A DNA stretch of 38,709 nucleotides from Lacihabitans soyangensis (GTDB taxonomy: Bacteria > Bacteroidota > Bacteroidia > Cytophagales > Spirosomataceae): NCBI RefSeq assembly GCF_024343775.1, contig NZ_RJUF01000032.1, positions 1 to 38,709 of the forward strand, read 5' to 3'. Made by a program: the position numbers and the translations under genes. Below the pieces are notes generated by a model. It did no database searches, was not told the origin of the DNA, and saw nothing but the letters and a program-made list of their open reading frames with translations. Position 1 is the stretch's first letter, and every line of letters starts with the position of its first letter. Below are positions 1 through 38,709 of the stretch, piece by piece.

Positions 1-442
1 ACCTTGGTTTCTCTCTTCTTCCAATGTAAGTGATATCCGAAACCCAAACCTGATTTGGTCTTTTTATATCAATATTTAGGATTAGATTATCATGCTTTTT
101 AAACCGATGTTTAGAGTTTGTAGTTACATGATAACGGCGTCTTGGCTGAATAAAAAGATGATTTGCTTTCATTATCGCAAAGAATTTATCTCTGCCAATA
201 TCAAGACTTTGTAGCTCTTTATTTAAGATATAGTATAACTTTTTGCCACCAATCATTGGCATCGTTTTTCTAACTTCTAATATCATATCCACAACTACTT
301 CGGCTTTAAAAATCTTGACCTCCTTTCTTTTTATACTCCTGTAATACACCTGTCTATCAATCCCGAACAAATGACAGGCAAAACTCAAGGTTTGGTTTTC
401 TTCTTGTCTAAATTGATCGATTGTTCGGGTGAGGAGTTTTTT
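1..442 (-). CDS. IS3-family transposase OrfB (DDE integrase), partial
   Basis: Reading the minus strand in the -1 frame relative to OrfA gives an open frame from the frameshift site at 436-442 to the window edge. It includes FACHLFGIDRQVYYR and, further on, NQVWVSDITYI; the D of SDITYI matches the first catalytic aspartate of the IS3 DDE core. The rest of the catalytic domain, including the second D and the E, lies outside the window. No strong independent start codon was found, so expression is probably as an OrfAB fusion made by -1 frameshifting. The start coordinate given is the frameshift site, not a start codon. Confidence 0.8.
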
Positions 443-813
443 CGGATATCAATTTGATATTCTTTTTCAGCTAAATTTATCATCATATCAAAGATGATTG
501 CTTTTTTATCTGAAACATTGGCTAAATGTTCATAATAAGCTCTTTGTTTTTCTAAAAGCTTAACCTTAGCCTCAAGCTCCATTATTCTTTGCTCAGGTGT
601 TTTCGGCATATGAGATGGCGTTTGATTTTCCCAATCAAAGTTACCGTATTTTCGCAGCCAAACTGTAATTGTCGCTCTACCTTGTATCCCATATTTCCTT
701 TGAGCTCCACGAATTGAAATTTCTCCACGTTCAACTTCATGAACTATCTGAAGCTTTAAACTCATACTGTAATCTTTTTGACTACGCTTAACATAATTTA
801 CTCGTTCTTCCAT
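385..813 (-). CDS. IS3-family transposase OrfA (HTH protein)
   Basis: A 142-residue protein typical of IS3 OrfA. The N-terminal half is a helix-turn-helix of the IS3/IS911 type (SLKLQIVHEVERGEISIRGAQRKYGI, about residues 18-43, then ATITVWLRKYG). A leucine-rich coiled coil follows (about residues 72-95, IMELEAKVKLLEKQ), as used for multimerisation in this family. The reading frame ends with TGA at 385-387 and overlaps the OrfB frame by about 55 bp. The ATG at 811-813 follows the presumed terminal repeat by about 20 bp. It binds the IS ends and supplies the N-terminus of the OrfAB transposase. Confidence 0.88.
   Translation of the reverse strand: MEERVNYVKRSQKDYSMSLKLQIVHEVERGEISIRGAQRKYGIQGRATITVWLRKYGNFDWENQTPSHMPKTPEQRIMELEAKVKLLEKQRAYYEHLANVSDKKAIIFDMMINLAEKEYQIDIRKNSSPEQSINLDKKKTKP
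436..442 (-). promoter_or_regulatory. Programmed -1 ribosomal frameshift heptamer A AAA AAC
   Basis: The plus strand reads GTTTTTT, so the mRNA carries AAAAAAC. It is in exact phase with OrfA codons CGA-AAA-AAC (444-436), giving X XXY YYZ = A AAA AAC, a classic slippery heptamer. Slipping back one base leads straight into the OrfB frame, which then stays open to the window edge. A stimulatory downstream structure was not worked out. Confidence 0.75.
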
Positions 814-830
814 TTTGATACTTTTTTGTG

Positions 831-853
831 TATCGCTATTTCAGGACAAGACA
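831..853 (-). repeat. Putative IS3 terminal inverted repeat (left end)
   Basis: Read inward from 853 the sequence is TGTCTTGTCCTGAAATAGCG, about 20 bp upstream of the OrfA start. It has the TG start expected for an IS3 end. The partner end lies outside the window, so the repeat length is unproven. Confidence 0.5.
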
Positions 854-891
854 TTTACAGAAAACTAAAGTACTCAAAGTAAAGAACATAA

Positions 892-1452
892 TTAACGGCC
901 GACTTTTTGGGCATCGTGAAGTATTTTTCTTTTTCGACATTCCAAATCGTCCACCCAATACATTTTCAAATCTTCAAACTTAAAAGTTGCCTTACCAATG
1001 GCCGAACCGTCTAGATCGATATTGATAATTGAAAAATAGTCTTCATCGCACCATTCAACTAGACCAAAGTACACGTCCTCATCAGAAAGCTCAAACTTAA
1101 TCAGATGCTCCTTATTGCCAATAAAACTTTCAAACAAATGAGTGAAACTTTCATCGTTTTTGCCTTTGAGTTGGTAGGTTTGGTTAAGAACAAGGTTTTG
1201 CTGGTTCATAAGCAAACTTATACCTTTAAGATAAGTGGTATCGGTTTCAATAAACTTTATATCTGCAAGACTAAGCGTAAGAATGCCGTCGATGCTCCCG
1301 AACTTGGTGAACTGTTGTATGATCGCAAACTCCTCGTTGTAGTCCAACACAAATCCACAATAAAAACCCTCGCCTACGCCATAACAATTGAGCTCTACTA
1401 ACTTTTTTTCACTTTTTGATTTTTCCAGAACGTCAAGAAACATGCTTCGCAA
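892..1452 (-). CDS. Hypothetical protein with two similar Sm/PRC-barrel-like halves
   Basis: A 186-residue protein that I do not recognise. There is no signal peptide or membrane segment, so it is probably cytoplasmic. The two halves look alike: residues about 25-80 (GFYCGFVLDYNEEFAIIQQ, later LADIKFIETD and KGISLL) and residues about 122-180 (DVYFGLVEWCDEDYFSIINI, later FEDLKMYWVDD and KRKIL). The shared pattern, G-hydrophobic-V, an acidic pair, aromatic, Ile-rich strand, G-x-hydrophobic, then (L/F)xD(I/L)K, suggests a duplicated small beta-barrel. The start could also be the second Met at residue 4. The 3' end lies about 40 bp from an IS3 end. Confidence 0.6.
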   Translation of the reverse strand: MRSMFLDVLEKSKSEKKLVELNCYGVGEGFYCGFVLDYNEEFAIIQQFTKFGSIDGILTLSLADIKFIETDTTYLKGISLLMNQQNLVLNQTYQLKGKNDESFTHLFESFIGNKEHLIKFELSDEDVYFGLVEWCDEDYFSIINIDLDGSAIGKATFKFEDLKMYWVDDLECRKRKILHDAQKVGR

Positions 1453-1885
1453 TTTTTAAAAAAAATACCATTTGGAACCCAAGTAATCAGAACACCTCTG
1501 CTCCCACTCCCAAAGCTCAAAAGTAGTAAAAAATGATGAGAGAATGCGTTTGCTGGAATACCTAATGACACTTTTTGAAAACAAACTTAAGGGAGAAAGC
1601 ATTAGAAAACTGTCCATTGCTCAGGATTGTCACCAGCAATTCAAATTCTCAATGTAGCCATCCAATGAAAACTTTATTGCGGATATTGGTTTTCACATAT
1701 GTTTAAAATTTACCGCTATGAAAACATCATTTCCCTGAGTTTCTAAAAACTTAGGCATAAACTTTCATAAAAAAAACAGGTTGGGTTTACCATTTCTATT
1801 ACAATATTCTTGAAAGAAAATTAAAATAAAACAATTGAGACAAAGAAGAGTTCCATGCTTAGGTAGTTCAATAAAACTAAAACTA
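1453..1885. other. 433-bp intergenic stretch, possibly with a decayed gene fragment
   Basis: No convincing gene. On the plus strand an open stretch of 56 codons (1487-1657) begins right after a stop and contains CSHSQSSKVVKND, which resembles the zinc-ribbon start of IS1-type InsA proteins (CPHCQSxKVVKNG) with cysteines lost. It has no good start codon and could be chance. The rest is AT-rich. Confidence 0.3.
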
Positions 1886-2365
1886 CTAATTCTTCTTGGA
1901 CAGAACGAAGTCTATTTGCTTTTGGTTTTTAAAAAGTGTTTTTGGCAAATAAATACTAATTCCGTTCTCAGGTTTAAGAAGAATTCCCTTTGTTGTTTTT
2001 AAAATTTCTTTTATACCATCCCAAGCTATTTCGCCGCTGGAAAAAGGCCCATGGTGTTTGATTACTTCCTCAGAAAAATTTAGTTGCATAGACTGCCCAG
2101 CCACTCTTGAGTCCAATCTGTCTTTCAACCACTTTTTCTTTTCGTTGTACATGCTAAAATGCCCATAAATTCCGAAAAAAATCAGGATAAATGGAAAAAA
2201 TTTGAGTGTTTCAAAAATATTCAAAAAGTAGAAAAACAATCCGAATACAATCATGCAAGTGGCCAGATAGGATTCATATTTCCTCCTTTTAAGAGTGGAT
2301 ATTATTTCATCGTAAGCTTCCTCATAGTAAGCTCTATCAGGAACAAAGGTCAAATCAAAATTCAT
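1886..2365 (-). CDS. YcxB-like family membrane protein
   Basis: A 159-residue protein with an N-terminal cytoplasmic segment (residues 1-32), two adjacent hydrophobic helices (about 35-52 and 54-72), a charged linker (NEKKKWLKDRL) and a C-terminal beta-rich domain. That domain contains HGPFSSGEIAWDGIKEILKT and a run ending ISIYLPKTLF, the pattern of the YcxB-like C-terminal domain (W-x-x-I followed by a strand ending in P-x-x-x-F). The function of this family is not established. It is transcribed away from the small membrane protein gene at 2528, with a short AT-rich gap between them. Confidence 0.65.
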   Translation of the reverse strand: MNFDLTFVPDRAYYEEAYDEIISTLKRRKYESYLATCMIVFGLFFYFLNIFETLKFFPFILIFFGIYGHFSMYNEKKKWLKDRLDSRVAGQSMQLNFSEEVIKHHGPFSSGEIAWDGIKEILKTTKGILLKPENGISIYLPKTLFKNQKQIDFVLSKKN

Positions 2366-2527
2366 TTTTTATGTACTTTACAATGGTCTATGGATAATCT
2401 TTTCTGATAGTCGAATTCTTTAAGAGCATTTTCTTACTAACAATTATAGTAAAAATTTACGCCGCAATTTTAGTTCATCTTAAAAAACCTTCAATCTTTG
2501 TACTTATTTGTTATCTTGAATTCCGAA

Positions 2528-2863
2528 ATGCACATGAATCTGAATAAACCAAAAAAGGTTTCCACCTTCGTTTCAGACCTTATTATCGCCACTGTTTCAT
2601 TTGGTATGGCCTATGAGATACACAGCATGAAGACTATAAAATTTGCAAGAAAATATTTATTTTCAATTCGATATATCGAGTCCGAATTAATCGAAAAAAA
2701 CATAAATAGTATTATTTGGGGTTTTATCGCTTTGGGGCTTGGCTTTCTTATAAATGCCTATTCTAAGTTCACAAAAAATGATGAGATTCCAGCCACCATC
2801 GCTCAAATCACAATTATTTTGAGTCTTTTATGGTTGATTCTTTGCCCTTTTATAAGAATTTAG
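2528..2863 (+). CDS. Small hypothetical membrane protein
   Basis: About 111 residues from the ATG at 2528, with a second ATG two codons later at 2534. The open frame can be extended to a TTG at 2498, but MHMNLNKPKKVSTF looks like a better cytoplasmic start. Three hydrophobic segments are visible: around SDLIIATVSFGMAY, IIWGFIALGLGFLINAY and IAQITIILSLLWLILCPFI, suggesting an inner-membrane protein. I do not recognise a family. The neighbours are also small membrane proteins on the other strand. Confidence 0.5.
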   Translation: MHMNLNKPKKVSTFVSDLIIATVSFGMAYEIHSMKTIKFARKYLFSIRYIESELIEKNINSIIWGFIALGLGFLINAYSKFTKNDEIPATIAQITIILSLLWLILCPFIRI

Positions 2864-3121
2864 ATTCTTCAAATTTTATCGATGATTCAGAATCCATATT
2901 TAGTCTTCAAAAAATACTTGCTCATTAAAACGTTACTAACAGCCCGCCAAAATATTCTCAAAACGGAGTCACATGAAGATAATTTCTAATCTGACGTTAA
3001 TTCCATCTAAAATGCTGTAGAAAAAACCCTAATTGTAGGGAATGTAATATGTTAGGAGTGAACTAATTTCTTAAGATTACACTTGAATTTCAAATTTTGC
3101 AGTAGTTAAACTACAAGCCCA

Positions 3122-3436
3122 TCACTTTTTCCGATTAAGAATTTGGTATATAATCCACCAGTAAATGAATATTTTAATGCTCTGCAAGCCAATTAAGACC
3201 AGATAAATGTTTTCTAATTTTTCTGCAAACAAAAGGACAAAAACCAAAATATTTGACGGGAAGGTTATAAAATAAAGCGAATTAAATATGAGGGAATTAT
3301 AATCAAAATTTAAAAAATTATGCCTGGGATAAGAAGAAATTTGCATCAAAGTGCCTAAACCAATCCAAATGAAACTTAATATAAAACTTATAGTCCTTTT
3401 ACTCATTTTCCAATCTACCTTCCAAATGTTAAACAT
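3122..3436 (-). CDS. Small hypothetical membrane protein
   Basis: About 104 residues from the ATG at 3436, or 94 from MSKRTISF at 3406. Three hydrophobic segments are visible: TISFILSFIWIGLGTLMQI, SLYFITFPSNILVFVLLF and IYLVLIGLQSIKIFIYWWIIYQIL. The basic C-terminus (LNRKK) suggests a cytoplasmic tail. No known family is recognised. It lies alone, codirectional with the nitroreductase gene upstream but separated from it by about 135 bp and a hairpin terminator. Confidence 0.5.
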   Translation of the reverse strand: MFNIWKVDWKMSKRTISFILSFIWIGLGTLMQISSYPRHNFLNFDYNSLIFNSLYFITFPSNILVFVLLFAEKLENIYLVLIGLQSIKIFIYWWIIYQILNRKK

Positions 3437-3525
3437 AATTAAACAAGATAGGCACTATTCACTTTTTGACCTAAAAAAGCTTCCTCTCAGCCAAAAATAA
3501 GATTATATCGAAAACAAATAAAAAA

Positions 3526-3551
3526 TCGACATGCCCAATAAAACATGTCGA
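3526..3551 (-). terminator. Rho-independent terminator of the nitroreductase gene
   Basis: The inverted repeat TCGACATG (3526-3533) and CATGTCGA (3544-3551) forms an 8-bp perfect stem with a 10-nt loop. On the minus strand it is followed directly by a T-run (complement of 3519-3525). It sits about 20 bp after the nitroreductase stop codon. Confidence 0.75.
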
Positions 3552-3571
3552 AACAAAAGAATTTCTTGAAA

Positions 3572-4171
3572 TTAAATAGATTGGAGGACTTTCTCGGGTT
3601 CTAGGCGTGACTTCGCTTTTAGGGATGGTTGATTTTTGTCTTCAACGTTGCGGTATCCAAGAGCCACCGCTACCAAGCTTGTATAATCACCAGAACCTAA
3701 AATTTTATCATATTCTTCGGGTTTGATTCCCTCCATAGGCGTACTGTCAATACCCAAGCTTGCACAGGCGGCCAGAAAAAAACCAATAGAAAGATATACC
3801 TGTTGACGCATCCAAGCCTTTATTTCAGCCTCCGCCATGGGTTTAACAAAATTGTTGTAATAGGCTACCGCACCTTCCGGTAGGTTTTGCTGGATTTGCT
3901 CCTCAAATTTTTCGACACTCCCTATCACACTAAAAACTACAAGGTGGCTGGCGTCATTTATTTTGGGTTCGTTGAAATACGATACACTGGCCAATTTGCT
4001 TTTGATGACTTTGTCTGAAACCACGAAAAACTTCCAAGGCTGGCTATTGATTGAAGACGGACTCAATCGAAGAATTTCCTTTAACTGTTCTATCTTTTCG
4101 GCCGGAATTATTCTGCTGGGATCGTAACTTTTGGTGGTGTATCTGTTCTGTGCAATGTCTAAAAAATCCAT
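3572..4171 (-). CDS. NfsB-like nitroreductase family protein
   Basis: A 199-residue flavin (FMN) oxidoreductase of the NfsB type, expected to reduce nitro or quinone compounds with NAD(P)H in the cytoplasm. The start has the FMN-binding pattern NRYTTKSYDP (residues 8-17), then LRLSPSSINSQPWKFFVVSD (about 34-53). The C-terminal half carries GFFLAACASLGIDSTPMEG, typical of the group that ends with LVAVALGYR. Length is near the family norm of about 200-220. It diverges from an HxlR-type regulator whose gene starts 97 bp away, an arrangement often seen when the regulator controls the reductase. An inverted repeat lies between them. Confidence 0.9.
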   Translation of the reverse strand: MDFLDIAQNRYTTKSYDPSRIIPAEKIEQLKEILRLSPSSINSQPWKFFVVSDKVIKSKLASVSYFNEPKINDASHLVVFSVIGSVEKFEEQIQQNLPEGAVAYYNNFVKPMAEAEIKAWMRQQVYLSIGFFLAACASLGIDSTPMEGIKPEEYDKILGSGDYTSLVAVALGYRNVEDKNQPSLKAKSRLEPEKVLQSI

Positions 4172-4193
4172 TATTTATTATGTTTTAAATTAT

Positions 4194-4228
4194 ACTATAC
4201 TTTTTATGGTTACAAAATTAAGTATAGT
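4194..4228. promoter_or_regulatory. Inverted repeat, probable HxlR operator between divergent genes
   Basis: ACTATACTT (4194-4202) and AAGTATAGT (4220-4228) form a perfect 9-bp inverted repeat separated by 17 bp. It occupies the middle of the 97-bp gap between the nitroreductase and HxlR starts. The right arm ends 5 bp before the -7 element of the HxlR gene, so a bound dimer would cover promoter DNA on both sides. That it is an HxlR site is inference from position. Confidence 0.6.
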
Positions 4229-4232
4229 TGAT

Positions 4233-4240
4233 TATCTTTG
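4233..4240 (+). promoter_or_regulatory. -7 element of the HxlR gene promoter
   Basis: TATCTTTG is a perfect match to the Bacteroidota -7 consensus TAnnTTTG. It lies 28 bp before the ATG at 4269. A clear TTG -33 box is not seen at the usual spacing; the operator arm occupies that region. Confidence 0.65.
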
Positions 4241-4268
4241 CAAGAACGGTGAAAAATGATAGTAAAAT

Positions 4269-4625
4269 ATGTATCGTATAGACAATACCTCATATCCTTG
4301 TAGCACTAGCCTGACTATGAAGTACATAGGTGGCAAATGGAAGGCCGTAATTCTAATTCATTTGATTGAAAAAAAACGCTACAATGAACTAAGAAAAGAA
4401 CTTTCTATGGTTACCGAAAGAACCATAAGCCTGCAACTGAAGGAATTGGAACAAGACGGCTTAATCAAAAGAACGGTTTTCACTACTAAGCCTCCACTGA
4501 AGGTGGAGTATGAACTGACCGAATTCGGAAAAACACTAATACCAATTTTAAAAGTAATAGCCGACTGGGGAAAATATGCAGCCAGTCAAAGTGAGAAAAT
4601 TCAGGTGTTGCCATGTGAGGTTTAA
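4269..4625 (+). CDS. HxlR-family winged-helix transcriptional regulator
   Basis: A 118-residue protein with the HxlR signature. A conserved cysteine near the N-terminus (YPCSTSL) is followed by MKYIGGKWKAVILIHL, then RYNELRKELSMVTERTISLQLKELEQDGLIKR as the winged-helix recognition region (about residues 40-72), and the wing YELTEFGKTLIPIL. HxlR proteins bind as dimers to inverted repeats and often sense electrophiles through the N-terminal cysteine. The gene diverges from an NfsB-like nitroreductase, and the repeat at 4194-4228 probably lets it control both genes. Transcription likely starts just after 4240. Confidence 0.92.
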   Translation: MYRIDNTSYPCSTSLTMKYIGGKWKAVILIHLIEKKRYNELRKELSMVTERTISLQLKELEQDGLIKRTVFTTKPPLKVEYELTEFGKTLIPILKVIADWGKYAASQSEKIQVLPCEV

Positions 4626-4667
4626 ACTTGGCTCTTCAATGATATTTTAATGTCACAGCTGAGTAGA

Positions 4668-4895
4668 TGGCACGCGGATGACACGGATGCTTCGCAACGC
4701 GGATACTCACGGATTTTCTTTTTGACAAGCGGAGTAAAATCAGCGAAAATCAGCGTGCCATTTGCGGTTCGTGATTGGAACACAGATGACACGGATACTA
4801 CGCAGCACGGATTAACACAGATTTTTATTAGTCCAGATTGATAAATCAGCGAAAATCAGCGTTGCCGATAGGCATCAGCGTCATCAGCGTGCCAT
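4668..4895. repeat. Tandem pair of REP-like palindromic units
   Basis: Two diverged copies of a roughly 107-bp unit. GATGACACGGAT occurs at 4677-4688 and 4785-4796; AAATCAGCGAAAATCAGCGT occurs at 4737-4756 and 4843-4862; GCGTGCCATT ends both units. Within unit 1, TGGCACGC (4668-4675) pairs with GCGTGCCA (4753-4760), so each unit could fold as a long imperfect hairpin. A weak open reading frame across it is a by-product of the repeat. Related dispersed repeats of the CACGGATTAACACGGAT kind are common in Bacteroidota genomes. Confidence 0.75.
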
Positions 4896-5014
4896 TAAGC
4901 GGTTTGTGATTGCAATAAAGGGGACTGGCTTGTTACTAATGAAGCTGAAGAAGAACGAATAGAACCCGCATTTCACCTGAACGAAGGAGGTAATCTTCCT
5001 ACAGCAGTTGTTTT
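4896..5014. other. Short interval with a possible gene remnant
   Basis: Between the repeat and the restriction-modification gene, a plus-strand frame ending at TAA 5016-5018 reads KGDWLVTNEAEEERIEPAF and then LNEGGNLPTAVVF. It has no start codon of its own and runs back into the repeat. It could be the last codons of a gene lost to repeat insertion, or chance. Confidence 0.2.
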
Positions 5015-8005
5015 TTAACTACCTTCGACTATGGCTATTTCCTCTGGTGTAAGCTCGTACAATTCATACACCATTTCGTCTATTTTTTTGTCGGTGGCAT
5101 CTATTTCTGCTTTTATGGTTTGGGCTTTTTGAGCTTCCTGTGTGAAGAATTCCTCCCATTCGGCTTCTTGGCTGAGGCTGAGTTTTATTTTTAGTTTGGC
5201 CAGTTCTTTTACAAAATCTTCATAACTCAGCTGATACCAATCTTGTAGTTTTTTTGGTAAAGTTTCTAATTCAAATTTGCGTTGAATTGCTCTTTGGAAT
5301 TTTTGGGATTGTTCTTGGAGATTAATACTCAATTTTGAAATTAAATCTACATTGTCTTCAAAATCAATTTGCTTAATTCTATCTGCATTTTTTATTGGAA
5401 TATTTTTTACTGTACCGACATTAATAGAAACATTTGAACTATTCGTTTGTAGCCAAAAATTAATATATGAAGAGTTTAATATTGCTAAAACATATTTGTT
5501 TTTGAATTTGCTATCCTGTTTTGGTTTCAAAATCACGACCGATGTATGTGCATAGTATTGATTTGTATCCAAAGCTGCAATTATTTTTTTTGAAATCCTT
5601 TGCATAACAATTTTTTCAGGAAGTTCAAAATCACTAGGTTTTTTTGGACTTGATTGACCTACTGCCAGTTTTAAAGAGCTTTTTGGCTTATTATTTCCAT
5701 CTGTAATCATTTGTTCTCGATTATACCAAACATATTCACCTGTATAAGTGACCAGATATCTAGAAATATTTGCTCCTCGAATAGCTTCTTTATCTAATTC
5801 AGAAAGTTTTTCAAATCTACAGTACTTTTTATCATCCCCGGTTGCAATCCCTACAATTATATCAAAAATTTCACCTAATGCTAAAGAATCAGTTATTGTT
5901 TTTTGCTCATTTTCACTAAAATTTAAATTTGCATTTAATAAAATATCTATTTGATTTTCATATTTGATGATTTTGTTTTCGATAACATCCAAATATTTAA
6001 AAACAGATTTTGTATCAGATTTTTCAAAAACTATAATCCCAGTTTCCACAATTGCATCTTCGAATACTTTACTCGGTAGAATGCCTATTTGTTCTAATTT
6101 ATAATTTTTTAGTATTAACTCCCTTAATTTGAAAAAAGAATGGATGCTCATCCAAGTTTTAGGCATTATATAGCCTAAAATTCCTCCTATTTTTAATAGA
6201 TCTCCTCCCTTTTCGGTGAAAAAAGCATATAAATCTGTTTTTTGAGAAGCAACAAAATATTTTTCCCATAAATATACTTTTTCCTTATCAATAATATTAT
6301 GAGGTCTAACATACGGCGGATTCCCAATAACTACATCGAAACCTCCATTTTCAAATATCTGCGGGAATTCGTTTTGCCAGCTAAAGGCTTTATCTCCTGC
6401 TATTTCTGGGTCGTCTATGAGCGAATTGCCACATTTAATGTTGTTGTTGAGGTCGTTGAGTTTGCGGTTGGGCTGTGCTTTACGTAGCCACAGCGAGAGT
6501 TTGGCTATTTCTACAGATTCTTCGTTGAGGTCCACGCCAAACAAGTTGTTTTCTAAAATGCTTTTTTCTACATCACTCAGTATCAAGGAATACCCCATGA
6601 GCTTTGCTTGTAGTTCGTCAATGTAACTGTGTTCGGCAATGAGGAAATTCAGAGCTTCGTTCAAAAATGCTCCAGAACCACAAGCAGGGTCAATGATGGT
6701 AATTTTTAGCAGCCAGTTTCGGTAATCGGTCAGTTTGTCTAACAATACTTTTTTGGTGGCTGTATTTCTTTTTTTATCTGAGGTATATTCTTCCTCAACA
6801 AGCTTTATTTCGGCCTTTTTCTCAGTACTTAGCTTTCCTACGGTGTTTTCAACTATGTATTTGGTAATGTATTTTGGCGTGTAAAATACGCCGTCTTTTT
6901 TACGTTTGGTTTTTGATTTGTCTATTTCTTCGCCTTCCAGTTTGGCTTTCATTTCGTCCAACTCATTCAATGAGTTTTCAAAAATATGCCCTAATATATT
7001 GACATCTACCTCGCTCACAAAATCATAAGTGGAGAGTTTCAAGGTGTGTTTGTAAAGTATATCGTCGTCAATCTTTACTACATCCAATATTTCGTCTGGT
7101 TTAAAAAGTCCACCATTGTATGCGAAAACGTCATATCTTTTGCCTTTAAAGCCTGTGTTTAGATATTCAAAATACTTTTTATATCTACCATATAAGGGAG
7201 TGTATGCGTCTTTTTCTCTCAAATCTTTCCAGTCTTCAAGTATCAACCGTACTGAATTGGGCGGCAGCAACTGGCGGTCTTCTGCAAAAAATATAAAGAG
7301 AAATCTATCTAATAGTTTTTGAGATTTTTTAAAAAGCTCCAGCGGTTCAAATTCGGGATTTAATACACAAAGACTTTGAAAAAGTTCGTTTTTAAACAGT
7401 GAATAGTCTTTGTAAAGGCTCTTGGTGATTTTATCCTCTTGACTTACAGAATCCTCTTTGATTTTCTTTGGAATATTGTTGGCTATGTTGTTGTAAGCCA
7501 AACACATATAGAGCAAATCAAAGTCTTTTTCCGAAAGCGTGAATAGGTTGAACTCTACATGCTCTATGGCATTATCAATATAAAAACGTAGTTTCTCAAA
7601 ATTCGAAGTAATTACATAAACGCAGTCTTTTTGGTTGTTTTTGTATCCAAAACCTTGCACTTCGATTTTACTCAAATCGGTCGTATTGGTGCCTTTGAGT
7701 TCTATTACGGCCACTACTTTGCCGTCAACTATTATTCCTCCGTCAGCTTTTTTACTATCTTTTTCGTTTTTGAGTTCGGTGGTAAGATTAAAATTCGGTG
7801 TGGGGTTTTTGGTGTAGCCCAGCACATTTACGAACAAATCAATCAAAAACTCTCCTTGGTATTGCTCTTCTTTGCTGTTTCGGATGTTTTCTTGTATTTC
7901 AGGATTCAAGAAGTGCTTTTTATATACTTCCCATTTTTGGGCAATCAAAGCTTTGTCTTGCAGATTTAGGAATTTTGTAAGGACTGAGTTTTGGAATAGG
8001 GCCAT
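5015..8005 (-). CDS. Type IIG restriction-modification enzyme (Eco57I-like)
   Basis: A 996-residue fusion of nuclease, N6-adenine DNA methyltransferase and target recognition domain. The N-terminus has a PD-(D/E)xK nuclease core: D88 in KADGGI and E102-x-K104 in VIELKGT. The methyltransferase has the SAM motif DPACGSGAF (439-447) and the catalytic motif NPPY (562-565), typical of gamma-class adenine methylases. The C-terminal third (from about 700) has the TaqI/type I S-like character expected of the specificity domain, including repeated IPIK and LEL segments and a coiled coil near the end. Such enzymes cut and methylate from one polypeptide, so no partner gene is needed and none is seen. 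All key residues look intact. It sits next to REP-like repeats, fitting horizontal acquisition. Confidence 0.9.
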   Translation of the reverse strand: MALFQNSVLTKFLNLQDKALIAQKWEVYKKHFLNPEIQENIRNSKEEQYQGEFLIDLFVNVLGYTKNPTPNFNLTTELKNEKDSKKADGGIIVDGKVVAVIELKGTNTTDLSKIEVQGFGYKNNQKDCVYVITSNFEKLRFYIDNAIEHVEFNLFTLSEKDFDLLYMCLAYNNIANNIPKKIKEDSVSQEDKITKSLYKDYSLFKNELFQSLCVLNPEFEPLELFKKSQKLLDRFLFIFFAEDRQLLPPNSVRLILEDWKDLREKDAYTPLYGRYKKYFEYLNTGFKGKRYDVFAYNGGLFKPDEILDVVKIDDDILYKHTLKLSTYDFVSEVDVNILGHIFENSLNELDEMKAKLEGEEIDKSKTKRKKDGVFYTPKYITKYIVENTVGKLSTEKKAEIKLVEEEYTSDKKRNTATKKVLLDKLTDYRNWLLKITIIDPACGSGAFLNEALNFLIAEHSYIDELQAKLMGYSLILSDVEKSILENNLFGVDLNEESVEIAKLSLWLRKAQPNRKLNDLNNNIKCGNSLIDDPEIAGDKAFSWQNEFPQIFENGGFDVVIGNPPYVRPHNIIDKEKVYLWEKYFVASQKTDLYAFFTEKGGDLLKIGGILGYIMPKTWMSIHSFFKLRELILKNYKLEQIGILPSKVFEDAIVETGIIVFEKSDTKSVFKYLDVIENKIIKYENQIDILLNANLNFSENEQKTITDSLALGEIFDIIVGIATGDDKKYCRFEKLSELDKEAIRGANISRYLVTYTGEYVWYNREQMITDGNNKPKSSLKLAVGQSSPKKPSDFELPEKIVMQRISKKIIAALDTNQYYAHTSVVILKPKQDSKFKNKYVLAILNSSYINFWLQTNSSNVSINVGTVKNIPIKNADRIKQIDFEDNVDLISKLSINLQEQSQKFQRAIQRKFELETLPKKLQDWYQLSYEDFVKELAKLKIKLSLSQEAEWEEFFTQEAQKAQTIKAEIDATDKKIDEMVYELYELTPEEIAIVEGS

Positions 8006-8277
8006 TTATCTTTATGTAAATTTGTCAGATTATACAAAGATAATGATTTTGGTAAAATTGTATTCAACTAAACTATTACGAAACTAAGTTTTAAACCCAA
8101 CAATGGCAAAAACCGAAAAAATAATATTTTAGGTATTTATTTGGCGGAGGGTAATATGCTTCAAATGATATCAATTGAGGGATTTCCCAAACACTACAAA
8201 AACCTACCGTCTTTCAAAACACCAGAAAGCCAGAAACTTAGGCTTCTGGCTTTTTGGCAGTTATTTTTTCAGCAATT
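8006..8277. other. Intergenic region upstream of the restriction-modification gene
   Basis: 272 bp holding the restriction-modification gene promoter region on the right of its start and a strong hairpin terminator at 8222-8257. No open frame of note and no clear TAnnTTTG element were identified. Confidence 0.4.
8222..8257 (-). terminator. Terminator after the Ig-like exported protein gene
   Basis: AAAGCCAGAA (8226-8235) pairs perfectly with TTCTGGCTTT (8244-8253) around an 8-nt loop. The stem extends outward to about 14 bp with one wobble. It lies 20 bp past the stop codon at 8278. T-rich sequence on both sides means it could act in either direction. Confidence 0.8.
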
Positions 8278-11200
8278 TTAGTTCACGCATCCTCCAATTT
8301 CGGCTTTGAAGGGTTTGCCAGAGCTGGGTACCATCACAAAACCCGGATTAAGCAAGATGCTGCTACCTGCCCGGTATTCGGTATTGGCATTTTGGATTTT
8401 TTCGGTCGAAACCAAATATTGATAAGTGTATCGTTTGCGATCTGTACCCTGGTTCCCACCAAGCGTTTGGTTATCAGGATAAGGAGTATGCTGTACTTTT
8501 ACCACTGGCGAACCACAGGTATTGGGGTCAGGTTTGTTTACAAAGGCATACAGCGGCTCACTGGTGTTTGAGATATATTCTATGTGCTGGCCAGTTTGCC
8601 CATTGGACCATTTAAACTCTAGTCCATTGGCCAAAGGGAAATTTTCGAGATAACTGGCCTGCAGGGCAAATACTTTTCCTTTGCAATAGTCCGTAAATGT
8701 TTGTTCGGTAGGGGTGTATTTTCCCATTTTCCATAAAAACCAATGGCCATCGGTAATATTTCCTCTGTTGCACAGCACATTGTAGTATGCAGAATGGTCG
8801 GCGAAATAGGTATTTCCGACCAAAGTACTACAAGCGGGTACATCACCCACATGCAAAATATTCAGTTGCCCTTCCGAATCGTAAAATCCGCGTCCCGGGG
8901 TGTCGGGCATTGCGGTATAATAAGAGCCATAGGTTTTTCTGGATGGACTGTTTACTAGCATGTTCTCATCAAATTCAAAACTGATGATATTAGAATAAAC
9001 AAACAAAAGCGTTCCGGAATTTACGTTCATACTTACGTTTCCGCTTCCCGCCCCGATGGCTACCATTTCGTTGTTTGGACCTTTTAACAAATTTTTAAAT
9101 GAAAAACCGGAAGATGTAGCCTGATTATGGTCTGTAAAATTAAATGCTACATTGGCAACCAAATTTCCAGAAAGATCATATTTGGCCATTCTACCACCCT
9201 CCTGTGCTACGAAAATGTGTCCGTTTTTTTCAATCAGGCTTTTCCCCGCATTGGTGCTGGAATTTTGCAATGCCAGACTACGCTCCCACACCAGATTGAG
9301 ATTAGCATCAACCTGCAACAACCAAAGGTCTGTGTTACTGTTCAAGGTACTCGTCTTATTTCCCGAAGGCCCCGAACTACTTGAGCCCAAGATGGCTATG
9401 GAGCCGCTATTCAATAAGATGGCATCTCTGGCTGCATCTGTACTACTTCCGCCAAAACTTGCCTCAGCCAGTTTGTTGCCATTGCCATCTATCTTTATCA
9501 CCCAAATGTCTGAATTTCCGAACGAGGCTGTGGTTTTGTTTCCACTGATACCTGAGGTGCTGGTGGCTACAATGAAAATCTCATTTTCTGTTTTTTTAAG
9601 AATCTTTACTCCTGTTTCACCTCCATTACCACCAAAAGTCTTGTCCATCAGATAATTGCCTTCAATGTCCCGCCACAAAAGCCAGATGTCGTTGCCTCCA
9701 AAGCCAGCTTGTGTTTTCAGTCCGGTGATTCCTGATGGTGTGTCACCTGCCAAAAGCAGTTTGTTGAACCCTACGCTTGCGATATCAGCCGCGTTGGTAT
9801 TGGGCACATTATGAACGATAATCTGAGGGAATTTCAAAGCCCCTGAGGGCAGAAAAGCATTCATGGTCATCTGATTATCAATATAATAACTTGTGCCTCC
9901 CTGAAGCGGAGCAATGGCCAGTGGCGAATCGTAGTTATTGTATCTGAAAGCATCGCCATGCGTTCTTGAGCTCTGCTTGACTGTATAAGTACTTGTGTAA
10001 GGTGGTAAATCAGTCAGAATTTTTGGTGCAGGAATTGTGGCAGGTAAGGGAAGAAATGTAAGCGAATTATTCGATTTATACATGCAGGAGTTGAGACAAT
10101 ACGCCGAATAAGTCTGGGCCGAATTGAGTTGAATCACATCCAGCGTAGTTCCTACCACCTGATTGCTCCAGATGGTAGTACCTGAGCAGCTACTTATGCT
10201 TAAATTGGCTATGCTACCCGGACAGGCATTTAATGTTCCCGAAGTTAAACTAATGGATGGAGCGGAGCCTGAACCGGTCACCAATTGAACCTCCACCACA
10301 CCTGAAGTCAGATTATGGCATGAACCAACACTCACCTGATATTTGTACGATCCTGCCTGACTTATATTGGTCAGCGAGGCTTGAGTTGCTCCTCCTATAG
10401 CTACATCATTTCTAAACCATTGGAAGCTTTGATTTCCTTCCAGGGAAGTTTCTGCCAGAAAATCCACTGAGGAACCCGTACAAAGTTTCAAAACATTGGG
10501 TTGATGTGAAATTGGCGAAATATTTAATGAAACAGGCAATTCAGAGAGAGTGATTTCCTGCGACTCTTTAACTGTACAAGCAGCCAAAGGGCCTGAATAG
10601 CTCACCCGGAGTTTGTAAATGCCTTTTGTAATAACAGTTGCATTTGGTCCTGAGGTGAACGAAACATTGTCTTTGAACCATTGGAAAGTCGTAAACTCCG
10701 GGGCTGAAAAATTACTTTTGGTTGAATCTATGCTCAAGGTAGCTGGTTGGTTGCAATTGATGAGGGTGCGGTTAGTTTTTATACCCAAACTATCTTCATT
10801 AGCGAAAACCACCTTCACCACATTGCTTACCTGCGTACTACAGGCATTGGTGAGACCTGTCTGGGTTTTTACTGAATAATTACCTCCTTCAGATACTGAG
10901 ATAGAGGTTTCACCAGAGTGTTCAATCTCAGCGTTGTCTTTTAACCATACCCACGAATTCACTCCTACCGGTATCGCAGCCGACATTTGGGTGGTTCCCG
11001 AACATTTATATGGGTTTCCGATTACACTTAAAAGTGTACCAGTGGGGCAATTCATGAATTTTGGAGAACTGACAATAGACCATTTACCCAGTGCATCTTG
11101 CCCACGAATATAAAGAACGTGCTCTCCTACAGCAAGACCAAGAGGCAAGCTTAAGTTAATATTTTCGAGATTCACAGTTTGACTAGGATTGATCGGAATA

Positions 11201-11781
11201 GGTGTCGCATTGCCAAAACCAGGGTCAGTATCTACAAAATATTCCAGTTTTACCAAGTTGGGTACATTGGGGCTTAGCTCGCTTTTGAAGAAATTTTGAG
11301 AAAAGACCACACTCCATTTACCAGCTGCATCTTTAGCTCGAATATAAAATTTATGAAAACCCAGTGGAAGATTTGAGGGCAAGGGGATGTTCAATTCTTT
11401 GGTAGAATTTAGGCCTTGTATTATGGGTACGTTTACTGCCAAACCTAAACCAGGGTCTGTATCAATGAAGTATTCGAGTTTAGTGATATTAGCAGCGGAA
11501 CTTTCTAAACCAATTTTGAAGAAATTCTGACTTTGCACCATCGACCATCGCCCGTTGCTATCTTTGGCTCGGATGTAAATTTTATGTATGCCATCACTAA
11601 GACCTGAAATAAGAGGAATACTAAGATTGGCGTTCGCGGTGCTTGTACCTGAAAAAGGCACCAAAATTGCAGCTCCATAACCCGGATCGGTATCAATAAA
11701 ATACTCTATTCGTTGAATAGTCTGGGCCGATAGATTCACCAGCCATCCTAATAAAAGGAAGCTTATTAAAATCTTTTTCAT
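8278..11781 (-). CDS. Large exported multidomain protein with EYFIDTDPG repeats
   Basis: A 1167-residue protein with a signal peptide (MKKILISFLLLGWLVNLSAQ, cut near residue 20). Three tandem repeats of about 75-80 residues follow, each opening with EYF(I/V)DTDPG.G.A and closing with (H/Y)(K/V)(F/I/L)YIRAKD..GKWS. The middle has Ig/PKD-like modules with paired cysteines. A beta-propeller-like part (about 680-850) repeats GG.(D/S).W...D..GN.....FGG. The C-terminus (RAGSSILLNPGFVMVPSSG, ending in GGC) matches the 3-coathanger-stack type domain of exported Bacteroidota proteins. It is probably surface-exposed or secreted and adhesive. It follows the beta-helix gene by 6 bp, so the two are cotranscribed with the LytTR gene. 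Confidence 0.8.
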   Translation of the reverse strand: MKKILISFLLLGWLVNLSAQTIQRIEYFIDTDPGYGAAILVPFSGTSTANANLSIPLISGLSDGIHKIYIRAKDSNGRWSMVQSQNFFKIGLESSAANITKLEYFIDTDPGLGLAVNVPIIQGLNSTKELNIPLPSNLPLGFHKFYIRAKDAAGKWSVVFSQNFFKSELSPNVPNLVKLEYFVDTDPGFGNATPIPINPSQTVNLENINLSLPLGLAVGEHVLYIRGQDALGKWSIVSSPKFMNCPTGTLLSVIGNPYKCSGTTQMSAAIPVGVNSWVWLKDNAEIEHSGETSISVSEGGNYSVKTQTGLTNACSTQVSNVVKVVFANEDSLGIKTNRTLINCNQPATLSIDSTKSNFSAPEFTTFQWFKDNVSFTSGPNATVITKGIYKLRVSYSGPLAACTVKESQEITLSELPVSLNISPISHQPNVLKLCTGSSVDFLAETSLEGNQSFQWFRNDVAIGGATQASLTNISQAGSYKYQVSVGSCHNLTSGVVEVQLVTGSGSAPSISLTSGTLNACPGSIANLSISSCSGTTIWSNQVVGTTLDVIQLNSAQTYSAYCLNSCMYKSNNSLTFLPLPATIPAPKILTDLPPYTSTYTVKQSSRTHGDAFRYNNYDSPLAIAPLQGGTSYYIDNQMTMNAFLPSGALKFPQIIVHNVPNTNAADIASVGFNKLLLAGDTPSGITGLKTQAGFGGNDIWLLWRDIEGNYLMDKTFGGNGGETGVKILKKTENEIFIVATSTSGISGNKTTASFGNSDIWVIKIDGNGNKLAEASFGGSSTDAARDAILLNSGSIAILGSSSSGPSGNKTSTLNSNTDLWLLQVDANLNLVWERSLALQNSSTNAGKSLIEKNGHIFVAQEGGRMAKYDLSGNLVANVAFNFTDHNQATSSGFSFKNLLKGPNNEMVAIGAGSGNVSMNVNSGTLLFVYSNIISFEFDENMLVNSPSRKTYGSYYTAMPDTPGRGFYDSEGQLNILHVGDVPACSTLVGNTYFADHSAYYNVLCNRGNITDGHWFLWKMGKYTPTEQTFTDYCKGKVFALQASYLENFPLANGLEFKWSNGQTGQHIEYISNTSEPLYAFVNKPDPNTCGSPVVKVQHTPYPDNQTLGGNQGTDRKRYTYQYLVSTEKIQNANTEYRAGSSILLNPGFVMVPSSGKPFKAEIGGCVN

Positions 11782-11787
11782 GGCTTT

Positions 11788-12813
11788 TTAATTGTTGCTT
11801 TGGATGGTGATACTGCCTGTCAAGCCTGATGCCGTAGAGCCTGTGGTACTTAAAAAGAAGTTGGTAATCACCGGAATAGGTGCTTGGCCGGATAAGCGGT
11901 AGGGGTTATTTCCACCAAATGGGCCAATGTCCTGACCAGAATTGCCTGCCAATAATGCTGGAGAACCCGATTTTGATTTAAATCTATTTTCACGTATCGG
12001 ATTTGTTGAATAAGGATTCGCCACAATAAATAGGGCTGACATGTCTATACCTTCTATATTATTGTTAATTCCAGCAACTGGAAAAGTAGTACCTGTACCT
12101 ACTTTTATGCAATGACTGAAACTATTTGTAAGTGGGCAGTTGGCTGGTATAGTGTTAATTATACAATTGGTGAAAGTACAGTTTGTTATAAATGAAGTTG
12201 AGAAAGAATGAATGTAACATTGGTCAAACTGAGCAAAGTTTACGGTTTGAATAAATTCTCCAATGATACAATTTCTTATAATGGTATTGACACCAATCCC
12301 GAAAATGGCTCCTGCAGCTCCAAAAAAACATTCTTCAATGATGCAATTGGCAGCACCTAATGACAAGTCGGCATCAAACATGCATCTTTTGACTCTGATT
12401 TCGTTGGCATTCAGGTTACCATTTGACGTACATCTTATTCCAATTAATTGTGATTGTTCGGAACCTGCTAAGAAAGTCAAGTTACCAAAGGTACTTTCGA
12501 GAACAGTATAGGGCAATGGATTCGTTAAGCCTGCGTTTACACCTATTTCATAACCATTGCCGATGATAATTAAACGCTTTGTAAAGTTGTGATTTCCATA
12601 GGTTAAGGTGGAGGGTTCTACATAAATTGTATCACCATTGACCGCAGCACTTAAAGCCTGAGCGAACGCATCTGAAGAGCCATTGGTTAAAGTATTCACA
12701 AAAACCAAACCTGCCACTGGAGTCGTGCCTACCTGATTCGTTACTCTTCGAACAGTGGCCGAGGCATTTCCTATGACCAAAAATGAAATTAAGATAAAAA
12801 CTGTCTTTTTCAT
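11788..12813 (-). CDS. Exported parallel beta-helix protein
   Basis: A 341-residue protein with a signal peptide (MKKTVFILISFLVIGNASA). The core has right-handed beta-helix character: short repeated strands such as IRVKRCMFDADLSL, NCIIEECFFGAAG, NTIIRNCIIGEF and FITNCTFTNCIIN, giving stacked asparagine and cysteine ladders. The end (SGQDIGPFGGNNPYRLSG, then a beta-rich tail) resembles other Bacteroidota exported beta-helix proteins that may bind polysaccharide or act as adhesins. No catalytic motif is recognised. It lies 49 bp after the LytTR gene and 6 bp before the Ig-like protein gene, forming one probable operon. Confidence 0.75.
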   Translation of the reverse strand: MKKTVFILISFLVIGNASATVRRVTNQVGTTPVAGLVFVNTLTNGSSDAFAQALSAAVNGDTIYVEPSTLTYGNHNFTKRLIIIGNGYEIGVNAGLTNPLPYTVLESTFGNLTFLAGSEQSQLIGIRCTSNGNLNANEIRVKRCMFDADLSLGAANCIIEECFFGAAGAIFGIGVNTIIRNCIIGEFIQTVNFAQFDQCYIHSFSTSFITNCTFTNCIINTIPANCPLTNSFSHCIKVGTGTTFPVAGINNNIEGIDMSALFIVANPYSTNPIRENRFKSKSGSPALLAGNSGQDIGPFGGNNPYRLSGQAPIPVITNFFLSTTGSTASGLTGSITIQSNN

Positions 12814-12862
12814 GAGTTTAAATATTTGATTATTAGTATTTTATTCAAAAATAATTTACAAC

Positions 12863-13234
12863 TTAGGAATTTAATATTTGAATGGACTGAAACAAATCGT
12901 TCCGCTTTCTTCTGGAAATCACACACTGCATGTCGTTAATCAAAAAGGCATTAGAACCTTCTACATACTTCAAAAACTGTGTATTAATCATAAAAGAGCG
13001 GTGAATTCTTACCATGTTTCTGAAGGGTAGAAAGCGTTCTTCGAGTTTTTGGATATTTGTGCTTACTATGATTCGTTGACCGTTTTTGAGATACAGAAAA
13101 GAATAGCTGATATCCGCCTGAATCATTACGATTTCGGTCGGAAAAAACTCTAATCTTGAGCCCACATGTACAGAAGTGAACGGAGCAATGCTCTCCGTAA
13201 AGTTTTTGGTGATTTTTTTTCTTGATGTTGACAT
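12863..13234 (-). CDS. Stand-alone LytTR DNA-binding regulator
   Basis: A 123-residue protein made almost entirely of a LytTR domain (about residues 28-118): IVMIQADISYSFLYLKNGQRIIVSTNI, then LEERFLPFRNMVRIHRSFMIN and a final VISRRKRNDLF. There is no receiver domain, so its activity is presumably set by its own level, by a ligand or by a partner. It heads an operon with two exported-protein genes. Its promoter carries the CTACTAA palindrome shared with the response regulator gene at 20831-21463, making it a likely second-tier regulator. An inverted repeat also overlaps its -7 element and start codon. Confidence 0.85.
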   Translation of the reverse strand: MSTSRKKITKNFTESIAPFTSVHVGSRLEFFPTEIVMIQADISYSFLYLKNGQRIIVSTNIQKLEERFLPFRNMVRIHRSFMINTQFLKYVEGSNAFLINDMQCVISRRKRNDLFQSIQILNS

Positions 13235-13264
13235 AGCTTTGCTTATTTTATTAATACAAAGCTA
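13234..13264. promoter_or_regulatory. Inverted repeat spanning the LytTR promoter and start codon
   Basis: TAGCTTTG (13234-13241) and CAAAGCTA (13257-13264) are perfect 8-bp inverted copies 15 bp apart. The right arm is the -7 element itself; the left arm touches the ATG. It could be a self-regulatory site, or the second arm could be coincidental. Confidence 0.4.
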
Positions 13265-13303
13265 CTTAGCATTATTAAGCGGCGGTACTACTAATGTTAG
13301 TAG
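13257..13303 (-). promoter_or_regulatory. LytTR operon promoter with CTACTAA palindrome
   Basis: On the minus strand the -7 element is TAGCTTTG (13264-13257), a perfect TAnnTTTG. Exactly 23 bp upstream lies CTACTAA-CA-TTAGTAG (13303-13288), a perfect 7-bp inverted repeat. No TTG box is seen between them, which suggests an activator-dependent promoter. The same motif and spacing occur at 15217-15263 and 21478-21524. Confidence 0.75.
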
Positions 13304-13357
13304 GTGATTTTGAGAAAATTCGGGTTAAGTACATTAAGAAACAAAGAATAAAACCAA

Positions 13358-14080
13358 TCAATTATTCAGCAATTTCCCTTTCTCGGCCATTGGCTTTTCT
13401 TCCTCTACTTTTACTGGGTTTTGAAGGGCCCATTCGTCTTTTCTTGTGCCAGTTACTTGCCACGAGACTTCAGTGTTGGGCGTAGAAGTTTTAATTTCGA
13501 AGACATTCTCTTTTATTTTCTTTGAAACGATGGCTTGAGCAAATTCTCCGATTACCGTCAGCTGATATCTAAAGTCGGTGTTTAATGCCTCAAAATAGGT
13601 TGGAAGCGAAACTTTGGCCACTCCGTTGCTATCGGTGGTGATATTTCCACTGTATATGTTTATCATTTCTGGACTTTCTACAAAGCTGTGTGAAAGATAT
13701 TTGTTTAGAGGATCCTGCGGATGGTCAATTTTGAATGTCCCGCCTGCTTTGGAGAGATTGCCTGCAATATGAGCAGAGCCCTTTACCAATAAGCCGTATC
13801 CACCTGGAGTACTCAAGGCGTCTATTATTACACCATTTCCAAAGTTTCGACTGTAAACCACCAACTTAGCGTCCATGCTTTCGGTGGTACCAATCATAAA
13901 ATTATCTAGTGGCTCTTCGCTAGTGAATAAGGCCCCACCGTTCAAATGCAGTGGTCTCAGAGGATTGCTGGTGCCAATTCCGATTTTGGGCGTCAAGACT
14001 TTGTCTTTCTCCAGTTGAACGAATTGCGAAAATGCCTTTATCTGGCAAAAAAACAAGAGCAACAATATTGATTTTTTCAT
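13358..14080 (-). CDS. Exported protein with widespread FKIDHPQDPxNKYLSHSFVES module
   Basis: A 240-residue protein with a signal peptide (MKKSILLLLFFCQIKAFS). An N-terminal stretch (KIGIGTSNPLRPLHLNG) is typical of tail-fibre-like or trimeric surface proteins. The second half holds the motif GTFKIDHPQDPLNKYLSHSF, followed by INIYSGNITTDSNGVAKVSL, FEALNTDFRYQLTVIGEFA and VSWQVTGTRKDEWA. This module is widespread in surface proteins of many bacteria but has no assigned activity. It is the last gene of a three-gene run, 3 bp after its neighbour, ending in a charged Lys/Glu-rich tail. Confidence 0.75.
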   Translation of the reverse strand: MKKSILLLLFFCQIKAFSQFVQLEKDKVLTPKIGIGTSNPLRPLHLNGGALFTSEEPLDNFMIGTTESMDAKLVVYSRNFGNGVIIDALSTPGGYGLLVKGSAHIAGNLSKAGGTFKIDHPQDPLNKYLSHSFVESPEMINIYSGNITTDSNGVAKVSLPTYFEALNTDFRYQLTVIGEFAQAIVSKKIKENVFEIKTSTPNTEVSWQVTGTRKDEWALQNPVKVEEEKPMAEKGKLLNN

Positions 14081-14083
14081 TTT

Positions 14084-14596
14084 TTAGAAGTTAAAAGGTA
14101 CATTGTTTATAAAATCCCAACCTGAAGTATGATTAGAAACCAATGTACCCGATGGACCATAGGTTTTATATTCAAACGCAAACTGATTTATCCAAATATC
14201 AATTTCATGTGAACCACCACCAGTCTCATTCGCACGGTACCTGATGGCATTGATATAGGCATTTCTAATTTTTATGGTCATATAAATTTTACCACCCGTT
14301 CTGTACTGGAATATATTTAGGTTAATGGGTACATTAGAAGTGAAAAATGTACTCCAGATTTCAGGTGTGAAACCATCTTCTTCAATTTGTAATTTTATGG
14401 ATCCAGGTAAAACTTTATTGTTGTTTGACTGAAAATCATATTGAGCAGACAATACCTGAATTAAACCCGTTTTGCCGTCTGTTAGCGTTTTGGGCCCAAC
14501 AATTGTTGGATTTACAAAACTTATATACGTGTCAGTCTGCTGAGCTTTTGTGTTTAAACTAAAGGCAACAATTAATAAAGTAAATAATGCTTTCAT
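14084..14596 (-). CDS. Exported hypothetical protein
   Basis: A 170-residue protein with a signal peptide (MKALFTLLIVAFSLNTKAQ). The remainder is predicted mostly beta, with alternating hydrophobic strands such as KIYMTIKIRNAYINAIRY and HEIDIWINQFAFEYKTYG. No family is recognised. It sits in the middle of a probable operon, 27 bp after the gene at 14624 and 3 bp before the gene ending at 13358, so it is likely made together with these other exported proteins. Confidence 0.6.
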   Translation of the reverse strand: MKALFTLLIVAFSLNTKAQQTDTYISFVNPTIVGPKTLTDGKTGLIQVLSAQYDFQSNNNKVLPGSIKLQIEEDGFTPEIWSTFFTSNVPINLNIFQYRTGGKIYMTIKIRNAYINAIRYRANETGGGSHEIDIWINQFAFEYKTYGPSGTLVSNHTSGWDFINNVPFNF

Positions 14597-14623
14597 GTTG
14601 TAAATAGTAATTTATTGATTCGT

Positions 14624-15202
14624 TTAGAGGGTATCCGTGCAAGGCGTACCATTTTTTATATCGAAACAGGTTTGATTCACCCCCACTATGACTCCGCTCG
14701 TGTTAATCTTGCTCACGGCATATATAATTTTGTCGTAATTTAGTGTCAATAGGTATTCGGGTATTTGTGCTGTTAGTACATAGGATAACTGTTTTACGTT
14801 AATATTAAAAAGTTTAATATGTACTATTTCAGTCTGTGTAGGGCTGTTTTTATCCATAAAGAGATCTAAGGTGGGTAATGTGCTCCCCTTGAATATTCTT
14901 TCATGCCATTCGGTTATGGACTTATCTATGGGCAGTTCAATTTCAATAGGCTGAAAATCAGCCGCTTTAAAGTCCTTCTTGATACCCGTGCCACCTATAT
15001 AAATGGCCTTGGATGACGAAAATGCAAAGGAATAAATTCTGGTATTTTTGGCTTTGGGCTTTTTTGTAAACGATGTCCTAGTGTCAACATTCACATTAGA
15101 TTCCCCATCTACTTTGGGAATATCCATGAAGAAAGAATATTGGCCGAATCCTATAACCGGCAATAGGAAAAGAAATGCAAGGAAGATTTTTCTCATGGGC
15201 AT
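14624..15202 (-). CDS. Exported hypothetical protein, first gene of a secreted-protein operon
   Basis: A 192-residue protein. The start is either the ATG at 15202 (MPMRKIF) or the one at 15196 (MRKIFLAFLFLLPVIGFGQ), which begins a clean signal peptide. The mature part is beta-rich, for example IYSFAFSSSKAIYIGGTG and LSYVLTAQIPEYLLTLNYD, with two cysteines near the C-terminus (QTCFDIKNGTPC) that could form a disulfide. No family is recognised. The promoter carries the CTACTAA palindrome in its most perfect form, so the operon is probably in the same regulon as the LytTR run and the response regulator. Confidence 0.6.
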   Translation of the reverse strand: MPMRKIFLAFLFLLPVIGFGQYSFFMDIPKVDGESNVNVDTRTSFTKKPKAKNTRIYSFAFSSSKAIYIGGTGIKKDFKAADFQPIEIELPIDKSITEWHERIFKGSTLPTLDLFMDKNSPTQTEIVHIKLFNINVKQLSYVLTAQIPEYLLTLNYDKIIYAVSKINTSGVIVGVNQTCFDIKNGTPCTDTL

Positions 15203-15216
15203 AATTGATTACTTCA

Positions 15217-15263
15217 CAAAATTATACCCTGAATGAATGTTGAAAACCTACTAATGTTAGTAG
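15217..15263 (-). promoter_or_regulatory. Secreted-protein operon promoter with CTACTAA palindrome
   Basis: The minus-strand -7 element is TAATTTTG (15224-15217), a perfect TAnnTTTG. The palindrome CTACTAA-CA-TTAGTAG lies at 15263-15248, extended here to 8-bp arms (15247-15264), again exactly 23 bp upstream. It lies just behind the stop codon of the AraC gene but is not followed by a T-run, so it is unlikely to be a terminator. Confidence 0.75.
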
Positions 15264-15268
15264 GTAGA

Positions 15269-16240
15269 CTAAGCCATCTTACGATACTTGTTGCGGTACT
15301 CCAAGGGAGTCAGGCCGGTTATTTTCTTAAAAGTTGTTCTGAAGGCCTTATTATCGGAGTAACCGACGTCCATCATTACCTCGTTGATGTTTTTGCGGCT
15401 ATTTTCGAAACTCCGCTTGGCGGTCTCTATTTTTACTCTTTGTATATACTCCAGCACCGAATTGTTGGTGGCGGCCTTAAATCTTCGCTCAAAACTTCGC
15501 CTTCCCAGAGCCACCAAATCGGCCAATTCTTCTACAGAGAGTTTGTTTTCGATGTTTTTTTCGATGTATTCTTGTACTTTCTGAATTTCTACGTCCTTGT
15601 GTTCTTTTTGGCCTTGAAAAATCGCAAAGGACGATTGATTGTTCCTGTCAATATCAATAGCAAAGTATTTAGAAGCCAAAATGGCTGTAGGTCGGTCAGT
15701 ATATTTTTCAACCAAGTGTAAAAGCAAATTCCAGTACGAATTAGCCCCACCACTCGAATAAATGCCGTGTTCTTCTGTGATTATACTGCCATCTTGTACT
15801 TCTACAAACGGAAACATCCGCCTGAATTCGTTCACAAATCCCCAATGGGTAGAGCATTTTTTACCGTCTAAAAGGCCCGTGGAGGCCAAAAGAAAGGCTC
15901 CAACACAAAGTGAGGCTACCTCAGCACCTTGTTCTTTTTGCTTCAAAATCCAAGGAATAAAGTCGGCATTGGCCGCGATGGCAGTGCTCATGTCGCCAAA
16001 TAAGGCAGGAATAATGACCAAGTCTGAATCAAATTCTTCGTTGATAAGTCGATCAGCAAAAACGCTGAAACGACCCTCATTGAGTTTTGTTTCGTGATTG
16101 AGCCCGACTAGTTTAACATCGAACAAGGGAGCCTGCCCAGCGATTTGAAGAAATTGATTGGCCGCACTAAAACAATACTGCGGGTCAGCTATGGCCTGCA
16201 TAACCGACTGCTCTGGAACAAGGATACTAACTTTAATCAT
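15269..16240 (-). CDS. GlxA-like transcriptional regulator (DJ-1/PfpI domain plus AraC HTH)
   Basis: A 323-residue regulator from the ATG at 16240; an upstream extension of the frame to 16411 lacks family similarity. The N-terminal part (about 2-185) is a DJ-1/PfpI amidase-like domain, with VSILVPE at the start and the nucleophile-elbow-like ASLCVGAFLLASTGLLDGK (C112). The C-terminal part (about 233-320) is an AraC double helix-turn-helix: LSVEELADLVALGRRSFERR, then INEVMMDVGYSDNKAFRTTF and LTPLEYRNKY. Such regulators usually activate nearby metabolic or stress genes. It diverges from the AHSA1/SRPBCC gene, a plausible target. A TATATTTG -7 element at 16245-16252 lies so close to the start that the mRNA may be leaderless. 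Confidence 0.9.
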   Translation of the reverse strand: MIKVSILVPEQSVMQAIADPQYCFSAANQFLQIAGQAPLFDVKLVGLNHETKLNEGRFSVFADRLINEEFDSDLVIIPALFGDMSTAIAANADFIPWILKQKEQGAEVASLCVGAFLLASTGLLDGKKCSTHWGFVNEFRRMFPFVEVQDGSIITEEHGIYSSGGANSYWNLLLHLVEKYTDRPTAILASKYFAIDIDRNNQSSFAIFQGQKEHKDVEIQKVQEYIEKNIENKLSVEELADLVALGRRSFERRFKAATNNSVLEYIQRVKIETAKRSFENSRKNINEVMMDVGYSDNKAFRTTFKKITGLTPLEYRNKYRKMA

Positions 16241-16244
16241 GAGC

Positions 16245-16252
16245 CAAATATA
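16245..16252 (-). promoter_or_regulatory. -7 element of the GlxA-like gene, possibly leaderless transcript
   Basis: The minus strand reads TATATTTG, a perfect TAnnTTTG, ending 4 bp before the ATG. With the usual spacing, transcription would start at or next to the A of the start codon. No alternative downstream start with family similarity exists. Confidence 0.35.
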
Positions 16253-16304
16253 CCTAAATTTCCAATTTGACGCAAAACACCCTTTTATTGTCTCTATGAA
16301 CTGC

Positions 16305-16334
16305 TTTGATTTTCGAAACATCCTTCTATTTTTG
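16305..16334 (+). promoter_or_regulatory. Promoter of the SRPBCC gene
   Basis: TTTG (16305-16308) as the -33 box and TATTTTTG (16327-16334) as a perfect -7 box, 18 bp apart, match the Bacteroidota housekeeping promoter. The leader to the ATG at 16360 is about 20 nt. Confidence 0.6.
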
Positions 16335-16359
16335 CGAATATTCTTAAAAATAAAGCAAG

Positions 16360-16776
16360 ATGGAAACAACAAAAATAACCGTAGAGGTGAACGTAAACGC
16401 TTCTCCAGCATTGGTTTGGGAGTATTTCAATGCCCCAGAACACCTCACCAAATGGTGTGCAGCCTCTGATGACTGGCACATGCCAAGTGCCTCCAATGAC
16501 TTACGCGTAGGAGGAGAATTCAACAATCGCATGGAGGCCAAAGATGGTAGTTTTGGATTTGATTTCAAAGGTACCTACACCGAAGTAATCGAATTTTCAA
16601 AAATTAGCTACACCATGGAAGACGGCCGTACCGTGGATATTTTCTTTGTGAAGAATGGTGACACCACTGATTTGAAAGAAATATTTGACGCAGAATCTGA
16701 AAACCCCGTAGATATGCAAAAAGCAGGCTGGCAGGCTATTTTGGACAATTTCAAAAAATACGTTGAAAGTTTGTAA
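16360..16776 (+). CDS. AHSA1/SRPBCC-domain protein
   Basis: A 138-residue START-like (SRPBCC) protein of the AHSA1 type: ITVEVNVNASPALVWEYFNAPEHLTKWCAA at the start, with the typical W-x-Y/F and P-E-H-x-x-x-W pattern, then LRVGGEFNNRMEAKDGSFGFDFKGTYTEV and the C-terminal amphipathic helix AGWQAILDNFKKYVESL. The fold forms a hydrophobic cavity for small ligands; the actual ligand cannot be inferred. It is monocistronic, diverging from the GlxA-like regulator and ending at a strong shared terminator. Confidence 0.88.
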   Translation: METTKITVEVNVNASPALVWEYFNAPEHLTKWCAASDDWHMPSASNDLRVGGEFNNRMEAKDGSFGFDFKGTYTEVIEFSKISYTMEDGRTVDIFFVKNGDTTDLKEIFDAESENPVDMQKAGWQAILDNFKKYVESL

Positions 16777-16784
16777 AAAATGAA

Positions 16785-16812
16785 AGTTCTTGGTCATAAG
16801 AGACCAAGAACT
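16785..16812. terminator. Bidirectional terminator between convergent genes
   Basis: AGTTCTTGGTC (16785-16795) and GACCAAGAACT (16802-16812) form a perfect 11-bp stem with a 6-nt loop, flanked by an A-run before and a T-run after. It serves both the SRPBCC gene (stop 16776) and the membrane gene whose stop codon is at 16817-16819. Confidence 0.85.
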
Positions 16813-16816
16813 CATT

Positions 16817-17599
16817 TTAAGCTATAAATGGCTTTCCGACTAAGGCCTGAACCATAGTAAATACCACAAAGAGGAAATAAAGCATAGAAAATATCCACAC
16901 CCGCTGTTTTGCCCTCGCTTGATTTTCAATACTTTGAGATACAAAATATCCTATAATTGGAATCAGCTGCAAAGAGTGTATGCCAAAAAAATGTGCTACC
17001 CGTAAATCACCAAACAGGGTACTCCAGTTGAGCAATGGCAGTCCCTTCGCTCCTATTTTGCCTCCTACATTGTGCGAGTTTATGCCGCTCATGTAGCCAC
17101 CAAAAAAGCTGAATATCACAAACATAACGAGCCCGATTTGAATTGACAAAGCAAAGGAATCGCTGATAATGTAATTCTTTTGTCTTATAAAACGTATGGT
17201 TAAAACCAAGGTAGCTGTGGTCAGCCAGACAATCATGATACCCATCAGAGCATAAAGTATGCCGCCCACAATCTCTGTCTGATTAAAATGCGACAGTTTT
17301 CCCCGAAATGCTTGAATTGTTATCACTCCATTTTCGTACAACATTGTCGCAACCGCCAGATAGGTATATTGTTTTACTTTTTGTTGTTTCTCAACATAAA
17401 ACAATAAATAGGCCATAGACCAAGCATATATCCACGTACTCAAGGCAAACTTTATAGGTTTAATCATGGAATTAATACCCAAAACTTCGGTGGTATTGAC
17501 GGTGGCGTAAAGTCCCAACATTACAGCCAAAATCAGAAAAAACATACCCATTTTTGCCATTAAGGCATTTCTTCGAACTATTTCTCTATAAAAATTCAT
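16817..17599 (-). CDS. Hypothetical multi-pass membrane protein
   Basis: A 260-residue integral membrane protein with about seven hydrophobic helices, for example MGMFFLILAVMLGLYA, WIYAWSMAYLLFYVE, IVGGILYALMGIMIVWLT, IGLVMFVIFSFFGGYMSG and IFSMLYFLFVVFTMVQAL. Conserved-looking polar spots inside or near helices include INSMIKPIKFALS, GINSHNVGG and GDLRVAHFFGIHSLQLIPIIGYF, with several histidines that could bind metal, haem or protons. I do not recognise a named family. The preceding gene on the same strand is the ABA4-like membrane protein, 85 bp away. Confidence 0.6.
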   Translation of the reverse strand: MNFYREIVRRNALMAKMGMFFLILAVMLGLYATVNTTEVLGINSMIKPIKFALSTWIYAWSMAYLLFYVEKQQKVKQYTYLAVATMLYENGVITIQAFRGKLSHFNQTEIVGGILYALMGIMIVWLTTATLVLTIRFIRQKNYIISDSFALSIQIGLVMFVIFSFFGGYMSGINSHNVGGKIGAKGLPLLNWSTLFGDLRVAHFFGIHSLQLIPIIGYFVSQSIENQARAKQRVWIFSMLYFLFVVFTMVQALVGKPFIA

Positions 17600-17684
17600 T
17601 TTGATAAAATGGTTAAAATTGACAATAAAATTTTACTTCAAATCTTACAATTTGAAAATAATTAGAGGTTAAATTACGGCAGAT

Positions 17685-18110
17685 TTAAGAGGTTATAGAC
17701 TTGGTTTTGAGCGACTTTATGATAAAAAATATCAAATAACCCATAGGACCAAACATAAATGTGAAAGGCAAAGCCAAAGTGTAAAGCCATCTCGAAATAC
17801 CCAAGGAGATACTTTTGCGAACAATGTAAGCACCAACGAACAGGTCGAAAGCCAAGTAATGAAACCAACCTGCAGCAACTGCGTTGTCGTTCTGAAAAAG
17901 TGTCTTTACATTAGCCAATGTACTGAAACTGTCAGCACGAAAATCTCCAATATCCTTTAAAATCAGACAAGCATAAACCACTGAAAACAAAACAATTAAA
18001 CCATTCAAAATACTTGCCTGTGTATATTTCCAGTTCGGTAGAAATATCAACAAAATCCAGCCGATAAGTATGCAGGAATTTCCCAACGAAAAAATTGAAG
18101 CAGCATCCAT
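17685..18110 (-). CDS. ABA4-like family (DUF4281) membrane protein
   Basis: A 141-residue membrane protein with four hydrophobic segments. The hallmark is WFHYLAFDLFVGAYIVRKS (about residues 82-100) followed by a segment ending LPFTFMFGPMGYLIFFII, the conserved W-x-H-x-x-x-F-D-L-x-x-G and P-x-x-x-x-x-GP-x-G pattern of ABA4-like proteins. In plants and some bacteria the family is tied to carotenoid metabolism; here its role is unknown and no carotenoid genes are nearby. It starts 1 bp after the DUF2141 stop codon, so the two are translated from one mRNA. Confidence 0.8.
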   Translation of the reverse strand: MDAASIFSLGNSCILIGWILLIFLPNWKYTQASILNGLIVLFSVVYACLILKDIGDFRADSFSTLANVKTLFQNDNAVAAGWFHYLAFDLFVGAYIVRKSISLGISRWLYTLALPFTFMFGPMGYLIFFIIKSLKTKSITS

Positions 18111-18111
18111 A

Positions 18112-18540
18112 TTAATCTATAAGTTTAATGGTGAAGGTATTGGTTGTAGGTGATATTACGACGTTGCAATCGCTAAACTCTGGTTCCGAAAACTTCGGTT
18201 TGAAGTTTTTAGAAAAACCAAAAGGTTCGGTTGGATATCCTACCAAATTCTTGTCTATCTTTTGGTTTTGATTTTTATCTTGGAACACCGCAATGGCATA
18301 TTCGCCGTAGGGAATATCTGTAAAATTAAAAATCATTTCACCAGCTTGATTCACCTTGGCCTCTTTGGCATAAGTTATAGAGCCTTCTTTTGGAAAAGCA
18401 CTGCCTTTCTTATAAAATGCTACACGCATGTTGCCCTTGGCTTGCTTAATGTTCTGAATTTTGATACTTACATATGGTTTTTCTTGAGCCGAAACCGAAT
18501 GGCTGAACCACAAAAACATGATGCAAATTATTTTTTTCAT
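18112..18540 (-). CDS. Exported DUF2141-domain protein
   Basis: A 142-residue protein with a signal peptide (MKKIICIMFLWFSHSVSA). The mature part fits DUF2141: VSIKIQNIKQAKGNMRVAFY near the start, GEYAIAVFQDKNQNQKIDKN (a D-x-N-x-N-x-x-x-D calcium-binding-like loop) and a segment starting YPTEPFGFSKNFKPKF. The family is periplasmic or exported and beta-rich, of unknown function. It is the first gene of a pair with the ABA4-like protein. A Crp/Fnr-type palindrome with class II geometry lies upstream. Confidence 0.85.
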   Translation of the reverse strand: MKKIICIMFLWFSHSVSAQEKPYVSIKIQNIKQAKGNMRVAFYKKGSAFPKEGSITYAKEAKVNQAGEMIFNFTDIPYGEYAIAVFQDKNQNQKIDKNLVGYPTEPFGFSKNFKPKFSEPEFSDCNVVISPTTNTFTIKLID

Positions 18541-18563
18541 ATATCAATTAGTGTTTGATGATG

Positions 18564-18609
18564 CAAAAATGAACAGCGTTTACAAAATATACATGTCACA
18601 AATGTGACA
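18564..18609 (-). promoter_or_regulatory. Crp/Fnr-type palindrome and -7 box upstream of the DUF2141 operon
   Basis: TGTCACA-AA-TGTGACA (18594-18609) is a perfect 7-bp inverted repeat. On the minus strand a -7-like CATTTTTG (18571-18564) follows after 22 bp, placing the palindrome centre near -42, the classic class II activator position. It lies 3 bp past the end of a Crp/Fnr gene, which is the obvious candidate binder. Confidence 0.65.
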
Positions 18610-18612
18610 AAA

Positions 18613-19206
18613 TCATTTTTGAGTCAAAGATTTTCTAATTCTACTCAGGGATTGTCTTTCTATGCCCAGATACGAAGATAAATCTGTAAGAGAAATACGA
18701 TTAAACAAAGTTGTATTTCGGCTCATGAAGGCCAGATACCGCTGTTCGGCGTTTTGAAACAAGAAACTCTCAATTCGAGATTGTTGCAACACCACCACCT
18801 CCTCGGCCACCAAACGGCCATATCGCTCAATGTTCTTAAATTTATCATATCCCTCCTGCATGTCGGTATAGGGCAGATTCACCACCACACATGGCTCAAT
18901 GCATTGAAAATTAAATTTTGCAGGGTTTTGTCGAATATAAGAAGGGTAGTCGGTTACGTATTCGTTTTCTCTCGAAAACCAAGTGGTGATTTCATTGCCA
19001 CGTTCATCCACATAAAACGCCCGCATCAATCCCGATACCAAAAAACCTATGCTGGTTTGCACTTGGCCTTCATTGAGATAAAAATCTTTGGATTTATAAA
19101 CCGAAATACTCAAAGCATCCGTAATGTAGGACAATTCGTCTTCGGTGATTTGTGGACATACGAGCCTATAATGGTTCAAATAAGTTTCTAACTCTTGAGA
19201 CCTCAT
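18613..19206 (-). CDS. Crp/Fnr-family transcriptional regulator
   Basis: A 197-residue regulator with an N-terminal cyclic-nucleotide-binding-like beta-roll (about 20-125; YKSKDFYLNEGQVQTSIGFL, then GNEITTWFSRENEYVTDYPS) and a C-terminal helix-turn-helix (about 155-195; RYLAFMSRNTTLFNRISLTD, then YLGIERQSLSRIRKSL). There is no cysteine pattern for an iron-sulfur cluster, and the usual cAMP pocket residues are not evident, as is common for Bacteroidota members of this family, which often sense other signals. It overlaps the upstream DinB-like gene by 4 bp (ATGA), so the two are coupled. Confidence 0.88.
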   Translation of the reverse strand: MRSQELETYLNHYRLVCPQITEDELSYITDALSISVYKSKDFYLNEGQVQTSIGFLVSGLMRAFYVDERGNEITTWFSRENEYVTDYPSYIRQNPAKFNFQCIEPCVVVNLPYTDMQEGYDKFKNIERYGRLVAEEVVVLQQSRIESFLFQNAEQRYLAFMSRNTTLFNRISLTDLSSYLGIERQSLSRIRKSLTQK

Positions 19207-19733
19207 GCCTTTTTAGATAAATATTGCTTTACTAATTCTTGGTGGTGAAATACATGATGTATCGTAAAATAGAGCATTTCTCTAACCGTAATTTTGCCCA
19301 AAAGTGGATGTGGAAGAATCATCTGATCAAAATCCTGCTCTGAATAATTTCTTAAGTTATTGATTATTAAATTTAAATACCTTATTAGGGTTTTAAAAAG
19401 CTGGGCTTTATGATCAAAATGAATGGGTTTGGGCAAAAAGGCACCTGTTGCTCGCCCACCCAGCTGAAGTTTTTCGTTATAACGTTGTACCAATTGATCA
19501 AATGTTTTGGAAGGTCTATTGGCTTTTCCAAAGACCATCTTCAAGGCAAATCTTGGCAATATAAAACCCTGAGCAAGAGGTCTTACCGACAAGACAATAT
19601 GCTTTAATTGCTGGCCTGCAGACCATTTATCAGCCCAAGCGAATTCAAAATCTTCCTGACTCAAGTTATCTAGATAATTGATAAATTGCTCATGATTGGC
19701 TTCTAATTTATCGAAAATCTCTTCTTTTTGCAT
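19203..19733 (-). CDS. DinB-like/DUF1569-type four-helix protein
   Basis: A 176-residue protein of the DinB/YfiT four-helix-bundle type: FDKLEANHEQFINYLDNLSQ at the start, then FAWADKWSAGQQLKHIVLSV with the first metal-ligand histidine, and near the end MLYFTIHHVFHHQELVKQYL with the clustered histidines. The family binds a metal ion and includes thiol-transferase-like enzymes, but the substrate is unknown. The gene shares an ATGA overlap with the Crp/Fnr gene; both are probably cotranscribed from upstream of 19733. Confidence 0.8.
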   Translation of the reverse strand: MQKEEIFDKLEANHEQFINYLDNLSQEDFEFAWADKWSAGQQLKHIVLSVRPLAQGFILPRFALKMVFGKANRPSKTFDQLVQRYNEKLQLGGRATGAFLPKPIHFDHKAQLFKTLIRYLNLIINNLRNYSEQDFDQMILPHPLLGKITVREMLYFTIHHVFHHQELVKQYLSKKA

Positions 19734-19766
19734 AGCTCCCTATTTTTTATACCAAGTTGAGATTTA

Positions 19767-20522
19767 TTATTCAGATTTCAAAACTTCCTCCAATTCAAAA
19801 AAACGCCAATCACCTGATTTTAAATCTCCAAGGTGCAAATTTCCGATTCTAACTCTCTTCAAAAGCGTCACTTCATAACCCAGCTTATAACACATACGCC
19901 TGATTTGCCGATTGAGTCCTTGAATCAAAACGATCTTGAAACAACGCTCATCAACGGCTACAACTTGGCACGGAAGAGTCATTTTACCCATTATTTCTAC
20001 CCCAGAACTCATTTTTTCTATGAAAGAATCATCAAAAGGTTTGTCCAATTTTACGAGATACTCCTTTTCAATTTTGTGCTCATTTCGAAGTATTTTATCA
20101 TAAATTCGACCGTCATCTGTCAAAATAAGTAGTCCTTCAGAGGCTTTGTCTAGCCTTCCGACATTAAAAACATCCTCAAAGGGAAGAATTTGAGAAAGAT
20201 TATCTACTATGGCCTGATTGAGCGTGGTCTCGATGCCCCTTGGCTTGTGAAAAGCCACATATTTGAAATTTTTCGGAGCCTGAATTACCTTATTTTCAAT
20301 ACGAATTTCTTGCTCAGGTTCTATGGTAACATTGGCCGAAGTTATAAGTCCGTCAATGATGACTTTTCCCTCAAAAAGCAAGTTCTGAGCCTCTCTGTTG
20401 GAGATTTGCAGCTTTTGAACAAGAAAATGTTGTAGCTTATTTCTAAAACTCAAGGCCGTTTTTTTTACAAATTTAGCATTTCTTGAAAATACTTTTATTT
20501 CACTTTTTCTGAAACAAAGCAT
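19767..20522 (-). CDS. RluF/RsuA-family pseudouridine synthase
   Basis: A 251-residue enzyme that isomerises uridine to pseudouridine in ribosomal RNA. An S4-like RNA-binding domain (about 28-75; LQHFLVQKLQISNREAQNLL) precedes the catalytic domain. The catalytic motif is VGRLDKASEGLLILTDDG (residues 121-138) with D125 as the active aspartate. The end has QGLNRQIRRMCYKLGYEVT, typical of the RluE/RluF/RsuA branch. The sequence favours RluF, but 16S-specific RsuA-like activity is possible. The first 20 or so residues are poorly conserved and the true start may lie slightly downstream. Confidence 0.88.
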   Translation of the reverse strand: MLCFRKSEIKVFSRNAKFVKKTALSFRNKLQHFLVQKLQISNREAQNLLFEGKVIIDGLITSANVTIEPEQEIRIENKVIQAPKNFKYVAFHKPRGIETTLNQAIVDNLSQILPFEDVFNVGRLDKASEGLLILTDDGRIYDKILRNEHKIEKEYLVKLDKPFDDSFIEKMSSGVEIMGKMTLPCQVVAVDERCFKIVLIQGLNRQIRRMCYKLGYEVTLLKRVRIGNLHLGDLKSGDWRFFELEEVLKSE

Positions 20523-20830
20523 TTTTTTTCACTTTTATTGAAACAAAACAAATCGGAAACGGAGGAAAAGAAGAGAGAAAATTACTGGATAATCATGGCA
20601 AACCTAATAAAAATTACTGATTATGAAAGTTTTATATTACAAAAAAAATTCAAAGAAGCTGTAAGCTATTTAAATATAAAACTTAAAAAAAGCTTTATTT
20701 GTCCGCTTTGAATAACTCTAGGTAATGAGCTCCAAGGAGTCACTAATAGCCTTAAAAACAGCATATTAATAATTTATCATCTTGTAGAGTATTAAATAAA
20801 TATTGAGTTTTTGAAGAAATACAACTGAAT
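20523..20830. other. 308-bp intergenic region with one possible very small gene
   Basis: AT-rich sequence between the divergently oriented outer ends of the RluF gene start and the response regulator stop. It contains a possible 38-codon frame (20595-20711) and no convincing terminator for the response regulator gene. Nothing else is recognised. Confidence 0.4.
20595..20711 (+). CDS. Possible 38-residue small protein or gene remnant
   Basis: ATG to TGA frame reading MANLIKITDYESFILQKKF and then KEAVSYLNIKLKKSFICPL. A purine-rich GGAGGAAAAG lies about 25 bp upstream, somewhat far for a ribosome binding site. The amphipathic, lysine-rich composition looks more protein-like than random, but nothing confirms expression. 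It may be the start of a lost gene, since it ends abruptly. Confidence 0.25.
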   Translation: MANLIKITDYESFILQKKFKEAVSYLNIKLKKSFICPL

Positions 20831-21463
20831 TTATACCAAATTATTCACCAAAGCCTTTGAAATGGCCTCTGTTGCTGAGTTAACATGCAGTTTTTTGTAG
20901 ATATTTTTTAAGTGAAAATTGACAGTTGGAAAACTCACTCCCAAATCAGCCGCAATCATTTTATAACTTAAACCCTTTACCAAAAGCTCCAAAACGTTCT
21001 TTTCACCAGCCGTAAGCTCCACAAAATCAGTCACTTTTGTATTTTGATTCTGAAACATCGTCAATACTTTTCTAGCAATTGAGGGTGTCATAGGAGAACC
21101 TCCCTGATAAGTATCAATTATAGCATTAATGTATTTCTCTGGCGAAGAATCCTTTAATATATAACCACTTGCTCCAGAGCATATTGCAGCAAAAATCTTC
21201 TCGTTTTCCTCAAAAACCGTTTGCATACATATCTGCACTTGAGGATACTGTTTCTTGACCAATTGCACCGCTTCTATACCTGATATACCCGGCATCTGAA
21301 TATCCATCAGAATCACCTCAGGTTTGTCTCTACGGGTATTTTCAAGGATTTCCTTGGCGTTGGGATAGGCATTGATAAATAGCAAATCTGGGCTACTTCT
21401 GACCGTTTCTATCAGCAGCTCTCGTATTTCGCTTTGGTCTTCGTATATGTTTACTCTTATCAT
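20831..21463 (-). CDS. NarL/LuxR-type response regulator
   Basis: A 210-residue response regulator. The receiver domain (1-120) has the acidic pair ED (8-9), the phospho-acceptor D54 in VILMDIQMPG and the lysine in GYILKDSSP. The output domain (about 148-205) is a NarL/LuxR helix-turn-helix: LTAGEKNVLELLVKGLSYKM, then GVSFPTVNFHLKNIYKKLHV. The partner is the kinase gene immediately upstream on the same strand; the 62-bp gap holds a separate promoter with the CTACTAA palindrome, so the regulator probably controls its own gene. Two-fold symmetric sites with 7-bp arms and a 2-bp centre suit a NarL-type dimer. Confidence 0.93.
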   Translation of the reverse strand: MIRVNIYEDQSEIRELLIETVRSSPDLLFINAYPNAKEILENTRRDKPEVILMDIQMPGISGIEAVQLVKKQYPQVQICMQTVFEENEKIFAAICSGASGYILKDSSPEKYINAIIDTYQGGSPMTPSIARKVLTMFQNQNTKVTDFVELTAGEKNVLELLVKGLSYKMIAADLGVSFPTVNFHLKNIYKKLHVNSATEAISKALVNNLV

Positions 21464-21477
21464 GGTTGGAATTTTTA

Positions 21478-21524
21478 CAAAATTCGACTTCTTCGTCTCA
21501 ATATAATACTACTAATTTTAGTAG
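21478..21524 (-). promoter_or_regulatory. Response regulator promoter with CTACTAA palindrome
   Basis: The palindrome CTACTAA-AA-TTAGTAG (21524-21509) lies exactly 23 bp upstream of GAATTTTG (21485-21478), a one-mismatch -7 box. It sits between the kinase stop codon (21526) and the response regulator ATG. The absence of a T-run after it argues against a terminator. Confidence 0.7.
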
Positions 21525-21525
21525 G

Positions 21526-24500
21526 CTATTTGGTAATCAAAATAATTTCGGTCCCGTTTTTGGTATTGATTAACAATTGGGCATTCATTTTTTTCGCCCT
21601 CTCCTTCATGTTCGAAAGGCCGTTTCCGGCATCCATTCTGGTAGTTTCTATTCCTTTTCCATCGTCTTTAAGCCTAAACTCCTTGGCCCCTATCATCTTT
21701 TTAACCTCAAAAATTACCGTGGTGGCTTCTGAATATTTGGCTGCATTGTTCATGGCCTCTTTAAAAATTAAAAAAATCTCCCGCCGATGTTCCGAAACCA
21801 CGCTTTTTGAATCAAAACCTTCGGGTATCAAGGCCCTAAATTCTATATTTTTAGATTCAAAAATATCTTTTCCAAAGTTCACGATTCTTTCCAGCCATTC
21901 TTCCTCTTGGTCATTTTTGGGATTGAGTTCGTACACCGCTTCGCGTACTTTGCCCAAAATCTCCCTTGACTTAAAAGATATGCGTTCAAAACGCTCAAGA
22001 AGCTCATTTTGAGGCAAATCTAGTTTTCTTTTGCTGAGTTCGGTGTACATCGTGAGACTACTTAAGGAGGCTGCTAGATCGTCGTGCAGATTACCCGATA
22101 TCTGATTTCGGAGCATTTGTTGTCTTTCCTTTTCCAGCTGATTTTGCCTGAACTTATAACCCAATGCTACAGAAAACAGAATGATTTCGAGCATAGAGCC
22201 AGCCATGATTATTTTATCTTGGTAGAGCGGCTCTATCCAGCCAAGATTCTGGAAGCCAACTATCATGGAAGCTATCACGAGAAAAAAAGTAGCCAAACCA
22301 TAATAATAGATAATGATGAGTTTTTTGAGGTAATAATCTATGGCAATGGCCACGAAAGTAAAGGAAAACATCATTCCAGAGGCTATGGCGAAGTAATTGT
22401 GCCAATAACGGAAATAAAAAAGAGAAAGTAAGGCATTACTGACAGACCAAAACAACAATACTCTTTTGGCAATTAACCATGGTTTTCCATACTGCTTTTT
22501 CAGATCCAGAAAGGAGTCCGTGAAAAAAATCAGGAACACGTTTGACACAAAAAGAAAAACAATGTAGGCAACTTCGTTGAACCAACTATTGGACCAAACA
22601 TATTGAAAACCAAACCCATACAAGGTCAACTGAAAGGCCCCGAACAAAATAATATATAGGGAGTAATACAAGTAGGTGAATTCTTTGATGGTAATCCACA
22701 AGAATATATTGTAGAGTGAAATAAGAATAATGAAACCCAAATAAATACCCCAAATCAACTTATTGCTACCCAACTGTTCCAAAAGTTCGTTTTCTTCCCA
22801 AATGAGAATCGGAAACTTTACATCTCTGGTAGACGATCCTTTAATATACATCACATAGTCCTGATTTTCAATCATATCTAATTTAAAAATCGGATTAGGC
22901 GACTTCAACTCGTACTTGTTTAGGGGAACTTTATCGCCAGACTTTTTATATAAAATGAGCTGATTTCGCTCATAGAGCCAGATTTCTACCTGCGAAAGTC
23001 GGGGATTATCGAGTTCGAAAAACCAGGATTTGTTCACCTTGTTTTTAAATGTAAATCGCAACCAGACGTCATTTGGGGTGTAACTAAAATTGGGAATCAA
23101 ACCCTTGTAAAACTTAAACTTGGCCAAGAAATTGGAGTCAGATGGATTGGGTTTATTGTAAAGTGACTTTGAATCAGAATAATATGATATATTCCTAGGT
23201 CGAAGTTTGAGTATTTCCTCGGTCAAAACATTGACATTGTTATTCCCTACCGTGTTTATGTCGGCGGGATTGAAGTAATTGAGGCCATTAATCCCGCCAA
23301 AATACAACCTGCCATTGGTAGAATCATTGAAAGAACAATAACCATTAAACTCAAAACCTTGAAGGCCATCGTTGATATTGAAAGAGTGGAATTCGTGGTT
23401 GTTTTTGGGTTCAAACTTCACAATTCCTTTGTTGGTACTGAGCCACAAGTTTTGAAATTTATCCGGCTCAATAGCATAAATAAACTCACTCGGAAGACCA
23501 TCTTCTCTCGTAATCCATTTTATTTTTTTTGTTTTCAAAGAGATATTAGCCAGACCATTGGAGGTTCCTACCCACAATTCGTCTTTTTGCCTCAAAAAAG
23601 ATGTCGGAATACAATTCGAAATCAACCTATTGATTTTAAACGACTTAAAACCATCAGATGAAGTTACTTCAAAGAACCCTTCATTATAAATGCCTACCAT
23701 CAGGGTGTCTTTGGACAAAAACTCCAGTAAGGTAATCCGCTTATTTTCGAATAAATTGGCAGCTTCGGCCCTCTTCGTACGTTTGTCTAACACAAAAATT
23801 CCTTCTTCAGTACCTATCCAAATGTCATTTCCAAACTCTTCCAAGACACGAATAAACTTCTTAGACATTTTATTTTGAGAGCCAGTGACTTCGACAAATT
23901 TACCATTTTGAAAATATGCCAAACCTTCAGAAGTGCCGAGCCAGAGTGTGCCGAGCTGGTCTTTGAGCATATACCTAATGGTGTTTGACGGTATTACTTT
24001 GGCATTAAGATTATAAAAGCCGTCAATAATACTGAAATCAGTGGCATTTACACGCCAAACGCCAGACTGTTGGGTTCCGAGCCACATGACATTTTGGTCC
24101 TTAACCACACTTCTTATCGAGAAATTCTGCATACTCTCTGGAAGTTTGCCTTCCAAGTTGAGTTTATAAGTACCAAAATTTCCAGGCAAAATTTGGATCT
24201 TATCAACGCCATAAGGATCCGTATTGGCCCATATGATTCCGTCTGGATCGATGTATATGTGGCTTATTTCGTCATTGTGAAGTTTGAAATTCGAAAAACT
24301 TCCTTTATTGGATATCTGCTCAAAAGTTTCGGATTTAGTATCAAAACATAGAAGTCCATTTCGTTCAGTCCCCAACCATACATTGCCTGACTTATCAGAA
24401 TCAATGTCAAAAACATGTCCGATAGGTCTATTTTTTGCAAAATCGGTCCATTTTTGCACTGCCAAGGTTTTCGAATCAAACTTTATGAAGCCATCAAAAG

Positions 24501-25209
24501 TAGCCAGCCAAATATTATGCCCATCAACATGAATTTTCACAATTTCCACCGGTTTGCCAACAATATTTTTTTGATTTTTTGAGAAAAAATAACTCAGTTT
24601 CTTGGTTTTTGCATCATATCTGAGCAAACCCTCCTCCGTGTGCAGCCAAACGTTATCTCCTAAATCATTTTGGGTGGTATTGATATTGCTGAAATAATCA
24701 GTTCTAAATCTGTTTTCGGCTACTAAAATCGTCTGCTTTTTTGTATCAAAATTGTACTTTATAAGCCCCACACCACTCAACCAAAGCGTGACATCATTTC
24801 TAACCACACCAATCGGAAACACCTCGCTCTTAATAATTTGACCAGTGGAGTTTCGAAAATATATCTTCCTAAATCTACCTTTTTCGCTATCATAAATATT
24901 CAGACAGTTCTCTGTACCAATCAACAAATCGTTTGTACGAAACCCGATAATCTTCTTGATATCAATACCTTCAATACTGAATTTATCTTTGGAAGAAGGC
25001 CTGTAAACTTTCATGGTCTTGCCATTCCAGAAATTCAGACCGTCTAAAGTCCCAAACCACATGTGCCCGTTGGGATCCTTGTACATGGCGTACACTGACC
25101 CCTGCGAAAGACCTTGCTCAGCCCCGATGTGTTCTATTCTATACTTCAGCTTTTGTGCGAAGCCTTGGATAGACAACAACAAAAACATATATGTTAGACA
25201 AGTTTTCAT
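21526..25209 (-). CDS. Large sensor kinase: regulator propellers, 7TMR-DISM and HisKA_3
   Basis: A 1227-residue histidine kinase. After a signal peptide (1-18), two-component regulator propeller repeats run to about residue 650, with blades such as GSVYAMYKDPNGHMWFGTLD, DKSGNVWLGTERNGLLCFD and NDIWIGTEEGIFVLD. A beta-rich 7TMR-DISM extracellular domain (about 690-830) and seven membrane helices (about 840-1035) follow. The cytoplasmic end has a short coiled coil, a HisKA_3 dimerisation helix with the phospho-acceptor in NLHDDLAASLSSL (H1042), and an ATPase domain with FKEAMNNAAKYSEA, DDGKGIE and GNGLSNM. It probably phosphorylates the response regulator encoded next. The ligand is unknown; propeller sensors of this type often detect glycans. 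Confidence 0.9.
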   Translation of the reverse strand: MKTCLTYMFLLLSIQGFAQKLKYRIEHIGAEQGLSQGSVYAMYKDPNGHMWFGTLDGLNFWNGKTMKVYRPSSKDKFSIEGIDIKKIIGFRTNDLLIGTENCLNIYDSEKGRFRKIYFRNSTGQIIKSEVFPIGVVRNDVTLWLSGVGLIKYNFDTKKQTILVAENRFRTDYFSNINTTQNDLGDNVWLHTEEGLLRYDAKTKKLSYFFSKNQKNIVGKPVEIVKIHVDGHNIWLATFDGFIKFDSKTLAVQKWTDFAKNRPIGHVFDIDSDKSGNVWLGTERNGLLCFDTKSETFEQISNKGSFSNFKLHNDEISHIYIDPDGIIWANTDPYGVDKIQILPGNFGTYKLNLEGKLPESMQNFSIRSVVKDQNVMWLGTQQSGVWRVNATDFSIIDGFYNLNAKVIPSNTIRYMLKDQLGTLWLGTSEGLAYFQNGKFVEVTGSQNKMSKKFIRVLEEFGNDIWIGTEEGIFVLDKRTKRAEAANLFENKRITLLEFLSKDTLMVGIYNEGFFEVTSSDGFKSFKINRLISNCIPTSFLRQKDELWVGTSNGLANISLKTKKIKWITREDGLPSEFIYAIEPDKFQNLWLSTNKGIVKFEPKNNHEFHSFNINDGLQGFEFNGYCSFNDSTNGRLYFGGINGLNYFNPADINTVGNNNVNVLTEEILKLRPRNISYYSDSKSLYNKPNPSDSNFLAKFKFYKGLIPNFSYTPNDVWLRFTFKNKVNKSWFFELDNPRLSQVEIWLYERNQLILYKKSGDKVPLNKYELKSPNPIFKLDMIENQDYVMYIKGSSTRDVKFPILIWEENELLEQLGSNKLIWGIYLGFIILISLYNIFLWITIKEFTYLYYSLYIILFGAFQLTLYGFGFQYVWSNSWFNEVAYIVFLFVSNVFLIFFTDSFLDLKKQYGKPWLIAKRVLLFWSVSNALLSLFYFRYWHNYFAIASGMMFSFTFVAIAIDYYLKKLIIIYYYGLATFFLVIASMIVGFQNLGWIEPLYQDKIIMAGSMLEIILFSVALGYKFRQNQLEKERQQMLRNQISGNLHDDLAASLSSLTMYTELSKRKLDLPQNELLERFERISFKSREILGKVREAVYELNPKNDQEEEWLERIVNFGKDIFESKNIEFRALIPEGFDSKSVVSEHRREIFLIFKEAMNNAAKYSEATTVIFEVKKMIGAKEFRLKDDGKGIETTRMDAGNGLSNMKERAKKMNAQLLINTKNGTEIILITK

Positions 25210-25367
25210 AATTCTGGTCAGGCAAGAAAGTATTCATGATTCTTTTTGCCAGAGACACTTTTTGGGGAATATCGTATTATTTGAAATCTTTTTTCTCCTG
25301 GTCTCGAAATTGTTCGATTACAAAATCGAGCTTAGGAGGTTCAAATTAAGCAAAAATGACAAAAAAA

Positions 25368-25392
25368 AGACTGGTTAATTAGTAACCAGTCT
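25368..25392 (-). terminator. Rho-independent terminator of the Bax-inhibitor-1 gene
   Basis: AGACTGGTTA (25368-25377) pairs with TAACCAGTCT (25383-25392) around a 5-nt loop. On the minus strand the stem is followed by eight or more T residues. It starts about 20 bp past the stop codon at 25414. Confidence 0.85.
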
Positions 25393-25413
25393 AAAAAATA
25401 TTCTTAATGCGAA

Positions 25414-26106
25414 TCAATTTCTTCTAGACAATATCCGCAAAACATACCAATACATCAGCATGATAGAAGCAAAAAGTTGCAATGCAGCTCCCACATATTG
25501 CTCAGTGTGGTATTCATCTTTCATTTTTTGAGTATTGTAAAGAATGCTTCCTCCCGCCAGAAGTATCATAGCCAAAGAAAACCAAAGCCCTAACTCGAAG
25601 CCAAAAATGGCCCCAACTACAATAAGCCCCAATGAAACAAAACCGCCCACTATCATTACACTTCTCAAAAACGAGAAATCTTTGGTGCTTGTAAAAGCCA
25701 AATAAGTTAAACCCGCAAACAAAAACATTGTAAACAAAGCCGCTTGCATGAGCACATTTGCGGATTCGGTTACAGCCACCGCCACATATATCATCGGTAG
25801 AAAAATAATAGCCTCTAAAAGAACATAAATACCCAAGCCGAGGTATTGTGTATTTCTACTTTCGGCCATCACAAATCTGTTTGCCATAGTTGATGCTAGC
25901 CAAAATAACCCAAGAATAAACAACCAAACAAACTTGCCTGAAAACATAAGCTCGATGACTGACGAGGGAATGGTGAGAATAAAAAGTGACTCTACCACCA
26001 CGAAGGCCAAAATAGCCAAAACAACATGTAGATAAGTCTTTTTGTAAAATGTGATTCTAGCTGATTCTGGAGCGTCAGCAACAAGTTGATAGTCAAATTC
26101 TTCCAT
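25414..26106 (-). CDS. Bax inhibitor-1/YccA family membrane protein
   Basis: A roughly 230-residue protein with seven hydrophobic helices, starting at the ATG at 26106 (MEEFDYQL); a Met three codons upstream is also possible. Typical family features are LFTMFLFAGLTYLAFTSTKD in the middle, ILLAGGSILYNT, and the conserved aspartate-bearing ending AALQLFASIMLMYWYVLRIL. Members are inner-membrane proteins linked to protease control (YccA) and ion leakage. It is monocistronic, bounded by a strong terminator, and diverges from the grpE-dnaJ operon, which may hint at a stress link but is not proof of one. Confidence 0.88.
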   Translation of the reverse strand: MEEFDYQLVADAPESARITFYKKTYLHVVLAILAFVVVESLFILTIPSSVIELMFSGKFVWLFILGLFWLASTMANRFVMAESRNTQYLGLGIYVLLEAIIFLPMIYVAVAVTESANVLMQAALFTMFLFAGLTYLAFTSTKDFSFLRSVMIVGGFVSLGLIVVGAIFGFELGLWFSLAMILLAGGSILYNTQKMKDEYHTEQYVGAALQLFASIMLMYWYVLRILSRRN

Positions 26107-26277
26107 TGGGTACAAAAGTTTTAGATTTTATAATTACCGCCTGTTAGGCGATTTTAACTGCTTAAACTTAAGCAATAATTATTCCTATTTCAAAAAAATC
26201 TAAATCATTTGAAGAAATTTTCACTGAGACATTACTGATTTAAAACTAATAATTTCACAGTAATAGTTTAAAATACC

Positions 26278-26292
26278 CTGCCACTTTGGCAG
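26278..26292. promoter_or_regulatory. Palindrome upstream of grpE, possible stress-control site
   Basis: CTGCCA-CTT-TGGCAG is a perfect 6-bp inverted repeat with a 3-bp centre, 60 bp before the grpE ATG. No CIRCE element is present. A role as the heat-shock control site of grpE-dnaJ is inferred only from position. Confidence 0.45.
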
Positions 26293-26351
26293 AAATAAGC
26301 CAAATGGTTTAATTATTGATTAGAAGTCTAAGAAATTTTAACGGTAGAAGT

Positions 26352-26900
26352 ATGAAAAAGGATAAGCACGCAGAAGAAGAAATTACGACAAACGAAGAAA
26401 CCATAGAAAACAACCAAGTAGAAGAACAAGCTGAGACAGTCTCTGAGCCTGTAAACGAGGTACAGAAATTGGAGGCAGACCTTGCAGAATCAAAAGATAA
26501 GTACATCAGACTTTACTCTGAATTTGAAAACTTCAGAAGACGTACTGCCAAAGAAAAGATAGAAACCATCATGAATGCCACCGAGGGACTCATGAAGGAA
26601 TTAATACCAGTTCTAGACGACTTCGAAAGAGCACAGAAATCCATGGAAACTTCTGAAGATGTAAAGGCTATTAAAGAAGGTATTGATTTGATATTCAACA
26701 AATTCCAGAAAACTCTAGCTAGCAAGGGCCTTAAGCCGATGGAATCTAAAGATCAAACGTTTGATGTAGAATTGCACGAGTGCATCACACAGTTTGCGGC
26801 AGGCGATGACAAGAAAGGCACTGTGGTGGACGAAATAGAAAAAGGATATTATCTCAACGACAAGGTAATTAGATACGCCAAAGTGGTTGTTGGAAGTTAA
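26352..26900 (+). CDS. grpE: GrpE nucleotide exchange factor
   Basis: A 182-residue protein from the ATG at 26352; the frame can be extended to a TTG at 26316 without family support. An acidic, disordered N-terminus (to about residue 40) is followed by a long coiled coil (LEADLAESKDKYIRLYSEFENFRRRTAKEK) and the beta domain with LASKGLKPMES, FDVELHECI and the ending KGYYLNDKVIRYAKVVVGS, all typical of GrpE. It releases ADP from DnaK. It is followed by dnaJ after 82 bp, a common Bacteroidota gene pair; dnaK is not in the window. Confidence 0.97.
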   Translation: MKKDKHAEEEITTNEETIENNQVEEQAETVSEPVNEVQKLEADLAESKDKYIRLYSEFENFRRRTAKEKIETIMNATEGLMKELIPVLDDFERAQKSMETSEDVKAIKEGIDLIFNKFQKTLASKGLKPMESKDQTFDVELHECITQFAAGDDKKGTVVDEIEKGYYLNDKVIRYAKVVVGS

Positions 26901-26982
26901 GACTTGATTAATATGACAATAGGTTTTTAGTCGGAAAACCAAATCTGGTTTTCAAATAGAACTAAAAGCAAATACAAAAAAT

Positions 26983-28140
26983 ATGGCAAAAAAAGATTAT
27001 TATGATTTGCTGGGTGTTGACAAAAACGTCAGTGCGGAAGAACTAAAAAAGGCCTACCGAAAATTGGCAATTAAATATCACCCTGACAAAAACCCAGGAG
27101 ATAAAGAGGCTGAGGAGAAATTTAAAGAAATAGCCGAGGCTTATGGCGTTTTGTCAGACTCTGACAAAAAGGCAAGGTATGACAGGTTTGGTCATGAAGG
27201 TGTTGGCGGAGCTAGCGGCTTTGGAGGTCAAGGTGGCGTAAACATGGAGGATATTTTCAGCCAATTCGGTGACATTTTTGGTGATGGCAGCCCTTTTGGT
27301 AGTTTCTTTGGCGGTGGCGGCAGATCTAGCGGTGGCAGAAAAGCCGTTAGAAAAGGCTCAGACCTCAGAATAAAACTAAAGCTGAATGTAGAGGAAATAG
27401 CCAACGGTGTAGAGAAAAAAATAAAAGTTAAACGTTACGTTTCATGCAAAGTTTGTAGCGGAAACGGCTCAAAACATGGTACTTCACTACAAACATGCGG
27501 AACCTGCCAAGGCTCTGGTCAAATCAGACGCGTTCAGCAAACTATGTTGGGTCAAATGGTAACTACTAACACTTGTCACACCTGTAATGGAGAGGGCAAA
27601 GTAGTGCTTGACCGATGCGAATCGTGTTTTGGTGAAGGTAGAGTGCTCGAAGAGGATATGATTTCTATCAAAATACCAGCAGGCGTGGCCGAAGGAATGC
27701 AACTTTCTATGTCAGGTAAAGGTAACGTACCAGCGAGAGGTGGCGTGGCAGGTGATTTGTTGATTCAGATAGAGGAAGAAGAACATGCACAGCTCAAAAG
27801 AGACGGAAACAATATCATTTATGACCTTCCATTGAACTTCGTTGATGCTGTTTTGGGCAAAGAAGTAGAGATTCCTGTTGTGGGTGGCCGTGTGAAAATC
27901 CAAATAAAACCTGGAACCCAAGCTGGCGAAGTTTTAAGACTGAAAGGGAAGGGATTTAAAGATATAAACGGTTACGGTACGGGTGATCAGCTGATTTATG
28001 TGAATATTTACACGCCGAAAACCGTAAGTTCAGAAGAAAAATCTCTTCTGGAAAAACTAAGAGACTCTCCTAATTTCCAGCCAAAAGCTAGCGGAGAAGG
28101 CAAGAGCATATTTGACAAAATGAAGGATTTCTTCAAATAA
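26983..28140 (+). CDS. dnaJ: Chaperone DnaJ
   Basis: A 385-residue type I J-protein with all parts intact. The J domain (1-70) has the HPD tripeptide at 33-35. A Gly/Phe-rich linker runs from about 73 to 118. The zinc finger has four CxxCxGxG repeats, with cysteines at 155/158, 172/175, 198/201 and 212/215 ([32 protein letters not shown]). The C-terminal substrate-binding domains follow. It delivers unfolded proteins to DnaK and stimulates its ATPase. Cotranscribed with grpE. Confidence 0.98.
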
Positions 28141-28467
28141 ATAGGAATATCAAATAAGCAAAAAACTCTGATTTTAAACCCAAAAAGCTCAATAGACATT
28201 CTGGCGAAATAAAATTTGGCAAAAAAGCTATGACGAGCATCTAAAAACCTATGGAGATAGGTTTGCAGAGGCTCGGAAATTGATTTGAAGCCAAAATTTA
28301 TTGTAGCCGATTTTCTAATGAGTTTTTTGGGTTAATGCAAATATGCCAAAATCAGAGTTTTTTTCATTTTAGTTTCAACCGAATATTTTCCGACTTCCAA
28401 ACTTTTCAAATTAATATTTTCCCAAATTACCAACTTCCTATGTTTCCAACTTTCTAACTTTCCAACT
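28141..28467. other. Intergenic region after dnaJ with a weak hairpin and T/C-rich repeats
   Basis: 327 bp without a gene. AAACCTA (28245-28251) and TAGGTTT (28258-28264) form a 7-bp hairpin that might end the grpE-dnaJ mRNA, but it has no T-run after it. The right half is the low-complexity tract described separately. Confidence 0.4.
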
Positions 28468-28480
28468 CTACCACCTTTCC
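28392..28480. repeat. Low-complexity TTTCCAACTTTC tract
   Basis: Degenerate repeats of an (A/T)CTTTCCAACTTTCTAA type run through this stretch, for example TTTCCAACTTTCTAACTTTC near 28443-28462, strongly pyrimidine-rich on the plus strand. A short minus-strand open frame over it is an artefact of composition. Similar tracts are common between genes in Cytophagales. Confidence 0.5.
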
Positions 28481-28728
28481 CAAGGATATTTTTTCTTTGT
28501 CTTTTTAGAGCCATTTGGCGTTAAGACAGCATCAGGAGCCTTTTCTCCTTTCTTTTTGTCCCAAAAAAAGTGAATCCTTGGTGGCACCAAATATCTTCCT
28601 GCATAAACTCCCGTTACCAAATCATCGTGTTGATGTTCCATTCTTACATGGCAGGTGCTCATTGGGCAGCGGGGTGCCCAACACGAAGCCATTGCAAACA
28701 AAATAAATATTAAAAGTAAGTTTTTCAT
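28468..28728 (-). CDS. Small cysteine-rich lipoprotein, conserved hypothetical
   Basis: An 86-residue protein with a lipoprotein signal (MKNLLLIFILFAMASC, lipid-modified C16). The mature start WAPRCPMSTCHVRMEHQHDD has two further cysteines and several histidines and methionines, a composition that could bind metal. The basic C-terminus (KKTKKKYPWERW) is likely flexible. Short proteins with a CPMxxCHVRMxH-type start recur in Cytophagales but have no assigned role. It is the last gene of a four-gene operon and overlaps its upstream neighbour by 4 bp (ATGA). Confidence 0.7.
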   Translation of the reverse strand: MKNLLLIFILFAMASCWAPRCPMSTCHVRMEHQHDDLVTGVYAGRYLVPPRIHFFWDKKKGEKAPDAVLTPNGSKKTKKKYPWERW

Positions 28729-29468
28729 AAAGGTACTGCTATTCTAATTCCGGCTGTTTTACTGAAAAACCAGCCTTTTGTTCCTGGTTGTCTTAAAGAT
28801 TTGTTGCTCAAAAAACCAAAATGCAAGGGAACCACCTCTATTCCATCAGGATCTGTGGTTTCATCCATGCTTGTATATTTACCTAATCCCAAGCCCGCGT
28901 AAGCATCCAAAAACAAATGTTTGTGCAAGTGTATATGTTTGCCAAATTTGATATGAACGGTTTGTGTTTTCTCAGTGTAAGGCACTGTGTCAAACTTTGC
29001 ATAAGAGGGTAATTGTGTTCCACCGATGCCAGTTGCCATTTCTACTGTTCTATCATACTTTCCTTGGATATATTCCACTGAATAATACCTCCCGAAAGGT
29101 TTTTTATCGAGTCCAGCAAATGGATACCAATCAGAAAAGTACATCTTTATTTCACCTCTATATTCGGTATTGATATTCTCTGATTGATTTTTTCTCACAT
29201 ATTTATTTAGGTTCTGTGAGCCTTTTCCTTTGCCATAATCAAAACTAAAACTAAACTTGCCAAAAGGCGGAGCCAGTTCTGCACCATATTGGATAGTATT
29301 GTTGTAACCTACCATGGCCGTGGGATTAAACCTGAGCAACAGAAACGGGATATGTGTAAACTGAACCGGTTTTTTATTGAAAAGCGGCTTGGTTTCGATA
29401 TTGTACAATTGAGCCATCGAATTGATAAACAACAAATTAAGAACCAATATTTTAAAAAAAGTCTTCAT
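28725..29468 (-). CDS. Probable outer-membrane beta-barrel protein (DUF3575-like)
   Basis: About 247 residues from the ATG at 29468, which overlaps the upstream stop codon by one base (TGATG); the frame's earlier TTG is not needed. A signal peptide (KTFFKILVLNLLFINSMAQ) is followed by alternating aromatic beta-strands (FSFSFDYGKG, YRGEIKMYFSDWYPF, LFLDAYAGLGLGKY) and a C-terminal strand ending IRIAVPL, as expected of a small barrel. It resembles DUF3575-type barrels, but without a search this remains a judgement by eye. Encoded between two lipoprotein genes in one operon. Confidence 0.6.
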   Translation of the reverse strand: MKTFFKILVLNLLFINSMAQLYNIETKPLFNKKPVQFTHIPFLLLRFNPTAMVGYNNTIQYGAELAPPFGKFSFSFDYGKGKGSQNLNKYVRKNQSENINTEYRGEIKMYFSDWYPFAGLDKKPFGRYYSVEYIQGKYDRTVEMATGIGGTQLPSYAKFDTVPYTEKTQTVHIKFGKHIHLHKHLFLDAYAGLGLGKYTSMDETTDPDGIEVVPLHFGFLSNKSLRQPGTKGWFFSKTAGIRIAVPL

Positions 29469-30202
29469 CAAAGCTCGTTTATTTTTTCCAATTTATTGTT
29501 TGCTGTATAATTCAACTGAACCATGCCTTTAGCTGTTTTTACAAGTACTTTGTTGAGCTTTGGCACCACTCTAAAAAATTCACCACCACTAACATTCACC
29601 TCTGTTATTTTGGATAATTCCGATGTGTTCTTAATCACATAGACACTCACAAAGCCATCAGCATCGAGCATAAAAACCCTACGATTCATTACTTTTAAGT
29701 CAATTATAGCACTTGAAAGATATTGATTCAGATAGATCAGTTCAGTAAATTTATTGATTTTGAACAAAGAAAACTTGCTGGCTAAACCTGGCTGGCACGC
29801 TGTTTTACCTTGAGACACCACCACAAAACTATCCACAAGAGCCATTTGGTCACAAGTACTGAAGGCAAAATTCTTGAGTTGAATAGTCTTATTGGTTTCT
29901 TTTAAAAATAGTTTAAGGCCAGTTTTGGAAAGCAAAAGTAAAGAATCCGTTCTGCCGGCTATTCTCTCAATATCGAGCGAATCAGGGTTGAATTTGGTTA
30001 AATTGAGATTCGATACGAAGTTACTGTTCAAGACATGGAATTCGTTTTTCTTCAAAAATACACTTTGATTGTCTGTAGTCTCATTAAAAAAGTTCTGTTC
30101 GGTATTGCTTCCCAAAATCCTAAGTGAGCCAATCTCCTCCATTTTGGAGCAAGAAATTAATCCAAAAAACACAAAAGCTATACAATAATATCTTATACTC
30201 AT
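29468..30202 (-). CDS. Lipoprotein with propeller-like repeats
   Basis: About 244 residues from the ATG at 30202, which overlaps the upstream stop by 4 bp (ATGA); the more upstream in-frame Met would overlap it further and is less likely. A lipoprotein signal ends at IAFVFFGLISC. The remainder alternates short strands such as SLLLLSKTGLKLFLKETN, MALVDSFVVVSQG, VMNRRVFMLDADGFVSVYVI and VLVKTAKGMVQLNY, consistent with a beta-propeller of the LVIVD kind. No catalytic motif is recognised. It is paired with another lipoprotein of the same style just upstream. Confidence 0.6.
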   Translation of the reverse strand: MSIRYYCIAFVFFGLISCSKMEEIGSLRILGSNTEQNFFNETTDNQSVFLKKNEFHVLNSNFVSNLNLTKFNPDSLDIERIAGRTDSLLLLSKTGLKLFLKETNKTIQLKNFAFSTCDQMALVDSFVVVSQGKTACQPGLASKFSLFKINKFTELIYLNQYLSSAIIDLKVMNRRVFMLDADGFVSVYVIKNTSELSKITEVNVSGGEFFRVVPKLNKVLVKTAKGMVQLNYTANNKLEKINEL

Positions 30203-30786
30203 CTGTAACAATTAAGTTTTTTGTCCATTACTTTTTTCTCCCATTCTATCACAAAATCAACAGAGTCAGGACATTCAAAATACACATTACGTTCAATGGG
30301 ATAGTTTGGAAAAGTAAACAAATCAGATTTTCTGTTCGCCAAACCAAAATTTATTGTACTCGCTGAAAGAGAATCCACGGATATGAGTCGATTGGCCAAC
30401 AAATCCAAGCCGCTAATTTTAAAGGAAATCAAGTCATTGCCGCTGTCACAAATTAGAAAACCATCTTTTACAGTAAATTTTCGCAATGCGGGAACATTAA
30501 TAAAAGCCATGGCTTCAGGTTTAACCGCATTGGGGTTTTTAAAAACATGAACTCCCTTGGCATATTCAGCCACGTAAAGGTATTTTTCATCCACAAACAT
30601 GTCAGACACTTTCCCAATTGCTCTGGGTTGCTCCAGTCTAAGATTGTTCAGTTCTAATTTACTGAGTGAGGTTTTTACGAAGTAGCCTTCGTTGGCATAG
30701 CTGGGGTCGTTTTCTTGAAAACTTTCGAATTTCTGGCAAGAGACCATGATTCCAGCAAAGAAAACAAGCAAAAGTATTTTAGGCAT
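30199..30786 (-). CDS. Lipoprotein with LVIVD-like repeats, first gene of an envelope operon
   Basis: A 195-residue lipoprotein (signal MPKILLLVFFAGIMVSC, lipid-modified C17). The mature part has MFVDEKYLYVAEYAKGVHVF and KFTVKDGFLICDSGNDLISF, the 'seen value, then shown effect' strand pattern of LVIVD-type propeller repeats. At about 195 residues it is short for a full propeller, so it may act with the next gene product. It is the first of four overlapping genes (30786 to 28468); all encode exported or lipid-anchored proteins. Confidence 0.6.
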   Translation of the reverse strand: MPKILLLVFFAGIMVSCQKFESFQENDPSYANEGYFVKTSLSKLELNNLRLEQPRAIGKVSDMFVDEKYLYVAEYAKGVHVFKNPNAVKPEAMAFINVPALRKFTVKDGFLICDSGNDLISFKISGLDLLANRLISVDSLSASTINFGLANRKSDLFTFPNYPIERNVYFECPDSVDFVIEWEKKVMDKKLNCYR

Positions 30787-30858
30787 TCAGGACGCTTTTG
30801 ATTTCAAAATAATATTTCAATAAACGTTCCAAAAAGTTTATTTGGTATAAAAAACAAA

Positions 30859-30891
30859 AAATCCCGTCAGAATTTCATTCCATCGGGATTT
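30859..30891 (-). terminator. Terminator-like hairpin downstream of the M48 peptidase gene
   Basis: AAATCCCG (30859-30866) pairs with CGGGATTT (30884-30891); inside, GAAT and ATTC pair again, giving a two-part stem. On the minus strand it is followed by a T-rich run. It lies about 115 bp past the M48 stop and before the lipoprotein operon. Confidence 0.6.
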
Positions 30892-31004
30892 CTTTGCACA
30901 TCATTCTACTAAAAGCTTGAAAATAATCTAATAAGATCTAGCTCACTAAAATTATTAAAGGTCAGTGGTCAATCGAAACCTATACAAACCAAAGTACCGA
31001 ACGA

Positions 31005-31838
31005 TTACTTACTTCCGTAAGCATAGTAATATTTCATGGCCTTATCCATGTTTTTTTCGAGTTCTGCTATACGTGTAGCATCGGCTGGGTGCGTTGAAAG
31101 CAACTTTGGTGGCTTTTGTGAGTTTTTACCTGCCTCGGCCATTCTTTGCCAGAAAGCCACAGCTTCTTTAGGTTGATAACCAGCCATAGCCATAAAAATC
31201 AAACCAATTTTATCGGCCTCTGACTCTTGTTTTCTGCTGTTCGGCAAAACCCCACCGAGGGTAGTTCCAACTCCCAAAACTTGGCCAGCAATCTCCATAG
31301 CTCTTTGATCTCCAGTATAAATTCCTGCTGCAACTGCACCAACTTGTGTAACACCTTGTGCTACCATGGCTCTACTCATTCTTTCTCTTCCATGTTCTGC
31401 AATCGCGTGGGCCACTTCATGTCCCATTACCACGGCTATACCATCTTCAGACTTACAAATAGGCAAAATTCCAGTGTAGAAAACCACTTTGCCACCTGGC
31501 ATACACCAAGCGTTTAGTTCTTTACTTTCAACGGTTCTGAACTCCCAATTGTAGCCATCCAACATATGCCCAAGATTTTGCTGAATAAGATAGTCTTCTG
31601 CAGCTTTTTTTATTCGCTCCCCAACTCTAGCCACCATTTGGGCATCGGCTTTGTTGGCGGGCACTTGCTTAACGGTGTCTAAGAAGCCCTTGTATTGTTG
31701 AAAGCTCATGGCCATCATTTGGTCACCAGAAACCAAACCTACCATTTGTTTTCTACCTGTTAACGGAACACGCTGACAAGCCCATACAAAAGTCCCTAAT
31801 ACGACCAGTCCAATAAGTACTCTATAGTTTTTCTTCAT
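31005..31838 (-). CDS. M48-family zinc metallopeptidase lipoprotein
   Basis: A 277-residue protein with a lipoprotein signal (LVVLGTFVWAC, lipid-modified C21). The zinc site is HEVAH (140-144) in VVMGHEVAHAIAEHG, with the third ligand expected in the RKQESEADKIGL segment. Other family features are LNAWCMPGGKVVFYTG and a C-terminal STHPADATRI. The architecture matches LoiP/BepA-type periplasmic proteases that act in outer-membrane protein quality control. Monocistronic, diverging from the FAH-family hydrolase gene. Confidence 0.92.
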   Translation of the reverse strand: MKKNYRVLIGLVVLGTFVWACQRVPLTGRKQMVGLVSGDQMMAMSFQQYKGFLDTVKQVPANKADAQMVARVGERIKKAAEDYLIQQNLGHMLDGYNWEFRTVESKELNAWCMPGGKVVFYTGILPICKSEDGIAVVMGHEVAHAIAEHGRERMSRAMVAQGVTQVGAVAAGIYTGDQRAMEIAGQVLGVGTTLGGVLPNSRKQESEADKIGLIFMAMAGYQPKEAVAFWQRMAEAGKNSQKPPKLLSTHPADATRIAELEKNMDKAMKYYYAYGSK

Positions 31839-31882
31839 TTCACAAGGATTTTATTATTACAATGATAATAACGTAAAATTAA

Positions 31883-31914
31883 TTGATACATTTAAATGCT
31901 TAGACTTATTTTTG
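31883..31914 (+). promoter_or_regulatory. Promoter of the FAH-M23-bcp operon
   Basis: TTG (31883-31885) and TATTTTTG (31907-31914), 21 bp apart, match the Bacteroidota promoter pattern. The leader to the ATG at 31937 is about 20 nt. Confidence 0.55.
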
Positions 31915-31936
31915 CAAAAAAAGTAATGTCATTTTT

Positions 31937-32545
31937 ATGAAAATATTAGCAGTAGGACGCAATTATGTAGAACACATTGCCGAACTAAACAACGAAAAAC
32001 CCGATCAACCAGTCATTTTTTCAAAGCCAGAAACGGCGATTTTGAAAAATAGCGAACCTTTTTATTATCCAGCTTTTTCGGAAGACATACATCACGAGGT
32101 AGAAATAGTTCTGAAAGTGTCGAAAATGGGAAAAAATATAGAAGAGAAATTTGCCCATAAATATTATGACGAAATAGGTCTTGGGATTGACTTTACAGCT
32201 CGTGATATTCAGTCAAAACTGAAAGCAAAAGGCTTACCTTGGGACCTAGCCAAAGGTTTTAATGACTCTGCTCCTATCTCCAATTTTGTTTCGAAAGAAG
32301 GTTTCGATATGCAAAACATCAATTTTTCTTTGGACATCAACGGAGAAAGAAAACAAACTGGTAACACCAGCATGATGCTGTATTCGTTTGACTATTTGAT
32401 AAGCTTTATTTCGCAATATTTCACTTTAAAAACCGGAGATTTGATCTTCACAGGCACGCCAGCAGGAGTTTCGCCAGTAAAAATTGGTGATAGACTCGTA
32501 GGAAAGATAGAAGATAATGTGATGTTTGATTTTGAAGTAAAATAA
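31937..32545 (+). CDS. Fumarylacetoacetate hydrolase family protein
   Basis: A 202-residue short-form FAH enzyme. The signature runs GRNYVEHIAEL, FSKPETAIL, DIHHEVEIVLKV (with the metal-binding E-x-E pattern), then GIDFTARDIQSKLKAKGLPW and GDLIFTGTPAGVSPVKIGD at the end. Family members hydrolyse or decarboxylate small 2-oxo-acid compounds using Mg2+; the exact substrate cannot be told. It is the first gene of an operon; the M23 gene follows with its ATG directly after this stop codon, and bcp overlaps that gene. Confidence 0.92.
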   Translation: MKILAVGRNYVEHIAELNNEKPDQPVIFSKPETAILKNSEPFYYPAFSEDIHHEVEIVLKVSKMGKNIEEKFAHKYYDEIGLGIDFTARDIQSKLKAKGLPWDLAKGFNDSAPISNFVSKEGFDMQNINFSLDINGERKQTGNTSMMLYSFDYLISFISQYFTLKTGDLIFTGTPAGVSPVKIGDRLVGKIEDNVMFDFEVK

Positions 32546-34414
32546 ATGAAGTTTTTGAAGTTAATTTCTTTCCTAATTTTTGTAAATTTTTCGCTTTCCG
32601 CACAACAGAAGTTTCCGCAAGGTTACTTTATTATGCCCATCGCACCTGGACAAATCACCTCATTATCAGGTTGTTTTGGCGATATCCGCACCAATCATTT
32701 CCATGCTGGTTTGGATGTGAGAACGGGCGGAGTAGAAGGCAAAAACGTTCACGCAGCGGCTGAAGGCTATATTTCACGGATAAAAATACAGAATGGCGGT
32801 TATGGAAATGCCTTATATGTAACACACCCAAATGGCCTGACCACACTTTATGCTCACCTGAAAGTTCTCAATGACACCCTACAGAAATATTTGGTATCTC
32901 AACAATACCAACAAAAAACTTGGGAAATTGATATCACTCTGAATCCGAATCAGTTTTTGGTAAAAAAAGGTGATATTATCGCACTTTCAGGAAATACAGG
33001 TGGGTCAGCTGGTCCGCATTTGCACTTTGAAATACGTGATGCAGAGGAAAACGTATTGGATCCTTCACAGTTTGGTTTTGCGGAGTTGAGAGACAATGTT
33101 TCACCTGTCATTCAGCAGATTTCTCTCAAATGCATGTCTGCAGATGCTCGAATCAATGGCAAATTTGGGATTTTTAATTTTTCGGTCATCAAAGGCAAAG
33201 ACGGTTTATATCGCATTCCTCAGAAAATTACAGCCAAAGGAACGCTTGGCCTAGAAGTTCTGACTTATGATAGGGCCAATAACAGTCCGTTTCGTCAGGG
33301 AGTAAACCAAATAAATCTAGTGGTAAACGACAAACCTGTTTATAATTTTAGGCTTGACAAAATGGCTTTTCATAATAAATTGGACATGAATATCCACGCC
33401 AATTATGAGAAAATGAACAAGACTGGCCAGAAAATCCATAAATGCTATGTAGAAGAAGGTAACACTTTTGATTTTTATAAAACCAATGAATTAGCCGGGA
33501 AATTCAAGATTGAAAACGATACAAATCTGGTTGAGCTTAGGGTAAATGATGCCTTTGCAAATACTGTTTTTGCAGAATTCCAAATCATAAAAGAGAAAAC
33601 AAACAATGCAGTCATTGCTTCTTCAGCTAAAGTAAAGACGGATGTATTAGATAATTTCTTAAAAATTGAAGTACAAGACCCAAGCAATGAATTTAATGGC
33701 CTGCAATTGCAAACGGGCAACTCTATGACCCAAGTACCTTTTGATGAAATACTTGGCCAAACCAAAATCAAAATTCTAGACCTAAAACTCGGATTTCCTG
33801 AGTCTGTAACCCTCAACGGAACTCCAGTTACATTACCAGTAAATACAGCTCTAAAAAAAGCATTTCCGAACTTGAACAAAGAAAATCTGAAGGCCGACTT
33901 TAAAGATGTACTTTACGACGATACATTTCTAAATATTACAGTAAATGATACCGAGCTTAATCTTCATGAAGATATAGTTCCATTGAAAGGTTATGCCGAC
34001 GTTGTTTGGACAAAAAACAGTCTTCCTGCCTATCCTGATAAATATAAAGCCTATTTAAAAGCTGGAAAAATGAAGTTTTTGGGTGGAGAGTGGCAAGGTA
34101 CAAAATTGAGCTTCAAAACCAGAGAATTTGGAAAAATACAAACACTTTATGATTTAGACCCTCCAATTATTTCGCCCAAATCGTTGACCAAAGAGAGTCT
34201 AAAATTCAGAATTTCAGATGCTTTATCTGGCATAAAGACGATTGAATGCTTTGTGAACGACGAATGGACCCTAATGAATTTCGAGAATAAAAACGGTATG
34301 ATTTGGTCAGAAAAGCTGGATTCTTCAAAACCTTTTCTGGGTAAGATTGTTCTGAAGATAACCGATAATTGTGATAACGTCGGGACATTTGAAACAGAAA
34401 TAACTGAAAAATGA
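32546..34414 (+). CDS. M23-family metallopeptidase (LytM-like), exported
   Basis: A 622-residue protein with a signal peptide (MKFLKLISFLIFVNFSLSAQ). The LytM-type peptidase domain (about 40-180) has zinc ligands H53 and D57 in HFHAGLD and H158/H160 in GPHLHFE, with Y-A-H (H104) nearby, all intact. The remaining 440 residues are beta-rich, probably Ig-like modules for attachment or regulation. It likely cuts peptidoglycan peptide bridges in the periplasm or at the cell surface. Translation is coupled on both sides: it begins immediately after the FAH stop and ends in an ATGA overlap with bcp. Confidence 0.9.
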   Translation: MKFLKLISFLIFVNFSLSAQQKFPQGYFIMPIAPGQITSLSGCFGDIRTNHFHAGLDVRTGGVEGKNVHAAAEGYISRIKIQNGGYGNALYVTHPNGLTTLYAHLKVLNDTLQKYLVSQQYQQKTWEIDITLNPNQFLVKKGDIIALSGNTGGSAGPHLHFEIRDAEENVLDPSQFGFAELRDNVSPVIQQISLKCMSADARINGKFGIFNFSVIKGKDGLYRIPQKITAKGTLGLEVLTYDRANNSPFRQGVNQINLVVNDKPVYNFRLDKMAFHNKLDMNIHANYEKMNKTGQKIHKCYVEEGNTFDFYKTNELAGKFKIENDTNLVELRVNDAFANTVFAEFQIIKEKTNNAVIASSAKVKTDVLDNFLKIEVQDPSNEFNGLQLQTGNSMTQVPFDEILGQTKIKILDLKLGFPESVTLNGTPVTLPVNTALKKAFPNLNKENLKADFKDVLYDDTFLNITVNDTELNLHEDIVPLKGYADVVWTKNSLPAYPDKYKAYLKAGKMKFLGGEWQGTKLSFKTREFGKIQTLYDLDPPIISPKSLTKESLKFRISDALSGIKTIECFVNDEWTLMNFENKNGMIWSEKLDSSKPFLGKIVLKITDNCDNVGTFETEITEK

Positions 34415-34860
34415 AATTAGAAATAGGCCAAAAAGCTCCAGACTTCGAAACAATAAATCAAGACGGAAACACGGTAAAATTGAGTGATTTTGCCGGTAAA
34501 AAGATAGTTTTATATTTCTACCCTAAAGATAACACGCGTACTTGTACTACCCAAGCATGCAATCTTAGAGATAATTATGCAGCTCTTCAAGCCAAAGGAT
34601 ATACGGTTTTAGGCGTAAGCATTGATACAGCTAAGTCTCACAAGAAATTCCAAACCAAGTTTGAGTTACCATTCGACCTTTTAGATGACTCTTCTATGAA
34701 AATGGTCAATGACTATGGTGTTTGGGCTGAAAAAATGATGTACGGAAAAACCTACATGGGCACCCTAAGAATGACTTTCTTAATAGACGAAAAGGGAATT
34801 ATTACTGACATTATAGAAAAAGTAGAATCAAAAAAACATTTTGAGCAAATAGCTGCCTAA
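34411..34860 (+). CDS. bcp: Thiol peroxidase Bcp (peroxiredoxin)
   Basis: A 149-residue peroxiredoxin of the BCP/PrxQ class. The active site is YPKDNTRTCTTQACNLRD with the peroxidatic cysteine C45 and the resolving cysteine C50, the typical five-residue spacing. It reduces hydroperoxides with thioredoxin. The start overlaps the M23 stop codon by 4 bp (ATGA). The 3' end overlaps the convergent HEAT-like gene by 4 bp. Confidence 0.95.
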   Translation: MKLEIGQKAPDFETINQDGNTVKLSDFAGKKIVLYFYPKDNTRTCTTQACNLRDNYAALQAKGYTVLGVSIDTAKSHKKFQTKFELPFDLLDDSSMKMVNDYGVWAEKMMYGKTYMGTLRMTFLIDEKGIITDIIEKVESKKHFEQIAA

Positions 34861-35273
34861 AATCTGAAAATCAAAGGGTTCTCTATTTCTCTACCTCGAG
34901 ATTTCATAAAATCCGAGACAGTTATTCTCTGACCAAAGCAACCACTTATTAAGGTTACTTCTTCATGGTCTATTTCAGCATTGGAAAATATTTCTTCTGC
35001 TCTATTTTTATTTGTGTGTATTAAAGCGAGGAAAGCATAACACCTTACACAAGGGTTTTGGTGCTTACACAAGGCTATTAAATCCTCTGATTTGCAGGTT
35101 CTTATTAAACCTTGGTAAGCTTGATATTCGGGCGATATTATCCCATTGATTCCTTTGTTATAACCAGAAACCACATTTGCATTCACTATGATGCTGACCA
35201 AAGAATCGATTTTCGCAGATTGTGCAAAAGTGCAATTTGTTGTTAAAATCAAGATAAGCAGTATTCCTTTCAT
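34857..35273 (-). CDS. Exported HEAT-like hypothetical protein
   Basis: A 138-residue protein with a signal peptide (MKGILLILILTTNCTFAQ). The mature part is alpha-helical and holds LIALCKHQNPCVRCYAFLAL, a stretch with the N-P-x-V-R-x-Y-A-x-x-A/L pattern of HEAT-like repeats, with cysteines that could form disulfides. The function is unknown. It converges on bcp and overlaps its last codon. The upstream region is AT-rich and shared with the transketolase gene. Confidence 0.65.
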   Translation of the reverse strand: MKGILLILILTTNCTFAQSAKIDSLVSIIVNANVVSGYNKGINGIISPEYQAYQGLIRTCKSEDLIALCKHQNPCVRCYAFLALIHTNKNRAEEIFSNAEIDHEEVTLISGCFGQRITVSDFMKSRGREIENPLIFRF

Positions 35274-35422
35274 GTTATTTTTTGACTAAAGTCGATAAGG
35301 ATAAATAAACGTTGCATAAATATCCATTTTTTGAATTAATCCAGACCTTAAATCCTTGCTTATCACACATTTTCGTTTATTTCACTAATTGATATTTTGT
35401 TTTAAATAATTTTACGTGTATT

Positions 35423-35455
35423 TTTGACACTTATTATAAATATTTGCTAATCTTG
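35423..35455 (+). promoter_or_regulatory. Candidate promoter of the transketolase gene
   Basis: TTTG (35423-35426) and TAATCTTG (35448-35455, one mismatch from TAnnTTTG) are 21 bp apart, about 70 bp before the ATG. TATTTTTG at 35419-35426 is a competing perfect -7 box. Confidence 0.35.
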
Positions 35456-35526
35456 CAACAATTATAGGCTTAGCAGCAATATTTTAATAAATTTGTGAAG
35501 ATTATTAACAAAATTCTAATTCTTAA

Positions 35527-36393
35527 ATGCAAACCCCAGAAATCAAGGACATTGCCACCCAAGTAAGACGCGATATCGTACGCATGGTGCATGGTTGTAA
35601 GTCCGGCCACCCAGGTGGGTCATTAGGCTGCACGGATATCGTTGTAGCACTATATTTCCAACAGATGAAAATCAACAATCGCAAAGGAAAAGGCGGTTAC
35701 ATCTCGTTTAAAATGGACGGAATAGACGAGGACTTGTTCTTCCTCTCTAACGGTCATACTTCACCTTTGTTTTATTCTGTTTTAGCAAGAAGAGGATATT
35801 TTGGAATCGAAGAATTGAGCACTTTTCGTAAGTTAAATTCAAGACTTCAAGGCCACCCAACCACACACGAAGGCTTACCTGGAATCAGAATTGCCTCGGG
35901 TTCTTTGGGCCAAGGTCTTTCGGTTGGTATTGGTGCTGCCATGGCCAAAAAACTAAACGGTGACAAAAATCTTGTTTATGTTTTGATGGGTGATGGTGAG
36001 CAACAAGAAGGTCAGATTTGGGAAGCAGCACAGTTTGCTCCACACCACAAAGTGGACAATTTGATTGGAATAATCGACTTGAATGGTCAGCAAATAGATG
36101 GTTCTACAGAGCAAGTAATGTCAAACCGAGACCTTAAAGCCAAATACAAAGCATTCGGTTGGAACGTAATGGAAATCAAAGAAGGCAACAACATTGAAGC
36201 TTGTATAGCAGGCCTAAGAAAAGCCAAAAGACTGACAGGCAAAGGTCAACCCGTAATGATATTGCTCCACACCGAAATGGGTGCTGGCGTTGACTTCATG
36301 ATGGGTAGTCACAAATGGCACGGTATAGCTCCAAACGACGAGCAATTGGCGGCAGCATTGGCACAGTTACCTTCAACTTTAGCTGATTATTAA
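35527..36393 (+). CDS. Transketolase, N-terminal subunit
   Basis: A 288-residue protein equal to the N-terminal (thiamine diphosphate-binding) half of transketolase. Visible features are SGHPGGSLGCTDIVVALY (27-44), the catalytic histidine region SNGHTSPL (74-81), and the cofactor motif GDGEQQEGQIWEAAQFAPHH (155-174) with the downstream asparagine in DLNGQQIDG. It works in the pentose phosphate pathway with a separate C-terminal subunit. In many Bacteroidota that subunit's gene lies next door; here the next 2.3 kb contains other genes and an IS, and no C-terminal subunit is seen. Confidence 0.93.
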   Translation: MQTPEIKDIATQVRRDIVRMVHGCKSGHPGGSLGCTDIVVALYFQQMKINNRKGKGGYISFKMDGIDEDLFFLSNGHTSPLFYSVLARRGYFGIEELSTFRKLNSRLQGHPTTHEGLPGIRIASGSLGQGLSVGIGAAMAKKLNGDKNLVYVLMGDGEQQEGQIWEAAQFAPHHKVDNLIGIIDLNGQQIDGSTEQVMSNRDLKAKYKAFGWNVMEIKEGNNIEACIAGLRKAKRLTGKGQPVMILLHTEMGAGVDFMMGSHKWHGIAPNDEQLAAALAQLPSTLADY

Positions 36394-36396
36394 CCG

Positions 36397-36422
36397 GATG
36401 CCTGAGCGGAGTCGAAGGCATC
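36397..36422. terminator. Hairpin after the transketolase gene within a REP-like repeat
   Basis: GATGCCT (36397-36403) pairs with AGGCATC (36416-36422), starting 3 bp after the stop codon. The loop is the first copy of the GAGCGGAGTCGA repeat. There is no T-run, so termination is only a possibility. Confidence 0.35.
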
Positions 36423-36479
36423 AAGGCACAGAGGCAATAAGGCATAAACTGGATTGTTGACTGAGCGGAGTCGAAGGCA
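36401..36479. repeat. Two direct copies of CTGAGCGGAGTCGAAGGCA
   Basis: The 19-bp sequence CTGAGCGGAGTCGAAGGCA occurs at 36402-36420 and again at 36461-36479, 59 bp apart. It matches the short repeat (reverse complement TGCCTTCGACTCCGCTCAG) dispersed in many Bacteroidota genomes. It lies between the transketolase gene and the ATPase gene, at the edge of an accessory-looking segment. Confidence 0.7.
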
Positions 36480-36505
36480 AAAGCTCTAAATAATTTCATA
36501 AGCAA

Positions 36506-37507
36506 TTGAAAATAAAAAGCTTAAATATTAAAAATTTCAAATCCATCGTTGATATCACCATCAACGAACCTAACCCCTTTACGGTGTTTGTTGGGCCAAA
36601 CGGAAGTGGAAAATCTAATATTTTTGAATGTTTACAATTTATGAGTTTGGCGAGGCAAATAGATTCTGCGGATTTATTTGGAGGGTTTAAACAAATTCTC
36701 AACAGAAAATCACCAAATTTACCTATTGACTATGAATTCAATTTTCTGGACGATAGTAAGAAGTTATGTAATAGGAAATATTCTCGCCTTCCAAGTAATC
36801 AGATGTCTGATTTACGAAATTATGATTCAGAACCTCAAGTTAAAGTGGATGAAGTAACCGGGAAATACTCTATTACTGAACCAAAAGACTTTTATAGATT
36901 CAATAGAATTTTTATTAAAAACAAGGATGTTGTAAAAATAAATTACAATAGTAATAATTTTCTAATTGAAGATTGTAGCAATCTTGAAAAGGTTCTTAAA
37001 AGACTTCTTGAAGAGGAATTTAAAAGAGAAGAAATTACGGATTGGCTTTCGTTATTCATCCCAGAATTCGATAAGATTGAGGTGCAAAAACCTGGTCATA
37101 GCTCAAAAGAAGATTTGTTCATTTACCAAAAATATTACGATGAACCTTTCGATAGAGAGCTAATCTCTGATGGCACATACAACATTATCGCCTTATTAAC
37201 AGCCGTTTACCAGTCAGATGAACCTCAGTTTTTGTGTATCGAGGAGCCTGAAAATGGTTTACATCCTTTTGTTATCAGAAAACTTGTGGATTTTTTCAGA
37301 CAAGCTTGTGAAGATAAAGGACACTACATTTGGTTAAATACCCATTCTCAAACTTTGGTTGAATGTTTGACCGCTGACGAAGTTATTGTGGTTGATAAAT
37401 CAGAGGGTGAAACAAAAGTCACTCAACTGAAGGGTACAAATTTACATGGTTTAGATATGGCAGAATACTGGCTATCAGGTGCGACAGGAGGTGGCACACC
37501 ATGGTAA
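36506..37507 (+). CDS. AAA-family ATPase (OLD/ABC-like), defence-type
   Basis: A 333-residue ATPase. It starts at TTG 36506; no ATG is available in frame after the upstream stop at 36491. The family start MKIKSLNIKNFKSI is intact. Motifs are Walker A GPNGSGKS (30-37), an ABC-like signature region LISDGTYNIIAL (219-230), Walker B FLCIEEPENGLHP (242-254) and the switch NTHS (278-281), all of the RecF/OLD/SMC-like AAA_21 type. Its stop codon overlaps the start of the DUF4276 gene by 7 bp (ATGGTAA), implying coupled translation. Paired ATPase/TOPRIM-like genes of this layout are found in anti-phage systems; that role is inferred here. Confidence 0.85.
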   Translation: MKIKSLNIKNFKSIVDITINEPNPFTVFVGPNGSGKSNIFECLQFMSLARQIDSADLFGGFKQILNRKSPNLPIDYEFNFLDDSKKLCNRKYSRLPSNQMSDLRNYDSEPQVKVDEVTGKYSITEPKDFYRFNRIFIKNKDVVKINYNSNNFLIEDCSNLEKVLKRLLEEEFKREEITDWLSLFIPEFDKIEVQKPGHSSKEDLFIYQKYYDEPFDRELISDGTYNIIALLTAVYQSDEPQFLCIEEPENGLHPFVIRKLVDFFRQACEDKGHYIWLNTHSQTLVECLTADEVIVVDKSEGETKVTQLKGTNLHGLDMAEYWLSGATGGGTPW

Positions 37508-38070
37508 AAATTGGCTTTTTAGTTGAAGGGGACACAGAAAAGAAAATTATAAGGTCTCAGATGTTCAATGATTTTCTAAAGGCAAATAATCTGGAAGCTA
37601 TTCCAACTTTGTTTCCAGTAAAAGGAAATATGGGCAAAGATGTCTTTAAGAATATTGACAAAATCAATTCCCTTATTGACATTTTAAAGGAAAAAGGTGC
37701 GGAGCATATATTTGTAATCAGAGATTTGGAAGATTTAGAATGTGTTGTTTTGGCAAGAAATGAAATAAATTCAGATTCAGTTCAAAAAATAATAGTTGAA
37801 AAAACGATGGAATCGTGGTTTCTAGCAGATTCTGAAGCTTTGCAAAAGGTATTTTCTGCAGATGATATCAAAGTTGAATTTCCTGAGAAAATTGAAAATC
37901 CTTTTAATGCTCTTAAACAAATAAGCAAAGAAAAAGAAAATAGAGGTATAAGCGATAAACTAATTTTTGCAGCCAGAATGCTAAGCAACGGTTTCTCAAT
38001 AGAAAATGCGGCAAAACACCCAAATTGTGACAGTGCAAAATATTGGTGCTATGTTGAATTAAGTGGGTAA
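37501..38070 (+). CDS. DUF4276-like, TOPRIM-type protein, partner of the ATPase
   Basis: A 189-residue protein with the TOPRIM-like pattern of DUF4276: GFLVEGDTEKKII with E9, then VIRDLEDLE (acidic D75/E77/D78), and TMESWFLAD (102-110), the conserved E-S-W-x-L-A-D. TOPRIM-like folds of this type occur in nucleases that work with AAA ATPases (OLD, PARIS-like). The frame ends CDSAKYWCYVELSG, near the expected family end (SAKYF...), so it may be essentially complete, but the ISL3 end begins nearby and could have replaced the last few codons. Confidence 0.8.
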   Translation: MVKIGFLVEGDTEKKIIRSQMFNDFLKANNLEAIPTLFPVKGNMGKDVFKNIDKINSLIDILKEKGAEHIFVIRDLEDLECVVLARNEINSDSVQKIIVEKTMESWFLADSEALQKVFSADDIKVEFPEKIENPFNALKQISKEKENRGISDKLIFAARMLSNGFSIENAAKHPNCDSAKYWCYVELSG

Positions 38071-38709
38071 GATAAAATTTGTTTCTGATATTTGTTCAAT
38101 GAATAGTGAACAAATATTTCAATTGGCTTTAGGTTTAAATGAGCCGTGGTATGTTTCAAAAGTAGAGTTTTTGGATGGGGATTATCAAAAAGAGCTTCAT
38201 TTAACGATTGACTACAAAGTTGGATTTTTTATTGATAAGACTGGCAAGAGTACTGTACATGATAGAGTAGATAGGAAGTGGCGGCACCAGAATTTTTTTG
38301 AGCATAAGTGTTACCTACATTGTAAAATACCACGTGTAAAAACTGTTGAGAATAAGGTTGAACAAGTCTCAGTACCGTGGGCACGGGAAGGTAGTGGTTT
38401 TACACTTCTGTTTGAGGCATTTAGTATGTTGTTAATAGAGCAAGAAATGCCAGTCAACAAGGTAGGCAAAGTGATTGGAGTTTACCCCAATCGCATCTGG
38501 AATATCTTTAATTATTGGCTTGGAATTGCTTATTGTGGTGCAGATCATAGTGATATTTCAACATTGGGAATAGACGAGACAAGTTCTAAAAAGGGGCATG
38601 ATTATATAACCGTTGCGGTGGATATGAAAACTTCAAGGGTAGTACATGCAACTGAGGGCAAGGGAGCAGACACCATTACGAAAATAGCTGATTATCTGGA
38701 AACTAAAGG
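38066..38709 (+). mobile_element. ISL3-family insertion sequence, cut by the right window edge
   Basis: The transposase frame continues past the last base. Its left end is not pinpointed; it likely lies in the roughly 30 bp between the DUF4276 gene end and the transposase start, possibly at the GGG at 38066-38068. The terminal repeat cannot be confirmed without the other end. Confidence 0.65.
38099..38709 (+). CDS. ISL3-family transposase, partial
   Basis: Open from the ATG at 38099 to the window edge (203 residues visible). It opens MNSEQIFQLALGLNEPWYVS and holds HDRVDRKWRHQNFFEHKCYL, a middle part with HTH-like VNKVGKVIGVYPNRIWNIF, and then LGIDETSSKKGHDYITVAVD, the first DDE aspartate region of ISL3 transposases (IDE-x-x-x-x-K-G). 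The remaining catalytic residues lie outside the window. No inactivating change is seen. Confidence 0.88.
   Translation, partial: MNSEQIFQLALGLNEPWYVSKVEFLDGDYQKELHLTIDYKVGFFIDKTGKSTVHDRVDRKWRHQNFFEHKCYLHCKIPRVKTVENKVEQVSVPWAREGSGFTLLFEAFSMLLIEQEMPVNKVGKVIGVYPNRIWNIFNYWLGIAYCGADHSDISTLGIDETSSKKGHDYITVAVDMKTSRVVHATEGKGADTITKIADYLETK

Follow-up and report, generated by a model that had tools for sequence, protein, structure and literature searches.

A palindromic candidate operator of a NarL/FixJ-type response regulator in Lacihabitans soyangensis and its paralogous counterparts at the same promoter spacing in Spirosomataceae

The 38,709-nt stretch of the Lacihabitans soyangensis genome analysed here (contig NZ_RJUF01000032.1, hereafter the window) carries one palindrome in front of several minus-strand genes, which raises the question of the protein that recognizes it and of the effect on the genes behind. 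In silico search located CTACTAANNTTAGTAG without mismatch at 13288-13303, 15248-15263 and 21509-21524, as described in the first-pass annotation, and revealed no further match in the window with up to two mismatches allowed. The shuffled window contained on average 0.11 matches and three were reached in none of 100 shuffles, confirming a recurrence far beyond chance. The whole 5.65-Mb genome has four exact copies, the fourth (G000:C185:86267-86282) being placed 23 nt from TAGTTTTG with an exported-protein gene downstream. The three-promoter regulon of the first-pass annotation is thus correct for the window and short by one promoter for the genome. The reversed pattern, used as a control, gave no exact match in the whole genome. 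With one mismatch in the 14-nt core, 24 genome matches were obtained versus 42 for the reversed control; given this lack of excess, copies are informative only if exact or nearly so, and degenerate sites were left out of the target count.

At all three window sites, exactly 23 nt separate the end of the palindrome from an 8-nt -7 box on the minus strand: TAGCTTTG at 13257-13264, TAATTTTG at 15217-15224 and GAATTTTG at 21478-21485. The distance to a TAnnTTTG-like box, already proposed for these sites, is also kept at the fourth copy (4/4), and the genome scan found no copy lacking the promoter spacing (0/4), a result that leaves the promoter interpretation standing. All four boxes fit.AnnTTTG and three fit TAnnTTTG, the form of the Bacteroidota housekeeping promoter. 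In a report on Flavobacterium psychrophilum (PMC9723704), the -7 box is located at -12 to -5; if this box-to-start distance applies here, the operator would be centred at about -43.5 and span about -51 to -36. The window promoters read TAC, GTT and TAT at -35 to -33, and TTG is found in none of the three, as the first-pass annotation had noted. Among 31 boxed entries (30 sites, of which one enters twice, once per direction, and two are in Bacilli), collected with a box search requiring A at position 2 and TTT, the box ends in TTTG in 27 and in TTTA in four, and TTG occupies -35 to -33 in four. Of 35 promoters of family regulators, 26 have TTG or TTT at these positions, and in relatives this often abuts the operator in the -33 region without overlapping it, so the missing -33 element is no general property.

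Operator 1 (CTACTAAAATTAGTAG on the minus strand, 21509-21524) is located between the stop codon of a histidine kinase and the start of a response regulator, where the orthologs have a palindrome likewise, and lies 23 nt from the box of the response-regulator promoter. The response regulator (20831-21463, minus strand, 210 aa) has the NarL/FixJ architecture, a receiver (PF00072, 4.6e-20) followed by a GerE/LuxR helix-turn-helix (PF00196, 3.1e-16). Its receiver residues D54 and K104, which we take to be the conserved phospho-acceptor Asp and Lys, are invariant in seven aligned family members, and its recognition helix presents N182 and F183. The presumed cognate sensor kinase, assigned by domain search and adjacency (21526-25209, minus strand, 1227 aa), consists of a Reg_prop propeller, 7TMR-DISMED2, 7TMR-DISM_7TM, HisKA_3 and HATPase_c. 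Operator 2 (CTACTAACATTAGTAG, 13288-13303, minus strand) precedes (i) a stand-alone LytTR DNA-binding protein of 123 aa (12863-13234; PF04397, 3e-11, over the cut-off), in which the domain search detected no receiver; (ii) an exported protein of 341 aa with a signal-peptide-like start and no confident family (11788-12813); (iii) an exported protein of 1167 aa with a C-terminal GCX_COOH (3-coathanger stack) domain (8278-11781; NCBIfam NF045639), all on the minus strand. Operator 3 (CTACTAACATTAGTAG, 15248-15263, minus strand) precedes the minus-strand genes of three proteins recognized as exported by their N-termini: an Hcp-like protein of 192 aa (14624-15202; PF05638) and two proteins without a family, of 170 aa (14084-14596) and 240 aa (13358-14080). 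The stop codon of the upstream gene is 1 nt away from one window copy and 5 nt away from another, operator 3, whose upstream gene (15269-16411) codes for an AraC/DJ-1 protein.

The geometry is conserved in relatives. Across 222 genomes of the family Spirosomataceae, 27 of 32 exact palindrome copies keep.A..TTT[GA] at 23 nt; the other five (in G030, G100, G209, G210 and G215) were set aside as chance, having no box at that distance. Gaps from 5 to 44 were counted over 36 sites, including four that lie outside the 222 genomes and had been selected by their box; apart from 23, no gap had more than two matches. The response-regulator ortholog is found in 11 of the 12 genomes with boxed copies versus 8 of the 210 others (Fisher p 7e-13, phylogeny not corrected for); the one genome with boxed copies and no ortholog is a MAG of 77% completeness. 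When palindrome, gap and box were searched together in 84,980 species genomes, 22 stretches were returned: 20 from Bacteroidota, mostly Lacihabitans, Emticicia, Arcicella, Jiulongibacter and kin, and two from Bacilli MAGs, which were set aside as they have the box and no gene behind it. Relatives that keep the regulator do not lose the motif in a way that contradicts the proposal: of 19 orthologs (62-100% identity), 11 pass the strict test for an operator upstream of the regulator gene and three more a relaxed one, and the remaining five, all of genus g55, have at the same place a degenerate operator, read by eye, with three to four of the 14 specified bases changed. Less favourably, in G001, G006, G023 and G035 the regulator's own site is imperfect, and the exact copies stand before other genes.

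Upstream of their own genes and with the same spacing, paralogous regulators possess palindromes of their own, CCCTAA-N2-TTAGGG and CCCCAA-N2-TTGGGG among others. The regions upstream of 113 family regulators were searched for palindromes with no letters prescribed, the gap being counted from the 14-nt core, which makes the spacing 24: perfect 6-2-6 palindromes number 18 at gap 24 and at most one at any other gap, and 5-of-6 palindromes 17 and at most four, respectively. The strict test for an operator directly upstream is passed by 35 of the 113, a minority. A paralog in the same genome has CCCTAANNTTAGGG, which occurs exactly twice in 5.65 Mb, both times at 24 nt: one copy precedes the gene of the paralog itself and the other, 1.1 kb further, a LytTR gene (PF04397, 1.4e-13). 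The neighbourhoods of 20 paralogs (253 kb in all) contain 31 matches at gap 24 and at most four at any other gap; 18 of the 31 are operators that had for the most part guided the choice of these regulators, and without them 13 remain, still more than four. A second operator is present in 11 of the 20 neighbourhoods, in six directly before a LytTR gene with PF04397 confirmed (the own-genome paralog cassette and five others), although several neighbourhoods are closely related (e.g. L314/L315, L309/L310) and the counts are not independent. A phylum-wide draw of 108 regulators, 106 of them outside Spirosomataceae (L195 and L206 are family members, L195 being the same gene as L127), gave five strict passes, all from one family, and no clearly peaked gap histogram, and extension to all Bacteroidota was rejected on these grounds.

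The operator word covaries with the recognition helix. One residue covaries with half-site base 4 (Asn with T, His with C, Arg with A) and the adjacent one with base 1 (Phe with T), so that two residues appear largely to track the word, with clear exceptions to the rule. Tree-based independent pairs number two to three per trait, none opposite and not significant, and the cluster shuffles (left-half base, first cluster member) leave some relatedness in. A prediction fixed before the search was applied to 59 loci of one other family (Chitinophaga-like), of which 54 were new after removal of five already seen (L329, L335, L336, L337, L338). The strict spacing prediction (24 only) failed there: five sites are at gap 24 (L327, L351, L376, L379, L381), six at gap 23 (L324, L333, L343, L345, L373, L389) and at most three elsewhere. 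With the two gaps pooled, a decision taken after data inspection, base 4 is as predicted in both halves in 9 of 11 (misses L351 and L389) and base 1 of the left half agrees in 8 of 11. L324 and L376/L379/L381 are similar to members of the training set (L249, L226) and hence not independent cases. The L345 site lies 244 nt upstream and may be a chance match.

The response regulator at 20831-21463 is the best candidate binder of all operators, as boxed copies co-occur with its ortholog and paralogs with other recognition helices have other palindromes at the same place. The alternative that the palindrome is bound by the nearby LytTR or AraC/DJ-1 protein, with the response regulator merely a target, draws on the LytTR relatives found at many loci with sites, on the window site directly in front of the LytTR gene and on the AraC gene ending beside operator 3. 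It appears quite improbable: direct repeats are the usual targets of LytTR and AraC proteins, two-fold symmetry suits a GerE dimer, and neither protein is supported as the binder of a palindrome that follows the response regulator's recognition helix and changes between paralogs.

Repression by the same regulator, as autorepression from a site near the promoter, would agree with the closeness of the estimated position; a spacing exact to the base across promoters fits polymerase contact and is unneeded for blocking, the window promoters lack TTG at -33, and the TTG/TTT of relatives abuts the operator instead of overlapping it, which makes repression unlikely. The closeness of two copies to upstream stop codons could also suggest a terminator, an insertion scar or a recombination repeat with incidental promoter spacing. 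This reading has a negligible probability and was rejected for the fixed 23-nt gap, kept in 4/4 genome and 27/32 family copies; moreover, the palindrome is not G+C rich and has no T-run, the flanks of the window copies differ, and the geometry recurs at paralogs whose palindromes have other letters.

The palindrome is thus very probably the operator of the NarL/FixJ-type regulator, which is predicted to activate its own gene, the LytTR gene and exported-protein genes; for this regulon, put forward in the first-pass annotation, spacing, conservation and co-occurrence speak in favour, and the regulation itself is deduced from sequence. The propeller sensor kinase would phosphorylate the response regulator, whose dimer would occupy both half-sites, with its centre at about -43.5 relative to the transcription start, and aid the housekeeping sigma factor at promoters with a -7 box at fixed distance. 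By activating its own gene, the regulator would form a switch with positive feedback that governs surface or secreted proteins. The regulator would also activate the exported Hcp-like operon, the fourth, unlinked exported-protein gene, and the stand-alone LytTR gene with two exported proteins. LytTR would then act as a second regulatory layer, probably governed by how much of it is made under the GerE regulator and not by its own phosphorylation, as no receiver was found. The window system is probably one instance of a paralogous Spirosomataceae family using own words at the same spacing.

Receiver and GerE domains are common to the window regulator and to NarL, VraR and DegU of the NarL/FixJ group, VraR and NarL being its nearest solved relatives by sequence, and the group has two-fold symmetric operators, as proposed here. 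In the alignment with NarL, the covarying residues fall on K and V of its TVKVH segment, presumably the DNA contacts K188/V189. The NarL operator is TACYYMT-N2-AKRRGTA (7-2-7), whereas the window core TACTAA-N2-TTAGTA (6-2-6) is 2 bp shorter and does not fit the heptamer form. Unlike its NarL/FixJ kin, the system uses a Bacteroidota promoter, and one fixed spacing is reused by many paralogs with different words. In class II activation, the site lies near -41.5 and abuts the -35 region. The spacing here is fixed to the base, and a centre near -43.5, estimated from the F. psychrophilum box position (PMC9723704), would come close to this arrangement; in contrast to it, the window promoters have no TTG at -33 and would use a Bacteroidota TAnnTTTG-type sigma factor. 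PF04397, the domain of AgrA/LytR-type regulators, is found at 12863-13234 and behind six paralog second operators, although the window LytTR protein differs from that type in having no detected receiver. Bacteroidota hybrid two-component systems have propeller sensors, and a Reg_prop propeller-type sensor is likewise part of the window kinase. Unlike in the hybrid systems, kinase and NarL-type regulator are separate, and the targets are exported proteins with no evident polysaccharide-utilisation locus.

A literature search, weak as an indication of absence because subscription papers lay mostly outside it, returned no description of the operator, the regulon or the residue-base rule; to our knowledge, few activators with mapped sites exist in the Bacteroidota group. 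For a two-component system so far uncharacterised, the analysis provides a candidate operator and regulon that are exact and testable. The shared promoter geometry, the different words and the two residues tracking the word suggest insulation between sister regulators. We lean towards a broader reading for Spirosomataceae and, in part, the Chitinophaga-like family, in which NarL-type regulators have radiated, many with a private palindrome, and a nearly modular two-residue code insulates paralogs: the first residue would set base 4 (N=T, H=C, R=A) and the second base 1 (F/M=T, S/T/D/W=C), and many regulators would control their own gene and often a stand-alone LytTR gene from one fixed promoter spacing. 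If the covariation holds in binding tests, the operators of many uncharacterised Bacteroidota regulators could be read from their protein sequences, and the relay from regulator to LytTR would prove a recurring circuit.

The palindrome CTACTAA-N2-TTAGTAG has been found at all three window places indicated by the first-pass annotation, with no further window match at two or fewer mismatches, and three copies were reached by none of 100 shuffles. Elsewhere in the own genome (5.65 Mb in 198 contigs), one extra exact copy lies on C185, and the reversed pattern has no match; the genome holds four such promoters, not the three proposed. In the orientation of the gene that follows, the distance from the palindrome to the -7 box (TAGCTTTG, TAATTTTG, GAATTTTG and TAGTTTTG) is exactly 23 nt at all four copies, as had been claimed for the window, and the genome scan for exact copies lacking this promoter spacing returned none.

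The putative operator of the response regulator (receiver and GerE domains, 20831-21463) is located between its start and the stop of the neighbouring sensor kinase (21526-25209), which carries Reg_prop propeller repeats, 7TMR-DISMED2 and 7TMR-DISM_7TM. Other genes at the window sites encode a stand-alone LytTR protein (12863-13234), an Hcp-like protein with a signal-peptide-like start (14624-15202) and a protein with a C-terminal GCX_COOH domain (8278-11781); the C185 site lies upstream of an exported protein with GBD_T9SS_assoc domains. Nine proteins behind sites, one from the own genome and eight from relatives, were scanned for domains: two are YadA-head adhesin-like, two contain GBD_T9SS_assoc, one Peptidase_S74 and one is Hcp-like, and of the remaining three one has DUF1559 over the cut-off and two have no domain over a cut-off. 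In the window as well as at another examined locus, L030, the first gene of a putatively regulated operon encodes an Hcp-like (PF05638) protein that begins with a signal-peptide-like stretch. A large Eco57I/MmeI-like restriction-modification protein (5015-8005) adjoins the window cluster.

A search for palindrome, gap and box across 84,980 species genomes gave 22 stretches: 20 from Bacteroidota (Lacihabitans, Emticicia, Arcicella, Jiulongibacter, a Leadbetterella-labelled MAG and other Bacteroidetes or Spirosomataceae MAGs) and two from Bacilli MAGs, with no gene behind the site in the latter. Within Spirosomataceae, 17 of 222 genomes hold 32 exact palindromes, 27 with the box at 23 nt; with four further sites, selected because they have a box, 36 sites were examined and 31 are boxed. 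Orthologs of the window regulator (62-100% identity, next match 57%) occur in 19 of the 222 genomes, namely in 11 of the 12 with boxed copies versus 8 of the other 210; the sole boxed-copy genome without one (G002) is 77% complete. Under a strict test (a palindrome with at least 5/6 pairs upstream of the own gene, its 14-nt core separated from.A..TTT[GA] by exactly 24 nt), the upstream comparison suggested in the first-pass annotation finds a putative operator before 11 of the 19 orthologs; a relaxed test adds three, and the last five, all of one genus (g55), retain only a degenerate palindrome at the same position, with 3-4 of 14 specified bases changed as judged by eye. In a Bacteroidetes MAG (L046, 1-2484), a distantly related regulator with a TVNHH helix has an exact CTACTAATATTAGTAG operator before its own gene, 23 nt from the -7 box.

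The spacing is shared by some paralogs with other words. The set examined comprises 113 family regulators: the 19 orthologs plus 94 paralogs (44-58% identity; three of them encoded in the own genome). In their upstream regions, every perfect 6-2-6 palindrome was counted by its gap of 10 to 39 nt to.A..TTT[GA]: gap 24 occurs 18 times and any other at most once. For 5-of-6 palindromes the counts are 17 and at most 4, and a wider range of gaps is consistent with this peak. The words comprise TACTAA-N2-TTAGTA, CCCTAA-N2-TTAGGG, CCCCAA-N2-TTGGGG, CACCAA-N2-TTGGTG and mixtures. CCCTAANNTTAGGG occurs exactly twice in the own genome, each time 24 nt from a box: once ahead of the paralog with 56% identity and once, 1.1 kb further along, ahead of a LytTR gene of 109 aa. 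In 20 paralog neighbourhoods (253 kb), 19 of them chosen for regulators with a strict operator, the pattern recovers the regulator's own operator in 18; a second putative operator is present in 11 of the 20, and the gene directly behind it is LytTR by Pfam in 6 of 11. Some of the 20 neighbourhoods are closely related to one another. Gap 24 accounts for 31 matches (18 own, 11 second, 2 unassigned), every other gap for at most 4. Base 4 of the half-site is the same in the second operator as in the first in 10 of 11, with L319 matching in one half.

The recognition helix reads TV-x-y-H, with x = N182 and y = F183 in the window regulator; their counterparts in NarL TVKVH are K and V, the contacts K188 and V189. 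Forty strict operators were obtained from 221 regulators (35 of 113 in the family, 5 of 108 in a phylum draw, 106 of which lie outside the family). Base 4 in both halves is T for x = N (18/18), C for H (10/10) and A for R (4/4), and mixed for A (5) and C (3); base 1 is T for y = F (12/12) and, in the left half, C for S, T, D, W or A (26/27, the exception being L205). When regulators of 75% identity are merged, leaving 21 clusters, both pairs reach a best-match score of 20/21, equalled by 0 of 10,000 shuffles for x with base 4 and by 8 for y with base 1; the cross pairs are not special (x with base 1 reached by 10,000, y with base 4 by 9,043). A tree built without the two columns gives 2-3 independent pairs for each trait; no pair is discordant, and the number is too small to reach significance. 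In a held-out family base 4 is as predicted in 9 of 11 and base 1 in 8 of 11, gap 23 having been admitted beside 24 after the data were seen; the Arg rule is contradicted by two TVRSHL regulators, whose words are of CACTCA type. Those regulators of a Chitinophaga-like family that have Arg in the recognition helix (L205, L249, L271, L324, L326, L329, L332, L333, L373 and others) are often preceded by palindromes of CACAT-N4-ATGTG or TACAT-N4-ATGTA type, a part of which sit 23-24 nt ahead of a -7 box.

Autoregulated NarL-type regulators and symmetric sites are already known in kind. No report of this operator, of a geometry common to Bacteroidota paralogs, of the residue-base rule or of a relay from such a regulator to LytTR was found in searches of an open-access library, which covers few subscription journals.

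In F. psychrophilum, the -7 box is mapped at -12 to -5 (PMC9723704); on this borrowed numbering the palindrome would lie at about -51 to -36, centred at -43.5, beside the -33 region and not over it. Of 35 family regulator promoters, 26 have TTG or TTT at -35 to -33, adjoining the operator; TTG occupies these positions in 4 of the 31 boxed CTACTAA entries and in none of the three window sites, in agreement with the missing -33 TTG noted earlier. GTACCG directly follows the core (-36 to -31) at eight target promoters among the boxed entries (L001, L022, L025, L026, L027, L034, L045 and L054) and at none of the regulator promoters among them; it may be the site of a second factor. The operator position and the TTG/TTT pattern suit class II-type activation, in which a regulator dimer at the palindrome would activate the promoter; judging from its family, the regulator would act as an activator and need phosphorylation.
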